This document shows positions 1-64,000 of a DNA stretch of 64,000 bases, one piece after another. Under the pieces are notes generated by a model. That model had not been told where the DNA came from, did no database searches, and saw only the letters and a program-made list of their open reading frames with translations. The stretch covers positions 248,001 through 312,000 of the forward strand of contig NZ_QPKV01000006.1 of the NCBI RefSeq assembly GCF_003339865.1, read 5' to 3'. The DNA is from Pedobacter chinensis. Its GTDB lineage: Bacteria > Bacteroidota > Bacteroidia > Sphingobacteriales > Sphingobacteriaceae. Every line of letters starts with the position of its first letter. Positions within the stretch are counted from its first letter, which is position 1. The translations under genes and the position numbers were made by a program.

Positions 1-260
1 TTGGCATATCTTTCGAACAATCTGAATGGGTCCCTGGTTTTGCCAGATTCCACCAAGGGTTGTAAGCGCTAACCGAAGTAGTATAAGGGTCTTCTATGGA
101 TGGGCACAAATAGGCAATAGTCTTTTTTGGGAATATGTTCTGAGAGGTTTTTTAGTCTAAACAGGACACTAAGACAGTGAAATGAAACTAAATTGCTTTG
201 GGCATACTTAAAGGGGTGATTAACTGGGGAAACCATCATTGGAAGTTAAGGGGAAAAACT

Positions 261-552
261 ATGATAGCTATCAATAATGTACGGCCACTGGATGTAGCGC
301 AGCTGACCGATATCCTAAAAAAGATTTTCCGGCGTTTGTCAACGAAAAGCTTGGGGGCAACCTTGCGGTCGAAGTCATCCATGTCTTTGATATCGTAAAT
401 ATCAGTTTTCCCGAGGTGAGCGATGGGAATGCCTATTCGTCAACCGTAGGGGAGAATGGCCTGGAGCCTACCGACCATACCGCTGAGGTACCGATAACGC
501 CGAATCGCTGGGGAAGCACCTGGTTGAATTTCTGACCGAACAGGCGGGTTAG
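261..552 (+). pseudogene. Possible frameshifted small gene of unknown function
   Basis: An ATG at 261 follows an AAGGGG-like ribosome site and opens a protein-like frame (MIAINNVRPLDVAQLTDILK). At the A-run near 316-322 the sensible reading moves to another frame (DFPAFVNEKLGGNLAVEVI, ending at 535). A third frame gives a plausible amphipathic C-terminus (ESLGKHLVEFLTEQAG, stop at 552). The shape is one gene of about 95 codons with two frame breaks. A hairpin terminator lies about 75 bases downstream, which supports a transcription unit. I recognise no family. It could equally be a chance series of open frames. Confidence 0.3.
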
Positions 553-627
553 TACAATACATTTATTCATTGGGTAAAACATGTTGCCCAACATGCGTTT
601 GATGTTACGAGAGCGTTAATTTAGATT

Positions 628-665
628 AGCGGGAAGAGCCTTTGGGTTTTTCCCGCTTTTTTTTT
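628..665 (+). terminator. Rho-independent terminator
   Basis: An AGCGGGAA stem at 628-635 pairs with TTCCCGCT at 650-657 and is followed by a T-run. It would end transcription of the broken gene upstream, before the oxidoreductase gene. Confidence 0.7.
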
Positions 666-742
666 AGATTTTGTCCGTTTTGACGGGGCGGTGACCTGAA
701 GTCGCCGTGTGTATCGTTAACTTCGCATCACATCATCAGGTA

Positions 743-1765
743 ATGAAAAAAATAGGATTTTTATCGTTCGGCCACTGGGCCGACCATCCCTCATATCAGG
801 CAAGGACTGCAAGTGATACGTTGTTGCAGTCCATCGATCTTGCCGTTGCGGCTGAAGAGATCGGAGTGGACGGCGCTTATTTCCGGGTGCACCATTTTGC
901 GAAACAGTTGGCCTCACCTTTTCCGCTGCTTTCTGCTATTGGGGCAAGGACCAGCAGGATCGAGATCGGGACTGGTGTCATTGACATGCGCTATGAAAAC
1001 CCGTTGTATATGGTAGAGGATGCCGGGGCTGCCGACCTAATCTCTGGCGGGAGGTTGCAGCTGGGGATCAGCCGAGGTTCGCCCGAGCAGGTGATCGAGG
1101 GCTGGAGACACTTCGGTTATGCGCCTGAGGAAGGACGGAATGATGCCGATATGGGAAGGGAGAAAGCGATGGAGTTTTTGGAAAGGTTAAAGGGAGAGGG
1201 CTTTGCCCAGCCCAATCCCAATCCGATGTTTCCCAATCCGCCGGGGCTGCTTCGATTGGAACCGCATTCGGAAGGGCTGCGCGAGCGGATCTGGTGGGGA
1301 GCCGCTTCCAATGCGACCGCTGTATGGGCGGCTGAGAACGGGATGAATTTGCAGAGTTCGACGCTGAAGTTTGACGAAAACGGAAAACCCTTCCATATCC
1401 AGCAGGCCGAGCAGATCAGGTTGTATAAGGAAGCATGGAAAAAAGCCGGGCATGATCGCGAGCCAAGGGTTTCGGTTAGCCGATCGATCTTTGCACTGAT
1501 GAACGATAGGGACAGGATGTATTTCGGCCAGCAGGGGAAAGGATCGGACAGTTTCGGCTACATCGAGCCTACCCAAAGGGCGGTGTTTGGCAGGGGCTAT
1601 GCGGCAGAGCCTGATCAGCTAATCAGGGAACTTGCAGCGGACGAGGCGATACAGGAAGCGGATACCGTGCTTTTGACCATTCCAAATACCCTGGGGGTTG
1701 ATTATAATGTTCATGTGCTTTCAGCGATTTTGGAGCACGTTGCGCCAGGGCTGGGGTGGAGGTAG
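743..1765 (+). CDS. LLM-class (luciferase-like) flavin-dependent oxidoreductase
   Basis: The product fits the bacterial luciferase-like monooxygenase family: TIM-barrel enzymes that use reduced flavin. The start MKKIGFLSFGHWADHPSYQA, the early AAEEIGVDGAYFRVHHFA segment and the LISGGRLQLGISRGSPEQV stretch are typical of the barrel core. A longer frame opens at 707, but its first 12 residues do not fit the family. The ATG at 743 begins exactly with the conserved first strand, so I chose it (340 residues). No signal peptide or membrane segment is visible, so it is cytosolic. It stands alone: upstream is a terminator and downstream a convergent small gene. The substrate cannot be told from sequence. 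Confidence 0.88.
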   Translation: MKKIGFLSFGHWADHPSYQARTASDTLLQSIDLAVAAEEIGVDGAYFRVHHFAKQLASPFPLLSAIGARTSRIEIGTGVIDMRYENPLYMVEDAGAADLISGGRLQLGISRGSPEQVIEGWRHFGYAPEEGRNDADMGREKAMEFLERLKGEGFAQPNPNPMFPNPPGLLRLEPHSEGLRERIWWGAASNATAVWAAENGMNLQSSTLKFDENGKPFHIQQAEQIRLYKEAWKKAGHDREPRVSVSRSIFALMNDRDRMYFGQQGKGSDSFGYIEPTQRAVFGRGYAAEPDQLIRELAADEAIQEADTVLLTIPNTLGVDYNVHVLSAILEHVAPGLGWR

Positions 1766-1815
1766 GTCGAATATCTGTGATCGATCTTCGGGCCGGTGTG
1801 GTGGTGTAGGGCAGC

Positions 1816-2070
1816 CTAACCTTTTTTTCGTTTCCTGGGGATTCCCAAGATGATTTCTGCAAGGAACCTGTCACGGAGCTTGGCGTTTTTCTCAAGTTCG
1901 CCATTTGGAAAATGCAGGCTATAAATTTCGTCGATTTTTTTTGATTGTTGGAAAAGGTGGGCTAACTGTATATTGATTTTGCTGACTTCCTGGGTCAACG
2001 AACTTATTGTACTGGGCAGGTCGCTTAGGATTCTCTCATTGACAGATTTTTTTGACGTATCTTTCTTCAT
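1816..2070 (-). CDS. Small coiled-coil-like hypothetical protein
   Basis: An 84-codon frame starting MKKDTSKKSVNERILSDLP. The frame also opens at 2103 with 11 extra residues; the inner ATG looks more natural. The product is hydrophilic, with a central heptad-like stretch (ISSLTQEVSKINIQLAHLF) that could form a helix or short coiled coil, and a basic tail (IPRKRKKG). I recognise no family. It is convergent with the luciferase-like gene, and its tail lies about 50 bases from that gene's stop. It may be real because composition is protein-like throughout, but nothing else supports it. Confidence 0.45.
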   Translation of the reverse strand: MKKDTSKKSVNERILSDLPSTISSLTQEVSKINIQLAHLFQQSKKIDEIYSLHFPNGELEKNAKLRDRFLAEIILGIPRKRKKG

Positions 2071-2272
2071 GATAATGCCGCCAGTGAAAAATGGCACCTT
2101 CATAACGGATTACCGGTGGAATATATTGATTAAGCTGTTGTAGAGAATATTGCATTAGGTACATCTAGCAATCAAATGCCTAATAAGTAAGGTGTTAGAA
2201 ATTTAGTTGTCAATTAATAAGACTAACTCAGCCAAACAGAAATATAGCCGAAATGTACAGTTTCGTGAATCC

Positions 2273-4201
2273 TTATTTTGAAATATACTGATAGCCCCCA
2301 TCAGAATATAAATAAGAGGCCAGTTGGTAGTTTGCAATTGCTTCTTCCGTCAACCATTTTTCAGATCCAATGGGTTTAGAACTTCCTGTTTTAAAGTTGG
2401 GTGCAAAGGTGCCTAACTTTTTGTTAGGATCAAGGATAACAAGCTTGTTGTTTTTGATGTATCCCAAACTTTGATAAGTACTAATGAACAATCTTTGTTG
2501 GTCATCGCCCATCTTAAATACGTCATGGCCAAAAAATTTGCTTTCATAGCTGAAGTTCAGATAGCCTAATATAGAGGGTCCGATGTCTATCTGTGCAACA
2601 AGTTTTTCGAATTTTCCAGACGTTATATGGCCTGGAGAATAGAAGATCATCGGGATATGATATTTGTCTACAGGAAGTTCCACCTTTCCTGCGCTCGATG
2701 CACAATGATCAGCTACGATAACAAACAGGGTATTTTTGAACCAAGGTTTCAGTTTCGCTTCCCTGATAAATTTGCCAATGGCATAATCTGTATATTTCAC
2801 TGCCCCCTCCCTTCCCGTATGGGAAGGAATGTCGATACGCCCCTCTGGATAGGTATACGGCCTATGGTTTGAAACGGTCATGATCTGTGCAAAGAGGGGT
2901 TTGCCGTTTTTGTAGTCCCTGTCAAGTTCCCTTAACGATAAGGTAAACAGATCTTCGTCTGCCACCCCCCAAGTATTTTCATAATGGATTTCTTTAGCGG
3001 TAAGCGCATTGCGATCGGTAACCTCATAACCATTCTGTGAAAAAAACTCGTTCATGTTATCGAAATAACCATATCCGCCATAAATGAACCTGCTGTTGTA
3101 GCCTTTCGCCCTAAACACGCTGCCCAAGGTGAACAGGTTTCGATTATCCTGCCTTTTTACGATCGACTGTCCCGGCGTTGGCGGAATGCAAAGCGACAAG
3201 GCTTCAAGGCCCCGGACTGTGCGGGTTCCGGATGCATACAGGTTGGTAAACAACAGTCCCTGTGTTGCCAAAGTATCCAAGTTGGGCGTAATCCCCTGCT
3301 TACTCCCATAGCTGCCCAGAAATTCTGCACTTAAGCTTTCCACACTGATCATGACCACGTTCATCCTGTTTTCTGGCAGGGATGATTGGATTTTTCTGGT
3401 AGTGTTCCGATCCTTTGCATTTACGGGAACAAATCCTAGGTCCTTCCTCATGATCTGGACAGCTTTATCGATCGGTATAGTCTGGTAAAAGGTATCATAG
3501 TCCAATTGGTTGTGCCAAAAGGCAAAGCCAAAGTCATACATCCCGTTACCGGAAAGCTCGTTGACAAACTGGTTGCCGCTTAAGCTTTTCCATCTATGGT
3601 CTACAAGAAAGTAGGTCGCTACCGGAGCCAAAAGCAGGAGCAATGCCAGCTTCGTTCTTTGACCAAGCTTCATGGCGATTGTGGCTGAACGCCAAATCGT
3701 TTTTCGCAAAAAGTAGGTTGTAGCAGTAGAGATGACAAGCAATGTGGTCAATGCAGTTCCAACGGGATATGATTGGCGAATATTTCCGATGACCTCGGTG
3801 GTATAGATCAGGTAATCTACGGCAATAAAATTATAGCGGACGGAAAATTCATCCCAGAATATAAATTCGGATACCGCATTAAAAAAAAGGGTTAGGACGA
3901 CTATAAAAAAATAGGTCAAGAGCAGGGCCTTGTTCAGTCCCCTGGTATACCATCTGGAGGGAAAAACCCAAAGGTAGATGACAAGTGGTATGCAGGCGTA
4001 CGAAGCGGCGGATAGGTCGTAGAGCAGCCCGATCAGAAATACCTTAAAAAGATTCAGGTTCGACCATTCGAAAGTAGCTGCAGAATAGGCCAGCAGGAAG
4101 ATCCGGGTGAGCAATGAAATACTACAAAGTAGAATTGCCGCCAAGAATACCGGACCAAACCTGTATTGAAAAAGAGTCTTTATTTTTTTTAATCTGTTCA
4201 T
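2273..4201 (-). CDS. LTA synthase-family membrane sulfatase / phosphoglycerol-type transferase
   Basis: A 642-residue protein with about five N-terminal membrane segments (roughly 17-40, 52-78, 92-115, 145-165, 183-200) and a large extracytoplasmic alkaline-phosphatase/sulfatase fold. Metal and catalytic signatures are visible: Glu288 in MISVESLSAEFLG, the probable nucleophile Thr in GTRTVRG at about 325-331, and the VADHCA metal motif near residue 507. The architecture matches LtaS/MdoB-type enzymes, which transfer a phospho-head group from a phospholipid to an envelope acceptor. Gram-negative Bacteroidota lack lipoteichoic acid, so the acceptor here is more likely lipid A, a glycan or another envelope polymer (inference). 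The gene is divergent from the HD-domain gene. Confidence 0.85.
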   Translation of the reverse strand: MNRLKKIKTLFQYRFGPVFLAAILLCSISLLTRIFLLAYSAATFEWSNLNLFKVFLIGLLYDLSAASYACIPLVIYLWVFPSRWYTRGLNKALLLTYFFIVVLTLFFNAVSEFIFWDEFSVRYNFIAVDYLIYTTEVIGNIRQSYPVGTALTTLLVISTATTYFLRKTIWRSATIAMKLGQRTKLALLLLLAPVATYFLVDHRWKSLSGNQFVNELSGNGMYDFGFAFWHNQLDYDTFYQTIPIDKAVQIMRKDLGFVPVNAKDRNTTRKIQSSLPENRMNVVMISVESLSAEFLGSYGSKQGITPNLDTLATQGLLFTNLYASGTRTVRGLEALSLCIPPTPGQSIVKRQDNRNLFTLGSVFRAKGYNSRFIYGGYGYFDNMNEFFSQNGYEVTDRNALTAKEIHYENTWGVADEDLFTLSLRELDRDYKNGKPLFAQIMTVSNHRPYTYPEGRIDIPSHTGREGAVKYTDYAIGKFIREAKLKPWFKNTLFVIVADHCASSAGKVELPVDKYHIPMIFYSPGHITSGKFEKLVAQIDIGPSILGYLNFSYESKFFGHDVFKMGDDQQRLFISTYQSLGYIKNNKLVILDPNKKLGTFAPNFKTGSSKPIGSEKWLTEEAIANYQLASYLYSDGGYQYISK

Positions 4202-4313
4202 TACTGTCTACCTTTTTTGGCCAGCGGCCAAAGCTAGGTTTGAATTCTGAAGAGAATCTGAACTTTGGCACTTCAATATTGCTACAGATTCTAGGTGTAC
4301 TCTTGTATACATC

Positions 4314-4934
4314 ATGGATTTTATGGACTTAAATCATATCGTTGAGCTTTCCAGCCGTTTCGTTACCGATCTTTTTGCAGAAGAGCTTAGTGTACAGCTG
4401 AGTTTCCATAGCGCATATCATACTGGAAATGTGGTGATTGCCGCGGAGGAAATTGGGCTAAATGCTGGCCTGTCTACTGAAGAACTTGATCTCGTTGCAA
4501 TTGCCGCATGGTTCCATGATACAGGCTACACCAGGGGCTATTCGGGACATGAGCAACTGAGCGTGATCATTGCACGGGACTTTCTGGCTGACAATGGCCT
4601 GGATGCACAGCGGATAGAAAAGATTACCTCATGTATCCTGGCCACGGTATTTCCCCAACGTCCAAAAAATAAACTGGAAATGGTTCTCTGCGATGCCGAT
4701 TTTTACCATTTTTCTAGGGACGATTATCCAGGATTTGAAGTTTCGCTACGCAAGGAATGGGAAACCTGCTTAAACCTTCACTATACCGATGAACAATGGA
4801 ATGCGCTCAACCTTGAAATGCTTACCAATCACCAGTACTTTACCGTTTATGGCAAAACCGTTCTACAGGAAAGAAAACAGCGGAACATCGATCAGCTAAA
4901 AATGGTGGTCGCAGGAAACGCTCAAAGCCTATAG
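4314..4934 (+). CDS. HD-domain phosphohydrolase
   Basis: A 206-residue soluble protein of the HD superfamily (metal-dependent phosphohydrolases of nucleotides). Visible motifs are a first His near SAYHTGNVV, the HD pair in AAWFHDTGYTRGYSGHEQ, and a late Asp in LCDADFYHFSRDD. The whole length, including the C-terminal ERKQRNIDQLK, parallels the N-terminal half of the HD/membrane fusion protein encoded at 27808. The two are therefore probably paralogues, this one without the membrane domain. An alternative in-frame ATG lies at 4323. It is divergent from the sulfatase gene and its stop is at the edge of the broken PAP2 gene on the other strand. Substrate unknown. Confidence 0.8.
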   Translation: MDFMDLNHIVELSSRFVTDLFAEELSVQLSFHSAYHTGNVVIAAEEIGLNAGLSTEELDLVAIAAWFHDTGYTRGYSGHEQLSVIIARDFLADNGLDAQRIEKITSCILATVFPQRPKNKLEMVLCDADFYHFSRDDYPGFEVSLRKEWETCLNLHYTDEQWNALNLEMLTNHQYFTVYGKTVLQERKQRNIDQLKMVVAGNAQSL

Positions 4935-5392
4935 CCAAAATGATGGTTTTGATAATCTGGGCTAAAACTAAGGTGCCGGGGGTGGCCAGCTCCGCTGATT
5001 AATCTTTTAAGATGGGGATAGGCCAGGTAACCGAGCTTTGTCGAGGCAATCCCAGATCCGGCACCCGCCACGACATCACTAAACCAATGTTTGTTGTTGT
5101 ATAACCTTAGCGTTCCAGTTGCAGCCGCAACAAAGTATCCCGCATATCCGATCCATGGAGATTTGTACCTGAACTCCTGGTAAAGGAATTTCGGCAGTTG
5201 CAAAAGCCGATGCGGTATGGCCAGAGGGAAAGGAATTGGATCCAGAAGTATCGGGCCGCAGCCTTCCAACTCCCCGTTTAACAAAATGAGTTGAAAGTCC
5301 CATGACCGCACCTTGTTGGTATTTAATTTCTGGGCGTGGATGGTTGTGGCAACAAACATCGGCAATGCGATCGAATGGAATATTTTTTTCAT
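4922..5392 (-). pseudogene. Broken PAP2-family phosphatase (internal deletion and frame breaks)
   Basis: The signal-peptide-like start (MKKIFHSIALPMFVATTIHA) and the C-terminal third (LRLYNNKHWFSDVVAGAG) lie in one frame. The central PAP2 motifs (KRGVGRLRP and SFPSGHT) are readable only in a second frame, at about 5180-5330. Compared with the intact paralogue at 10427, roughly 100 residues between the signal peptide and the first motif are missing, and the frame shifts again after the PSGH motif. All three catalytic motifs survive in fragments, so the loss looks recent. It lies downstream of the OmpR-type kinase in the same orientation, and was probably once part of that regulon. Confidence 0.8.
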
Positions 5393-5469
5393 GGTACTAC
5401 AAGTTTTGCTATAAAACTAATTGCAGATTATGTAGCAATTCTGTAGTGGAGATCAGAAATAGGGTTTTT

Positions 5470-6720
5470 TCAGAAATTAACCGAAAAACGGTGCCTACCA
5501 TCAAGATAGTCATAGTGGATCGAAAAGCCGTACAAGGTACAGATCTGTTTGCTGATGGCAAGACCAAGCCCCGTTCCCTCCGAGGACGCGGACTTGGAGA
5601 ACCTTTCGAACAGCCGCTGTTCCAATTGCCCGCTTTTTCCGGTGTTGGTGATCTGAAGACGATCGTTGTCAAGTATTACATCTATCTTCCCCTCGGAATT
5701 ATTGTGACGGATGGCATTTGCCAACAGGTTGTTCAAAAGGATATCTGCCAGATAGCCGCTCATCCGAACAACGGATGGTTTTAGATCCGAGGATAATGCC
5801 ATTCCTTCCATATCCAATAGTTCACTGAACTGGGCAATCTTATCGTCTACGAGCCTTGCCATATCAATGTCCTGGATATCTGGTATCAGGTTGTTCTCGA
5901 TCTTTGCCAGCAGCAATAATGACTGGTTAAGCTTGATCAGCCTCCTGTTGGCATGATAGATATCCTTTAGGATTTCTCCCTGTGAGTCTGAAAAGGTCCC
6001 GGTCTGCAGTAGCGAATCCAGCTTTGAGTTCATGATGGCAAGTGGGGTCATCATTTCATGCGATGCATTATCCGTAAAACTTTTGAGTTCTCCGTAATCC
6101 TGACGTACCCTGGAAGCCATAGCGCCAGCAGATTCGTTAAGTTCATTAAACTCATCGATATTGGTTGGCTGCGCATTGATCTCCTCTTTTTGTGTCAGAT
6201 TGAAGGCCTTCATCATGTTGAGCGTTGCATAGAATGGGCTCCATATCCGCTGTAGGACAAATCTGTTGATCAACAGCAATGAAACAAGCAGCAATATGGT
6301 CACCGCAAGGGTGATCATAAATATAAGCTGTACAAGGTCTTCTGACTCTACCCTTGATTTACTGATGGTCACCTGATAGCTTTCGCCATCGACTGCGACA
6401 CTTGTAACCAGGCTTCTTCCGGGTTCGATCTCCTTTCCGGCCTCGTTGTAAAAATCGTCATAGAAAAAACTGCGTTCAATCGTCTTTCCAGCATTAAGTT
6501 TATTATAGGTTACTTTTTGGTGCAGAAAATCTCCTGGAGAGGGAAGTTTTCCGTAATTCTTTACATAGGCTTCGATCTCCTTTTCTTCGATTACCAGATC
6601 CTTGTCAAGGTCTCCGGTCAGTATAAAATGGATGGCGACATAATAGATGACCCCGGTAATCGTCAAAATAATGAACGAAGTGATCAGGTTTGCCCTATTA
6701 TATTGCTGTGCCAGTTTCAT
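5470..6720 (-). CDS. Sensor histidine kinase, OmpR-partner type
   Basis: A 416-residue membrane kinase. One transmembrane helix lies near residues 10-34 and another near 130-152, enclosing a periplasmic sensor of about 95 residues. Then come a linker, the HisKA phosphoacceptor motif NASHEMMTPLAI (about residue 220), the N box region NAIRHNNSEG and the G box EGTGLGLAISKQI. Its ATG overlaps the stop of the response-regulator gene upstream by four bases (ATGA), so the pair is translationally coupled. The signal is unknown. The surrounding TonB receptor and PAP2 genes suggest an envelope-related regulon (inference). Confidence 0.92.
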   Translation of the reverse strand: MKLAQQYNRANLITSFIILTITGVIYYVAIHFILTGDLDKDLVIEEKEIEAYVKNYGKLPSPGDFLHQKVTYNKLNAGKTIERSFFYDDFYNEAGKEIEPGRSLVTSVAVDGESYQVTISKSRVESEDLVQLIFMITLAVTILLLVSLLLINRFVLQRIWSPFYATLNMMKAFNLTQKEEINAQPTNIDEFNELNESAGAMASRVRQDYGELKSFTDNASHEMMTPLAIMNSKLDSLLQTGTFSDSQGEILKDIYHANRRLIKLNQSLLLLAKIENNLIPDIQDIDMARLVDDKIAQFSELLDMEGMALSSDLKPSVVRMSGYLADILLNNLLANAIRHNNSEGKIDVILDNDRLQITNTGKSGQLEQRLFERFSKSASSEGTGLGLAISKQICTLYGFSIHYDYLDGRHRFSVNF

Positions 6721-7394
6721 ATATTCTCCAGTTTATATCCTACGCCATACATTGACCTAATATAATCTTTCGCCCCAGCTTCGACCAATTTTTTTCTCAG
6801 GTTTTTGATGTGGGTATAGATAAAATCAAAATCGTCGGACATATCGATCTCATCGCCCCACAGATGTTCGGCAATGGCATTTTTGCTGATAACCTTTCCC
6901 TGGTTGGAGATAAAATAGATCAATAGGTCATATTCCTTCTTGGTAAAGTTGATGAGCTTATCGCCGATCCTGACTTCCATTGCCAGCATATCGATATTGA
7001 TTTCATTGAAGGAGAGGAGATTGCTCCCACTGAAATTCTTCCTCCTTACGATCGCCATGATCCGCGCCTTAAGTTCCGAAAGATGGAACGGCTTGACCAG
7101 ATAATCGTCTGCCCCCATTTCGAGGCCGCTGAGCTTATCATCAAGGGAATGGCGAGCAGATATGATCAGTACACCTTCCTGTTTATTCATCTTTTTGATT
7201 TCTGCCAGGATCTTAAGCCCATCTCCGCCCGGAAGGGTAAGGTCAAGCAGGATACAGTCATAACTATACAGGTTTATTTTTTCGATTCCGGACCAATAAT
7301 CCATTGCTACCTCGCAAAGGTTCCCCTCCCCAGTCAGATAGGAAAAAATACTCTCCCTTAAGGCTTCCTCGTCTTCTATGACTAATATCTTCAT
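6717..7394 (-). CDS. OmpR/PhoB-family response regulator
   Basis: A two-domain regulator. The receiver begins MKILVIEDEEALRESIF, has the phosphoacceptor Asp in DCILLDLTLPGGDGL and the conserved Lys in DDYLVKPFHLSE. The C-terminal winged helix has the usual FTKKEYDLLIYF and YTHIKNLRKKL elements. The frame opens at 7403, but the ATG at 7394 places the receiver strand at the very N-terminus. It is first in a two-gene operon with the kinase and the two reading frames overlap. Likely DNA targets are the neighbouring TonB-receptor and PAP2 genes (inference from proximity only). Confidence 0.93.
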   Translation of the reverse strand: MKILVIEDEEALRESIFSYLTGEGNLCEVAMDYWSGIEKINLYSYDCILLDLTLPGGDGLKILAEIKKMNKQEGVLIISARHSLDDKLSGLEMGADDYLVKPFHLSELKARIMAIVRRKNFSGSNLLSFNEINIDMLAMEVRIGDKLINFTKKEYDLLIYFISNQGKVISKNAIAEHLWGDEIDMSDDFDFIYTHIKNLRKKLVEAGAKDYIRSMYGVGYKLENI

Positions 7395-7437
7395 GAGCTG
7401 CAAAGTAACATTTAAATTCTGTAGGAAATCAGAACTG

Positions 7438-7848
7438 TCAAAGGATAATGACGATGGCGCCCGAAACGATCAATGGGGCACCTATCAAGGTCTTTGCTTC
7501 TATAGGCTCCTTTAGGATCAGGAATGCCAGTCCCAGCGCAATGGCAGCGCTTAACTTATCGATTGGGGCGACCTGGGCTAAATCGCCCGTTTCCAATGCC
7601 TTGAAATAGAAGATCCAAGAAAGCCCGGTTGCAATTCCAGAGAGTCCGGGGAACAAAAGGTTATTTCTGGTCAGTGTCTTCAGCTCCCTGATATCCCCGG
7701 TTGCCAGCACGATGCCCCAAGCTATAAAAGAATTACAATGGTCCTTATTGCAGTTGCAAGGTTTCCACAGATCCCTTGATGCCGACTTTGGCCAAGATTG
7801 CCATAGCTGCAGCAAAAAGGCCGAAAGTATTGCATAAAATTTCCACAT
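7438..7848 (-). pseudogene. EamA/DMT-type permease remnant with several frame breaks
   Basis: The open frame ends with a normal EamA half: AWGIVLATG, GLSWIFYFKALETGDLAQV and a last membrane helix LIGAPLIVSGAIVIIL. The stretch from about residue 12 to 42 is nonsense in this frame. The expected EamA sequence is split between the two other frames (AAAMAILAKVGIKG, then NLATAIRTIVIL). At least three frame changes within about 90 bases are needed to rebuild a normal 137-residue drug/metabolite transporter half. The downstream half is well preserved. This is either a young pseudogene or a patch of poor sequence. Confidence 0.75.
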
Positions 7849-7937
7849 GTTGATTTCAACTTCTAATTTCCAACAGAATTGACAGTTAACTATGCATTAA
7901 AATTATCACATTCGATAATACACCATAAATTTACGTT

Positions 7938-10355
7938 ATGATTTTTAAGAAGAAATTTTTGTTGCTCTTGTTATTGATCTTTACGGCATACTTTTCAAAT
8001 GCACAAAGTGTAAAAGTTACCGTATCCGGACTTATCAGGGATGCAAAGAACAAAGCAACGATCGAATATGTAAATATCGTGGTCAAGCAGAAAGCGGACC
8101 AAAAATTTGTTACGGGAACGATCACCGATTCACTGGGGCGTTTTAAGCTTGCCGACCTTTCAGCTGGCAACTATTCGCTAGAGTTTACCATTGTCGGTTA
8201 TCAGAAGAAAAGCCAGGATATTATAGTGGGCTCGCTCAATGCCTTTTTAGATCTGGGAGAAATTATCCTAACAGAAGATGCACAGACCTTGAATACCGTT
8301 AACGTTGTTGCTCAATCAAACGCAGATGGGCTTTCGGATAAGATGGACAAAAAGACATTTACCTTGGGCAACAATGTAGCACAATCTGGCGGTTCGGTTC
8401 TACAGGCTATGCAGAACCTCCCGGGTGTAACCTTGCAGGATGGCAAGATCCAGCTCCGCGGAAATGATAGGGTTGCCGTATTGGTTGATGGAAAGCAGAA
8501 TGCGATGACCGGCTTTGGTACGCAGACGGGATTGGACAATATTCCTGCTTCCGCGATCGAAAGGATTGAGATCATTAATAATCCTTCATCAAAATACGAC
8601 GCGAACGGCAATGCAGGAATCATCAATATCATCTATAAAAAGAACAAGCAGGAAGGATTTAACGGAAAGATTGGGTTAACTTCAGGGCTTGGCTCGCTGT
8701 GGGAAAGGAGGGAAAACCTGCCAACCATCCGTCCGCAGTTTCAGGCCACACCGAAGATCAATCCCTCGTTATCCCTCAATTACAGAAAAAACAAGCTGAA
8801 CACTTTTCTGCAGGGCGATTATCTGTACACGCAGACTTTAAATCGTAACGAGTTTGCAACAAGAAGCTATAGTGATGGAACAATTATCAACCAACAGGTA
8901 AAAAGAAACAGAACAACCGATTATACTACGGTAAAAACTGGAATAGATTGGAATCCTGATGAACAGAATTCCCTTACCGTTTCGGGCTATTTTAATCGTG
9001 AAAAAATTATCGATAAAGGAGATATTCCCTACTTTAATGGCGGTATGCAGCGATTAAGATTGTGGCAGTTTTTAGAAGACGAAGTTAAATACACGGTGAC
9101 TGGATCTGCCAGCTATCAGCACAGGTTTTCCCAGCCGGGCCACTCGCTTAACCTTGGCTTCAGCTACACTTGGCATAGGGAAGACGAAAAATATTTCTTT
9201 ACCAACATCATGCCCACTTTTACGGGAGAGGATTCTTTTGCCCTATTATCAGATGAGCATGTTGCTGATTTTAATTTGGATTATATCAAACCGTTGAAAC
9301 AGGGAAGAATTGAAATGGGCTTGAAATTTAGAAGAAGAACGATCCCGACCGACATGCAGTTTTTCCCAGGGCTCAATTCTCCCATTGATGTAAATGCTGG
9401 TGGATGGGCTGATTATAAGGAAACCATTCCCGCTGCCTACGCCAATTACGTGCTGGAGACCAATCATTTTGAAATGGAAGCGGGCTTGAGGTTTGAATAT
9501 GTAAAGGTGCAGTACGATGTAAATCCCAACCACAATACCTATCAGAGCGATGGCTATGACTATGCCCGTCCATTCCCAAATCTTAGGCTCGCCTATAAGA
9601 TTGATGAGCACAACAAACTTTCGATATTCTTTAACCGAAGGGTAGATCGGCCGAACGAGGTCGATATTCGCATCTTTCCAAAGTATGATGAACCTGAACT
9701 GTTAAAGGTCGGTAATCCTACCTTGCGTCCACAGTTTACCAATACCATCGAGCTTGGCTATCGCCTGAACTGGACAAAAGGGAATATCTATTCTTCACTT
9801 TACCACAAGATGATCGATGCGACCATTACAAGGATTGCTACGCAGGTTCCTGGCAATGCCATCCTTTATAATATTTTCCAGAATGCTGGAAGAAGCTATC
9901 AGACTGGAGGCGAGATTGTGCTGCAACAAGAACTCGCACCTTGGTATTCTTTCAATACCAGTGCGGCCATCTACAGGAACAAGATCAATGCATTTACGAT
10001 AACCAATCGATATCCGGTTCCAACGGTCTATCATATGGCCGAAGAAAGCATTACCTCGGGAAATTTTAAGCTCAACAACATGTTCAAGCTGAAAGGACAG
10101 ACACAGATCCAACTTTCAGGTGTTTACTTAGCAAAAGATATCATCCCACAGGGAACTATAGGCTCCAGGTTTTCTGTTGATCTGGGTGTTAAAAAACAGA
10201 TACAGAAAGGAAAAGGTGAACTGTTCCTGAATGGGACAGATATTTTGGGCACCTTAAAGACCAAGAGAAGTATCATCGGCAACGGTTTTATCTACAACAG
10301 CACAGATTACCTTGAAACACAGGTTTTCAGGTTAGGCTATAGCTATAAGTTTTAG
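7938..10355 (+). CDS. TonB-dependent receptor, outer-membrane beta-barrel family
   Basis: An 805-residue outer-membrane receptor. It has a signal peptide (residues 1-22, ending YFSNAQ), a carboxypeptidase-regulatory-like beta-sandwich (about 27-110), a plug domain with VLQAMQNLPGVTLQDGKIQLRG and VLVDGK, the SSKYDANGNAGIINI plug end, and a long beta-barrel ending in aromatic FRLGYSYKF. It lacks the SusC-specific signatures, so it belongs to the smaller beta-barrel receptor family common in Bacteroidota. The PAP2 phosphatase gene follows 71 bases downstream on the same strand and the two may be co-transcribed. The ligand is not inferable. A truncated homologous plug is found at 19845-20265. Confidence 0.93.
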   Translation: MIFKKKFLLLLLLIFTAYFSNAQSVKVTVSGLIRDAKNKATIEYVNIVVKQKADQKFVTGTITDSLGRFKLADLSAGNYSLEFTIVGYQKKSQDIIVGSLNAFLDLGEIILTEDAQTLNTVNVVAQSNADGLSDKMDKKTFTLGNNVAQSGGSVLQAMQNLPGVTLQDGKIQLRGNDRVAVLVDGKQNAMTGFGTQTGLDNIPASAIERIEIINNPSSKYDANGNAGIINIIYKKNKQEGFNGKIGLTSGLGSLWERRENLPTIRPQFQATPKINPSLSLNYRKNKLNTFLQGDYLYTQTLNRNEFATRSYSDGTIINQQVKRNRTTDYTTVKTGIDWNPDEQNSLTVSGYFNREKIIDKGDIPYFNGGMQRLRLWQFLEDEVKYTVTGSASYQHRFSQPGHSLNLGFSYTWHREDEKYFFTNIMPTFTGEDSFALLSDEHVADFNLDYIKPLKQGRIEMGLKFRRRTIPTDMQFFPGLNSPIDVNAGGWADYKETIPAAYANYVLETNHFEMEAGLRFEYVKVQYDVNPNHNTYQSDGYDYARPFPNLRLAYKIDEHNKLSIFFNRRVDRPNEVDIRIFPKYDEPELLKVGNPTLRPQFTNTIELGYRLNWTKGNIYSSLYHKMIDATITRIATQVPGNAILYNIFQNAGRSYQTGGEIVLQQELAPWYSFNTSAAIYRNKINAFTITNRYPVPTVYHMAEESITSGNFKLNNMFKLKGQTQIQLSGVYLAKDIIPQGTIGSRFSVDLGVKKQIQKGKGELFLNGTDILGTLKTKRSIIGNGFIYNSTDYLETQVFRLGYSYKF

Positions 10356-10426
10356 CGTTTCCTCCGACAGATTTACTACAGATTTCCCTTCTAGTTTCGT
10401 GACAGTTAAAGGATCACGAATAAGGA

Positions 10427-11197
10427 ATGCGGATTTGTAGAAGGAAATTATTGCTCGCTATTTTAATTGTTGGAAATATATTCACGGCTAGTGCACAGCT
10501 CGATACCTCTGTCCTTGATAGCAATAAAGTGACGGTTGCCAAACCTAAGTTCCTAAGACAGCTTGTTGTGCCGGCAGCATTGCTCGGTTATGGAACGCTC
10601 TCGTTGGGAAGCGGTAGTTTAAGGCAGCTTGATAGGTATATCAATAATTCAACTATTGGTCAGCATGGCTATTCTGGTTCAGTTGATGATTACCTAAGAT
10701 ATGGCCCAATTGCCGCAGTTTATGGACTTGATATCATAGGGGTAAAGGCAAAGCATCATTTTATCGACCGTTCGGCAATGTTACTCATTTCGATGGCAAT
10801 AACCAGTTCTGCGGTGACGTTTACGAAAAACAACATTTATAGGATGCGCCCAGATAGATCTGGGACAAGTTCTTTTCCCTCGTCGCACACGGCTATGGCT
10901 TTTATGGCTGCCGAATTTATGCGTCAGGAATATGGTAAAAGGTCGGTCTGGTTTAATATTGTTGGATATAGTGCTGCCACCTTTACCGATGTATTGCGCA
11001 TGTACCACCATATACATTGGTTCAGTGATGTAGTCATGGGTGCTGGTTACGGTATCTTAGCGACCAGATTAGCTTACTTAGTCTATCCGTACTTAAGGAA
11101 TGTTTTTTTGCCTAAGAAAAATGATAGCTTTGTAGTATTGCCAACCCCATACGATGGACATCTGGGCTTTTCGATTAAATATACATTCAAACAATAG
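10427..11197 (+). CDS. PAP2-family phosphatase (phosphatidic-acid-phosphatase-like)
   Basis: A 256-residue intact member of the type 2 phosphatidic acid phosphatase family. After a signal-like N-terminus (LLLAILIVGNIFTASAQ) the three catalytic motifs are in order: KNNIYRMRP, SFPSSHT (Ser in place of the usual Gly of PSGH) and RMYHHIHWFSD. The family dephosphorylates lipid phosphates, undecaprenyl pyrophosphate or lipid A at the membrane. The signal peptide and mostly non-hydrophobic flanks suggest a periplasm-facing enzyme. It is the intact relative of the broken copy at 4922-5392. It follows the TonB receptor and precedes a damaged receiver gene by 12 bases. Confidence 0.88.
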   Translation: MRICRRKLLLAILIVGNIFTASAQLDTSVLDSNKVTVAKPKFLRQLVVPAALLGYGTLSLGSGSLRQLDRYINNSTIGQHGYSGSVDDYLRYGPIAAVYGLDIIGVKAKHHFIDRSAMLLISMAITSSAVTFTKNNIYRMRPDRSGTSSFPSSHTAMAFMAAEFMRQEYGKRSVWFNIVGYSAATFTDVLRMYHHIHWFSDVVMGAGYGILATRLAYLVYPYLRNVFLPKKNDSFVVLPTPYDGHLGFSIKYTFKQ

Positions 11198-11209
11198 GCA
11201 CAAAATGAG

Positions 11210-11571
11210 ATGAAAAAAATTCTGCTGGTCGACGATGATCAAGGCAACTTAGAAGTACTTTCTTTTTTATTTGCAGACGAAGGCTATCTTGTAAAGTCGC
11301 TGGAATCGCCAGGGATATTGCTTCAGTAATTGAAAGCTTCCAGCCAGAGTTGATCTTCATGGATGTAATCCTAAATGGAGATAACGGCCTTGATATCTGT
11401 CAAGCAATTAAAGAAAGCTCCTTCACTAAGCATATTAAAATAGTCATGATGACCGCATCTAATGCATTTTCGAAAGTTGAAAGGGAAACTTACCTGGCAG
11501 ATTATTATATATCGAAGCCGTTTGATATTAATGAGATAGCTGCGATGGCGAAACAACTAATTGGTAAGTAG
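11210..11571 (+). pseudogene. Single-domain response regulator with a frameshift
   Basis: The first part (MKKILLVDDDQGNLEVLSFL) is a normal receiver start with the acidic DDD triad, but it stops after 38 codons. The downstream frame gives RDIASVIESFQPELIFMDV, with the phosphoacceptor Asp, followed by IVMMTASN and YISKPFDINEIAAM with the conserved Lys. One base change near 11310 (CCAGGGAT) would restore a receiver of about 120 residues with no output domain. It may be a real frameshift or a sequencing error. It sits 12 bases after the PAP2 gene and was probably the last gene of that unit. Confidence 0.8.
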
Positions 11572-12080
11572 GTATTAATATACTAATCCAAGAAAATATT
11601 CTTCCAAATCAATTAACACATCTGATTTCGTACAGAAAAAACTCAGCCAACTTTTTTTAAAAATTATTGAAAAAATTGATCTGAAGATTTTTTAAGAAAG
11701 AGATGAAAAAACCACCAATCTTAAAGTTAAATTGATGTTTTAGCAGAAAATATATTTGTGGACAATAATGTAATCTACACATTATAGATAAAAAATACGC
11801 CTTTGAAATGGTTTAAATGATGTTTTTTATTTATTATAAATAATTGACTAAAAAACTCTGCCAAAACTCAGCTCAATTGCCCAAAATGACAAATATTTGA
11901 TTTTCAAATATTTATGGGCTTTTTATTTTAAAATTTGTCTGAGTTTGGACTTTGAAAGCTATCGCTATTACTTAAATAAGGCTTACTGGCCGCTATTTTG
12001 TAGTTAGTGGAGAATATTGCATTAGAACTAATATGGTTAACGTAATAATGTGATTTTGATTTATTTAAGTGGAATCGTAA
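11572..12080. other. AT-rich gene-free stretch with degenerate repeats
   Basis: No protein-like frame is seen. It contains ACTCAGCCAA at about 11641, a second cluster (ACTCTGCCAAAACTCAG) near 11855, and the 16-base word GAGAATATTGCATTAG at 12010-12025, which also occurs at 2143-2158. The segment near 11850-11900 resembles one at 15343-15390 on the far side of the LytS/LytTR pair. Confidence 0.5.
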
Positions 12081-12872
12081 TTAAACGCTATTTTTTCCTG
12101 TTGGCTTTTTGATTTTCCAGATGGCGATTATGGCTATAAGTATGATCAAGAAATAGGGGAAAGATACATTGAACATATTATAGGTCGTATGGCTGTCGAT
12201 GATGATTACCAAAGCGGAATTTTTGCCACCTGTAGTTCGTGGAATAAGTTCCTGTGCATAGTTCCATCCCAAATGGATCCCGATCGGAAACATTAAGTTT
12301 TTAGTTTTAATATAGGCCAGGCCAAAGAGCACTGAGCCAGCACCGGTGGACAACATAACTAGAATAATATCATTTGTCTCCATCCCCTTATTAATGTGCA
12401 TCAATCCAAATGGAATAGCGATCAGTAACTGTGCAACCCATGAACGATAATTTTTTAGCAGCTCTTGGAAAGGATACCCCCTAAAAACAAATTCCTGAAC
12501 AAATGCCGACCAGAGGCACATCAGAAAAGTTATAATGACAAAAATTAAATTAATATGGGTGTTCAGTTTCCAGTTGTCCTTGGTAAGTAAAATGGTCAAA
12601 ATAAAAGTAAAAATCAGCATCATTATCCCGATACCAAGACCACCAAAAAAATCTGCAATGGTATTTTTGTCTTTTGGCCAGAATCCTATCGAAACAAGAG
12701 ATCGATTTTCTAATCTGAGAAATGCCCAGCTCATCAGTAGGGCAATTGTAAAAAAGAAAATAAAATCGTTGAGCATAGGAACTGTTCCAGCAATAAGGGT
12801 AGCCACCCATAAGATTAGGAAGTAGCAAAGTACCTTAATCCATGCTGGGGCGTTGATAATCATGTTTTTCAT
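12081..12872 (-). CDS. CPBP-family intramembrane metalloprotease homologue
   Basis: A 263-residue multi-pass membrane protein with the CPBP (Rce1/Abi) core. Motif 1 reads QEFVFRG, motif 2 is FGLMHINKG and motif 3 is IGIHLGWNYAQE. The family normally has EExxxR in motif 1. Here the first Glu is Gln, while the second Glu and the Arg are kept. About eight hydrophobic segments can be counted. CPBP proteins act as prenyl-protein proteases, bacteriocin-immunity factors or scaffolds. With the Glu-to-Gln change this copy may be catalytically altered (inference). It is isolated between AT-rich repeats. Confidence 0.82.
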   Translation of the reverse strand: MKNMIINAPAWIKVLCYFLILWVATLIAGTVPMLNDFIFFFTIALLMSWAFLRLENRSLVSIGFWPKDKNTIADFFGGLGIGIMMLIFTFILTILLTKDNWKLNTHINLIFVIITFLMCLWSAFVQEFVFRGYPFQELLKNYRSWVAQLLIAIPFGLMHINKGMETNDIILVMLSTGAGSVLFGLAYIKTKNLMFPIGIHLGWNYAQELIPRTTGGKNSALVIIIDSHTTYNMFNVSFPYFLIILIAIIAIWKIKKPTGKNSV

Positions 12873-13090
12873 AACTGCGAATTTTCTGCAAATAGCTTAA
12901 GTATAAATTTGCTAGCAACTTTAATCGACAGAATAGGAAAAAATCTACATAAACACATGTTTTTAGGTAACAAGAAGAGGGTTACCTAAAGAAAAATCGC
13001 TCATTGGCCAGTAACTAGATTTCATTGGTAAATTTAGCGTGTTGGTCGTTAATATTTGTAGTAACGTAAGGAAAAGCAGATATTTAATCT

Positions 13091-14197
13091 ATGCAGACCT
13101 CCAAAATCATAAAAAAAATCTACGCTAAGCCAACAATCAGGATAAGCCTGCACCTTCTTTTTTGGACTGTACTGTTCGGGGTAAAACTCTATCTTACAAA
13201 TGTTTCATTTAATGTGTATAGATCCTTCCCGACAACAGTATATCTATTTTTAACGTTGGTTGGCACAATTGTTCTAGCCACATTCTATTATATAGCGGTA
13301 TATGGAATCTTGCCTATATTACAAAAAAGGCGTTACACGGTCGGGATTACTTATTTACTTATAGCATTGGCGTGCTATACCGTGCTAGATTCTTATCTGG
13401 AAGTATTCATTATAGGCATGTGTGAAGCATGCAAAGGAATATTGAGGCATGAGAATGCGGCCTATGCATCTTATTTAAACCGCGGACTCATAAATGTAGT
13501 ACTGACCAGACTGTTGGGATTGGGTACACCCATTCTACTGTTGTTTGCGCTGTGTATTCCATTCAGCATTAAAATGGCCATCCAAGCCTTTAGGAGCAAC
13601 ATCCGAGCCTTGGAACTGGCCAAGGACAATCTACAACTTGAGTTCAGCTTCTTAAAGGCACAGCTAAATCCACATTTTCTGTTCAATGCCATGAACAATA
13701 TATATGGGCTTATTCTCAGTGGCGATAAGGAGAAATCGGCAGGATTGGTATCAAGACTTTCTGAATTGTTGCGTTATACCCTGTACGATTCTAATGAAGA
13801 TCTGATGCCAATTGAAAGAGAGCTGAAGCTGATGAACGATTATATCGAACTGGAGAAAGTGAGGCTGAACGATACCAAAGTGAATTTTAAATGGCAATTA
13901 GACAACAACGACTATCACATCGCCCCTTTATTGTTAATGCCGTTAATCGATAATGCTTTTAAATATAATAGTGATGAAGAGGGTTCATATATTGATATCT
14001 TTTTGGACGTGTTGCAGGGAAAATTCAGGTTTACAATTGAGAATGGTATAGTTGAAGAACAAAAAGGGTATGTAGTTGGGGGTATAGGTATCAATAACCT
14101 GAAAAAAAGATTGGAACTTTATTATAAGGACAATCATTGGTATGAAACTTCAGTGTTAGATGGTGTTTATTCTGTAGATTTAACTATCCAACTATGA
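13091..14197 (+). CDS. LytS-type sensor histidine kinase
   Basis: A 368-residue kinase of the His_kinase (LytS/YehU) family. It has four membrane helices in the first 175 residues, a short coiled linker, the phosphoacceptor motif AQLNPHFLFNAMNNIYGL, then LLRYTLYDS and an ATPase domain with LLLMPLIDNAFKYN and GGIGINNLKKRLELYY. There is no periplasmic sensor of any size, so the signal is probably sensed within the membrane. Its stop overlaps the next ATG by four bases (ATGA), coupling it to the LytTR regulator. Confidence 0.93.
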   Translation: MQTSKIIKKIYAKPTIRISLHLLFWTVLFGVKLYLTNVSFNVYRSFPTTVYLFLTLVGTIVLATFYYIAVYGILPILQKRRYTVGITYLLIALACYTVLDSYLEVFIIGMCEACKGILRHENAAYASYLNRGLINVVLTRLLGLGTPILLLFALCIPFSIKMAIQAFRSNIRALELAKDNLQLEFSFLKAQLNPHFLFNAMNNIYGLILSGDKEKSAGLVSRLSELLRYTLYDSNEDLMPIERELKLMNDYIELEKVRLNDTKVNFKWQLDNNDYHIAPLLLMPLIDNAFKYNSDEEGSYIDIFLDVLQGKFRFTIENGIVEEQKGYVVGGIGINNLKKRLELYYKDNHWYETSVLDGVYSVDLTIQL

Positions 14198-14895
14198 TTA
14201 AACTGAATTGTCTTATTGTTGATGATGAACCCATTGCAAGAAACCTGCTCGAAGGGTACATAGGGAGAATCCCAGAAGTATTGCTCGTTAAGAAATGCAA
14301 GAATGCGACCGAAGCCTATGAAGCTTTGCACGAAACTTCCATCGATCTCATTTTCTTGGATATCCAGATGCCAACCATTACGGGAACAGAATTTTTGAGG
14401 TCATTGCGCAGGCCGCCCCTAGTTGTTTTTACCACAGCCTTTGCCAATTTTGCAGTAGAGGGCTTTGAACTAAACTCTGTAGATTACCTATTGAAGCCAA
14501 TCACATTTGAACGATTTTATCAGGCCGTACAGAAAGCTATAGATCGAAAAACACCACTTCATCCCCAACCGATGCCAGAAACTCCTGATTACATTTTTAT
14601 TAAACAGGATTCGAAGTTGGTGCGCATCGACCATGCTGATATTGATTTTCTCCGAGCAGAAAAGGATTTCTGTTGGATCTTCTGTGGTGGCGAAGTTAAA
14701 TACTTTGTATCCATGCACCTCAAGATGTTGGAAGAAATGCTGCCTGCCAATAAATTTCAACGTATTCATCGTTCCTATTTGGTCAATCTCTCCAAGATAA
14801 AGGCGTTAAAAGGAAATACTTTGGCCTTGCGATCGGAAGAAATTCCAATAGGAGCAAACTATCGTCAGCTCTTAATGGAAAAATTAGGACTGTAA
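14194..14895 (+). CDS. LytTR-family response regulator
   Basis: A 233-residue regulator. The receiver has DDEP near the start, the phosphoacceptor Asp in IDLIFLDIQMPTITG and the Lys in DYLLKPITFERF. The LytTR DNA-binding domain follows, with FIKQDSKLVRIDHADIDFL and FQRIHRSYLVNLSKI. It is the coupled partner of the kinase just upstream. LytTR proteins usually bind imperfect direct repeats upstream of one or a few local genes. The repeated ACTCAGCCAAA words that flank this pair on both sides deserve a look as possible targets (inference only). Confidence 0.93.
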   Translation: MIKLNCLIVDDEPIARNLLEGYIGRIPEVLLVKKCKNATEAYEALHETSIDLIFLDIQMPTITGTEFLRSLRRPPLVVFTTAFANFAVEGFELNSVDYLLKPITFERFYQAVQKAIDRKTPLHPQPMPETPDYIFIKQDSKLVRIDHADIDFLRAEKDFCWIFCGGEVKYFVSMHLKMLEEMLPANKFQRIHRSYLVNLSKIKALKGNTLALRSEEIPIGANYRQLLMEKLGL

Positions 14896-15574
14896 TTTAT
14901 TGGTTGACAATAATGTATTTTACTCAAAAAAAAGATATTGTATTAAAATCAATGTGGTATGTGAGTTTAAATTTACAACTCAGCCAAACCAACTTTAAAG
15001 GGGGGTGGATGATAAATGTTTTATTCTCCACAAACGCAACATCTAGTTAACAGATCATTGGCGGTTTTTGAAGTGGTTTTGTTATTTTTTGTCTCCGATA
15101 TGTTTTATTTGTAAAAAGCTAAAAAATACGGCTAAAACCCAGCCATAAAATTTTAGAGATGTAGTAGAAATTTTTTAGAATTTTTGGAAATATAAGAGGT
15201 GTAGAATGCAAAATTATCCACTAATAATTTTAAAGTTTTTTAGAAAATTCAGCCAAATTTGGTAAATTAGGTAATACGAAAATTAATAAAAATTAAGCTT
15301 AAAGAGCTTTTAATGCGGATCTTTGATGATTTTGAACATTGAAAACTCAGCCAAAACTCAGTCAAATTATCAAAATGACAGATAAAAAACCGCTTTTAGA
15401 GCATCAAAAACAGCGTTTAGAGTGCGTAATTGATGAAATATCTACTCCGATACCCTCCATCTGGATATTCGGTTGATTCATCATGATGAGAAACTAAAAT
15501 AATAACATTTTGTTCAGGAATCGGGAACTCTCGAGGCAATTTGAAAGACGGGAATATTCCGCACAATTTAGCTT
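14896..15574. repeat. Gene-free AT-rich stretch with repeated ACTCAGCCAAA-type words
   Basis: No protein-like frame. Copies or near-copies of AACTCAGCCAAA are at about 14978, 15246 and 15344 (a weaker AACCCAGCCA lies near 15135). The last copy is followed by a second ACTCAGTCAAA and ATCAAAATGACA, closely matching the stretch near 11855-11890. Similar words are at 2225 and 11640. Confidence 0.55.
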
Positions 15575-16003
15575 TTACATATCATCAGGATGACTGTGTA
15601 TCCTTGTCTTGAATTCAATATAACGGTCCGTCATTACGATCAGCACTTTTCCTTCCTCTAAGATCATGTGCCCAAATTCATAACAGAAAAAATAATCGCC
15701 CTTTTTAGTGTGCAGAATATTGGTGTAGTATTCAAAATTGTAGCCCCTGTCCAGCATCCAGCCCCTGGTGACGATCTTGGTGTCGTTCAGAAAAGCACCT
15801 GTTGATTTCATGATCGAACGGTTTCTTCTCAGGTCTCGGGTAATCTCATAGATGCATTTGTCTTCTCCCCAGGCATCGCTCCGCCTTTTAACGCTATTGG
15901 CCCGGTTGCGGCATTCGTCGTTACAGTATTTTTTGTCAGAGCGTCCAAAGAGCTCTTTTCCGCATCCGGAGTATTGGCATCTGCGGTCGAAAACATAGGT
16001 CAG
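15575..16003 (-). pseudogene. Zinc-finger protein lacking a start codon
   Basis: The readable frame begins at about 16003 with LTYVFDRRCQYSGCGKELFG and runs to the stop at 15575. It holds a four-cysteine cluster (CQYSGCG then KKYCNDECRNRANS), a basic helix (DLRRNRSIM) and a C-terminal domain (RGYNFEYYTNI, GDYFFCYEFGHMILEE). This matches a small Bacteroidota family with a CxxCG-GRSDKKFC-type zinc finger; I know no function for it. No ATG, GTG or TTG precedes the frame before an in-frame TGA. The upstream DNA instead belongs to the AbiEii remnant, so the N-terminus was lost at a junction near 16020. An ATG at 15811 gives only the 78-codon tail. Confidence 0.65.
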
Positions 16004-16019
16004 CTTGCCATGTTTGCTA

Positions 16020-16260
16020 CTGGTAATCAGTCATATATCCCCAAGTATTTTTGATCCATAAAATTCCTTGACTTCTTCAAGAATTTTTTGATATCCTAGT
16101 TTGCCAATTATTTCAGGGAAAAATAATCAATATCATCAGAAACTCTATGTCAATAACGAATTGCTAGGTTTGTTCCTCCACCCAAAGTGGAAAGATGTAG
16201 TGAAGGTAATGATTGAAGTTCCTTTATAGTTTCTAAAAGGACTTCTGATACTGGTTTCAT
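16020..16260 (-). pseudogene. AbiEii/AbiGii nucleotidyltransferase toxin fragment
   Basis: Starting at an ATG that overlaps the preceding gene by ATGA, the frame reads MKPVSEVLLETIKELQSLPS, then STLGGGTNLAIRY, an in-frame TGA, then RVSDDIDYFFPEIIG and GYQKILEEVKEFYG. The GGTxLA...R..DDIDFF pattern is the nucleotidyltransferase core of AbiEii-type toxins. Only about 80 codons remain before the sequence changes into the zinc-finger gene, and the in-frame stop lies inside the catalytic motif. It is clearly a dead remnant. It was the second gene of a toxin-antitoxin-like pair with the DUF6922-type gene. Confidence 0.75.
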
Positions 16261-16544
16261 AAACTGTATCTTGAAAAAGAAGGGATATGATATCTTTCAG
16301 CAATCATTGAACATACTTGATTGCTAATTTTTTCTTTAGTAGACTTCAATTCTTTAATAATATCTAATTTATCATAAATTTTTTCAAGTCTTAAAATATC
16401 CTCGTCAAACGTATCAGAATTTGTTGCAAAAAGTGCCCTCGGAATAATAATATCCTTGTCTTTTTTAAAGTCAAGTTTATTCATATCCATATCCCAGAAT
16501 AGGTAGTTAGGGAAGATATTCGATATGTTAATGCTTCTTTTCAC
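16257..16544 (-). CDS. DUF6922-type protein (putative partner of AbiEii toxin)
   Basis: The C-terminal 95 residues look like a small Bacteroidota family that sits directly upstream of AbiEii toxins: NISNIFPNYLFWDMDMNKLD, then KDKDIIIPRALFAT and a C-terminal RYHIPSFSRYSL. The open frame extends up to an ATG at 16628, but those 28 residues are hydrophobic and atypical. A GTG at 16544 (VKRSINIS) fits the family start better. It overlaps the toxin fragment by ATGA. The antitoxin-like gene seems intact while the toxin is destroyed. The family name is from memory. Confidence 0.65.
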   Translation of the reverse strand: MKRSINISNIFPNYLFWDMDMNKLDFKKDKDIIIPRALFATNSDTFDEDILRLEKIYDKLDIIKELKSTKEKISNQVCSMIAERYHIPSFSRYSL

Positions 16545-16628
16545 TATGACAAATATAAAGATAATATTTAATATGCATTTGTAACTACAACATCTATACC
16601 AAATGAAGATAATAAATGACAAATTCAT

Positions 16629-17261
16629 TAATGATCATTATAATTTTGCTTGTAATCTAATTGGAGATTTAGACTTATGTCATAAACAAATAGCTTTACT
16701 GACAAGTATAGTGGAGTTGGTACCAATTCCGAAAGCTGTACTAAAGATTATAAGAAATTTCAGGATTTGATGAAGACTGGCAACTATGACAGAGACAGGA
16801 CGACTTCCTGTAATTGAAATAGAAAAATGCCAAGTTACTATTTAGTATTCCTCTTTAAGGCTTCGTTTTGGTAAAAGAAAGGCAAAGATCAAGTTATACC
16901 AACGGAAATAGGTAAAGACATAAGTTATTTATCTATTTGCTATTTCTTAATGTTACCATTTATGTTTATGGCATCTGTAAATTGATGTGAAACCTGAATG
17001 GAGTTAATTTGTTGGCAGAGAGCGGCTATAAGCCAAAATCATTGAATATCTTGCTTATTCCATTCAATTCTTTTCCAATGTTAATGATTTACTTGCTTCG
17101 TATTAAAAGTAACATATAAGAATATTGATTTGGTATTCTGAATGGCTAATGTTTAGACAACCGTAGCAACACCTTAAACCGGATCTGATGATGTTAACTT
17201 CTTGTGGATTATAAACACAGATGTGTTATTTTTAAATTGATTTTCGAATAGGTTTGATTTT
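16629..17261. other. Gene-free stretch with possible short coding remnants
   Basis: No supportable gene. A short protein-like string (TKDYKKFQDLMKTGNYDRD) can be read on the plus strand near 16733-16795 but is cut by stops on both sides. It may be a scrap of a mobile-element gene. The rest is AT-rich leader sequence for the beta-helix gene. Confidence 0.35.
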
Positions 17262-19607
17262 ATGAAAAAATTGATATTGGTTGCCCTCGTATCGTTATTA
17301 TTCCAGAATGCTTCCGGACAAATTTATCATGTCTCCGCTTCTGGAAGCGACCGCAATGCCGGATCAAGTACCCAACCCTTTAAAAGTTTATCAAAAGCGA
17401 TCGCTGTTTCAATTTCGCAACAGGGCAAGGCGGTGACGATAGAAATTGCCGGAGGAACTTATCCACTTGAAAAAACCATCAGTATACACTCAGATGATTA
17501 TAAAGCATCATCCCTTCTCATCAGATCCCGTGAAAATGAACATGTCGTGCTTAAAGGATCAGAAAAAATAAACCCAACCTGGAAAACGTTCAGGGGAAAG
17601 ATTCTGTTCAGTAAAATAGATTTGGGAGAAAATTTTGACGATCTCTATTTAGACGGCAAAAAACTGCACATGGCCCGATATCCAAATTTTGACAGTACCG
17701 CGAGGGTGTTTAACGGAACGGCAGGCGATGCATTGGCTGAAGATCGCATCAAAACCTGGGCAGATCCTTCGGGAGGATATATCCATGCATTGCATGAGGG
17801 AGAATGGGGCGATTTTCACTATTTGATTAAGAAAAAAGATGCCGCAGGCCTGTTGGTGTATGAAGGTGGCTGGCAAAACAACCGGCCTGCTAAAATGCAT
17901 GCAGAGCACCGGTATGTAGAGCATATCTTTGAGGAGCTCGATTCGCCCGGAGAGTGGTTTTATAATAAAAAAACAAAAACGCTTTATCTCATCCCTCCCT
18001 CAAATCAGGATGTGAAGAGGGGCACATTTTATATAACCAGACACACTGAACTTATTTCAATCCGTGGAAGCCTGGAAAAACCAGTTCGGCACATTAAAAT
18101 TCAGGGAATTGACTTTACCGAGACTTCCAGAAGCTTCATGCAGGTTCGTGAGCCGCTACTTCGTAGTGACTGGGCCATTCTGCGTAGCGGAGCATTATTT
18201 CTGGAAGGCACGGAGGATGTTAGCGTTACCGACTGCAATTTTTATCAACTTGGTGGCAGCGCAGTATTTCTGAGCCGCTACAATAAGAACGTCAACATAG
18301 TGGACAATCATATTCACGATATCGGCGCCAACGGAGTTGCATTCGTGGGTGATCCTGCCGCGGTACGTTCGCCTGCATTCAGATATGAAGAGTTTGTTCC
18401 TTATGAAAAAATGGACATGGCGCCCGGGCCGATCGGCAAAAACTTTCCGCAAGATTGTTACGCTTCCGGGAACCTTATACATAATACCGGAACCATCGAA
18501 AAGCAGTCTGCCGGTGTGCAGATTTCTATGGCGTCCAAAATTCTTGTGCGTCACAATACCATATACCAGGTTCCACGTGCGGGCATAAACGTGAGCGAAG
18601 GTACCTGGGGAGGGCATATCATAGAATTTAACGAAGTTTTTGACACCGTGCTTGAAACAGGAGATCATGGTGCTTTTAATTCCTGGGGGCGAGACAGGTA
18701 CTGGAGGCCTGAACGCCAGATTGTAGACAGTATTGTTGCAGCGAGGCCCGGAATTGAACTGCTGGATATTATTGATCCCATCATTATCCGAAACAACAGA
18801 TTTCGTTGTGACCATGGCTGGGATATTGACCTGGATGATGGCAGCAGCAATTACCGGATATACAACAATATATGTTTGCGTGGCGGATTAAAACTTAGAG
18901 AAGGTTATAACCGTATTGTAACAAACAACATAATCATCAACAACACCTTTCATCCTCATGTATGGCTCAAAAACAGCAGAGATGAGTTTAGCAGGAACAT
19001 TGTTACAACTGCTTATGCACCAATACTGATGGATAATTGGGGAGCAAAAATTGACAGTAACTATTTCCTCAGCGAGGAAGCCTTGAAAAATAGCCGCATT
19101 GCAAATAATGATGTTAACAGCAATTATGGAGATGCCGGTTTTGTTGATGAACAGAATGGAAATTACAGGCTTAAAATCAATTCTGATGCGTTTTCTGTAG
19201 GATTCAAAAACTTTGATACAGATTTTGGTGTTACCTCGGCCAGGTTGAAAAAAATTGCCAGCAAACCACAGATAGATGCATTGGCTGTTAAAAAACAGCA
19301 CGTTATATCCGATCAGACCGAATGGCTCGGGGCTACCTGCAAGAATATTGAAAACCTGGGAGAACGTTCTGCCGCCGGCCTTCATAATGACAATGGTGTA
19401 TTATTGATCAAACTCTTACCCGGATCAATCGCTGAAAAAAATGGATTTAAAAAAGGGGATGTGGTGATCGGACTGAATAATAATGTAGTCAAAAATGTTA
19501 ACGATCTCCAAAAAATATATCAGGAGATAAGTCTGGAGGGAAAGATAAAAGTGGACATCATGAGAAATCAAAATGCAATGCAGTTGGATATATCCCTGAA
19601 AGATTGA
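17262..19607 (+). CDS. Secreted right-handed beta-helix protein with C-terminal PDZ domain
   Basis: A 781-residue secreted protein. It has a signal peptide (residues 1-19, ending NASG), then YHVSASGSDRNAGSSTQPFK, the usual opening of parallel beta-helix proteins of the pectate-lyase/glycosidase superfamily. A long series of helix coils rich in N-N-x-I (VDNHIHDIGANGVAF, NNIIINNTFHPH) follows. From about residue 690 a PDZ-like domain follows: LIKLLPGSIAEKNGFKKGDVVIGLNN. Such proteins act on plant or microbial polysaccharides, but the enzyme class cannot be fixed. A PDZ tail on a beta-helix enzyme is unusual and may bind a partner or the peptide terminus of a protein. It appears monocistronic. 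Confidence 0.85.
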   Translation: MKKLILVALVSLLFQNASGQIYHVSASGSDRNAGSSTQPFKSLSKAIAVSISQQGKAVTIEIAGGTYPLEKTISIHSDDYKASSLLIRSRENEHVVLKGSEKINPTWKTFRGKILFSKIDLGENFDDLYLDGKKLHMARYPNFDSTARVFNGTAGDALAEDRIKTWADPSGGYIHALHEGEWGDFHYLIKKKDAAGLLVYEGGWQNNRPAKMHAEHRYVEHIFEELDSPGEWFYNKKTKTLYLIPPSNQDVKRGTFYITRHTELISIRGSLEKPVRHIKIQGIDFTETSRSFMQVREPLLRSDWAILRSGALFLEGTEDVSVTDCNFYQLGGSAVFLSRYNKNVNIVDNHIHDIGANGVAFVGDPAAVRSPAFRYEEFVPYEKMDMAPGPIGKNFPQDCYASGNLIHNTGTIEKQSAGVQISMASKILVRHNTIYQVPRAGINVSEGTWGGHIIEFNEVFDTVLETGDHGAFNSWGRDRYWRPERQIVDSIVAARPGIELLDIIDPIIIRNNRFRCDHGWDIDLDDGSSNYRIYNNICLRGGLKLREGYNRIVTNNIIINNTFHPHVWLKNSRDEFSRNIVTTAYAPILMDNWGAKIDSNYFLSEEALKNSRIANNDVNSNYGDAGFVDEQNGNYRLKINSDAFSVGFKNFDTDFGVTSARLKKIASKPQIDALAVKKQHVISDQTEWLGATCKNIENLGERSAAGLHNDNGVLLIKLLPGSIAEKNGFKKGDVVIGLNNNVVKNVNDLQKIYQEISLEGKIKVDIMRNQNAMQLDISLKD

Positions 19608-19844
19608 ACCAATGTTTTCTGACCTACCAATAACAGGCTGCGAAGCTTACTCCAGTAACCCTCTCTCCATTCACAGTTTGGTTCGCATGGAAAAGAAGCT
19701 TGATTGCTAATTGCTGCTTTCAATTATGGGTTGTTTTCATTCTCAACGCAACAATTGTTTTAATTGGTATGATAGGGAAAAGCACCGCACTATACCAGGA
19801 AATGATGCCCTTCCTGTTTTGATTAAAAGCATGTGGGTTCAGTT

Positions 19845-20265
19845 TTATGAATTGCGAATTGATGAGATAAACCTTATCTTCCTGGTAATGTTGTTCACCA
19901 CAGCATGCGTCCCTTGTGCATCATATCTGGACGAAGGGCTTGTGATAACTCTATCTTGACCATATTCTCGCCTAATTGCCCTTAAAGCATCTGCGATAGA
20001 GAAGGCATACATTTTAAATGGTTTGCCATCGATAAGCACCTTTATGTTAGCACTGCCAAGGACAGAAATCGCCCCATTTCCGTCAACATTAATCATCGGA
20101 ACTTTTCTTAGGATATCCGAGGCATCCGGACCAGGCATTTGCAGGCAAGCTTTCTACATTGAAAACGATCCCGTCTATGCGCCGCTCGATGACTGGCCTT
20201 TGACCTCGGATAACGATGGTATTTAGGTTTATAGGTAATCTTTTAGTTAAAGAGTCTGCTTTAAG
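19845..20265 (-). pseudogene. TonB-receptor plug-domain fragment
   Basis: Readable pieces are DSLKADSLTKRLPINLNTIV, RPVIERRIDGIVFNVE and, after a small frame break near 20130, DASDILRKVPMINVDGNGAI, VLGSANIKVLIDGKP and SSRYDAQGTHAVVN. This is the plug of an outer-membrane beta-barrel TonB receptor, of the same family as the intact gene at 7938. Both the N-terminal regulatory domain and the entire barrel are missing. It is a clear leftover of a deleted gene. Confidence 0.8.
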
Positions 20266-20412
20266 AGAATCAGATCTTATCTACCTTTTGCCCCAGGGCA
20301 GAAATATAGTAACAAGATAAAAAAACAGCTAATTTTAGGCATGTGTCTTTTTGTTCAAAATTATTCGGGCCTTTAGTTAACAGAGTTCTCCATGAGCTTT
20401 GGCAAGCTTACC

Positions 20413-20868
20413 TCAATATTTAAGAAACGCAAGTGTCTCGCCTTTGGGAAGTTCATGTGATGCATAATGAAGGCTAAGATCATGATGGGCGTTTCCCTTG
20501 CGCAGTAGTAATAGCTCTTTTATGGCGATGGTCATGGTTTCGTTCGAATGAGTGCCATCGGCAAATGCCCACTTCTTTAACACATTACCTTTGTTCCCCC
20601 TCAATTCAATGCTCCGGGAAGTACCGCCTGTCTTTGTTGTACAATGTGTGTAATTGATGCGCAATTGGTCGCTTTGCTTCGCCCCGGCAAGTTGCAGTAT
20701 TCTCGAACTCAAAGGCTGGTTTACCGCCACTTTTAAAACGAGCTTATTGTTCAGAGAAATCTCGTAACTGTCTAATCCGAATTTTGGTGTGAAACCAAAT
20801 ACGGTAAAGCATAAGGTAATCAGCGTAAACATCTTAATAAACGCATGACTGGATTTAATTTGTTGCAT
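20413..20868 (-). CDS. Hypothetical secreted protein
   Basis: A 151-residue protein starting MQQIKSSHAFIKMFTLITLC, with an apparent signal peptide (basic start, hydrophobic run to about residue 28). The mature part is soluble and beta-rich, with a Cys in YTHCTTKTGG and a charged tail. The frame is open to 20952, but the extra 28 residues are AT-rich leader. I recognise no family. It is divergent from a LytS/LytTR pair, with 220 bases between the two starts. That is a classical position for a target of the LytTR regulator (inference). Confidence 0.65.
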   Translation of the reverse strand: MQQIKSSHAFIKMFTLITLCFTVFGFTPKFGLDSYEISLNNKLVLKVAVNQPLSSRILQLAGAKQSDQLRINYTHCTTKTGGTSRSIELRGNKGNVLKKWAFADGTHSNETMTIAIKELLLLRKGNAHHDLSLHYASHELPKGETLAFLKY

Positions 20869-21088
20869 AGTATAAGTTTTAAATGAAATAATAGAGTTAC
20901 TGCACAATAGTAACTTTAAATGCACCAAAGTGAAAAAATAGTAGACCAACAACCAGAATAATAGACGTCAGTTTTTCGCCGTTTATATTCATCTATTTTT
21001 TAAGCTGTTTGTCGATATAATTTTGACACTTGAATGCTTTTCGTTTCTTTTGAGCGGAAATATACCATTAGCACTAAACCGATAGAAA

Positions 21089-22150
21089 ATGGATATCATA
21101 AACAGGCCGATTAAACTGCCGTTTTCAAATCGCAGCGCCTCAATTAAATATGTATTAATTCATGGCATTTATTGGCTGTTGATCACAGGATTCTTTATTT
21201 TCGAAAAAAAATACCTCATATATAAAGCCAGCATGCCTTATTTCGTAGCATGTGTAACAATGCGAATAGTGCTCCTCATCATCATCGCATACCTTAATCT
21301 CCAATATTTCCTGCCAAGATACCTTCTAAAAAAAAGATACCTGGCCTATTTTATTGCCGTTATCATTTCTGTGATTGTGTATTTAGCGGCCCAAAGTCTA
21401 TTTGATTTTTACCTGTACGGGTACGTAGTAGGCCCTATGCGCACCAGTCATTTAATGGAGGCTTTATCCTATAATTTTTTTAGCACCTTATGGTATCTGG
21501 GGTTGATGCTGTCGCTTAAATTGAGCCTGGACTGGTATGGGCAGCAGCTTACCCTCCAAAAGATCATGGTAGAAAAACTGAACGCAGAGGTTGAGTTTCT
21601 TCGTGCCCAAGTAAACCCACACTTCTTGTTCAACATATTAAATAACCTGTATGCCCTGACGCTTAAAAAATCTGAACTTGCACCAGATGTGGTGCTCAAG
21701 CTATCAGAAATGATGGAATATATGTTGTATGATAGTGTTGATGAAAAAGTTTTGTTAGAAAAAGAAGTTACATACCTTAATAACTATATTTCATTGGAAC
21801 GGCTTCGCTTTAGTGATAAAGCTGCTATTGAACTGAATATAAATGGAGTGTTGAGCGGGCATGAAATTGCCCCACTACTTTTGCTGCCTCTGGTAGAGAA
21901 TGCTTTTAAACATGGGATGAGCAAGCAAACTGAAAATAGCTGGTTAACTGTCGATATTGTGCTGGAAGGGTCAACATTGACAGTTATGGTAAAGAATGCC
22001 AAGCCGTCTTCAGTTACTGGCACAAATAAGGGGGGGATAGGCCTTGAAAATTTACGAAAACGTCTGGAACTGCTATATCCCGATAAACACAACCTTGTGC
22101 TTGAAAACAACCACAATAGCTTTTCGGCCAGACTGATGCTTAAACTGTAA
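21089..22150 (+). CDS. LytS-type sensor histidine kinase
   Basis: A 353-residue kinase with four membrane helices in the first 160 residues, a coiled linker (LTLQKIMVEKLNAEVEFLRA), the phosphoacceptor AQVNPHFLFNILNNLYAL, MMEYMLYDS, and the ATPase lobe with PLLLLPLVENAFKHG and GGIGLENLRKRLELLYP. It is the second of three such kinases in the window and the closest in layout to the one at 13091. The LytTR gene follows after 19 bases on the same strand. Confidence 0.93.
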   Translation: MDIINRPIKLPFSNRSASIKYVLIHGIYWLLITGFFIFEKKYLIYKASMPYFVACVTMRIVLLIIIAYLNLQYFLPRYLLKKRYLAYFIAVIISVIVYLAAQSLFDFYLYGYVVGPMRTSHLMEALSYNFFSTLWYLGLMLSLKLSLDWYGQQLTLQKIMVEKLNAEVEFLRAQVNPHFLFNILNNLYALTLKKSELAPDVVLKLSEMMEYMLYDSVDEKVLLEKEVTYLNNYISLERLRFSDKAAIELNINGVLSGHEIAPLLLLPLVENAFKHGMSKQTENSWLTVDIVLEGSTLTVMVKNAKPSSVTGTNKGGIGLENLRKRLELLYPDKHNLVLENNHNSFSARLMLKL

Positions 22151-22169
22151 ATCAAAACAAATTGAGAAT

Positions 22170-22877
22170 ATGCTAAAAATTGTCGCTATAGATGATGAGC
22201 CGCTTGCACTTGAAGTGATTGAGGGGCACTTAAAAAGAATGGATGATATTCATTCTGTAGCACTGTTTAGAAATGCATCAGATGCGCTGCACCATGTTAA
22301 AAATCAAAAGGTTGATCTATTATTACTAGATATTGAAATGCCCAAAATTACAGGTATTGAATTTCTGAAACAATTGCCAGATCCACCGCTTACTATTTTT
22401 ACAACTGCATACCGCAACTATGCTTTTGAGGGATTTGAGCTCGGTGTGATTGATTTTTTATTAAAGCCGATTTCCTTTGTGAGATTTTCTGCTGCAATGG
22501 ATAAGGTCAGAGATTTTATTACGCTTAAGACACAGGATACACGCCTTGAATCTGGTGAATCTGCCCCGGGATTTATTTTTGTTAAAAGCGGTGTAAAAAG
22601 GATTAAACTTTATTTTGAACAGATCACACATATACAGGGGTTAAAAGATTATGCCATCATTCATACAAAGGAGGAAAAAATTGTGATCAAAGGCTCGATA
22701 AAAATGGTGCAGGATATGTTTCCACAAGCCCTTTTTGTTAGGGTTCACAAATCTTTTTTGGTTGCCAATGCCGTTATTAAAAGGCTTGAACGCAATAGAA
22801 TAGTTATAGAAGACCATCAGATCCCTATAGGAAGGAGTTATCGTGAGGATGTTGAAAAAGTATTGAAGATGCATTGA
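22170..22877 (+). CDS. LytTR-family response regulator
   Basis: A 235-residue regulator. The receiver has IDDEPLALEVIEG, phosphoacceptor Asp in VDLLLLDIEMPKITG and the Lys in DFLLKPISFVRF. The LytTR domain has FIFVKSGVKRIKLYFEQI and FVRVHKSFLVANAVI. It is the partner of the kinase immediately upstream. The divergent secreted-protein gene at 20413-20868 is a natural candidate target. Confidence 0.93.
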   Translation: MLKIVAIDDEPLALEVIEGHLKRMDDIHSVALFRNASDALHHVKNQKVDLLLLDIEMPKITGIEFLKQLPDPPLTIFTTAYRNYAFEGFELGVIDFLLKPISFVRFSAAMDKVRDFITLKTQDTRLESGESAPGFIFVKSGVKRIKLYFEQITHIQGLKDYAIIHTKEEKIVIKGSIKMVQDMFPQALFVRVHKSFLVANAVIKRLERNRIVIEDHQIPIGRSYREDVEKVLKMH

Positions 22878-23069
22878 TGGGGGAAAGAGGGGCAAAGAAC
22901 CATTGAAAGATGACAAATCTCCCGAAATCAAAATGATATGGTTGGATTAATAAATCACTCTACGCTGAATTGCGTGTTTAGGGTACGATGCGAAAATGTT
23001 ACTCTAACGGCAAGTGAGGGGTATGGGTTTATAATGAATTAATTGCTGATTGTTAAAACTGCTCAATAA

Positions 23070-23384
23070 TTATTGTTTCCCAATCTGTATAGATAGCTTT
23101 TCAATTACTTTTCTATGTTTTGCCGTTAATCGTTTCTTGATTACATCGAGATTAGAGTCAATAAACTTCTTTGGTTATTGTGACAGACATGGATTATTAT
23201 CTCCCCATCCTTTTTCATCAAAAAGATTATCCATTTCTCCGGATGCTTTTTCCATAAAATATTTAGAAAGTAAATCCTTGACCTCAACCCACACTTTTTC
23301 CGGATACTGCTTAGAAAACATCCTAGGTAATTCCAATTGTGGCTGGGTAAACTTCCCGGTGGGTAATATATCTTCCACTATCAT
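23070..23384 (-). pseudogene. Small gene split by one in-frame stop
   Basis: The frame starts MIVEDILPTGKFTQPQLELP and runs through EKVWVEVKDLLSKYFMEKAS to a TAA at 23177-23175. It then continues in the same frame with KKFIDSNLDVIKKRLTAKHR and VIEKLSIQIGKQ to a stop at 23070. Both halves are clearly protein-like, so one nonsense codon splits a gene of about 104 codons. The first half resembles small Bacteroidota proteins often paired with PIN-type toxins (weak recollection). The 69-codon first half could still be made. Confidence 0.5.
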
Positions 23385-23779
23385 AATACCTATGCTTTTT
23401 TCAAATTTACAAAACTTGCCGAAACATTCGAAATGTGGGCAACTACGTTCAATTACAGGAGATTTTTTAAAGTGATGGCGAAAGGGCTATGGTTTCGTTT
23501 TCCTACCGATCTCCGTAATTGCCTGCCCTGCATTCCAAAATAGAGATGTTAGTGGCAATGGCAGGACGACCGCAACCGACAGGCAGACACCCGACCAGAT
23601 GACACAAAAAAAAATAAAAAAAGCCGACCACGCAGGAAAAATTTAACCAAAGCCCACCCACCACTTCAAACAATTTGACTGTTTTCGTTGACAAATCACT
23701 TTTGACTAACACAAAAGTCGTTTTGGCTAAATCTGTTTTTTGAAGTCGTTGCAACTTTGCATCAATAAAAGACAGAGAA
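23385..23779. other. Gene-free stretch before the SDR operon
   Basis: No protein-like frame. It includes a locally GC-rich patch (about 23550-23600) with repeated GACAGGCAGACACCCGACC-like composition, unlike the AT-rich flanks. This is probably junction debris of the incoming SDR/AraC island and its promoter. Confidence 0.35.
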
Positions 23780-24694
23780 ATGGAAAAATGGACAACATCA
23801 AATATCCCTCAAAGAAACGAGGGTTTAGCAGTAATAACTGGCAGTACAGAAGGTATTGGATTTGAAGATGCATTAGCATTATCATCAGCAGGATGGAATG
23901 TGATAATGATGGGGCGTAGCCCTCAAAAAGGGGCAGAATCAATTGCTAAGATTCATCAGATTAACCCGAAGGCAAAAGTGAGTTTTGAAAAAATAGACCT
24001 TGCTGATCTATCTTCTATCAAAGCCTTCGCTTCGAAAATGATTTCAAAAGGACAAGCTATCGATCTTCTCATCAATAACGCTGGCGTTATGACGCCACCA
24101 AAACGACTCGAAACTGCCGATGGCTTTGAGTTACAGTTCGGCACAAACCATATCGGTCACTTTGCACTGACAGCACGACTTCTTCCATTATTGCGTAAAT
24201 CACCAGATGCTCGTGTTGTTACCGTTTCAAGTATAGCAAATCGTGAAGGAATAATCAATTTTAATGACCTTCAGTCAAAATCTTCGTATGCTCCAGGGAA
24301 AGCATACAGTCAGGCAAAACTTGCGAACCTGATGTTTGCTTTAGAACTTCAGCGACAAAGTGAAAAGCACGGTTGGGGTATCGTGAGTATGGCTGCCCAT
24401 CCAGGTGTTTCCCGAACAAATCTACTTATTACTGGTGCAGGGCGATGGAGCACCGCAGGAATGGCGAGAACTTTTCTTCCGTTTTTGTTCCAGCCATCTG
24501 CACAAGGAGCCTTGCCAACATTATATGCAGCCACATCTCCAGAGGCCAAAGGAGGTATGTATTATGGACCAAACAAAATGATTGAGACTCGAGGATTTCC
24601 ATCTGTCGCAAAAATACCTGCACAAGCTGAGGATGTAAATGTCTCATTAAGACTATGGGAGATATCGCAAGAGTTGGCTAAAGTTGAATTTTAG
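23780..24694 (+). CDS. Short-chain dehydrogenase/reductase (SDR)
   Basis: A 304-residue NAD(P)-dependent oxidoreductase. It shows the Rossmann motif TGSTEGIG near residue 20, the acidic DLADLSS, NNAG in LLINNAGVMTPPKR, Ser in VVTVSSIANREG, and the catalytic Tyr-Lys in AYSQAKLANLMFA. The layout is that of extended retinol-dehydrogenase-like SDRs. It is the first gene of a five-gene cluster on the same strand, ending in an AraC regulator. The substrate is unknown. In similar clusters of Flavobacteriia-type bacteria these genes travel together and respond to small organic compounds (inference). Confidence 0.9.
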   Translation: MEKWTTSNIPQRNEGLAVITGSTEGIGFEDALALSSAGWNVIMMGRSPQKGAESIAKIHQINPKAKVSFEKIDLADLSSIKAFASKMISKGQAIDLLINNAGVMTPPKRLETADGFELQFGTNHIGHFALTARLLPLLRKSPDARVVTVSSIANREGIINFNDLQSKSSYAPGKAYSQAKLANLMFALELQRQSEKHGWGIVSMAAHPGVSRTNLLITGAGRWSTAGMARTFLPFLFQPSAQGALPTLYAATSPEAKGGMYYGPNKMIETRGFPSVAKIPAQAEDVNVSLRLWEISQELAKVEF

Positions 24695-24778
24695 TACTCC
24701 TATTTTTCAAGCTACTATCGGAAGCATAAAGCATTTAAAGCGCTCAATTTCAATATCGAATTAAAAAAACAAATAAAA

Positions 24779-25213
24779 ATGAAAAAATTACTTTTTGTAG
24801 CTACAATGCTACTTGTATCGGTTGCAACTTTTGCACAAAAATTATCGCCAGACCAAATAGTAGGTGTATGGCAATGTGAAGATTATAAAATAGAGTTTTA
24901 TAAATCGGGCAATACCTATTCGGCTAAATTGTTGTGGTCAAAGAGTATGTTTGAAACTGACGGGAAAACACCTAAAAAAGACAGTAAAAATCCTGACGAG
25001 AAATTAAAAAACCGTTCTATAGAAGGCATTACACACATCACAGGGCTGACCTACAAAAATGGCGAATACATTGACGCTAAATTATACAGCGTAGATGACG
25101 GAAATACTTACAGCCTGAAAGGCGTACTGAAAGATGCAAATAATCTTGAAACAAGGGGTTATAAAGGTATTCCAATGCTTGGAAAAACATACAAATGGAC
25201 TCGTGTAAAATAA
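24779..25213 (+). CDS. DUF2147-family secreted protein
   Basis: A 144-residue protein with a signal peptide (MKKLLFVATMLLVSVATFA) and a DUF2147-type beta-barrel domain: QIVGVWQCEDYKIEFYKSGN, KLLWSKSMFETDGK, NRSIEGITHITGL and a final GKTYKWTRVK. The family is periplasmic and of unknown activity. It lies 84 bases after the SDR gene and 6 bases before the next small membrane-protein gene. Confidence 0.85.
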   Translation: MKKLLFVATMLLVSVATFAQKLSPDQIVGVWQCEDYKIEFYKSGNTYSAKLLWSKSMFETDGKTPKKDSKNPDEKLKNRSIEGITHITGLTYKNGEYIDAKLYSVDDGNTYSLKGVLKDANNLETRGYKGIPMLGKTYKWTRVK

Positions 25214-25219
25214 AATAAT

Positions 25220-25423
25220 ATGAAAAACGACAACAACAAAGACGAACTGTCAAGACTTTGGTCTATGCTTTCACAAATGTTACCACCAATCGGATTTTTC
25301 CTGTATTATAAACACAGAAAACCATTTCCAAACAAAGCAAAAAAGGCATTAAGAAATGCTTTAATTGGTCTTCCGATTGCAATAATATTGGGTTACGTTT
25401 TTAATAATTATATCGTAAAATGA
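25220..25423 (+). CDS. Small one-helix membrane protein
   Basis: A 67-residue protein with a hydrophilic start, a moderately hydrophobic stretch (SQMLPPIGFFLYYKHR) and a C-terminal transmembrane helix (ALIGLPIAIILGYVFNNYIV). It starts 6 bases after the DUF2147 gene, and its stop overlaps the DoxX-like gene by four bases (ATGA). This argues that it is a true gene. I do not recognise a family. Confidence 0.7.
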   Translation: MKNDNNKDELSRLWSMLSQMLPPIGFFLYYKHRKPFPNKAKKALRNALIGLPIAIILGYVFNNYIVK

Positions 25424-25773
25424 TAAAGAACATAATTTCATTAGTGTTGCTGATTGTTTCGGTAGCATTAAGTTTCAAACACGGTTGGGACACTTTTAAC
25501 TACAAGAAAAATCCAGAAACATTAAAAATGTTGAGTGAGTTGGGTATAAGCGAATTGTTTATTCCGTTCTTTGGTGTTTTGACCATTACAGTTGGAGTTT
25601 TATTGCTTATACCCAAAACATTTTTCTTGGGCAACTTACTGAACGCAATGTCAATCATTTTGATTATGGCTCTGGCATTACGGGCAGGAAACTACAAAAT
25701 GGCTTTGATAGAAATTCCGTTTTTAGCATTGCCTTTGATTATGATTTGGCTTAAATATCCGTTTAAAAATTAA
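25420..25773 (+). CDS. DoxX-like four-helix membrane protein
   Basis: A 117-residue protein with four predicted membrane helices (about 3-18, 46-66, 71-90, 96-112), including LFIPFFGVLTITVGVLLLIP and ALIEIPFLALPLIMIW. The pattern is that of DoxX/DoxX-like small membrane proteins. Translation is coupled to the small gene before it (ATGA). The AraC gene starts 14 bases later. Confidence 0.7.
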   Translation: MIKNIISLVLLIVSVALSFKHGWDTFNYKKNPETLKMLSELGISELFIPFFGVLTITVGVLLLIPKTFFLGNLLNAMSIILIMALALRAGNYKMALIEIPFLALPLIMIWLKYPFKN

Positions 25774-25787
25774 AGTAACTTTGTGCA

Positions 25788-26696
25788 ATGGCAAATTCAA
25801 AACCATATAGACTACAATCCATAACGGAAATACATCGTTTAATGGGACTTCCAAAGCCCCAACATCCACTTATCGGCATCATTGATTTGTCGGGACTGAA
25901 AAACAATTCAGATATAAATACCGTGTTATTTGATTTGTATGTCATATCATTAAAACGAGGTTGCGACAAACTTTTTTACGGACAACAGAAATACGATTTT
26001 GACGAAGGCTTAATGGCCTTTTTGTCGCCTGGGCAGATTTTGCGGGGCGAACAAAACGGAGTGCCACCTAAATTGGAAGGTTGGATGTTGTTCATTCACC
26101 CCGACTTTTTATGGGGAACATCATTAGCAAACAAAATGAAGAAGTATGAATATTTTGACTATTCTGTAAACGAAGCCCTGTTTCTTTCTGACAAAGAAGA
26201 AACGCTCATTAACAGCATTGTAGAAAACATCAAAAACGAATATCACGCAAACATTGATAAATTCAGTCAAGACATTATCATTTCACATCTTGAAACGCTT
26301 TTGAATTATGCAGAACGCTTTTACCAACGTCAATTCATAACCCGAAAAATCACTAATCATCAAATCCTTGACCGATTGGAAAAACTACTTTCGGACTACT
26401 TTAACAGTGATGATTTAGTAACAAAAGGTTTGCCGACAGTTCAATACATTTCAGACAATTTGAACGTTTCGCCAACCTATTTGCGTAGTTTGCTCAAAAC
26501 ATTGACAGGACAAAGCACACAGCAACACATACACGACAAGTTGATTGAAAAAGCCAAAGAAAAACTATCAACTACCGATTTGTCCGTAAGCGAAATTGCT
26601 TATGAATTGGGTTTTGAACATTTACAATCGTTTAGCAAACTTTTCAAGACAAAGACCAACGTTTCCCCTTTAGAGTTCAGACAATCGTTTAATTAA
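25788..26696 (+). CDS. AraC-family transcriptional regulator
   Basis: A 302-residue regulator. The N-terminal part is a cupin-like sensing domain (LFYGQQKYDFDEGLMAFLSP). The C-terminal 100 residues have two helix-turn-helix units: VQYISDNLNVSPTYLRSLLK and DLSVSEIAYELGFEHLQSFS, then LFKTKTNVSPLEFRQ, the usual AraC ending. It is the last gene of the SDR/DUF2147/DoxX-like cluster and is probably its regulator (inference). Its base composition and codon use look like the SDR gene and unlike the genes of the first 11 kb, suggesting joint transfer. Confidence 0.92.
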   Translation: MANSKPYRLQSITEIHRLMGLPKPQHPLIGIIDLSGLKNNSDINTVLFDLYVISLKRGCDKLFYGQQKYDFDEGLMAFLSPGQILRGEQNGVPPKLEGWMLFIHPDFLWGTSLANKMKKYEYFDYSVNEALFLSDKEETLINSIVENIKNEYHANIDKFSQDIIISHLETLLNYAERFYQRQFITRKITNHQILDRLEKLLSDYFNSDDLVTKGLPTVQYISDNLNVSPTYLRSLLKTLTGQSTQQHIHDKLIEKAKEKLSTTDLSVSEIAYELGFEHLQSFSKLFKTKTNVSPLEFRQSFN

Positions 26697-26727
26697 AATT
26701 TTCCCCTTCCCCTCTTTTTTATTTTTT

Positions 26728-26880
26728 CAGCAGACACACGAGCAGACTACGGCTGAGGAAAGCCACAGCCGCAAACCGTTAAGCAAAAAGAAAGATTTTA
26801 CCTATACCTGGTACGCCGACCCGCTGGCCCTGCTCAAAGAGCAGGGGTTGCTCGACGAGTTTCAGCAGCGGCAGTTATGA
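26728..26880 (+). pseudogene. C-terminal fragment of an unidentified gene
   Basis: A 50-codon open stretch without a start codon ends in KKKDFTYTWYADPLALLKEQ and DEFQQRQL. It is GC-rich, unlike the AraC gene just before it, so a junction must lie near 26700-26730. It reads like the tail of a larger protein. A mobilisation or transfer gene of a Bacteroidota conjugative element is possible, but I cannot confirm it. Confidence 0.4.
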
Positions 26881-26979
26881 GCCTTTATAATTATAATTAT
26901 TCAGGTTACAGTTTTCGTTCAGCCAGTCCGGTAAGGTGCGCCTTTGGTTTCATTTGGCCACTTTTATCTAAATGGGTTA

Positions 26980-27252
26980 CTATACATCAAAAATACCAGC
27001 TTCCAGTTTTCGCAGCAGTTCCATACGGCCCTGTGTTTTTGTTTTTACCGTCATGTTCTGGATATGGGTGGTCACTGTATGTATAGGCGGGCCGCGATCT
27101 CGCTGGTGTGGCAGTCTTTGTGCAATAATTTGATGACCCCGGTCTCCCTGGCGGTAAGCTGAAAACGGGCGCAGTTTTCATAGAAGGCTTCCGGTCATAT
27201 CCTTTAGCCTGCTGATCGCGTTCCTGTCTTGCCGAATGGACTTAAAGATAAA
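26980..27252 (-). pseudogene. LuxR-type helix-turn-helix remnant
   Basis: Across frame breaks the minus strand reads FIFKSIRQDRNAISRLKDMT, YENCARFQLTARETGVIKLL, HKDCHTSEIAARLYI, then QNMTVKTKTQGRMELLRKLE and GIFDV. LTARETGVIKLL...TSEIAARLYI is the standard LuxR C-terminal DNA-binding helix-turn-helix. At least two frame changes are needed, so the gene is dead. It lies between the AraC island and the tRNA. Confidence 0.65.
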
Positions 27253-27321
27253 TGTAAGACCTGACTAAAACAGCGATTGCCGTGTCAAGCTTTGCGATTG
27301 AAAAAACCGAGTTTCTGATAC

Positions 27322-27357
27322 AAAAATAGCCTTTTTCTATTGAAAAAGGCTATTTTT
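27322..27357 (-). terminator. Perfect hairpin terminator behind the tRNA
   Basis: A 16-base perfect stem (AAAAATAGCCTTTTTC with its complement) and a 4-base loop, T-rich on both sides. It lies 6 bases beyond the 3' end of the tRNA on the minus strand and should end its transcript. It can work in both directions. Confidence 0.85.
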
Positions 27358-27362
27358 ATTAG

Positions 27363-27436
27363 TGGGCCCAGCTGGGCTCGAACCAGCGACCAAAAGATTA
27401 TGAGTCTTCTACTCTAACCAACTGAGCTATAGGCCC
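27363..27436 (-). tRNA. tRNA with CAT anticodon (Met elongator or Ile2)
   Basis: A 74-base cloverleaf: acceptor GGGCCTA/TGGGCCC, D arm GCTCAGTTGGTTAGAGT, anticodon stem GAAGA/TCTTT with loop CTCATAA, and T arm GCTGG-TTCGAGC-CCAGC. CCA is not encoded. The anticodon is CAT. The paired first acceptor base and the lack of GGG/CCC anticodon-stem pairs exclude the initiator. The GACTCATAATC and TTGGTCGCTGGTTC parts resemble tRNA-Ile2, whose C34 is modified to lysidine, but an elongator Met tRNA cannot be excluded. It marks the border between the decayed left part and the compact genes to the right. Confidence 0.93.
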
Positions 27437-27807
27437 CGAAAAAACATTTGTTTTTTGCGAGTGCAATGTTACAAAATTGCATTCAATTTTGGAAAAAGTT
27501 TTTTCTTTAAAAGTTAAAAAAAATTAACATCAGCTCATTTTCAGCTCATTATTCAATTTGAATAACCCAATTAATAAACGGTATGTTTTATAAAGTGAGT
27601 ATTAAATCAATTCATTATTCGCTTTAATGCATAACTGTTTTGTAAAATAAACGAGGCATTATTGTTGTTAATTCAGATCGACGTAGTTTTTGTAAAAATT
27701 AGCGTAATTTTATAATCAATAAAAAACCAAAACAATTTAGGCTTAAAAGTATTTTAAGAAAATGCATTTCCTCAAAATAATAAATTATCTCAAACAGAAA
27801 TACATTC
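27437..27807. other. Gene-free AT-rich upstream region of the HD-PycTM/ppk operon
   Basis: No protein-like frame. It carries the promoter of the tRNA on one strand and presumably that of the HD-PycTM/ppk1 operon on the other. A TTTG at 27689 and TAATTTTA at 27705 resemble Bacteroidota -33/-7 boxes, but the spacing (12 bases) is too short to call a promoter. Confidence 0.4.
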
Positions 27808-29010
27808 ATGGACTATAAACAATTGCAGGAAGATGTAGAAAAGCACGTAAGCGATTACTTCCATACCCATAATGATCCGCGATTGGTTTATCATAATTTT
27901 GAACATACCAAAGAAGTTGTTAACGCCACACAGCAAATTGCCAATCATTATCAATTAAATGAGCAGGATTTTTTTGCTGTAACCGTTGCCGCATATTTTC
28001 ATGATACAGGCTATTTTGAAGATGCTTTAGACCATGAAGCCAAAGGTGCTGAATTGGCTGATGAATTTTTAAGACAGCATAATGTTGGAACAGAAATTCG
28101 TGAGCAGGTTAAAAGCGCCATTTTAGCTACCAAAATGCCGCAAAACCCTAAAAATCAAATCGACAAAATCATTTGTGATGCAGATTTATTTCACTTAGGC
28201 TTACCAGATTTTCGTAAAAAAGGAAAGCTCATGTATAAGGAGGTAGAACTGATTTATAAAAAAGACATCACTAAATTGGAATGGCGTAAAAAGGATATCC
28301 AGTTTATGGAATCACACCGCTACCATACTGATTATGCCGTTCTCCTGCTTAATGATCAGAAGCAAAAAAATATCAGTAAGCTAAAAAGTAAGCTGACCGC
28401 TCAGGAAGAAATTAATACAGAACTTGATGAACCCCGTAATTTTGCGCCCGTAATTGATTTAGGAAAGAAAAAAGACAAAGACGATCGTCCGGACAAAGGA
28501 ATTGAAACCATGTTTAGAATCACATCGGCGAACAATCAACGATTGAGCGATATGGCTGATAATAAAGCCCATATTTTAATCACCGTAAACTCCATTATGC
28601 TTTCCTTAATCGTGAGTTTACTGTTACGCAGGCTTGAAGATCATGGGAATTTGATTATTCCAACATTTATTTTGCTTATTGTGAGTTTAACCTGTGTGGT
28701 GGTTTCTATTTTATCCACCCGTCCATCCATACCCAAGGGAGAATTCACAAAAGAAGACATGGATAACAAGAAAGTCAATCTGCTGTTTTTTGGTAACTTT
28801 TACAAAATGAGCCTGCCCAGTTATACCGATGGAATGATTAAGGTTATGAACGACAAGGATTTTCTTTACGGCACGTTAATTACCGATGTATATTCTCAAG
28901 GCGTGGTTTTAGGACGTAAATACAAACTGATTCGCTTGGCCTATAACATTTTTATGTGGGGCTTAATCATTGCAGTTTTTGCTTTTGTAATTGCTTACGG
29001 TAAACTTTAA
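27808..29010 (+). CDS. HD phosphohydrolase fused to a Pycsar-effector-like membrane domain
   Basis: A 400-residue protein in two parts. Residues 1-200 are an HD hydrolase, with His33 in NFEHTKEVV, the HD pair at 65-66 in AAYFHDTGYFEDALDHE and Asp124/126 in ICDADLFHLG. Residues 230-400 match the membrane domain known from Pycsar effectors (PycTM, formerly DUF5706): FRITSANNQRLSDMADNKAH, a helix pair at 256-302, and a last helix at about 378-397. In Pycsar defence such domains respond to cyclic nucleotides and damage the membrane. In this fusion the HD part could hydrolyse the signal (inference). The gene abuts ppk1 with the stop and start sharing one base (TAATG). Confidence 0.85.
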   Translation: MDYKQLQEDVEKHVSDYFHTHNDPRLVYHNFEHTKEVVNATQQIANHYQLNEQDFFAVTVAAYFHDTGYFEDALDHEAKGAELADEFLRQHNVGTEIREQVKSAILATKMPQNPKNQIDKIICDADLFHLGLPDFRKKGKLMYKEVELIYKKDITKLEWRKKDIQFMESHRYHTDYAVLLLNDQKQKNISKLKSKLTAQEEINTELDEPRNFAPVIDLGKKKDKDDRPDKGIETMFRITSANNQRLSDMADNKAHILITVNSIMLSLIVSLLLRRLEDHGNLIIPTFILLIVSLTCVVVSILSTRPSIPKGEFTKEDMDNKKVNLLFFGNFYKMSLPSYTDGMIKVMNDKDFLYGTLITDVYSQGVVLGRKYKLIRLAYNIFMWGLIIAVFAFVIAYGKL

Positions 29011-31073
29011 TGGCCGAAATGATTGCTTCATCCTTTTTCAACAGAGATTTAAGTTGGCTGAAATTCAATGAAAGAATATTGATGGAAGCTGAACGCGATT
29101 CAGTTCCGTTATTGGAACGGATTAAGTTTCTTTCCATTTTTTCATCCAATCTTGACGAGTTTTACCGCGTGCGCATGCCGGTTCTTTTAGCTTTAGAAAA
29201 ACTGAGCAACCGTGAAGACAATGATATTCAGATTGAAGAAGATCTGTTAAAAACAGCAAATGAGTTGATTTATGATCAGCAGCAACGCTTTGGACAGGTT
29301 TTGAAATTGAGCATTATTCCGTTACTTAAGGCGAACAAAATTAATCTGGTTTACGGGCATCATTACCCGGCTGAAGTTCAAAAGCCGATAAGCCAATATT
29401 TTTTAAGTCAGGTTTTAGCATTTTTGCAACCCATTTATATTAATGAAAACACTCATTTCTTTCCCAGCAATAATGAGTTGTATTTTTTGATTATACTTAA
29501 AGCCCCTGAGGGATCCAAAGCTGTCATCCTGAATATTCCATCCAATGAATTGCCACGATTTTATAAGGTAGAAACTCCTGATGAAACTTTTGTTGTTTTC
29601 TTAGATGATATAGTCCGTTTTCATTTGGATCGTATTTTTCCCAACGATGAAGTTTCAGGTTGCTTTAGTTTTAAAATAACGAGAGATGCCGAAATAGATT
29701 TAAAAGATGAGTATCCGGGAAATTTATCTGAACAACTGGAAAAGCAACTTTTAAAACGCGACTTGGGTTTAGCTACCCGATTTCTGCATCAACCCGGAAT
29801 TCCTGTCGATGTTCTGGAGCTGATAAAGAAAATTTTCAATTTAAAGAAAGCAAATAGTATTGAAGGCGGACAATACCATAACCTCAAAGATCTGATCGGT
29901 TTTCCGGTAAAATCTGATCAGCTATCCAATAATACATGGCCTAAAATATGCAATACAAGCATTATTAACGGCACCTTAACGGAAGCAATTTATAAAAACG
30001 ACATTATTATACATACGCCTTACCAAAGCTATGACAGTGTTTTGCGTTTTTTTAACGAGGCTGCAATTGATGAAACCGTTCAGGAAATTTATGTTACCCT
30101 TTACCGGGTAGCCAGCGATTCAAAAATTGTTAATGCATTAATCAGCGCTGCAAAAAACGGCAAAAAAGTAACGGTTTTAGTAGAGCTTAAAGCCCGTTTT
30201 GATGAAGCCAATAATATCAAATGGGCTAAAAAAATGAAGGCTGCCGGCGTTGACATCATTTATAGTGTTACTGCGTTAAAAGTTCATGCAAAAGTTGCTT
30301 TGGTAAAAAGAAAAACGGGGCACAGAATGCGTTATGCAGGCTTATTTGCTACAGGTAATTTCAATGAAAGTACAGCTGCATTTTATACTGATCATATTTT
30401 AATGACGGCCAATAAAGAAATGCTCAGGGAAGTGGAACTGCTTTTTATTTTTCTTGCAAAGCGAACGAAGCCAACAGCCGACAATTTTATTGAATTTAAT
30501 CAGTTATTGGTTGCACAGTTCAATCTTCAGCAAACTTTTCTTTCATTAATTGATAGGGAAATTGCACATGCAAAGGAGGGTAAAGTTGCTTCTATCACTA
30601 TAAAAATGAATAATCTTGAGGAGAAGGTTTTAATTAACAAGCTCTATGAGGCATCGGAAGCTGGTGTTAAAATCGAGATGATTGTTCGAAGCATTTGCCG
30701 CTTGATTCCAGGAGTAAAAGGCATGAGCGAGCATATTACAGTCACCAGAATTGTAGATCGGTACCTGGAGCATGGTCGGGTTTTTGTGTTTCACAATCTT
30801 GGAAAGGAAGATGTATATTTAGGTTCAGCCGATTGGATGAACCGCAATATTTATCGCAGAATAGAGGTTTGCTTTCCTGTTTACGATAAAAAAATAAAAC
30901 AAGAAATTTTAGATATCATCAATATTCAAAAACAGGATAACGTACAAGCTGTTATTATTGACGAGCACATGAACAATGTTCCCGTTCAACAAGAAGCGGT
31001 TCGGGTTTCATCTCAACATGATATCTACCAATATTTAAAAAACAAAAATGAAATTTCATCCCATGAAGAATAA
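29010..31073 (+). CDS. ppk1: Polyphosphate kinase 1
   Basis: A 687-residue PPK1: it reversibly polymerises the gamma-phosphate of ATP into polyphosphate. The N domain starts FFNRDLSWLKFNERILMEA, the H domain follows, and the two PLD-like catalytic domains contain the phosphoacceptor His426 in ALKVHAKVALV and the second His588 in DRYLEHGRVFVF. Length and order are normal for PPK1. The start codon shares one base with the stop of the HD/PycTM gene, so translation is coupled, and its end overlaps the start of the lipoprotein gene. Grouping a polyphosphate enzyme with an HD/PycTM protein suggests common nucleotide or phosphate stress signalling (inference). Confidence 0.96.
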   Translation: MAEMIASSFFNRDLSWLKFNERILMEAERDSVPLLERIKFLSIFSSNLDEFYRVRMPVLLALEKLSNREDNDIQIEEDLLKTANELIYDQQQRFGQVLKLSIIPLLKANKINLVYGHHYPAEVQKPISQYFLSQVLAFLQPIYINENTHFFPSNNELYFLIILKAPEGSKAVILNIPSNELPRFYKVETPDETFVVFLDDIVRFHLDRIFPNDEVSGCFSFKITRDAEIDLKDEYPGNLSEQLEKQLLKRDLGLATRFLHQPGIPVDVLELIKKIFNLKKANSIEGGQYHNLKDLIGFPVKSDQLSNNTWPKICNTSIINGTLTEAIYKNDIIIHTPYQSYDSVLRFFNEAAIDETVQEIYVTLYRVASDSKIVNALISAAKNGKKVTVLVELKARFDEANNIKWAKKMKAAGVDIIYSVTALKVHAKVALVKRKTGHRMRYAGLFATGNFNESTAAFYTDHILMTANKEMLREVELLFIFLAKRTKPTADNFIEFNQLLVAQFNLQQTFLSLIDREIAHAKEGKVASITIKMNNLEEKVLINKLYEASEAGVKIEMIVRSICRLIPGVKGMSEHITVTRIVDRYLEHGRVFVFHNLGKEDVYLGSADWMNRNIYRRIEVCFPVYDKKIKQEILDIINIQKQDNVQAVIIDEHMNNVPVQQEAVRVSSQHDIYQYLKNKNEISSHEE

Positions 31074-31965
31074 AACAAAACTAGTGTCAGTAGTGGCATT
31101 ATTTGCTATTGCCTTTATCGGCGTTTCCTGTGTAAATGAAAAGCATGATGACAAGTCATCTCCTGCTGAAAAAACAGCTCAAACAACAGACACAAAAGCC
31201 GGTTTACCTTATGATTTAGCTAATCCGGTTAAATATAATATGCCACAAAACCTGTTTGAAATTTCTGGAATTGTTTTTCACAATGGCGATCCAAAAGAGG
31301 TTTTTGCTATTCAGGATGAAGATGGAGATTTATTTCATTTAGGTTTAAGCGATAAAAAATCAAAATTTACCAAATTTGGTGGCAAGGGGGATTATGAAGA
31401 TGTAACGATTATAAATGATCAAATCATTGTTTTGAAAAGTAATGGAGAACTGCACACTTTTCCGATTTCTGAAATCAATACTCCAGTAGTGAAAAATGTG
31501 ATTCGAACTAAAGATTTGGTTCCGAAAGCTGAGTATGAAGGCCTGGCTGCCGATGAAAAAACTGGCATGATTTACATTTTAACAAAAGAAGTAAAAAAAG
31601 ATAAGAAAGATCAAACTGATATTTTTGCCTTTAAATTTGACAATGGGAAATTTACACCAAATGGTACTTTCAGCTTGCCTTACAAAGAAATTGCTGATCT
31701 GACCGGCGAATCTAAAATGAAATTCCGTCCATCTGCTTTAGCTAAAAATCCATCAACAGGTGAATGGTATGTGCTTTCATCGGTGAATAAATTATTGGTC
31801 ATCACTGATGCTGATTTCAAAATAAAAGCAACTTATCCCTTAAAAGGAAGTTTTTTCAACCAGCCAGAGGGGATTGCCTTTGACCGGGATCATAATCTTT
31901 ATATTTCAAATGAAGGGGGTGTGCTATCTGCGGGTAATATTTTAATGTTCAAACTGAAAAAATAA
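31063..31965 (+). CDS. SdiA-regulated-type lipoprotein
   Basis: A 300-residue predicted lipoprotein: MKNKTKLVSVVALFAIAFIG followed by the lipobox VSC at about residue 23. The mature part resembles the SdiA-regulated beta-propeller family, with ISGIVFHNGDPKEVFAIQDE, GGKGDYEDVTI, EYEGLAADEKTGMIYIL and NQPEGIAFDRDHNLYISNEG. The frame opens at 31048, but the ATG at 31063 begins the natural signal sequence and lies inside the end of ppk1, so the two overlap. Function unknown; probably an outer-membrane or periplasmic calcium-propeller protein. Confidence 0.85.
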   Translation: MKNKTKLVSVVALFAIAFIGVSCVNEKHDDKSSPAEKTAQTTDTKAGLPYDLANPVKYNMPQNLFEISGIVFHNGDPKEVFAIQDEDGDLFHLGLSDKKSKFTKFGGKGDYEDVTIINDQIIVLKSNGELHTFPISEINTPVVKNVIRTKDLVPKAEYEGLAADEKTGMIYILTKEVKKDKKDQTDIFAFKFDNGKFTPNGTFSLPYKEIADLTGESKMKFRPSALAKNPSTGEWYVLSSVNKLLVITDADFKIKATYPLKGSFFNQPEGIAFDRDHNLYISNEGGVLSAGNILMFKLKK

Positions 31966-32004
31966 TCAGTTGAAAATTATCTATCTTTATACAAACGCCC
32001 GGCT

Positions 32005-35000
32005 ATGATTAAAAGATTTACCCTAATAGCAATCTTATTTTTTATTAATCTTATTGCCTTTGCGCAAGATGATGTAAAATATCGTGTTATTCTTTTTGGA
32101 GATGCAGGAGAAATGAATCCTGCCCAGATGCAGGATTTGAAAAATGCTGCGAAACAGGTTATCCCTAAAAAGACCACCGTTGTTTATTTAGGCGATAATA
32201 TTTATCCAACAGGAATGGGGCTGCCGGGGAGCCTTGAAGAGGAGAACACCAAAAAAATATTACAATCGCAGTTTGAGCCCATGCGTAAAATGGGCGCCGC
32301 AGTATATTTTGTTCCTGGTAATCACGATTGGGATAAATCGGGTCCGAAAGGTTTGGCAAAAATTAAAGCACAGGATGCTTTTTTGAAAGCGCAGAATGAT
32401 CCGCTTTTGAAGCTTGTGCCTGAAAACGGCTGTCCTGATCCTGTAGCAATTAAACTAACAGATAAACTGAGCATCATTGCCTATGATAGTGAATGGTGGC
32501 TTTTTCCTTATAATAAATTTAATCGGGCAGGAGAGTGCGATTGCAGAACAAAAGATGAGATTCTGGTTCGCATGGAACAGTTGCTGGAAGAAAATAAGGA
32601 TAAAGTGATTTTACTGGCTTCTCATCATCCGTTTCAAAGTTACGGGCCACATGGCGGGTATTTCAATTTAAGAAACCATATTTTTCCATTAACCTCCTTA
32701 AATAAAAATCTTTATATCCCAATGCCTGTGTTGGGTTCCGTTTATCCGTTGTTGCGATCTACTTTGTTAAGCCCTGAAGATTTAAACCATCCGGCCTATA
32801 AAGATCTCATCAGATCTGTAACGGGCGTTTTTGGCGATTATCCGAATGTTACTTATGTTGCTGGTCATGAACATGGTTTACAACTGATCAAAGGAAAGCA
32901 ACTTCAAATTGTTAGTGGCTCGGGCTCAAAAGTATCTCCCAATAAAGAAGGAAAAACTTCATTGTTTCATGAAATGCAACAAGGTTATGTAATTGCCGAT
33001 CAGTTAATGAACAACGATATGCGCTATGAATATTATATCTATTCTGATACAAGCGTTAAAAGAGTTTACAGTTATATCAAAAAGTTTGAAACTATTCCCG
33101 TTAAGGTTAGAAACAGGGATAAACCGATTACGGCTGATAGTATTTTTGTGCGTATAAAACCGGAATACGATAGTGTTGGCCGCTTTCACAGATTTGTTTT
33201 TGGTGAAAATTACCGTAAAGAATATGCACAGCGAACTAAAGTCCCTGTTCTTCGGGTTTCTCAGATGATGGGGGGGTTAAAAGCGACGCAGCGTGGTGGC
33301 GGAAATCAATCCCGTTCATTACGGTTAGAGGATAAAAATGGCAAAGAATATGTATTGAGAAGTGTAGAAAAATATCCGGAAGTTTTGTTGCCTGAAGGAT
33401 TAAGAACAACTTTTGCAAAAGACATTATTAAAGATAATATGTCTGCACAGCATCCATTTTCGGCCTTGGTTGTGCCTGAATTGGCTAAAGCAGCTAAAAT
33501 TCCACATACCAATCCGATTATTGGCTGGGTTTCTCCGGATGATAATCTGGGCGAATTTGAATCTGCCTTTGCCAATACCTTGTGCTTGTTTGAAGAAAGA
33601 GAGCCTGTTGGCGAATCAGACAGTTCTCCTAAAATGGATAAGAAATTAACCGATGATAACGATAATAAGTTAGACGGGCCTGCCTGGGTAAGAGCAAGGT
33701 CGCTTGATGTATTGCTTGGCGATTGGGACAGGCATGAAGATCAATGGCGTTGGAAAGAAACCAAAACCAAAGAGGGTTCAATTTATACTCCGGTACCGAG
33801 AGATCGTGACCAGGTTTTTTTCAGGTCGGATGGTTTTTTACAACGTTACAGCCAATCTTCATCATTGCTGCCCATGATGCAGGGGTATGAGCGTGAAATC
33901 CAGAACATTAATTGGTTTTTATGGGAGGGAAGGGAAATCAGTAGCCGCTGGACAGCCAATATTGATGAAGAAGAATTTAACAAAATCGTAAAAGATTTCT
34001 GTGCCAATTATAACGATGAGGTTTTTGAAAAGGCTCTAAGTAAACTTCCAGAACCAGGTTATTCACTGCATCATGACGAATTTTTAGCTCAACTGCGTGA
34101 CAGGATTGCCAGGTTGCCAAAGCTGATGAGTGATTACTATCATTTTTTTAACCGCATTGTGGATATTGAAATGACAAACAAGAATGAATACATCCAAATA
34201 ACCGATGCAGAAAATGATGGTTTGCATGTAAAAATCAATAAAATTTCAAAAGAAGGCAATGTTAAAGATAAATTGTTCGATAGAACCTTTGATCCTAAAA
34301 CAACCAAAGAACTTCGTATTTACCTGCACAATGGAAACGACAGTTTAATTTTAAACAACAAAAACTCGAAGATCAAAATTCGCATTATTGGTGGCAAAGG
34401 CAGTAAATATTATGATTTTGCCAATAGTAATGGCTTAGTTAGATTATATGGCAGAACCGATAATGCCACTTATGGAGGCAATGATCAGGATAAAATCAGA
34501 AAAATCATCTCTAACGATACTTCAAACTTCAGCTACATTCCAAAAGATTTATACCGGCGAAATTCTTACCTGTTAAATGCAGGTTACAATAATGATGACG
34601 GAATTTTATTGGGATTAATTTACAAACAAACCAATCCCGGTTTCAGAAAACAACCATGGGGAAATGCGCAAACGCTGTCCTTTTTACATTCGTTTTCTAC
34701 CAGAGCATTTCGTTTTAGTTACAAGGGAGAGTGGTTAAAAGCATTAGGAAAAGGCGATTTGGTAGTTAAAGGCGATGCGTATGCACCAAATAATACCCAA
34801 AATTTCTTTGGCTTGGGTAACGATACTCATTTTGACGAGCATGGAGATGACATCCGTTATTATCGTGCTCGTTTTAATCTTTATCAGGTTGATGCAGCTA
34901 TTAGGTGGCGCAGACCAAAATCAACTTTTTCAGTTGGCCCGTCTTATCAGTATTACAAATTTAACGGAGAAGATAATGAAGGTCGTTTTATCTTAAACCC

Positions 35001-35610
35001 AGGTCAGCTTCATTCTGCTGACAGTTTGACAGTTCGTAATGAAAAAATGTTTGCCGGTGCAATTGTTAATTTTACCAATAACACCCGCGATAATGATTTG
35101 TTGCCTACTTTAGGAAGTTTTGTGGATTTTAAATTGCTTGGTTATAAAGGTGTAAATAAATATTCTAATTCTTTCGGACAATTTACCGCGAGTATTGCTT
35201 TATATAAAAACCTCGATGGCAGAAAGAAATTCATTCTGGCTGATCGTTTTGGAGGTGGGGTTACGGTCGGTAAGCCTGCATTTTATCAGGCATTATATAT
35301 CGGTGGTCAGGGAAATCTATTGGGTTATCGCCAATTCAGGTTTGCAGGAGAGCATATTTTTTACAACAACCTGGAATTGAGGGCTAAGCTTGGTGATCTG
35401 GTAAGCTATGTTCTGCCTGGCCAGATTGGCTTACTAGGTTTTTATGATGTTGGTAGAGTTTGGAAAAGAAATGAAGCTTCCACAACATGGCATCATGGTG
35501 TGGGTGGTGGCGTTTATTTCGCACCGGCATCACTCACAGTTGTACGATTGGTAGTGGGACATTCTACAGATGGGTGGTATCCATATGTCTCGTTAAATTT
35601 TAGGTACTAA
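32005..35610 (+). CDS. Secreted metallophosphatase fused to an outer-membrane barrel
   Basis: A 1201-residue protein. It has a signal peptide (1-20, ending IAFAQ), then a calcineurin-like phosphatase domain with the metal motifs in order: FGDAGE (31-36), YLGDNIYP (61-68), GNHDWD (105-110), ASHHP (about 205) and AGHEHGLQ (about 288). A long middle region (DVLLGDWDRHEDQWRW) follows. The last 400 residues look like an Omp85/BamA-type barrel: FGLGNDTHF, NFTNNTRDNDLLPTLGSF, GGQGNLLGYRQFRFAG, ending in an aromatic residue (SLNFRY). It may be an outer-membrane-anchored phosphatase. It starts 39 bases after the lipoprotein gene and is probably part of the ppk1 unit. Confidence 0.85.
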   Translation: MIKRFTLIAILFFINLIAFAQDDVKYRVILFGDAGEMNPAQMQDLKNAAKQVIPKKTTVVYLGDNIYPTGMGLPGSLEEENTKKILQSQFEPMRKMGAAVYFVPGNHDWDKSGPKGLAKIKAQDAFLKAQNDPLLKLVPENGCPDPVAIKLTDKLSIIAYDSEWWLFPYNKFNRAGECDCRTKDEILVRMEQLLEENKDKVILLASHHPFQSYGPHGGYFNLRNHIFPLTSLNKNLYIPMPVLGSVYPLLRSTLLSPEDLNHPAYKDLIRSVTGVFGDYPNVTYVAGHEHGLQLIKGKQLQIVSGSGSKVSPNKEGKTSLFHEMQQGYVIADQLMNNDMRYEYYIYSDTSVKRVYSYIKKFETIPVKVRNRDKPITADSIFVRIKPEYDSVGRFHRFVFGENYRKEYAQRTKVPVLRVSQMMGGLKATQRGGGNQSRSLRLEDKNGKEYVLRSVEKYPEVLLPEGLRTTFAKDIIKDNMSAQHPFSALVVPELAKAAKIPHTNPIIGWVSPDDNLGEFESAFANTLCLFEEREPVGESDSSPKMDKKLTDDNDNKLDGPAWVRARSLDVLLGDWDRHEDQWRWKETKTKEGSIYTPVPRDRDQVFFRSDGFLQRYSQSSSLLPMMQGYEREIQNINWFLWEGREISSRWTANIDEEEFNKIVKDFCANYNDEVFEKALSKLPEPGYSLHHDEFLAQLRDRIARLPKLMSDYYHFFNRIVDIEMTNKNEYIQITDAENDGLHVKINKISKEGNVKDKLFDRTFDPKTTKELRIYLHNGNDSLILNNKNSKIKIRIIGGKGSKYYDFANSNGLVRLYGRTDNATYGGNDQDKIRKIISNDTSNFSYIPKDLYRRNSYLLNAGYNNDDGILLGLIYKQTNPGFRKQPWGNAQTLSFLHSFSTRAFRFSYKGEWLKALGKGDLVVKGDAYAPNNTQNFFGLGNDTHFDEHGDDIRYYRARFNLYQVDAAIRWRRPKSTFSVGPSYQYYKFNGEDNEGRFILNPGQLHSADSLTVRNEKMFAGAIVNFTNNTRDNDLLPTLGSFVDFKLLGYKGVNKYSNSFGQFTASIALYKNLDGRKKFILADRFGGGVTVGKPAFYQALYIGGQGNLLGYRQFRFAGEHIFYNNLELRAKLGDLVSYVLPGQIGLLGFYDVGRVWKRNEASTTWHHGVGGGVYFAPASLTVVRLVVGHSTDGWYPYVSLNFRY

Positions 35611-35743
35611 ATTTGTGTAAGTTACAGGTAATTGAAGTATTACGTTTTACAGACGATTGTTCCTTTACCGATTACATATCTTTGCAATGAATTAGTAATT
35701 AATCAGATAACCCAAAAATTTACACTATAGCAAAACATATACA

Positions 35744-38158
35744 ATGAATACCAATGTAATACAGATACATAAAAACGAGTGTATACATTGCCAGGTAGAA
35801 TCTACACTATCTTTTCGCCCCCTTGTGGAGTATTTAAAAGGTAGATTGAAAACAGAAAAATCAGTAAAATCTGAATTTTATAGGTTTTTACTTCAAAAAA
35901 TTGAAAAAGATGATATGCTTCTGAATAGCGTAAGCGCAGAAGAATTATCGAAATATAAAGATACATTAGAATTAATTTTTACCATTCTTACACCTTTAAT
36001 GGGGGATGAGGATGATTTGTTTTGGGCGTTGAGCACACCAATTCCTGATCAGATTTTTTTTAGTACCAATGCTTTTTATAAATTTTTTAAAGATCACGAT
36101 CCTAAAAACAAGGTTAATAAAGATAGCGAGCCTGTAGAGAAAAAACAGCTCAAATTTATCTATAACACTATTTTAAATCGCTTTTACAATTTTACCTCGG
36201 TAATCAAAAACGAGATCATTTATGGTCACCTTAATCAGGAAACCAAGCTTACGCAATACTATAATATCCAAACTGACACCAAGTTTGTGGATATTAAACA
36301 TAAAGGTAAACTACCTGAACTTAATTTTGAAGAACTGGGACAATGCTTTCAGGACAATAATGAGCTGGAATACCTGATGAACAATCTTCCTTTGAAAGAT
36401 TTTCATTTTGAAGGTTTCAGCATCATTTCTATAACTGATGTTACTCTTCAACATTCCATTGATGGTATTCGCGATGCTTTGGTTAATCATAATTACCAAA
36501 CAGAGGCATATGCTCATGTGATTCAGGCGTTAAAAAGCTTAAGTGGCGATGGAAATTTAGAGTTTGGTTTAATGCCATTCTTAACGGTAAATAATAAGCT
36601 GGTTTTTGATAATAAGGAATTTTCACAAAGCATGCTGATCAATTCGGCAAAAGCATCAAACCTGGAAGAAGAAGTTTTTTATTCATTGGTTGATAAATAT
36701 AAAGAAAATCCCAGGGCAATTTTTGTAAGTGCTATTAATGATGATCAAATTTCTAAAGATCCGTTTTTAAGGGTTTTAAAAGAAGCTGGTGTTTGTTCTT
36801 ATTCCGTGCTGCCTGTTTATTACAATATGCAGTTAGCAGGTGTATTGGAAGTATATTCAAGCCAGGAAGTGTTGGTTGATGATAAGTTATTGTCAAGATT
36901 ACGCCCAGCCATGCCATTGATTGGTCAGCTTTTTCAGTATAGTATTGAAGAGTTTGATGCTAAAATGGATGAGGTTTTGATGGATAAGTTTACAGCTTTG
37001 CAGCCATCTGTTCAATGGAAATTTAATGAAGCTGTATGGCATTTTCTTCAAAGCCAAAACAGCAACAATAAAGTAAAGGAAATTGAAACGGTTACCTTTA
37101 AACATATGTATCCGTTATTTGGTGCAATAGATATTCGCAACTCTACAACAGAGCGAAATAAGGCATTAAAAGATGATTTGCAGGTGTTGTTGAATAGTCT
37201 GATTGATGCATTAAAAGCCATTCGTAAAACGGTTACCTTAGAACTTACCGATAAATTGCTCTTCAATTGTAAGGATTGGATTAAACGCATTGGTAGTTTT
37301 GCTTCTTCAAATGAAGAAAATCAGCTTAATGAATTTTTAGAGATCGAAGTTTATCCATTTCTTTCGATCATTAAAGGAAACTATCCTGAAACAGCAGAAA
37401 TTGTTGACAAATATTTTGAGGTGATCGTTCCTGAAACGGGTGCTGCTTATGCCAATCGCCGGCAGCTTGAAGTTTCCATGCAATTAATCAATACAGAGGT
37501 TAGTCAGCATTTGGAAAAATCACAGGCGAATCTCCAGGCTTCGTATCCTTGTTATTTTGCCAAGTTCAGAACCGATGGGGTAGAATATGATATTTATATC
37601 GGGCAGGAAATTGCGCCAGAGAGACCTTTTGATTTGCTGTATTTGAAGAATATTCGTTTGTGGCAATTAACTTCAATGGTTGATATTGCCCGTTTATCAA
37701 AAGGACTGATCAATGAAATGCCTCGTCCGTTGGAAACCACTCAGTTGATTTTCATTCATTCAAATGCTATTGATATCAGCTTTAGAAATGATGAGCGTCG
37801 TTTTGATGTGGAGGGTGCTTACAATATCCGCTATGAAGTGGTTAAAAAACGGATTGATAAGGTGTTGATCAAAGGAACCGATGAGCGCTTAACGCAACCA
37901 CATAAAATTTCAATGGTTTATTTCAATCCGGATGAAGCCAAAGAATATATGGAATACATTAAGTACATGCAGGTTCAAGGTTATTTAAATGACGATTTAG
38001 AGCAGCTTGAACTGGATGAATTACAAGGTGTTTCTGGTTTGAAAGCTTTAAGGGTTGGTGTTAAGTATCTGGATAACCAGAAAGATGCTCCAAAAAAGTT
38101 AAAGCCTAAGGAATTGAAATCAATTGAAAAAGAGATCGCCAAAATGCTCCAACATTAA
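35744..38158 (+). CDS. Large GAF-like cytosolic protein of unknown function
   Basis: An 804-residue soluble protein. It starts with a possible metal-binding pair (Cys13 and Cys16 in NECIHCQ). A GAF-like sensor domain is suggested at about 280-390 (NPRAIFVSAIN, CSYSVLPVYYNMQLAGVLEV). A following segment reads YPLFGAIDIRNSTTERNKAL, which recalls the first metal-binding strand of class III nucleotide cyclases, although the rest does not clearly match. It is helical otherwise and ends in a basic tail (KKLKPKELKSIEKEIAKMLQ). I know it only as a conserved Bacteroidota GAF-containing family. It is monocistronic, ending before a terminator. Confidence 0.6.
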   Translation: MNTNVIQIHKNECIHCQVESTLSFRPLVEYLKGRLKTEKSVKSEFYRFLLQKIEKDDMLLNSVSAEELSKYKDTLELIFTILTPLMGDEDDLFWALSTPIPDQIFFSTNAFYKFFKDHDPKNKVNKDSEPVEKKQLKFIYNTILNRFYNFTSVIKNEIIYGHLNQETKLTQYYNIQTDTKFVDIKHKGKLPELNFEELGQCFQDNNELEYLMNNLPLKDFHFEGFSIISITDVTLQHSIDGIRDALVNHNYQTEAYAHVIQALKSLSGDGNLEFGLMPFLTVNNKLVFDNKEFSQSMLINSAKASNLEEEVFYSLVDKYKENPRAIFVSAINDDQISKDPFLRVLKEAGVCSYSVLPVYYNMQLAGVLEVYSSQEVLVDDKLLSRLRPAMPLIGQLFQYSIEEFDAKMDEVLMDKFTALQPSVQWKFNEAVWHFLQSQNSNNKVKEIETVTFKHMYPLFGAIDIRNSTTERNKALKDDLQVLLNSLIDALKAIRKTVTLELTDKLLFNCKDWIKRIGSFASSNEENQLNEFLEIEVYPFLSIIKGNYPETAEIVDKYFEVIVPETGAAYANRRQLEVSMQLINTEVSQHLEKSQANLQASYPCYFAKFRTDGVEYDIYIGQEIAPERPFDLLYLKNIRLWQLTSMVDIARLSKGLINEMPRPLETTQLIFIHSNAIDISFRNDERRFDVEGAYNIRYEVVKKRIDKVLIKGTDERLTQPHKISMVYFNPDEAKEYMEYIKYMQVQGYLNDDLEQLELDELQGVSGLKALRVGVKYLDNQKDAPKKLKPKELKSIEKEIAKMLQH

Positions 38159-38246
38159 AACAATATCATTGATCGTATGAGGTTGTCCAAAACGACTCTT
38201 TAGGCCGTGATTCCCAACTTGATTGGGTTATGTTAATGTTAAAAAC

Positions 38247-38280
38247 AAAAAGCTTTCTGAATTAAATCAGAAAGCTTTTT
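38247..38280. terminator. Bidirectional hairpin terminator
   Basis: A 14-base perfect stem AAAAAGCTTTCTGA with its complement, loop ATTAAA. A-run on one side and T-run on the other, located between the convergent 804-aa gene and the GIN-domain gene. It can serve both. Confidence 0.9.
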
Positions 38281-38301
38281 CATTTGTGTGTTTTTATACT
38301 A

Positions 38302-38904
38302 TTAGTTATTCGATGCAATTTCTTTTTCAACTGCTACAGTTTCAACTGAACTGATGTTTGTTTTCAAAGCTGCAAATTTATCGATAGTTAATTTTTGAGT
38401 TTTGCCCATAACCAAAGTGTGGCTATCAGTAGATCCGCTTAATTTCAAATCGGCATTATCTTTAATTACAGTATATAAGCCTTCGGTGCTGGTATTGATA
38501 TCTGCATGAGCATTTCCTTTTAAAAAGATTTGAAGATATTGAGTTGTTAGTTTACCTTCGGTTTTAACAATTGCATTTTCTGATGCTTCGATTCTGAAAA
38601 TGTCTTTTACATAAACCACTACTTTTGTTAATCCTTTATCTGAAGATGAAATTTTAAGATTGTCACCATCTTGAATAATTTTAGCACTTCCAACATTATC
38701 CTCGGCATAAGAAACGCCTGCTGAACTCCTTTGTACTAAAGTAACTTCTACATTTCCTTTTACAGAAACTCTTTTAAAAGTACCTACTGTTGAAACTTTT
38801 ACCGGTGCTTTTTCTGTAGCAGAAACACTGGTTGAAAATACGCCTGCAGATAAAACAATTGCAGTTAATGAAGATGCAATTAGGGTTTTGATTGAAGTTT
38901 TCAT
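38302..38904 (-). CDS. GIN-domain (DUF2807) secreted protein
   Basis: A 200-residue secreted protein: signal peptide MKTSIKTLIASSLTAIVLSA to about residue 30, then the auto-transporter adhesin head GIN/DUF2807 repeats. These are visible as regular beta-strand steps: FKRVSVKGNVEVTLVQ, IIQDGDNLKISSSD, FRIEASENAIVKTEGK, LQIFLKGNAHADINTS and DNADLKLSGSTDSH. Such beta-solenoids are common in Bacteroidota and are of unknown role, with adhesion or envelope stress proposed. Its downstream side carries the shared terminator. Confidence 0.88.
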   Translation of the reverse strand: MKTSIKTLIASSLTAIVLSAGVFSTSVSATEKAPVKVSTVGTFKRVSVKGNVEVTLVQRSSAGVSYAEDNVGSAKIIQDGDNLKISSSDKGLTKVVVYVKDIFRIEASENAIVKTEGKLTTQYLQIFLKGNAHADINTSTEGLYTVIKDNADLKLSGSTDSHTLVMGKTQKLTIDKFAALKTNISSVETVAVEKEIASNN

Positions 38905-39172
38905 AATGTTTTGTATTTAATAATTAAATGTTAATTAATTGTTATTGAATTGTTTAAGTTTTTTTGTTATTGTTTTGTAGATAAGACGCCGCTACCGGAA
39001 AAACGTTGCAAGGCTTTTATCGCTTTTATACCACTCACATGTAATACTCGACGAACGGGCATTAATTCAAGACGAAAACCTGATTTATTTTTACTGATTG
39101 TAAAAAAAATCTGAATTTGGCATAGGTTATTCTTTTTTTTTATATTTAGAAAATAATATTCCTATATATTTT

Positions 39173-39529
39173 ATGAAGAAAAAGGTTGTACTTGTTCAGG
39201 ATAATAAAGATATCTTAGATATCATGGACGAAGTATTGGAGGAGGAGGGTTTTGAGGTTACAGCATCGTTAACCACAGAACCGATTGAGAAAATTGACGA
39301 AATCGAACCAGATGTTGTTGTGGTAGATGATCATATTAAAGGAAAAAAGAAAGGATCGGAAGTAATTAAAGAACTGAAATCTGATCCTGAAACTGAAGAT
39401 GTATCTGCTGTTTTAACCTCTACATCTAATGATTTGCCTCAACAAGCACAAGATTGCAAAGCGGATGATTATATCGAAAAACCATTTGATATTGATCATA
39501 TGGTTGATGTAGTCAAGAAAAACAGTTGA
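39173..39529 (+). CDS. Single-domain response regulator (receiver only)
   Basis: A 118-residue stand-alone receiver. The phosphoacceptor Asp is in PDVVVVDDHIKG and the Lys in DDYIEKPFDIDHM. The first acidic pair is weak (VLVQDNKD instead of VxxVDDE), which may lower metal binding or phosphorylation. There is no output domain and no kinase next to it. Neighbours are gene-free on both sides. Confidence 0.82.
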   Translation: MKKKVVLVQDNKDILDIMDEVLEEEGFEVTASLTTEPIEKIDEIEPDVVVVDDHIKGKKKGSEVIKELKSDPETEDVSAVLTSTSNDLPQQAQDCKADDYIEKPFDIDHMVDVVKKNS

Positions 39530-39718
39530 TTTCTTCAATTTTACAAGAAACCAAAGTACATGATTATCCTTGTCTTATCGGTTATATACCTTTTATAGAC
39601 TCAGCCACTTATCCTAAATGCATTGCCAGATAGGCATTTCTTAATCATATTTTAGCGTGATTTTTGGATGTTACATGCTGGTTATCATTTATTTAATCAT
39701 CCAAATTATGTAAAACTA

Positions 39719-39868
39719 CCGTCATTGCTGCGAGGTTTTTTTCAAAACCGCGGCAATCTGTCCGTGCGGGGTTTTGTCATTTGCACTATCTGTCATCAAC
39801 ACATCCCCCCATACCAGCAGATTGCTTCAATCCACCGCACAGGCACTTTTCTTCATTCGCAATGACGG
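39719..39868. repeat. Long imperfect palindrome with CCGTCATTGC ends (MITE-like)
   Basis: The 150-base segment begins CCGTCATTGC and ends with its exact complement GCAATGACGG. A second inner pair GCAATCTG / CAGATTGC lies further in, so most of it can fold into one long hairpin. It is more GC-rich than its AT-rich surroundings. The words match a dispersed non-coding repeat known from many bacteria (CGTCATTGCGAG type). No gene is seen in 39530-40154 besides it. Confidence 0.7.
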
Positions 39869-40154
39869 GGCTTGGCGGAATCGTTGCTGTAAAGGCTTAA
39901 GAGCCAAATCTCAGGTCATTTAGCTTTAAGTTATTTTTTCATGCCTATGAATTAAATGAAACATCGCTCTCTGCGAAGATCAGCATCATTTGAAAGAACT
40001 GGTTCTTTACCTCCTACTATACAGTAGTTTTTTAAAAAAAAATTAATCGATTGACAGCTAATTAATTTAGTTATCTGTTGAGATTTAAATTTCTTTTATG
40101 CTAAAAATATTAGTATTATTGTTCTGTAAATGGAATAAGTAAAAACACAAAGAT

Positions 40155-41009
40155 ATGATCCAGTTAAGCGATTTTTTATATGGTAAAATGGAGTTTTCGC
40201 AATTGTTTGCTGATCTTTTAAATACAGATGCTTTAAAAAGGTTGGCTGGCATTCATCAAAGTGGGGCAATTTTTTTAGTCAATCCCGATATTTGCCATTC
40301 CCGTTTAGAGCATGCCATTGGAGTAATGATGTTGATCAGGAAATTGGGTGGATCGGAGTTGGAGCAAATTGCCGGTCTATTACATGATATTTCTCATACT
40401 GCTTTCTCTCACGTAGGCGATTATGTTTTTGATTATTTGGAAGAAGATTATCATGAAAAAGTTTTTGCTGAAGTTTTATGTAGATCTGAAATTCCTGATG
40501 TTTTATTGAAACATGGTTACAGTATAAACCAGATTTTATATGGAACATTTGATATTTTAGAGCAACCTATGCCCTCGCTTTGTGCAGATCGACTTGACTA
40601 TACTTTACGTGATGGAGTTTATGGAGGCATTATTTCACGTCAACGTGCCCGGGAATTTCTTAATTCAATAGTTTTGAAGGATGGGAAAATTGCCGTAAAA
40701 GCAGAAATTGAAGTTGCCTGGATTAATGATGCTTTTGAAAAACTGAATAATGAAATGTTCAAATTGCCACTTCATTTATATGCGAATGGAAAAATGGCAG
40801 AACTAATTAAAAAGCTCTTGAACAAAGGAATGCTTGTGGAAAGTGATCTGTTTAAAACTGATACACTTTTGTTGAATAAAATCAGAACTACTTATGCTGG
40901 TTATGAAGCCATAAAATCAATAAAACAACTTCGGGGTTTCGCAGAATTTATGCGACATGGAGCCGTGCCCAAAGTAAAATCAAGAACTTTGAGCGCAATG
41001 CTGGTTTAA
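40155..41009 (+). CDS. HD-domain hydrolase (dGTPase-like)
   Basis: A 284-residue HD protein of the dNTP triphosphohydrolase-like group. It shows the first His in HSRLEHAIGVMMLIRKLG, HD in GLLHDISHTAFSHVGDYVFD, then the EEDYHEKVFAEVL segment and DRLDYTLRDGVYGG with the late Asp. The deoxynucleotide specificity is inferred from the family, not visible. The last 12 codons and the stop (VKSRTLSAMLV) are copied three more times in the tandem repeats immediately downstream. The gene appears monocistronic. Confidence 0.88.
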   Translation: MIQLSDFLYGKMEFSQLFADLLNTDALKRLAGIHQSGAIFLVNPDICHSRLEHAIGVMMLIRKLGGSELEQIAGLLHDISHTAFSHVGDYVFDYLEEDYHEKVFAEVLCRSEIPDVLLKHGYSINQILYGTFDILEQPMPSLCADRLDYTLRDGVYGGIISRQRAREFLNSIVLKDGKIAVKAEIEVAWINDAFEKLNNEMFKLPLHLYANGKMAELIKKLLNKGMLVESDLFKTDTLLLNKIRTTYAGYEAIKSIKQLRGFAEFMRHGAVPKVKSRTLSAMLV

Positions 41010-41465
41010 AGTTATTCGTTTTTCTTCTATGGTGCCCCGCCGACCGAAGGCATTTAAATTAAAACCAGTAAACTCCTTTGAAGTAAAATCAAGAACTTTG
41101 AGCGCAATGCTGGTTTAAAGTTATTCGTTTTTCTTCTATGGTGTCCCGCCGACTGGAGGCATTTAAATTAAAACCAGTAAACTCCTTTGATTTCGGTTGG
41201 TGGGACACCAACCGATAGGTAAAAGAACTTTGAGCGCAATGCTGGTTTAAAGTTATTCGTTTTTCTTCTATGGTGCCCCGCCGACCGAAGGCATTTAAAT
41301 TAAAACCAGTAAACTCCTTTGAAGTAAAATCAAGAACTTTGAGCGCAATGCTGGTTTAAAGTTATTCGTTTTCTTCTATGGTGCCCCGCCGACCGGAGGT
41401 ATTTAAATTAAAACCAGTAAACTCCTTTGATTTCGGTTGGTGGGACACCAACCGATAGGTAAAAT
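40973..41465. repeat. Tandem duplication containing the HD gene's 3' end
   Basis: The sequence GTAAAATCAAGAACTTTGAG to CTCCTTTGA is repeated with a 110-base period (40973 and 41083). A unit of about 241 bases containing two such copies is itself repeated (from about 40984 and 41225). Each sub-unit holds the last codons and stop of the HD gene. Each large unit ends in a short perfect hairpin GGTTGGTG-GGA-CACCAACC (about 41197 and 41437). Confidence 0.85.
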
Positions 41466-41627
41466 TGTTATCTGGTCACTAAGGGAAAAATCGGTAGCGG
41501 ATTATATCATTCTATAGGTATTCAACCTTGACAATCCTTAATGAGCCGCTACCGATCTAGGTAATCTTTTAATCCTAAAATATAAATTCAAATCATATAT
41601 TTTAGAGAAGCACAAATCTAAAGGACA

Positions 41628-41724
41628 ATTGTTTTTCTTCTATCGGTTGGTGTCCCACCGGACATTAAAAAAGCCAGTAAACTCCTCTAATTTCGTTTGG
41701 CGGGACACCAACCAACAGGTAAAA
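41628..41724. repeat. Diverged copy of the hairpin repeat element
   Basis: A further relative of the units just upstream: TTCTATCGGTTGGTGTCCC at one end and GCGGGACACCAACCAACAGG at the other, with GCCAGTAAACTCCTC in the middle. The ends are near-perfect complements (GGTTGGTGTCCC / GGGACACCAACC), so this copy shows the element as an imperfect palindrome of roughly 90 bases. Confidence 0.7.
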
Positions 41725-41802
41725 AATTATGATATAGCTGACTAATAATCACTGATTAAAACTTTCCATTACTGAGGGTGTTTTATTTTAAATTAATCTA
41801 AA

Positions 41803-42015
41803 ATGAAAAATCAAAAACAAGATCAGCTAAAACAGAAAGCATCATTCACTGAGCAGAATAAAATGAATCCCTCCAAAGGGCTTGACAATTGGAATGATCG
41901 TTTGGATGAAAACCTGGAGCCAAAAGATCATAACGATACGCTTGCAGATGATAAGGCTAAAGATTTTTCTGAAAAATTTGGAAGTGGTGATCAGTCAGAC
42001 GAAATAAATGACTGA
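41803..42015 (+). CDS. Small hydrophilic hypothetical protein
   Basis: A 70-residue, very hydrophilic, probably disordered protein rich in Lys, Asp, Asn and Gln (MKNQKQDQLKQKASFTEQNK; KGLDNWNDRLDENLEPKDHN). It has no hydrophobic core. It resembles in style small stress-related proteins of Bacteroidota, but I do not recognise it. It is isolated, with 290 gene-free bases downstream. Confidence 0.55.
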   Translation: MKNQKQDQLKQKASFTEQNKMNPSKGLDNWNDRLDENLEPKDHNDTLADDKAKDFSEKFGSGDQSDEIND

Positions 42016-42335
42016 ATATTTTACCAATGATTTATAATATCTTAAATTAAAGCGGGCTTTATGCCTTTGAATCTTTTTATTTGATTGTTCAAATCAATTA
42101 TATCGTTTAAATGGGTTAAATACCAATAGATGGTAGTTATAAATAGATTCACTTGCCTTTTTAGATATTCAAATTTTTTTACACAAACCTCTTTCTTTAT
42201 TACACGAAATAAAGTTTTTGCGCTTTTTTAATTGTTAATTTTTGTGAAAGATATTTTCTTGTATATTAGAAATAGTATATTGCATATCTATTTTTGATAT
42301 AAAATGTGCAACAATTCTCAATTAGGCTAATAGCA

Positions 42336-45300
42336 ATGAAGCGGGCCGGATTATTAGCTTTAATTATATTTTTATCGGTTTCATTACGTTCTTTTGCTCA
42401 AAATGTTTCTAATGAAGGGACCGATTTTTGGGCTGTTTTTCCTACGCATGTTCCTGCTCAGAACAGTTTGGCAAATATTGCAGTATTTGTTACATCTAAA
42501 TTTAAAACCCAGGTAACGGTAAGTTGTGGAGCATGGTCTCAATTAAAAGAAATTCCAGCTAATACAGCAATTCAATTTGATGTTCCCAGAGCTTCTGCTT
42601 ATATAGAGGATTATGAATCAAACACTAATCTTATCAACCGGGCAATCCGGATCAAAGTAACCGATGGTTTACCAAAGGTTTCTGCATATGCTCATATTTA
42701 TGGCAGGGCAAGGTCTGCAGCATCGTTAATTCTTCCCTTTGAAACACTGGGACAAACCTATTATTCAATGAATTATACCCAATCTTTTGAGGGTAAAAAT
42801 TATCTGGCAATAGTTGCGGCAGAAGATAATACCAGTGTTTTGATTCATGATAAGGCAGGAAACGTGATTCCTGTTACGCTCGCTAATGCTGGAGATGTGT
42901 ATGAGTATATGGCTGGCAGCAGCGACTTAACCGGTGTTTATGTAGAAACCGATCCTGCAAAATCATCATGCAAAAGATTTGCTGCTTTTTCAGGAACATC
43001 AGTTGTAATGATAGGAGGGTGTACCGGATCTCAGGATCCTTTATATCAGCAACTTTATCCAACGGTAAGCTGGGGGCGTAATTATGGCGTGGTTCCTTTT
43101 AAGGATAGAAGGTATATTTTGAGAATTCTTGCGCAAGAAGATAATACTACAGTTAATTATAATGGTATTTATATTACTTTAAATAAAGGGCAATTTCATG
43201 AAAGTGGTTTTTTAGCGCAGTCAACATTCGTATCAGCCGATAAATTAATTAGTGTTGCCCAATATTCCTTAACCCAAAATTGTTCATCGGCAACGGGGGG
43301 AGCAATTATAGGTGATCCGGAAATGGTCATGTTAAATCCTGTTGAATTTAGTATCAAAGCGGTCACTGTGTTTTCTTCTGATCTGGAAGCTATTGTAGAT
43401 AAATATATCAATATCCTGATCAGAAGTAATAAGGTTAATACTTTTAAAATCAATGGGGTGGCTCCATCTGTAAACTGGTCGACCCTGGTGGGGAATGGTT
43501 CCTATTCTTATGCTCAGATTCCCGTTTCGGCAGCCAGTTTAACTTTAACTGCCGATGATGGTTTTAATGCCATTGCTTATGGTTTTGGTCAGGCAGAATC
43601 CTATTCTTACTCTGCAGGAACAAATTTATCATCAAATAATTATTTAACTGTAGTTGATGAAATCAGAAATGAAGAGAATCCTAATGGATGTATAGGACAA
43701 ACTGTGGATTTTAAGGTTAATCTGCCTTACCAGCCTGACCGAATAACGTGGACCCTGGAAGGGGGCAATCCGGAAGTTGTTAACAATCCGGTTCCTGAAA
43801 TTAAAAACGTGAATGGCCAAACGATTTATGTTTACCGCTATCCGGTAAGCAAAACTTATACAACAACAGGTGAGTATCACCTTGAAGTTGTGGCGCATGT
43901 TCCGATCACGTCTAATTGTACCACAGGGGATATAACAACCAATTATGTCTTTAACATTTATAATCTACCCACTACAGATTTTGAAACTCAATTGAGCAGC
44001 TGTGCAAATTCGGAAGTGATATTTACCGATAAAAGCAATGCTAACACCCCTGATTTTTCTATTACGAACTGGCTATGGGATTTTGGAGATGGAAGTACTT
44101 CTACTGATCAGAATCCAAAACATAAATTTGCAAAAGAAGGTAAATATAAGGTGCTGTTATCAGTTAAATCTGGTACAGGCTGCTATTCTGATCCTGTTGA
44201 AAAGGAAATAGAAATATATCCGTTGCCAGAATCGAACTTCAAAGCACCTGCAGAAACCTGTGTGAATACTGAAGTGGCCATTCAAGATTTATCAACCATC
44301 AGCAAGTCGATTTCGGCCCATTCAATAAAAGGATGGAAATGGGATTTTGGCGATCAGACGGCAGTATCAAATGAGCAAAATCCAAAACATATTTATACTA
44401 AAGCCGGAACTTATACCATCACTCTGGTAACTACTTCAGAAAAAGATTGTGTAAGTCCTGAAAAAAAATGGGATATTGTGGTGACCAATTTACCACAAGC
44501 AAATTTTACCATGCCTGATTTTTGTTTAAAAGATGCTGTTGCCACTTTTGTAAATACTGCTGTTAACGTGAGTGGTACTGATGATGGCTTAACTTACCAA
44601 TGGGATTTTGGAGATAAGTACTTAGGAGCTGCAGAACGGGCTAAAAATATTTCGAATCAAAAGGATGGTGTACATACTTATACTGTGGCCGATCACTATG
44701 AAGTTACCTTAACCATTACCAATTCGAATGGCTGTGTAAATGTAAAAAAACAGCAATTTACTGTGAATGGTTCTGTTCCAAAAGCAGATTTTGAAATTCT
44801 GGCAGATAATTCTTTTTGCAGTAATTCATTGGTGTCTATAAAAAATACTTCCACTGTAGATTTTGGAAACATTACCAAGATTGAGGTTTATCAGGATAAC
44901 ATAAACCATCCGGAGCGTTTTCAAACCTTTAATTTCCCAATTCCCGAGCAAATAGATTTGGAATATACCCCCTTTGGAACACCATATACCAGAGATTATC
45001 AAATTAAGGTTGTTGCTTACTCGGGCGGAAAATGTGCTGATTTTATCACAAAAACGGTTACCTTAAAAGCATCAGCTATACTAACTGCCGATGAAATTTT
45101 GCCGGTTTGTGAAAATGATGGCAGTATTATCATTAAACAGTTTCATGAAATTTCGGGAATAGCCGGCGATGGAGGTATTTACACCAGCGATGGAAAAGGA
45201 ATGCAGACTAACGGGACCTTTAATCCAAAAATTGCCGGAGTAGGGCCGCATAACATTACCTATACTTTTACAGCTGACAACGGGTGCAAAACTTCTTTAA

Positions 45301-45827
45301 CCAAATCTATATTTGTTAACAAATCGCCGGTTGTTAATGTAGAACCAGTTGTTTATATATTGGCTGGTGGAGAGATTAAGATTCCCACGGTGGCAGAAGG
45401 TAATGGATTGTCATATGAATGGACGCCGACAACAGGATTGAGCAATAGTAAAATTCTAAATCCCATTGCAACACCAGATCAAGATATGGAGTACACTTTA
45501 ACTGTAACCACAAACCCTGAAGGATGCAAAGCCGTAACACATGTTTCCGTAAAAGTTTTACAAGCTTTAATTCCGTCAAATGCTTTTACACCAAACGGAG
45601 ATAATATTAATGATGTTTGGATCATACAGCATTTAGAGTCATATCCTAACGCTACCGTTGAGGTTTTCAACAGAAATGGAAACCGGGTTTTCTTTAGCAA
45701 TGGATATAAAATTCCATTTGATGGTAATTTTCAAAATGAACCACTTCCTGTGGGCGTTTATTACTATATTATCAACCCAAGAAATGGAAGAAAAATTGTA
45801 ACCGGACCTCTCACTATAATCAGATAA
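42336..45827 (+). CDS. PKD-repeat type IX secretion substrate (gliding-associated C-terminal)
   Basis: A protein of about 1163 residues. Signal peptide MKRAGLLALIIFLSVSLRSF, then an N-terminal IgGFc-binding-like region (EGTDFWAVFPTHVPAQNSLA). PKD domains follow, recognisable by WDFGDGSTSTDQNPKH, WDFGDQTAVSNEQNPKH and WDFGDKY. A C-terminal sorting domain AFTPNGDNINDVWII...VEVFNRNGNRVFF...PVGVYYYII is the gliding-motility-associated type B signal for the type IX secretion system. The product should be exported and surface-bound or released. The frame opens at 42306; the ATG at 42336 gives the cleaner signal peptide. The PorP/SprF gene starts 2 bases after its stop. Confidence 0.9.
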   Translation: MKRAGLLALIIFLSVSLRSFAQNVSNEGTDFWAVFPTHVPAQNSLANIAVFVTSKFKTQVTVSCGAWSQLKEIPANTAIQFDVPRASAYIEDYESNTNLINRAIRIKVTDGLPKVSAYAHIYGRARSAASLILPFETLGQTYYSMNYTQSFEGKNYLAIVAAEDNTSVLIHDKAGNVIPVTLANAGDVYEYMAGSSDLTGVYVETDPAKSSCKRFAAFSGTSVVMIGGCTGSQDPLYQQLYPTVSWGRNYGVVPFKDRRYILRILAQEDNTTVNYNGIYITLNKGQFHESGFLAQSTFVSADKLISVAQYSLTQNCSSATGGAIIGDPEMVMLNPVEFSIKAVTVFSSDLEAIVDKYINILIRSNKVNTFKINGVAPSVNWSTLVGNGSYSYAQIPVSAASLTLTADDGFNAIAYGFGQAESYSYSAGTNLSSNNYLTVVDEIRNEENPNGCIGQTVDFKVNLPYQPDRITWTLEGGNPEVVNNPVPEIKNVNGQTIYVYRYPVSKTYTTTGEYHLEVVAHVPITSNCTTGDITTNYVFNIYNLPTTDFETQLSSCANSEVIFTDKSNANTPDFSITNWLWDFGDGSTSTDQNPKHKFAKEGKYKVLLSVKSGTGCYSDPVEKEIEIYPLPESNFKAPAETCVNTEVAIQDLSTISKSISAHSIKGWKWDFGDQTAVSNEQNPKHIYTKAGTYTITLVTTSEKDCVSPEKKWDIVVTNLPQANFTMPDFCLKDAVATFVNTAVNVSGTDDGLTYQWDFGDKYLGAAERAKNISNQKDGVHTYTVADHYEVTLTITNSNGCVNVKKQQFTVNGSVPKADFEILADNSFCSNSLVSIKNTSTVDFGNITKIEVYQDNINHPERFQTFNFPIPEQIDLEYTPFGTPYTRDYQIKVVAYSGGKCADFITKTVTLKASAILTADEILPVCENDGSIIIKQFHEISGIAGDGGIYTSDGKGMQTNGTFNPKIAGVGPHNITYTFTADNGCKTSLTKSIFVNKSPVVNVEPVVYILAGGEIKIPTVAEGNGLSYEWTPTTGLSNSKILNPIATPDQDMEYTLTVTTNPEGCKAVTHVSVKVLQALIPSNAFTPNGDNINDVWIIQHLESYPNATVEVFNRNGNRVFFSNGYKIPFDGNFQNEPLPVGVYYYIINPRNGRKIVTGPLTIIR

Positions 45828-45829
45828 AA

Positions 45830-46840
45830 TTGAAAAAGTACATCCTTATATTAGCTATTCTTATTTCAACAAAGCTTTTTTCACAACAGAAGCCGCAGTA
45901 TACACAATATATTTTTAACCAATATTTGTTAAATCCGGCGCTTTCAGGCATTGAAAATTATATAGATTTCAAAGCCGGTTATAGAAAACAATGGTCGGGA
46001 ATAACCGATGCCCCTCAAACATCGTTTGTTTCGGCACACTGGGCATTGGGTGATAATCAATTGTGGAGTAATGCTTTAACATCTTTTCCTGAGCAAACAG
46101 GTAATCCTATGGACAGGAATTATATGCAGAATTACATGTCATCTCCATCGCATCATGGAATGGGCGTAACTGCAGTTTTGGATAAAACAGGCCCAATTAA
46201 GCGATTGGATGCGAATGTTACTTACGCCTATCATTTGCAGTTAAGTAATAATTTTAATTTATCTGCTGGAATTGCTGCGGGCTTATCCAGCATTTCGTTA
46301 GATATTAATGCACTAACTTTTGAAAACCCATACGAGCCTTCTTTAAGCAGGGCCTTAACCAATCAGGTTAAGCCAGATTTAAGCGTAGGTTTATGGTTAT
46401 ACGGTGCCAGGATGTTCGCAGGAATATCTGCTCAGCAGATTTTATCTCAGAAATTAAGTTTCTCAGGGGATAATAGTTATAACCAGGGAAAAGAGGTTCC
46501 ACATGTTTTTGCTACCGCAGGTTATAAATTTTTCTTTGACGATGAAATTGCGGCTATTCCATCCATTATGGTTAAATATGTTCAACCAAGTCCTGTTTCG
46601 GTAGATTTAAACATGAAAATAGCGTTTAAAGATAAGGTGTGGTTAGGTGGAAGTTATCGTAAAGATGATTCGTTTTCAGCAATGGCCGGCTTTAATATCG
46701 GTAAAATGGTTAACCTGACTTATTCATACGACTTTACCACTTCCGATCTCAATCAAGTGAGTAATGGCAGCCACGAGATTGTATTGGGATTGTTATTGAA
46801 CAATATTTATAAGGTTCCTTCTTATATCAGAATGTGGTAA
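45830..46840 (+). CDS. PorP/SprF-family type IX secretion membrane protein
   Basis: A 336-residue outer-membrane protein of the PorP/SprF family. Signal peptide MKKYILILAILISTKLFS, then QQKPQYTQYIFNQYLLNPAL, the invariant family opening, and barrel strands ending in VLGLLLNNIYKVPSYIRMW. The start codon is TTG at 45830, two bases after the stop of the PKD protein, so the pair forms an operon with tight coupling. PorP/SprF proteins work with adjacent type B substrates and help them reach or attach to the cell surface. Confidence 0.93.
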   Translation: MKKYILILAILISTKLFSQQKPQYTQYIFNQYLLNPALSGIENYIDFKAGYRKQWSGITDAPQTSFVSAHWALGDNQLWSNALTSFPEQTGNPMDRNYMQNYMSSPSHHGMGVTAVLDKTGPIKRLDANVTYAYHLQLSNNFNLSAGIAAGLSSISLDINALTFENPYEPSLSRALTNQVKPDLSVGLWLYGARMFAGISAQQILSQKLSFSGDNSYNQGKEVPHVFATAGYKFFFDDEIAAIPSIMVKYVQPSPVSVDLNMKIAFKDKVWLGGSYRKDDSFSAMAGFNIGKMVNLTYSYDFTTSDLNQVSNGSHEIVLGLLLNNIYKVPSYIRMW

Positions 46841-46844
46841 TGCC

Positions 46845-46886
46845 CTGAAAACTGTTAACTGAAAACTGCTGACTGAAAACTGTTTA
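46845..46886. repeat. Three tandem 14-base repeats
   Basis: CTGAAAACTG followed by TTAA, CTGA or TTTA, three copies in a row, between the PorP/SprF stop and the sigma-54 stop; the last copy overlaps the latter. It is a short minisatellite of unknown role. Confidence 0.75.
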
Positions 46887-48356
46887 AAGCTCTTTTCTCA
46901 ATCTGGCTACAGGAATATTCATTTGCTCTCTGTATTTTGCAACTGTTCTTCTGGCAATATTGTAACCTCTTTCTTTTAAGATATCCGTTAGCTTTTCATC
47001 GGCAAGCGGTTTGCGTTTATCTTCTTTACCGATACAATCTTCTAAAATCTTTTTAACTTCTTTATTTGATACTTCCTCTCCATTTTCGGTTTGAATAGCC
47101 TCAGAGAAGAAAGATTTAAGCAAGAATGTGCCAAATTCTGTTTGCACATATTTTGAATTTGCTACCCTTGATACGGTTGAAATATCCATATCAATTTTAT
47201 CAGCAATATCCTTTAAAATCATTGGGCGCATTTTGCGCTCATCGGCAGTTAAAAAGTATTCATACTGATAATGCATAATGGCATTCATTGTTTTAAGCAA
47301 GGTTTGTTGCCTTTGCTTAATCGCATCGATAAACCATTTTGCAGAGTCGAGTTTTTGCTTAACAAATTGAACAGCTTCCTTAAGTTTTTTATCTTTTGAT
47401 GATGCTTTATCATAATGCTCAAACATTTCCTGATAAGATCTGCTTACTTTCAGTTCAGGTGCGTTTTTTGAGTTAAGTGTCAGAATTAAAACACCATCAT
47501 TATTACTGATATGAAAATCGGGAATAATTTGCATTTGCTTAGTGGTAACCTGGTTTGCATCACCCGGTTTTGGATTTAAACGCAAAATTTCATTAACCAC
47601 TTCTTTAAGTTCTTCGCTGTCTAAGCCTAAGCTTTTTTCCAGTTTATCGTAATGTTTTCTGGTAAATTCATCCAAATAGTTTTCTACAACATTCATTGCT
47701 TTTACTATAATTGGATTATTCGGGTCTTTCCTTTTGAGCTGGATGAGCAAGCACTCTTTAAGGTCTCTGGCCCCGATGCCTGGAGGGTCAAAGCTTTGAA
47801 TCAGTTTCAGCATTTCCAAAACATCTTCTTCTTCCACCATAACATTTTGAGAGAAGGCCAAATCATCAATCATTGAGCCTAATGGACGGCGTAGATACCC
47901 ATCATCATCTAAACTGCCAATAATTTGCTTTCCAATAATAAAATCCTGATCGGATAGCGGAATGAGATCCAATTGCTCCTGCAAGCTTTCAAAAAAAGTA
48001 CTTTCTATGGCAATGGGAGTTTCTTTTTTCTCTTCATCATCATCGCCATTGTTGTAATTGGTGCTATAATCATTTGTGTTGTCATCCTGCAGATAGTCAT
48101 CTACATTAAACTCATCCATGCTGCTATCTTCAGAAGGACCTTCAAAATCATCAGCACTATCGTTTAAATCGTCATATTCGCTTTTAGGTTCATCCTGAGT
48201 CATTAAACTTGGATCCTCTAAAGCAGGATTATCTTCCAACTCTTCTTTAATTCTTGTATCTAAAGCAACGGTTGGCACCTGCAACAATTTTATGAATTGT
48301 ATTTGTTGTGGTGATAACTTCTGTAATAACTTTTGTTGTAAGTGTTGCTTTAGCAT
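46884..48356 (-). CDS. rpoN: RNA polymerase sigma-54 factor
   Basis: A 490-residue sigma-54. The N-terminal Gln-rich activator-interaction region starts MLKQHLQQKLLQKLSPQQIQ. An acidic linker follows (about 50-115: EDSSMDEFNVDDYLQDDNTN). Then come the core-binding region, the helix-turn-helix (DISTVSRVANSKYVQT) and, near the C-terminus, the RpoN box ARRTVAKYRE. All regions are present and the length is normal. It is convergent with the PorP/SprF gene and appears monocistronic. Confidence 0.97.
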   Translation of the reverse strand: MLKQHLQQKLLQKLSPQQIQFIKLLQVPTVALDTRIKEELEDNPALEDPSLMTQDEPKSEYDDLNDSADDFEGPSEDSSMDEFNVDDYLQDDNTNDYSTNYNNGDDDEEKKETPIAIESTFFESLQEQLDLIPLSDQDFIIGKQIIGSLDDDGYLRRPLGSMIDDLAFSQNVMVEEEDVLEMLKLIQSFDPPGIGARDLKECLLIQLKRKDPNNPIIVKAMNVVENYLDEFTRKHYDKLEKSLGLDSEELKEVVNEILRLNPKPGDANQVTTKQMQIIPDFHISNNDGVLILTLNSKNAPELKVSRSYQEMFEHYDKASSKDKKLKEAVQFVKQKLDSAKWFIDAIKQRQQTLLKTMNAIMHYQYEYFLTADERKMRPMILKDIADKIDMDISTVSRVANSKYVQTEFGTFLLKSFFSEAIQTENGEEVSNKEVKKILEDCIGKEDKRKPLADEKLTDILKERGYNIARRTVAKYREQMNIPVARLRKEL

Positions 48357-48588
48357 ATTTTTTTATAAGAATTGGAGCAAAAATAAACAATTCATTTCAG
48401 ATATTCTTTTGAATTAATCTAAATGCTTTATGAAACTGTTCAAATTCAATCAAGATTTTATGGGTCAGGATAAACTGATCAGGAACATCTGCACGTACTC
48501 CAGTAGCTGTCAATAAGACAGTTATCAATAAAAATTAAGTGAATTTAAACAGTGCCTATATGCCCGGTTTTAAATTATTTGCTAAACA

Positions 48589-48619
48589 TTTGTATTCAAT
48601 TTAATGTTTGCTACATTCG
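48589..48619 (+). promoter_or_regulatory. Bacteroidota-type promoter of mscL
   Basis: TTTG at 48589-48592 and TACATTCG at 48612-48619, 19 bases apart. This fits the Bacteroidota -33/-7 consensus (TTTG and TAnnTTTG-like). The mscL ATG lies 30 bases downstream of the -7 box. Confidence 0.6.
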
Positions 48620-48648
48620 TAAATAAATCAAACTAAAACTTAAAGATT

Positions 48649-49038
48649 ATGGGATTTATAAAAGAATTTAAGGAATTTGCGGTTAAGGGCAATGTTCTTG
48701 ACCTGGCTGTCGGTGTAATCATTGGCGCTGCTTTTGGTAAAATTGTGAGCTCTTTAGTGGAAGATATTATTACTCCTGCCGTACTTGGCCCGGCATTAAG
48801 TGCGGCTGGCCTTGAAGATTTAAGTAAACTTACCATTCCCGGAACGGCGATCAAGTATGGTAACTTTCTTTCTCAGGTTATTTCATTTATTATTGTTGCA
48901 TTTGTTTTGTTTATCATTATCAAAGCTGCTAACAATTTAAAGAAAAAAGAAGTGATAGTAGTTGTTGCTCCACCTGAACCTACAAAAGAAGAAGTTCTTT
49001 TAACTGAAATAAGAGATTTATTAAAAGCAAAAGCATAA
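48649..49038 (+). CDS. mscL: Large-conductance mechanosensitive channel
   Basis: A 129-residue MscL. It has the amphipathic N-terminus [22 protein letters not shown]1 with [22 protein letters not shown]2 [20 protein letters not shown] and a charged C-terminal helix ([16 protein letters not shown]). It forms a pentameric stretch-activated pore that releases solutes on osmotic downshock. Normal length. It has its own promoter and a hairpin terminator downstream. Confidence 0.97.
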
Positions 49039-49085
49039 AATTATACCATACATATTTATGGTAATAAGTTGTATCCAGTGAAATC

Positions 49086-49122
49086 AAAAGGCAATTTTCA
49101 AATTGAAAATTGTCTTTTTTTT
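49086..49122 (+). terminator. Hairpin terminator after mscL
   Basis: AAGGCAATTTTC pairs with GAAAATTGTCTT (one G-T) around a 5-base loop, followed by a T-run. Confidence 0.75.
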
Positions 49123-49188
49123 ATCTTTTTGAAGAGAACTCAATATTTTTTCACAACGTGATTTCAATCAGTGAGGTAATCTCTTTTT

Positions 49189-50061
49189 TTAAAAACTTCT
49201 TTTAATTTTTGGATCGGTAATGATAACGTAATCACCCAGATTCGTGAATTTCTCCCAATCGGGATTTTCAAAATCTTCGTTGCTAAAAGCAGATATATTT
49301 AAGATCTTCAAATTGGGTGCATATTTCTGAAGTTTAGCCAGCGTGCCCAGTTTTTCGTCGCTGTGGAAACGACCGTTTAACTGCAAAACCTTCATTCCCT
49401 TGTTGGCTTTTGCAAACTTCGCAATTGACCAGGCCATGGTTGCATCCCAAAAATTTTGAGTTTGATAAACTTTCATGCCACCCATACTGTGGCCGCCTAA
49501 TAAATCAGTAAACTTTTCATCGTATCTGCCAGTGGCGGTATCAATGGGAAGTGGGGGTAGAATACTTAATGATGATTTGGGAAAGTTTTTCAGGATCTCC
49601 AAGCCACCTTTAGTAACTGCATTGCTATAACGGGTTGCTGCGTTTGCGGCAATTACATTAAGTTTATTTGCTTTTGCATATTCAAGCAGCGGTTTATAAT
49701 CAACATAGTTAGACCAGGCTCTGCCTTCTTTTATGAAGTTCTTTTCTGAGATTAAATCTGCCAGATATTCATCAACAACGGGTTGGGTATCGGTATGGAA
49801 CATTTCCAAACTTAGTGCAGCTTTTTGAGGGAATTTTTCATTAAGTTTTTTAAAAATTGTGGCTTCTAAAACATGACCGATAGAATCATTATGTTCTTCT
49901 CCAAAAAATAGCACATCTGCATTTCTCATGTCAGAAATGATGTCATCCAATACTATTTTTTTTTGCTTTTTTACATCGTAAATTTTATAATGTGGGCTCA
50001 CATCCTGAGCCAATGCGTTAATTGAGAAGATAGCGCAAATCGTAAATAGTAAATATTTCAT
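49189..50061 (-). CDS. ChaN-family secreted haem/iron-related protein
   Basis: A 290-residue exported protein: signal peptide MKYLLFTICAIFSINALA without a lipobox Cys. The ChaN/DUF399 fold is shown by DVLFFGEEHNDSIGHVLEA, ALSLEMFHTDTQPVVDEYL, VIAANAATRY, HSMGGMKVYQTQNFWDATMA and VLQLNGRFHSDEKLG. ChaN from Campylobacter binds haem as a dimer and is iron-regulated. Here the role is inferred from homology. The gene is monocistronic and divergent from the LiaF-like gene. Confidence 0.88.
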   Translation of the reverse strand: MKYLLFTICAIFSINALAQDVSPHYKIYDVKKQKKIVLDDIISDMRNADVLFFGEEHNDSIGHVLEATIFKKLNEKFPQKAALSLEMFHTDTQPVVDEYLADLISEKNFIKEGRAWSNYVDYKPLLEYAKANKLNVIAANAATRYSNAVTKGGLEILKNFPKSSLSILPPLPIDTATGRYDEKFTDLLGGHSMGGMKVYQTQNFWDATMAWSIAKFAKANKGMKVLQLNGRFHSDEKLGTLAKLQKYAPNLKILNISAFSNEDFENPDWEKFTNLGDYVIITDPKIKRSF

Positions 50062-50192
50062 GGGCTCAAAATAAGAAAATATTCTTCACCGATGAAATGA
50101 TGTCGCTTACCGCCTTTTGGCTAATTTTTATAGGTTTATTATCTGTCAACCCCGGTATTATAAATACTTTTGGTTATTAAATCATTCAACAC

Positions 50193-50963
50193 ATGGAAAA
50201 TCTCAATGATAATCATCACGTAAAAAACTCAGGCAGGGTTTGGAGCGGTTCAATTATATTAATTATCGGACTGGCATTTTTGCTCGATAATATGGGCTTA
50301 GATATCCCACACTGGATATTTAGTTTCTGGACATTTTTAATCGCACTAGGTGCATTTATAGGCTTTAGACGTAATTTTAGGGGAGTCGGTTGGCTGATTC
50401 TGATTTTAATAGGCGTTTACCAAACCATTGATAATATCGGTTTTGATTTCGATATATCTAAATATGCACTTGGTTTCGGGCTTGTAATCATCGGCGGTTT
50501 TTTAATTTTAAGGCCAAGAGGATCTTTTAGAGATAAAAAAGCATTTAAAGATAGTGTGAAAAGCGAGTTCGGTATGGGGCGGGACAGCGGTAATTTCAAA
50601 ACTGCTGATACAAATGCAAATAATAACGATGTTATTGATGTAACGGCTGTATTCGGGGGATCTAATCAAACCGTTTATTCTAAAAATTTTAAAGGTGGAG
50701 ATATTACCGCTGTATTTGGAGGCGCGGATATCCTGATGACCCAGGCAGATTTTACAGAAAATGTTTCGCTGGACGTGACTGCTATTTTTGGTGGCATTAA
50801 ATTAATTGTTCCACCAAACTGGGCAATAAAATCGAACGTTACTGCAATATTTGGAAGTGTAGAGGATAAAAGAGGACATATGCTTCCCATAGACCAGATG
50901 CAGAAAACATTGGTTTTAGATGGTACAGTACTTTTTGGAGGGATTGAGGTTAAAAGTTTTTAA
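50193..50963 (+). CDS. LiaF/LiaI-like membrane protein
   Basis: A 256-residue protein. The N-terminal half has four helices (SIILIIGLAFLLDNMGLDIP, IFSFWTFLIALGAFIGF, VGWLILILIGVYQTI, YALGFGLVIIGGFLIL) of the DUF5668/LiaI type. The C-terminal half is the LiaF-like beta repeat: VIDVTAVFGGSNQTVY, GGDITAVFGGADILM, SLDVTAIFGGIKLIVP, NVTAIFGSVEDKR and GTVLFGGIEV. In Firmicutes LiaF controls an envelope-stress two-component system. Here the gene lies immediately upstream of DUF4288 and a LytS/LytTR pair, which suggests an analogous envelope-stress module (inference). Confidence 0.88.
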   Translation: MENLNDNHHVKNSGRVWSGSIILIIGLAFLLDNMGLDIPHWIFSFWTFLIALGAFIGFRRNFRGVGWLILILIGVYQTIDNIGFDFDISKYALGFGLVIIGGFLILRPRGSFRDKKAFKDSVKSEFGMGRDSGNFKTADTNANNNDVIDVTAVFGGSNQTVYSKNFKGGDITAVFGGADILMTQADFTENVSLDVTAIFGGIKLIVPPNWAIKSNVTAIFGSVEDKRGHMLPIDQMQKTLVLDGTVLFGGIEVKSF

Positions 50964-50973
50964 AAACTGAGCG

Positions 50974-51321
50974 ATGAAATGGTTTGCAATTAATCTTATT
51001 TATCAAGTGATTAGTGGCGAGGGGAAACACTCGCCACAATTTAATGAGCAAACACGCTTAATAAAAGCTGCAGATAGTTTTAATGCTATTAGAAAAGCAC
51101 AACAAAATGCCGGGAAATTTAATTTACCAATCAAAAATAGTGCAGGCGATTTAGTGGTATGGAAGTTTGTTGCTATTGGTGGAATTTTGGCGGTAGATGA
51201 GCCAGCAGATGGAGTTGAGGTAAATTCTAAAATAATAGAACCTGAATCATCCAAAACTTATCTGGCAAAACTAAAACACAGAAATAAATCATTAACTAAT
51301 CTAAAACGCCTTGACAACTAG
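50974..51321 (+). CDS. DUF4288-family protein
   Basis: A 115-residue soluble protein starting MKWFAINLIYQVISGEGKHS, typical of DUF4288: a small domain of unknown function with FNEQTRLIKAADSFNAIRKA and VVWKFVAIGGILAVDEPADG. It starts 10 bases after the LiaF-like gene, and its last codons overlap the TTG start of the LytS gene by 11 bases. This ties it into the operon. Confidence 0.82.
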   Translation: MKWFAINLIYQVISGEGKHSPQFNEQTRLIKAADSFNAIRKAQQNAGKFNLPIKNSAGDLVVWKFVAIGGILAVDEPADGVEVNSKIIEPESSKTYLAKLKHRNKSLTNLKRLDN

Positions 51322-52372
51322 ACCTCTATCCATACCCCAAATACAAAAAACATCACTCGCAATTGCGATTGCCTGGCTTCTTTTGTGTGCTGTCGGTTTA
51401 CATTATGTTGTAAATTTTTCATGGCTAATCTCGTTCGCTGATAGCTTTGTAAATAACTTTTTACTCATTATGGCATGTATAGGCATCAGCAATATGCTGG
51501 GTTATTATCAGCCAAAAAATGAGCGTATTTTATATGTGCTCATTATTACTTTGGCGCTAACATTTGTTATTGTGTTTGCTGCCAAATACACAATGCTCTA
51601 TATATTTGCCGATTACAAAGAATACAAAGATTTTTATAATTTTTCTTTTGCCTTTCGTGGTTTAATTTCTTTCATGTGTTTAGGATGGTGTGCATTGGCC
51701 AATATTTTATGGTACAGATTGGAAGAACAATCAGAAACCCATGAAAGACTCTCAGCTGCTAAAAACCTTGCTAAAGAAGCAGAATTGAATAAATTACGTC
51801 ATCAATTGCAACCACATTTCTTGTTTAACAGTTTAAATTCGGTGTTTGCGCTCACTATGGTCAACCCTAAAGAAGCAGGAGTGATGATTACCAAGTTAGC
51901 ATCTTTTCTTCGGGGAACGTTAAAGCGTGATGATGAATTATGGGTTTCAGTTGAGGAGGAAATGGAGTATATTCAACTCTATCTCGATATAGAAAAAGTG
52001 CGTTTTAGCCACAGGTTAAACATAGAAGTTAATGTTGCAGATGATACCTTAAACCTTTGTTTGCCCGGAACCTTGTTGCAGCCAATTGTAGAAAATGCAA
52101 TTAAGTTTGGTTTGTACAATACCTCATCCGCAATTACCATCAAAATTGATGTAACGGTAGACCGAAATATTTTAGCGTTGCGCGTTCAAAATCCATTCGA
52201 TCCGGAAATGAAAGCTGCAGGCGGAACAGGGTTTGGCTTAAGTGCCATTAAACGCAGGTTATATTTATTATTTGCCAACCCGCATTTGTTACAGACCGAA
52301 ATTGAGGCAAATAATTTATATATTACCACCCTAAAAATTCCACAAAAAAATGATCAGAACGATACTAATTGA
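51311..52372 (+). CDS. LytS-type sensor histidine kinase
   Basis: A 353-residue kinase with a TTG start at 51311 that overlaps the DUF4288 gene. It has four membrane helices in the first 145 residues, a linker with AKNLAKEAELNKLRHQ, the phosphoacceptor LQPHFLFNSLNSVFAL, FLRGTLKRDDELW and the ATPase lobe with LLQPIVENAIKFGLY and GGTGFGLSAIKRRLYLLF. It is the third such kinase in the window. It overlaps its LytTR partner by 23 bases. Confidence 0.92.
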   Translation: MTTRPLSIPQIQKTSLAIAIAWLLLCAVGLHYVVNFSWLISFADSFVNNFLLIMACIGISNMLGYYQPKNERILYVLIITLALTFVIVFAAKYTMLYIFADYKEYKDFYNFSFAFRGLISFMCLGWCALANILWYRLEEQSETHERLSAAKNLAKEAELNKLRHQLQPHFLFNSLNSVFALTMVNPKEAGVMITKLASFLRGTLKRDDELWVSVEEEMEYIQLYLDIEKVRFSHRLNIEVNVADDTLNLCLPGTLLQPIVENAIKFGLYNTSSAITIKIDVTVDRNILALRVQNPFDPEMKAAGGTGFGLSAIKRRLYLLFANPHLLQTEIEANNLYITTLKIPQKNDQNDTN

Positions 52373-53084
52373 TGATGAACCTTTAGCCAGAGATATTGTT
52401 AAATTTTATCTTTCCAATCATCCTGAAATAGAGGTGGTTGCTGAATGTTGTGATGGTTTTGAAGGGTTAAAAGCCATCACTTTACATAAACCTGATCTCA
52501 TTTTTTTAGATATTCAAATGCCTAAAATCAGCGGTTTTGAAATGCTCGAACTGGTAGAGGATAAACCTGCTGTAATTTTTACTACTGCTTTTGATGAGTA
52601 TGCCATTAAAGCATTTGAAGTTAATGCAGTAGATTATTTACTTAAACCTATTGATAAAGGCCGCTTTGATGCCGCCATTAAAAAGCTTCCGACAAGATTA
52701 AATCAAACCGAAAATACAGAAGCTGTATTGGATGCGGCAGCATTGAGCCCGGCCCAAAACAATAGAGTAGTGGTTAAAAAAGATGGAGTAATTAAGATTA
52801 TACCAACTGTCGATATCAATTACCTGGAAGCTGATGATGATTATGTGAAATTAAGCACTGCTGATGGTGCTTTCTATAAAAACAAAACCATGGCTTATTT
52901 TGAACAAACTTTAGATGCAAGCCAGTTTATCCGCATTCACCGTTCTTACATCATTAATCTGGCTCAGGTAACTAAAATCGAGTTAAAGGAAAAAGATAGT
53001 TATGTCGTGTTGCTTAAATCAGATATTTGGTTGCCCGTAAGTAAAACTGGTTATGTGAAACTGAAAGCCGCTTTAGGTTTGTAA
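52350..53084 (+). CDS. LytTR-family response regulator
   Basis: A 244-residue regulator with a receiver (IDDEPLARDIVKFYL, phosphoacceptor Asp in PDLIFLDIQMPKISG, Lys in DYLLKPIDKGRF) and a LytTR domain (RVVVKKDGVIKIIPTVDINY, FIRIHRSYIINLAQV). Its start lies inside the kinase gene, so the pair is coupled. It is the last gene before the CRISPR array on this strand, 300 bases from the first repeat. Confidence 0.93.
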   Translation: MIRTILIDDEPLARDIVKFYLSNHPEIEVVAECCDGFEGLKAITLHKPDLIFLDIQMPKISGFEMLELVEDKPAVIFTTAFDEYAIKAFEVNAVDYLLKPIDKGRFDAAIKKLPTRLNQTENTEAVLDAAALSPAQNNRVVVKKDGVIKIIPTVDINYLEADDDYVKLSTADGAFYKNKTMAYFEQTLDASQFIRIHRSYIINLAQVTKIELKEKDSYVVLLKSDIWLPVSKTGYVKLKAALGL

Positions 53085-53384
53085 TCTTTTTTTTGAAAAG
53101 CAATTCACTGCTGAGATTATTGTTCATCCTGTTTTTTGTTGCAATCTTTTTGTGATTGTTGAATTGGTAATGAATGTTTCTTCAGCAAAAAGGAATTTTC
53201 ACGTCAACCAGGTTTATGTAACTCCGGTAAATTTAAGAGCCGTTCGCCCTGCTTGAACTGTGGTATTTGAAAGATGCTAATTGAATTTTAACTTTCCTTA
53301 GTATCATTTCCTATGCCAGCGAATGGGTAACGAGGATTTGTTTTAGGCAAGGCGCATAGTACACTAGGAATACATACCTACGTG
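53085..53384. other. Gene-free region upstream of the CRISPR array (leader candidate)
   Basis: No protein-like frame. As the array is transcribed on the plus strand, this is the expected leader side. It is not strongly AT-rich next to the first repeat, and I see no clear promoter. It must also contain the end of the LytTR transcript. Confidence 0.45.
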
Positions 53385-56300
53385 GTTGTGATTTGCTTTC
53401 ATTCTTTGAACTACTGATATTTACAACAACTTGACCCTGCGATCACCCGCGCTTTGCTCTGGTTGTGATTTGCTTTCATTCTTTGAACTACTGATATTTA
53501 CAACAACAACAGCGCTGTTTTAGTTGATTACCTAGTGTTGTGATTTGCTTTCATTCTTTGAGCTACTGATATTTACAACAACTCGTTTACACTATACTTA
53601 CACCAGAAAAGTGTTGTGATTTGCTTTCATTCTTTGAACTACTGATATTTACAACAACGATGTGATGTCTGGATTGAAGATAAAAGCTGTTGTGATTTGC
53701 TTTCATTCTTTGAACTACTGATATTTACAACAACAGGAAGCATTCACATGAGTAGTGAACTGCCGTTGTGATTTGCTTTCATTCTTTGAACTACTGATAT
53801 TTACAACAACCATGATCAATATCAAGTATGATGTTGCCATGTTGTGATTTGCTTTCATTCTTTGAACTACTGATATTTACAACAACGTCGCAGTACGAAG
53901 AGAAAGCCGTAACAGGGTTGTGATTTGCTTTCATTCTTTGAACTACTGATATTTACAACAACATAGATCTTCTGTTAGCTCGCATGCGATGCGTTGTGAT
54001 TTGCTTTCATTCTTTGAACTACTGATATTTACAACAACCTTATGAATTACGCTGCGGCATTTAAACTGGTTGTGATTTGCTTTCATTCTTTGAACTACTG
54101 ATATTTACAACAACAACTCTTTTCTGAAAGCATGACTATAAGGTGTTGTGATTTGCTTTCATTCTTTGAACTACTGATATTTACAACAACGTTATCAATA
54201 GTGATTGGAAACATACACTGGTTGTGATTTGCTTTCATTCTTTGAACTACTGATATTTACAACAACAATGTATTGACCAACCTTGTAAGTCATTTGGTTG
54301 TGATTTGCTTTCATTCTTTGAACTACTGATATTTACAACAACCGAAAGATGATTTGGCATCTGCATGAATAGGTTGTGATTTGCTTTCATTCTTTGAACT
54401 ACTGATATTTACAACAACAATGAAACGTGATTTCCTTAAGGCAGTTCCGTTGTGATTTGCTTTCATTCTTTGAACTACTGATATTTACAACAACAACTTT
54501 CGTTGAACCTTTCCCTTCAGACGAGTTGTGATTTGCTTTCATTCTTTGAACTACTGATATTTACAACAACCAGGCCTTTTTTACAGTAGATCAATGCATC
54601 GTTGTGATTTGCTTTCATTCTTTGAACTACTGATATTTACAACAACTGGCCTTTTCAGCGGAAAACATCAGGTTGGGTTGTGATTTGCTTTCATTCTTTG
54701 AACTACTGATATTTACAACAACTTCTAAGTCTAATGCGGTTGCGATGCTTTCGTTGTGATTTGCTTTCATTCTTTGAACTACTGATATTTACAACAACAG
54801 AAAATCAAAAATGACAACGGACGTTTGGTTGTGATTTGCTTTCATTCTTTGAACTACTGATATTTACAACAACCATTCCTAATGACAACGGGAAGCCGAT
54901 TAAGTTGTGATTTGCTTTCATTCTTTGAACTACTGATATTTACAACAACAGCTCCTAATGAAATAACCCATTCATTATGTTGTGATTTGCTTTCATTCTT
55001 TGAACTACTGATATTTACAACAACACAATATTGTCAAAGCCTTTATCATTTATAGTTGTGATTTGCTTTCATTCTTTGAACTACTGATATTTACAACAAC
55101 TTCTGCAAGTAATTCGTTTGCAAGTTCTAAGTTGTGATTTGCTTTCATTCTTTGAACTACTGATATTTACAACAACATGGTTGCTATGTGGATGTAGTGG
55201 TTAGGGGTTGTGATTTGCTTTCATTCTTTGAACTACTGATATTTACAACAACCCTTAAACCTTTACCCATCCCCTGCTCAAGGTTGTGATTTGCTTTCAT
55301 TCTTTGAACTACTGATATTTACAACAACTCGTTTACACTATACTTACACCAGAAAAGTGTTGTGATTTGCTTTCATTCTTTGAACTACTGATATTTACAA
55401 CAACGATGTGATGTCTGGATTGAAGATAAAAGCTGTTGTGATTTGCTTTCATTCTTTGAACTACTGATATTTACAACAACAGGAAGCATTCACATGAGTA
55501 GTGAACTGCCGTTGTGATTTGCTTTCATTCTTTGAACTACTGATATTTACAACAACCATGATCAATATCAAGTATGATGTTGCCATGTTGTGATTTGCTT
55601 TCATTCTTTGAACTACTGATATTTACAACAACGTCGCAGTACGAAGAGAAAGCCGTAACAGGGTTGTGATTTGCTTTCATTCTTTGAACTACTGATATTT
55701 ACAACAACCAAAAAAATGAATTTTCTATAGCTGTAGGTTGTGATTTGCTTTCATTCTTTGAACTACTGATATTTACAACAACAATGTGCTTCATCAGCTA
55801 TAATTAAACCGAGTTGTGATTTGCTTTCATTCTTTGAACTACTGATATTTACAACAACTCTATAGGAGTACAGAATACTTCACATAATGTTGTGATTTGC
55901 TTTCATTCTTTGAACTACTGATATTTACAACAACATATAAACTGATTTCTGATCGTAAGTTCGGTTGTGATTTGCTTTCATTCTTTGAACTACTGATATT
56001 TACAACAACTTCTTCATCATCAACCTCTGTAATAAATAAGTTGTGATTTGCTTTCATTCTTTGAACTACTGATATTTACAACAACGATGTGATGTCTGGA
56101 TTGAAGATAAAAGCTGTTGTGATTTGCTTTCATTCTTTGAACTACTGATATTTACAACAACAAGTTTCTAAATGAATCAAACCATTCATTGTTGTGATTT
56201 GCTTTCATTCTTTGAACTACTGATATTTACAACAACCTTTACCCGCGCATCGGTGTTGAGCCAATAGTTGTGATTTGCTTTCATTCTTTGAACTACTGAT

Positions 56301-57983
56301 ATTTACAACAACTCAGCACTTTATTAACACAATCCTCAAACTGTTGTGATTTGCTTTCATTCTTTGAACTACTGATATTTACAACAATATCAATGTGGAC
56401 GCACTTTGATCATTCATCGTTGTGATTTGCTTTCATTCTTTGAACTACTGATATTTACAACAACCTAGGTACTCGTTTAGCCAATAAATAGTAAGCTGTG
56501 ATTTGCTTTCATTCTTTGAACTACTGATATTTACAACAACAATACGACATAAAAGTAACACCTTTTAACGGTTGTGATTTGCTTTCATTCTTTGAACTAC
56601 TGATATTTACAACAACCTTTACCTGTGTCATCCAGCCCTAAAAGTTGTTGTGATTTGCTTTCATTCTTTGAACTACTGATATTTACAACAACTTAAACAA
56701 ATGTATTGAAAAACTCGATAAAGTTGTGATTTGCTTTCATTCTTTGAACTACTGATATTTACAACAACCACGTCTAAACGTGGTGGTGTTTCTCTTGAGT
56801 TGTGATTTGCTTTCATTCTTTGAACTACTGATATTTACAACAACACTGATCGTTCCACCTCTTACCGCCGCATAGTTGTGATTTGCTTTCATTCTTTGAA
56901 CTACTGATATTTACAACAACTAATATAAACCCCTTTAGCATCAACAATTAGTTGTGATTTGCTTTCATTCTTTGAACTACTGATATTTACAACAACGAAG
57001 ATATTGACGAATACATTGAAGATTTGTTGTGATTTGCTTTCATTCTTTGAACTACTGATATTTACAACAACCGTAAATGACTATGGGATCATCATCGGCC
57101 GGTTGTGATTTGCTTTCATTCTTTGAACTACTGATATTTACAACAACTAGAACCCCGTCCCTTACTGTGAATTTTGCGTTGTGATTTGCTTTCATTCTTT
57201 GAACTACTGATATTTACAACAACCAAATAAGCCAGAGGAGAAAGTACCTAAGTGTTGTGATTTGCTTTCATTCTTTGAACTACTGATATTTACAACAACA
57301 ATTAGATTTGCGCCATTAACGTTTACTTTGTTGTGATTTGCTTTCATTCTTTGAACTACTGATATTTACAACAACTGTAGGTTCCATTAAATGCCCTGCC
57401 AAAGTGTTGTGATTTGCTTTCATTCTTTGAACTACTGATATTTACAACAACTTTAGCTTTTCCATAATATTATTTATTTAGGTTGTGATTTGCTTTCATT
57501 CTTTGAACTACTGATATTTACAACAACCAAAACCTTTTGATTGGCAAGAGAACCGTAGTTGTGATTTGCTTTCATTCTTTGAACTACTGATATTTACAAC
57601 AACTACAACGAATTCAGAAATAACCAAGCTCCTGTTGTGATTTGCTTTCATTCTTTGAACTACTGATATTTACAACAACAAAGCAGCATGCGAGTATTTT
57701 CAATGGTGTGTTGTGATTTGCTTTCATTCTTTGAACTACTGATATTTACAACAACAAACAATCTTGATAGTTTGAGCATGGGAGAGTTGTGATTTGCTTT
57801 CATTCTTTGAACTACTGATATTTACAACAACTGAGGTTGCTGCCAATTGCAACAGGGATTTGTTGTGATTTGCTTTCATTCTTTGAACTACTGATATTTA
57901 CAACAACTATACTAGATGTTTTTGATGAATGGGACTAGTTGTGATTTGCTTTCATTCTTTGAACTACTGATATTTACAACAAC
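53385..57983 (+). CRISPR. Type II-C CRISPR array, 61 repeats and 60 spacers
   Basis: A 46-base repeat beginning GTTGTGATTTGCTTTCATTC and ending CTGATATTTACAACAAC, with GTTGT/ACAAC ends. Most spacers are 30 bases (28-31). I counted 61 repeats and 60 spacers. Variant repeats: the third (53537) has GAGCTAC for GAACTAC, one near 56341 ends AAT instead of AAC, and the next but one (about 56496) begins GCTGTG. Spacers 3-7 recur in the same order as 26-30, and spacer 4 recurs again as 36, leaving 54 different spacers. The 5' part of the repeat is complementary to the predicted tracrRNA, which fixes transcription on the plus strand, toward cas2. Confidence 0.98.
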
Positions 57984-58038
57984 ATACCATAGTTCAATTA
58001 ACTATCCATCAGTAGGTTAGTTCAAAAATTAGAATTAA

Positions 58039-58070
58039 AAAAAATCGGATGTATTTGCATCCGATTTTTT
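58039..58070. terminator. Bidirectional terminator between array and cas2
   Basis: A stem AATCGGATG / CATCCGATT with A- and T-runs on the outer sides and a 6-base loop. It lies between the convergent CRISPR array and cas2 and can end both transcripts. Confidence 0.88.
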
Positions 58071-58106
58071 ATTCTAATCATTTCTTTTATTGTAATGGTA
58101 TTATTT

Positions 58107-58436
58107 TTAAAACAATTCGAGTTGTTGCGGAGTATCAGGTAATTCTTTTTCTTTCTTTCCGTAAAATAATTCCATCATCCCAAATTGCTTATCTGTAACC
58201 GTCATGATACCGATATGCCCTTTTTCTGGTAATAATCTTTTAACCCGATTAATATGTACATCGGCATTTTCTCTACTGCTGCAGTGCCTCAAATAAATAG
58301 AGAATTGAAACATCGCAAAGCCATCCTTTAAAATTTCTTTACGAAATTTAGAAGCTATGCTACGTTCTTTTTTCGTTTCAGTTGGCAAATCAAAGAAAAC
58401 TAATACCCACAAAATTCGATATTCATTTAAACGCAT
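58107..58436 (-). CDS. cas2: CRISPR-associated endoribonuclease-like Cas2
   Basis: A 109-residue Cas2, the small partner that forms the Cas1-Cas2 integration complex. The first strand MRLNEYRILWVLVFFDLPTE carries the conserved Asp of the ferredoxin-like fold. FQFSIYLRHCSSRENADVHI and GHIGIMTVTDKQFGMMELFY follow. The frame also opens one codon earlier at a TTG (58439), directly after the cas1 stop; the ATG at 58436 is more likely. It is the last gene of the operon, 123 bases from the last repeat. Confidence 0.95.
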   Translation of the reverse strand: MRLNEYRILWVLVFFDLPTETKKERSIASKFRKEILKDGFAMFQFSIYLRHCSSRENADVHINRVKRLLPEKGHIGIMTVTDKQFGMMELFYGKKEKELPDTPQQLELF

Positions 58437-58439
58437 CAA

Positions 58440-59465
58440 TTAGAATGGAAGTTCATCATTAGATTTTTTATAGCCAGGCTCAGTAATTTCATTTATGGTA
58501 ATAGAATTAATGATCTCATCATTTTTATAAAAGCTCCTTTTCGTCTCGAAATTCTTCATGATGGGGTAGTTAATTCTCCGAATCGTTCCTTCATAACATT
58601 TAGCTAAAGAGGAAGTTGTGCTTTGCAGCCCAACCATTAACGGACTTTTGCTCTTTTCAAATTGAACATCAACAGTAGCGATACCTAAAAGTTGTGTTTT
58701 AATTGACGTTCCCAATTCTAAAAAGTTTTCCCCTCTATCTATAATACCCAATACAATTTCATCAACATAGGGGCGATAAGGTTCCATAATATCATCTGCC
58801 AGGCAATAGGCATTGTATTTATTTCGATGATGAATGCCAAGGGTGGGGAGTAAGCCAGAGCAAACTAAGCCTCGGGCAACGATAGCCCTTAAAATGGCAT
58901 AACCATAGTTGAGTAAATTATTGGGCGGATTACCGTCACGGCCACGAAAGAAATCTAATTTTTTAGGGAATACATTTTTCCAGTAATAGGCAGCAGCTCT
59001 ACCTTCATAATTATCAGGATCACCAGAGCGTACAGATTTTGCCCAATGAACCATGTTTTCACACGCAATGCCCCGATTAAAAAGAATGGCTGCCTGGTTT
59101 AAAATTTTAGCCTGAACGGTTTGTTGCCAAAGTTGTTTTTTTAGCGGCTGAGAGGCATCAATTTGATAACGGAACCTTTCACTTTGGGTGTTATGTCCAT
59201 CAATGGGTAGCATCATGCCGGTAGGATGGCGACTCTGATTGCAGGTTATAATGGCTGCATTATTTTCTAATAGTGCAGCAATGCAACCATGGGTAATGGT
59301 TATTTGTTGGTTATCCAAGATAATAATTCCAATATCTTCTATCGGAATCGATTTTTTAGATTCTTTTTCGCCTAATGATTTTAAATGTGGTAAATCAATA
59401 GCGAGCTGGTTTTGCTGTAAACTCAGGTAAGCTGGATTGCTAAAGTGGAGCGTTCTTTTGATCAT
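58440..59465 (-). CDS. cas1: CRISPR-associated integrase Cas1 (type II)
   Basis: A 341-residue Cas1, the metal-dependent integrase that inserts new spacers. Likely metal ligands are Glu154 in NYEGRAAAYYW, His212/213 in LGIHHRNKYNAYCL and Asp225/Glu228 in ADDIMEPYRP. The N-terminal beta domain starts MIKRTLHFSNPAYLSLQQNQ. The C-terminus is some 40 residues longer than many type II Cas1 proteins and is charged (ITEPGYKKSNDELPF). Its ATG overlaps the stop of the unknown 99-codon gene by ATGA. Confidence 0.97.
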   Translation of the reverse strand: MIKRTLHFSNPAYLSLQQNQLAIDLPHLKSLGEKESKKSIPIEDIGIIILDNQQITITHGCIAALLENNAAIITCNQSRHPTGMMLPIDGHNTQSERFRYQIDASQPLKKQLWQQTVQAKILNQAAILFNRGIACENMVHWAKSVRSGDPDNYEGRAAAYYWKNVFPKKLDFFRGRDGNPPNNLLNYGYAILRAIVARGLVCSGLLPTLGIHHRNKYNAYCLADDIMEPYRPYVDEIVLGIIDRGENFLELGTSIKTQLLGIATVDVQFEKSKSPLMVGLQSTTSSLAKCYEGTIRRINYPIMKNFETKRSFYKNDEIINSITINEITEPGYKKSNDELPF

Positions 59466-59761
59466 ACTATAGAAACTTTAAGATTTTCTATTTTTTTGAA
59501 TTTGCTGAAGCTTTCTATATCCACTTTACACTTTATTATCCGTCCAATATTAAATTTAGATAGCGCTAGATCATCCAAATAAAGAAACGGAATTTTTAAA
59601 TCATCAACTTCTGCAATAATTTTTCTTTTATTAGCTTTATCGAGGTTTATTTTGGTCATAAAATCAATGATATTATCTATCTCATCCTTTTTCGCTTCTT
59701 CAAATGAATTAAAAATTTTTATGGTATTTTGGGTTTGATAGAAAATCGAGTGTTTATTCAT
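59462..59761 (-). CDS. Unknown small protein between cas9 and cas1
   Basis: A 99-residue protein starting MNKHSIFYQTQNTIKIFNSF. The first 45 residues look alpha-helical and charged (EEAKKDEIDNIIDFMTKINL). The rest looks beta-rich (RKIIAEVDDLKIPFLYLDDL, NIGRIIKCKVDIESF). There is no signal peptide, membrane segment or cysteine. It does not resemble Csn2 or Cas4. It is locked into the operon: its stop overlaps the cas1 ATG, and its start overlaps a seven-codon mini-frame that in turn overlaps the cas9 stop. I recognise no family. A role in adaptation or Cas9 regulation is only inferred from position. Confidence 0.8.
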   Translation of the reverse strand: MNKHSIFYQTQNTIKIFNSFEEAKKDEIDNIIDFMTKINLDKANKRKIIAEVDDLKIPFLYLDDLALSKFNIGRIIKCKVDIESFSKFKKIENLKVSIV

Positions 59762-59780
59762 AACGAGTGTTTATTCATAA
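59747..59780 (-). repeat. 17-base tandem duplication at the cas9/small-gene junction
   Basis: CGAGTGTTTATTCATAA occurs twice head to tail. On the minus strand each copy contains ATGAATAAACACTCG, the start of the unknown gene. The outer ATG (59778) overlaps the cas9 TGA, reads MNKHSL and stops. The inner ATG (59761) overlaps that stop and starts the real frame. The duplication thus shifted the gene start by 17 bases. Confidence 0.92.
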
Positions 59781-62700
59781 TAGATTATCTTCTGAGGCTT
59801 TATATTTGCCGCCCTCCCCAATTTTAGTAATTTCTCCTAAATGATTTAATCGAACTTTAATTGGGTTCAATTCATTTAAAGCGCCAATACTTCTTATATT
59901 ATACAATCTTTTACTTTCTTTAACTCCAGAAATGTTTTTTAAATCTGAATTTTTTGTTTCTACATGATGTCTAAACCAATAATTGTTTTCAGATAAACTC
60001 CAAACCAAATAGAGGTTTTTACTCAATAATGCTTTGTTATTTTGTTGTACGGCTTCATCAAATTCTTCTTTGGATAGCCCTAATACAAACATTTCATTTT
60101 GTTGCATGCTAAATTGCAACTCCAAATTATCAGCAGGAAGCTTATCTAAAAATGCTTGTGGTACATCTTTATCAAGTAAATCATTCCAAAGGCTATTAGT
60201 GTTATTTATAATATAAGGAACTCTAAATTTTTTACGTTCTACCGCGTGCCAAAAAGTACATAAATGTTGTATCTGTTTTCCTTCACTATTTCTGTAAATT
60301 GCTATATGATGGTTATTCCCTGTTTTTGCGAAACCAATTTCTTTGCCATTTTCGTCTTTTTTAATAGCTTCGACAGCTGAAAGTCCAGTGAAACATCTAA
60401 CTGTAAGAATTGGTATTTTTTTATTTTCATTAAACCAGAGAGTATCTTTAAAGGCTTCTTTTTCTTTACCATTGTGAGCATCAAGTCTAGCTTGTACTAA
60501 GTGCTTTACTTTTTCATCAATAATATACTTCACATCGTCCTTTTTTAAATCGGTAATTTTGTATTTAATCACAAATTCATCTTTATAACAATGAGAAGAC
60601 GTAAGTAAAATGGTTTTAGCTAAATCAAGATAAATAGGAGCCCTTTTTAAAGACTCAATAGACTTTTTAATATTTCCCTCGAAATCATTTAGCCTTTCTT
60701 CGACTTTAGTTTTAATAGTTGGTTCGGCAATTAGACTTGGGTTTTCAAACAAGTATTTTATGGGATATTTAATTAATAAACCTGTTTTGAAATCTTTAGC
60801 AATAGTTTTAATTTTTCCATAAACAAACTGTTCGTGTAAAGCACCTCTTGGTACAATTACGCCTGTGGTTTCATTTTTGCCTATAGCTTTAAACTTGCTT
60901 ATAGTAGCTACTTTTTTGCCAGCTTTGAAAGAAACTAGTATTTTGTCTGCTTCTTGTTCAATATATTTTGTGGTAAAATTTTCTGGTCTCTGTGAAATCA
61001 AATAAATATTAAGTTGATTATTTTTTTCTTTTTGTCCTTTGATTATTTCATTCTTTTCACTTAATATCTTTTCATCATAGTTTTCGCCATATTTTTTCTT
61101 AGCACTATCAATTTCCTTTTGCATCTCATCCTTTGTCTCACTAGAACTTAGAGTATTTATTCGCTGGATAAATCCTTGTTGTGTACAGGCAATTACAAGC
61201 GCATCTATTGCATGATGGCGATGATCGTCGCGTTTAGTCCAATTTGTAATTTCTTCTTTTTGGTGTTTACGATTTCCACGATCACTTGTCCATTCTTTTA
61301 ATTGTGTTTGTCCTATTTCTCTATACTTGGGTAACTGTAAATTCATTAATACATCGTCCCAACCCCAAAGTTGCCGAAGTTTTGCTGTGACATTTCCTTC
61401 TGTACTGGTAACGTTATGACAAATCTTTCCTAAAATTTCTTTTGCTTTTCTAGCAATATAAGCCGTTTCACGTAATTGTCTATCAATAAAGTTTTCCCAT
61501 ATTTTTTTATCAGCTTCGGTCTCTTTACCAACTTTTTTGCGTTCTTGATATTCTTCGAATGAAACTTTTAAACGTTGCATTTTTCCGTAAGAAATTATTC
61601 CTCGTTTAAACCATTCATCAACTCTTGTCACATAATCGTTTAAGGCTTCACTTCCTTTTTTTGAGATATAGTCGTAAGCTGTATGATTAGTTTTAGTAGA
61701 ATTACAGTTTCTATGTACCAGCACTTTGTTGGTTTGCGAATCGTCAAACAATAATGCTTTGGGTACAATATGGTCTACATCGAAATTATCGCCACTTAAT
61801 GCCTCGGCAAGATTAAATGTTTCGCCACAATAAATACATTGATTAGCAGTTTGTGCTTCTTTCCAATTTTTATCTTTGGCAGGAAAAATAAACTTATACT
61901 TTTGGATATAACGTTTGGTAGTTGGTAAACCTAGTTCAGCAAGTTTAGTCATAACTAGCTCGTTCAGTTTTTTATTAAATCCATTCTGCTTATCGGCATC
62001 TTCACGCTCGTCTTTGCTTTGTTTTAATTCTCTGGCAAGCTCTACTCTAATTTCGTAAGGTTTTCCATATTTCTCGATAATTGCATTTACTACATTTATC
62101 ATTTGGTTTAGAATTTTCTCTACAACTGGTTGTCGCAAACTATTTTTTGATAATAGTTGCAGTCGTTCGTCTAAAATATTTTTTGATTTTTCTTCTTTGG
62201 TTAACCTGCGATTATAACCAGCAAAACTTTCAGCATCTGATTGATTGTATCCTAACATCAAATATGGCAACATTTTTCGCATGGCTTTATTAGATTTGTT
62301 GCCAAATGCTTGCTTGTTAAAATCTATTCTAGAAAGTTTTTCTGCAATTTCTTCATCAAAGTTAAAGCGTTTTACTAAGGCATTTTTACACTCATCTAGT
62401 TCTTTAATAGAATAGATAGTATGCCAAAGTTGATAAAATGGTTCTTGCTCTAAATCTGAAGATAATTCTACACTATCTCTTTCATCTAGAATTTCTCCAG
62501 TCTTTTTATCAACTAAAATAGCTGAGTGTTTTGATGGAATTGTTTGAGTGTCAAATTTTAAATATTCACTATTTCCTATAATTTTATGAATAGCTGAATA
62601 GGTAATATTACCTTGGATGCCTTTTAAGATTTGTTTATTAGCATAAACTTGTTCTTTTTTTAGTCCTAATATTTTAAGTAGTTCTGCAAAACTTAGATTT

Positions 62701-63695
62701 TCATTTACCGAAAGATAATTTGCAATTATTTGCTTTTCTTCAATAGTAGGTATTCTATCGCCCCATTTGTATTTACTGCCTTCAGGATTTTTAGTTTTTA
62801 TGGAGATATTGTTTACTACTTCCCAAATTTTACATAGCTGAAATAACGGAGACGTTCTAGGTGCAACCTTTGGTCCTGTGAATATGGTTTTATCTTGTTG
62901 GGTTTTCTTGTCAAAATAAGTAGTTTCAAAACCTTCAAATTCACAGATACTTACTAATCCCTTTTGCGATTTTAACTTACGTTGATAATAAATAATTTCA
63001 TTCCTTAATGTATGGATAATTTCATCAGTTAAAAAGGGATGTTTAAGTTTTTGAGCATTTATAATCGCATCAAATTCTTCAATATAAGCTTCTCTTGGAT
63101 AGACTTTTTCTTTTACTCTAAAATAGGTGTTGTTTTGATGAGCTAGATGTAATTCATCAAAAAAGTGTTGTCCTAAAGTTTTATTTTGTTCTTTAAGTTC
63201 AGTATATCTTCCTTTAACTTCAGCAACATAATCTGTATCTTTTTTATCTGCATTTGCTTCACTTCTTGCTGATTTGTACCCTCTTTTCTGATTGAGCATA
63301 TAGAGTATTCTGCCCAATTGTTCGGGAGTTATATCTTCAATGTCAGAAACAGCATCACTTCTTAGTTTCCATAAATCGAGACTTGGTAATTTCAGTAATT
63401 CTTCGGTAGGGAAGATGTTTAGTTTTTCTAAAATCTTTTTTAGACTATATTTAAAATCATCAGACTTTTTTAATTGTTTTCTATCATATCCTTTCCTTTG
63501 AGTTCTAGCTGTAGTTCTATCCTTATTTTTAGATATAGCCTGCCCTTTCTGAAACTGATCTCTAGCATCTGCATCTAAAGGAATTATTCTAGAACCCATT
63601 GCAATAATTCGGATGGGTATATTATTTTCATCAACTTCAATCAATGCCCAACCAATGCTATTTGTTCCCAAATCTAGTCCTAATATTTTCTTCAT
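59775..63695 (-). CDS. cas9: CRISPR effector nuclease Cas9 (type II-C)
   Basis: A 1306-residue Cas9. RuvC-I is at the start with Asp8 in ILGLDLGTNSIGWALIEV. The Arg-rich bridge helix follows (RTTARTQRKGYDRKQLKK, 60-77). RuvC-II has Glu552 in YEIRVELARELKQSKDERE. HNH has His642 in DVDHIVPKALLF, with Asn663 or Asn665 in HRNCNSTKTN and a CxxC pair just before it (QCIYCGETFN). RuvC-III has His827/828 and Asp831 in HRHHAIDALVIACTQ. All catalytic residues are present. Length and the lack of csn2/cas4 place it in II-C. The PAM domain is the C-terminal 200-300 residues. It heads the operon cas9-unknown-cas1-cas2, and a tracrRNA is divergent upstream. Confidence 0.98.
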   Translation of the reverse strand: MKKILGLDLGTNSIGWALIEVDENNIPIRIIAMGSRIIPLDADARDQFQKGQAISKNKDRTTARTQRKGYDRKQLKKSDDFKYSLKKILEKLNIFPTEELLKLPSLDLWKLRSDAVSDIEDITPEQLGRILYMLNQKRGYKSARSEANADKKDTDYVAEVKGRYTELKEQNKTLGQHFFDELHLAHQNNTYFRVKEKVYPREAYIEEFDAIINAQKLKHPFLTDEIIHTLRNEIIYYQRKLKSQKGLVSICEFEGFETTYFDKKTQQDKTIFTGPKVAPRTSPLFQLCKIWEVVNNISIKTKNPEGSKYKWGDRIPTIEEKQIIANYLSVNENLSFAELLKILGLKKEQVYANKQILKGIQGNITYSAIHKIIGNSEYLKFDTQTIPSKHSAILVDKKTGEILDERDSVELSSDLEQEPFYQLWHTIYSIKELDECKNALVKRFNFDEEIAEKLSRIDFNKQAFGNKSNKAMRKMLPYLMLGYNQSDAESFAGYNRRLTKEEKSKNILDERLQLLSKNSLRQPVVEKILNQMINVVNAIIEKYGKPYEIRVELARELKQSKDEREDADKQNGFNKKLNELVMTKLAELGLPTTKRYIQKYKFIFPAKDKNWKEAQTANQCIYCGETFNLAEALSGDNFDVDHIVPKALLFDDSQTNKVLVHRNCNSTKTNHTAYDYISKKGSEALNDYVTRVDEWFKRGIISYGKMQRLKVSFEEYQERKKVGKETEADKKIWENFIDRQLRETAYIARKAKEILGKICHNVTSTEGNVTAKLRQLWGWDDVLMNLQLPKYREIGQTQLKEWTSDRGNRKHQKEEITNWTKRDDHRHHAIDALVIACTQQGFIQRINTLSSSETKDEMQKEIDSAKKKYGENYDEKILSEKNEIIKGQKEKNNQLNIYLISQRPENFTTKYIEQEADKILVSFKAGKKVATISKFKAIGKNETTGVIVPRGALHEQFVYGKIKTIAKDFKTGLLIKYPIKYLFENPSLIAEPTIKTKVEERLNDFEGNIKKSIESLKRAPIYLDLAKTILLTSSHCYKDEFVIKYKITDLKKDDVKYIIDEKVKHLVQARLDAHNGKEKEAFKDTLWFNENKKIPILTVRCFTGLSAVEAIKKDENGKEIGFAKTGNNHHIAIYRNSEGKQIQHLCTFWHAVERKKFRVPYIINNTNSLWNDLLDKDVPQAFLDKLPADNLELQFSMQQNEMFVLGLSKEEFDEAVQQNNKALLSKNLYLVWSLSENNYWFRHHVETKNSDLKNISGVKESKRLYNIRSIGALNELNPIKVRLNHLGEITKIGEGGKYKASEDNLL

Positions 63696-63724
63696 GAGAG
63701 ATTATTTTAATGTTTTAACAATAT

Positions 63725-63755
63725 CTGATTTAATTTTTTAATTCAGTTAAATCAG
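63725..63755 (-). promoter_or_regulatory. Inverted repeat in the cas9 leader
   Basis: CTGATTTAA (63725-63733) and TTAAATCAG (63747-63755) are exact complements, 13 bases apart, 30 bases upstream of the cas9 ATG. This could be an operator or an RNA hairpin controlling cas9 expression. No protein is known to bind it. Confidence 0.45.
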
Positions 63756-63859
63756 AAAAATTATTCTTAATCATGAGTATTAAACGCCATACCCAAACTT
63801 AAAATCATTTATTTTTAATTCATTACGGTTTCCCGTAATCTGCATCTTAAAATAATTTC

Positions 63860-63867
63860 TATCTTTG
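63860..63867 (+). promoter_or_regulatory. -7 element of the tracrRNA promoter
   Basis: TATCTTTG matches the Bacteroidota -7 consensus TAnnTTTG exactly. It lies directly before the anti-repeat, placing a start near 63873. A clear -33 TTTG is not seen at the usual distance. Confidence 0.55.
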
Positions 63868-63869
63868 AC

Positions 63870-63939
63870 ATGAAAGCAAATCACAATAAGGATTATTCCG
63901 TTGTGAAAACATTCAAAGCGGGGCAACTCGCTTTTTTTA
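63870..63939 (+). ncRNA. tracrRNA of the type II-C system
   Basis: ATGAAAGCAAATCACAA (63870-63886) is the exact complement of 17 bases in the 5' part of the CRISPR repeat. It is followed by a short linker, TTGTGAAAACATTCAAAGCG (nexus-like) and a terminator hairpin AAAGCG...CGCTTT with a T-run ending near 63938. It is transcribed divergently from cas9, from a TAnnTTTG box just upstream. The order anti-repeat, nexus, terminator is standard. The transcript would be about 70 bases. Confidence 0.85.
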
Positions 63940-64000
63940 TTTCTCCATATTTTCCTCAATTTAGCAGCATTAAATAGCTTATGCCGCCAGCCAAAAGAAA

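Follow-up and report, generated by a model that had tools for sequence, protein, structure and literature searches.

A repeated five-spacer block in a CRISPR array of Pedobacter chinensis and the recombination between repeats that probably produced it

The CRISPR array analyzed here raises the question of how a run of five spacers can come to stand twice in one array, at distant places, with one of its members present a third time. The array lies in a stretch of 64,000 nucleotides of the genome of Pedobacter chinensis (hereafter the window), whose features are listed in Table 1. A preliminary description made from the sequence had reported this pattern, and our spacer comparison reproduced it, with the earlier coordinates right within one base: spacers 3-7 are repeated exactly as spacers 26-30, and spacer 4 recurs as spacer 36.

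Table 1. Features of the array and of the neighboring cas genes (positions in the window)
Feature	Position	Strand	Description
CRISPR array	53385..57983	+	61 repeats of 46 nt, 60 spacers (28-31 nt), 54 distinct
Repeat 3	53537..53582	+	A>G at repeat position 26 (53562); left edge of duplicated segment
Block copy one, spacers 3-7	53583..53916	+	spacer comparison
Block copy two, spacers 26-30	55329..55662	+	order and sequence identical to 3-7
Third copy of spacer 4 (spacer 36)	56086..56115	+	exact copy
Putative leader (adaptation end)	57984..58106		conserved non-coding, stem-loop, between last repeat and cas2
cas2	58107..58439	-	Pfam PF09827 4.6e-16; PADLOC Cas2_II
cas1	58440..59465	-	Pfam PF01867 6.6e-31; NCBIfam TIGR03639 5.8e-91 (type II Cas1); PADLOC Cas1_II
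orfX, 99 aa	59462..59761	-	unmatched to any family of Pfam, PADLOC and NCBIfam
cas9, 1306 aa	59775..63695	-	Pfam RuvC_III 6.1e-45, HNH_4 3.4e-17; TIGR01865 1e-141
Putative tracrRNA	63861..63942	+	anti-repeat, then terminator-like hairpin and T run; ends approximate

The two copies of the block are offset by 1746 bp, which corresponds to 23 repeat-spacer units, and 18 spacers (8-25) separate them. Their exact identity covers 400 bp (53563-53962 and 55309-55708). With one mismatch, located in repeat 3, it covers 426 bp from the start of repeats 3/26 to the end of repeats 8/31, so that the breakpoints fall at repeats, identity stopping at the outer edges of these two pairs. Around spacer 36, 123 bp are common with each block copy of spacer 4: the spacer itself, the repeat on either side of it and a single extra base. 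Each copy is followed by a different spacer: copy one by spacer 8, copy two by 31 and the single copy by 37. Crossover substrates are available throughout the array, as 58 of the 61 repeats are identical. The remaining three are single-base variants, namely repeat 3, repeat 40 (changed at position 46) and repeat 42 (changed at position 2). The base change of repeat 3 is absent from repeat 26, as the preliminary description had stated.

The polarity of the array was examined by comparison with relatives. Among 12 loci with a similar repeat (the window and 11 others), conservation is limited to the flank on the cas2 side, which contains an A-rich motif and a stem-loop. Over the first 100 nt on that side, mean identity reaches 72.1% for the 66 pairs of the 12 loci (60.1% when shuffled). 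The corresponding value beside the far end is 54.6% (shuffled 54.1%) over 45 locus pairs, two of the 12 loci having been dropped for a flank that was too short (by their lengths, L028 and L033) and L032 having been kept despite Ns in its flank. A variant end repeat was found at the leader-distal end in 14 of 38 arrays and at the leader end in 3 of 38; these 38 are the members of a set of 62, L035 excluded, that have six repeats or more and a flank of at least 100 nt at each end. Because relatives place the adaptation end at cas2, spacer 1 is probably the oldest and spacer 60 the newest, and copy one of the block probably sits in the old end of the array. In agreement with this polarity, the sections available of the work on the II-C system of Riemerella anatipestifer place a leader of 107 bp between cas2 and the array, with new spacers entering there (PMC5006608), and those of the work on Flavobacterium columnare describe a II-C array transcribed toward its leader (PMC8092290).

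Several observations concern the old ends of these arrays. A truncated repeat (about the 3' 20 nt) stands one spacer length ahead of the first full repeat at the leader-distal ends of L022, L025, L027 and L034; a similar piece adjoins Ns in L032, and the window array has none. In P. mendelii (L023/L024), an inverted partial repeat with the letters of the anti-repeat lies directly at the left, old end of the array. Before the window array, on the minus strand at 53121-53219, we found a sub-threshold match to the Flavo-1 RNA family (36.2 bits vs 42; E 1.1e-4).

Two or more contiguous spacers recurring in order is the mark of a repeat-mediated block duplication, and it is what spacers 3-7 and 26-30 present. 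The same order, the same boundaries, the identity reaching the repeat edges and the uniform repeats make misaligned recombination between repeats the very probable source of the block, whichever route it took. Five independent acquisitions in the same order would be another way to fill both places. Single sites do appear to be resampled in relatives, but five exact sites would be required in one order with no other spacer between them. Five exact 30-mers in one order are not a matter of chance. We hold this origin to be extremely improbable; the preliminary description had called it implausible. The further claim of that description, that repeat-mediated recombination reshaped the array, is supported for the block, on the grounds of order, boundaries and identity to the repeat edges, and is less secure for spacer 36, which could instead be a re-acquisition.

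Under the recombination that we favor, the five-spacer segment would have been copied to a non-adjacent place through misalignment of identical 46-nt repeats. With 18 spacers between the copies and a different spacer after each, the pattern cannot have come from a tandem duplication alone. The most economical route would be a single unequal exchange between two sister arrays with a common stem of spacers 1-7. These arrays would have grown apart after the stem, one by spacers 8-25 and the other by spacer 31 onward, and the exchange would have connected the first array, at the repeat following spacer 25, with the second array at the repeat preceding spacer 3, stacking two histories. Spacer 36 would be explained by the same type of exchange if the branch involved had left the stem once spacer 4 was in place. 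The differing followers are as expected of branches diverging after a common stem, and any non-tandem copying gives the same result. Against such an exchange counts the rarity of recombination between CRISPR arrays, for which the part of PMC11472070 available cites Kupczok et al. 2015. Spacers 8-25 and 31-60 show no clear sign of common targets (best pair 21/37), and the repeats are too uniform to assign parts of the array to parents. Taken further, successive exchanges between sister cells, head to tail, could have stacked three branches (1-25, a re-entry at 3 and a re-entry at 4), a reading that we consider rather doubtful. If it were true, one locus would store the histories of diverged cells, and each block would mark a branching point.

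Alternatively, two steps within one cell may have produced the block: a tandem duplication of units 3-25 by replication misalignment, followed by deletion of 8-25 from the second copy. This scenario overlaps with the main explanation, and we hold it to be possible, though on balance not the likelier course of events. Tandem duplications of one or two spacers are found in the relatives L030, L045, L074 and L084, and blockwise deletions are described as frequent in arrays in the accessible part of PMC11472070. However, the scenario needs two events for the block, and two larger ones more for spacer 36 if that copy also came by recombination, and the array holds no remnant of a second 8-25. Overall, the evidence does not decide between the one-step exchange of sister arrays and the two-step duplication and deletion. 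The base change of repeat 3, which forms the edge of the block, says little here: by either route, repeat 26 would lack the change if the crossover lay to the right of position 26 or if the mutation came later.

The third copy of spacer 4 could also be an independent re-acquisition of the same protospacer. This possibility concerns spacer 36 alone and is compatible with the recombination of the block; we see it as a serious candidate that falls a little short of an even chance. We compared near-identical spacers in 63 arrays (60 surveyed arrays, L021, L022 and the window) and obtained 12 pairs. The odds of synonymy, obtained from 500 random placements, are those of single pairs, uncorrected for the 12 pairs listed, and take the best of six frames in both data and control. 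Three pairs stand out, all dispersed and with unshifted ends: in L028 (28/108), 4/4 changes are synonymous in an open frame (9/500 random placements as good); in L022 (7/60), 4/4 (12/500); and in L084 (2/27), 3/3 (20/500). These three strong pairs suggest that these systems re-acquire the same site from diverged phages, so that re-acquisition can also account for a lone exact copy like spacer 36. Single dispersed exact duplicates are also present elsewhere (two in L027, one in L045 and one in L022). On the other hand, the remaining pairs are weaker, and 4 of the 12 present amino-acid changes (L027 21/35, L084 7/18, L088 5/35 and the window pair 21/37, with four such changes in its best frame). 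Four others, in L021, L030, L086 and L087 (14/18), have one or two changes that are synonymous in the best frame and carry little weight, and pair 10/22 of L087 differs in length only. Furthermore, spacer 4 is already part of a recombined block in the same array, and published reconstructions seldom show re-acquisition (8 of the 805 candidates in the part of PMC11472070 available). The copy itself is exact and not diverged, and its protospacer was not found in the partial searches made of phage, plasmid, IMG/VR and genus-genome sequences.

These searches returned no convincing target for any part of the array. Against 50,697 phage records (E up to 10), the whole array matched 18 records, none convincing (best E about 1), and 13 of the 18, from lactococcal phages and unnamed ones, represent a single match of 28 bases. 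Among 72,556 plasmid records, three were matched by the array, none convincingly (best E 0.4). Exact 20-mers of spacers 3, 4, 5, 6 and 7 gave no match in IMG/VR for any of the five. The 54 distinct spacers, joined, were then compared with 145 genomes of the genus, one per species, with two first-look candidates scored per genome listed. At E ≤ 0.05, 18 genomes matched, the genome of origin included; among the candidates scored, full spacer matches were confined to the array itself. The matches outside it are partial and weak (best E 6.9e-4) and often involve the AT-rich spacer 54. This spacer (window 57452-57481) also has a 28-base match at 93% in its own genome, on contig C12 (75989-76016), which is probably due to chance. 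Within the 64-kb window, no spacer match with five mismatches or fewer lies outside the array. The spacers show no clear excess over shuffles in their relatedness to one another within the array, the best pair (21/37) being borderline, as it was equalled in 2 of 40 shuffles.

As the genome is a draft in 24 contigs, the second block could have been made when the assembly crossed the repeats. The identity of 400 bp exceeds a typical short read, adjacency of two spacers allows two orders, and a probable array artefact exists in one of the surveyed loci, L035. However, adjacency of three spacers (about 140 bp by our estimate) fits the given order only, and for the contig to be linear the junctions 7-8 and 7-31, 2-3 and 25-3 would all have to be real. 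In addition, the window contains 0 Ns, and its three variant repeats are singletons, unlike the changes common to adjacent repeats in L035. From these features of the sequence, an assembly artefact appears unlikely as the source of the second block, and we give it only a slight chance.

Locus L035 (Parapedobacter soli, 11448-20889) was considered as an extreme case of duplication, since its array of at least 125 repeats holds runs of up to five identical adjacent spacers, with 13 families of two to five exact copies, mostly adjacent. Variant bases are common to two or three adjacent repeats there, and many of the runs have further base changes in a copy at one end; for these reasons the pattern is a probable product of assembly gap filling and not of biology, and the locus was left out of the counts. 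In L021 (G033), before position 3855, three adjacent repeat units contain the same insert of about 50 nt inside the repeat, with small differences. This insert could be a small element copied along with the repeats, or an assembly effect.

The gene content beside the array fits a type II-C system: a Cas9 with HNH and RuvC domains, type II cas1 and cas2 beside cas9, and a putative tracrRNA with an anti-repeat. With regard to csn2 (II-A) and cas4 (II-B), orfX is the only other open reading frame of at least 80 aa between cas9 and the array, and the window covers about 300 bp past cas9. The anti-repeat (63870-63886) would pair with the 5' part of the repeat (duplex of -26.5 kcal/mol), which points to the plus strand as the crRNA sense of the array. 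In the sections available, promoters within the repeats are reported for other II-C arrays (PMC8092290), and none was found in the Riemerella repeats (PMC5006608).

We further compared these genes with those of relatives. In 12 other genomes (L022-L034; 13 loci, two from one genome), Cas1 is 76-92% and Cas2 78-99% identical to the proteins of the window, and the repeat is similar in the 11 of these relatives in which an array was found. In contrast, for Cas9 the longest match has an identity of no more than about 21-34% in 11 of the 12 relatives, P. mendelii (88%) being the exception; short pieces of Cas9, mostly N-terminal, reach up to 59% identity. It seems that Cas9 was exchanged while the adaptation module and the repeat stayed fixed. 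This divergence of Cas9 beside conserved Cas1, Cas2 and repeat is more interesting than the duplication of the block. The product of orfX resembles two separate pieces of the P. mendelii locus, the tail of Cas9 and a DUF6036 gene, and orfX looks like a remnant of longer genes between cas9 and cas1. The intervals between these two genes (window 59462-59761; L023 5565-6038; L025 8821-9973; L026 7372-9996; L027 9478-9957; L032 9474-9968) contain a DUF6036 nucleotidyltransferase (weakly AbiEii-like), DUF6155, a PRiA4_ORF3-like protein, a type III restriction-like protein and a HIRAN protein. Judged by these contents, the interval looks like a place for variable cargo.

How unusual is such an array? 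We surveyed the best 80 of at least 478 confirmed loci with an array finder that needs four repeats. An array was found in 61 of the 80, leaving 60 arrays and 1152 spacers without L035, many of the arrays being incomplete because a contig end or the limit of the stored flank falls within them. Among these best 80 of at least 478 loci, extra exact spacer copies amount to 8 of 1152 spacers, in 5 of the 60 arrays, against 6 of 60 in the window; the count of 8 leaves out L022 (G019), which has one dispersed duplicate, and the six of the window perhaps represent two events. The only multi-spacer block in the surveyed arrays of these same loci is a tandem pair in L030. As for the literature, the part of PMC11472070 available lists 805 duplication candidates among 24,090 spacers, 695 of them classed as duplications. 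Repeated spacer blocks are presented in the accessible part of PMC8047081 as a known feature, presumed to be duplications, with repeat misalignment as the proposed cause; the sections available of Deecker and Ensminger (PMC7056967) make no mention of duplication. The window array is therefore at the high end of duplication of a known kind, to which it adds one case.

This case cleanly illustrates that the order of spacers does not follow time strictly. With 400 bp of identity on either side, the 18 spacers between the blocks would also be expected to disappear by recombination, at a rate that could be measured. If the block did come from sister arrays, an array could bring together the memories of sister cells that had diverged.

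Compared with the block duplications described in the available parts of PMC8047081 and PMC11472070, the window shares contiguous spacers in order, identity extending to the repeats and a position in the interior of a polarized array. It differs from them in that the copy is non-adjacent, with 18 spacers between, and that one member is present three times. The system of Riemerella anatipestifer (PMC5006608, as far as available) is likewise a II-C system of the Bacteroidota, with its leader between cas2 and the array, a repeat of 47 nt and duplicated spacers, but its duplicates are single spacers copied once or several times in tandem. The II-C array of Flavobacterium columnare, according to the sections available of PMC8092290, acquires its new spacers at a leader containing poly(A)/poly(T) stretches, in which it can be likened to the window; its repeats are 36 bp long, unlike the 46 nt of the window, and block duplication is not discussed in those sections.
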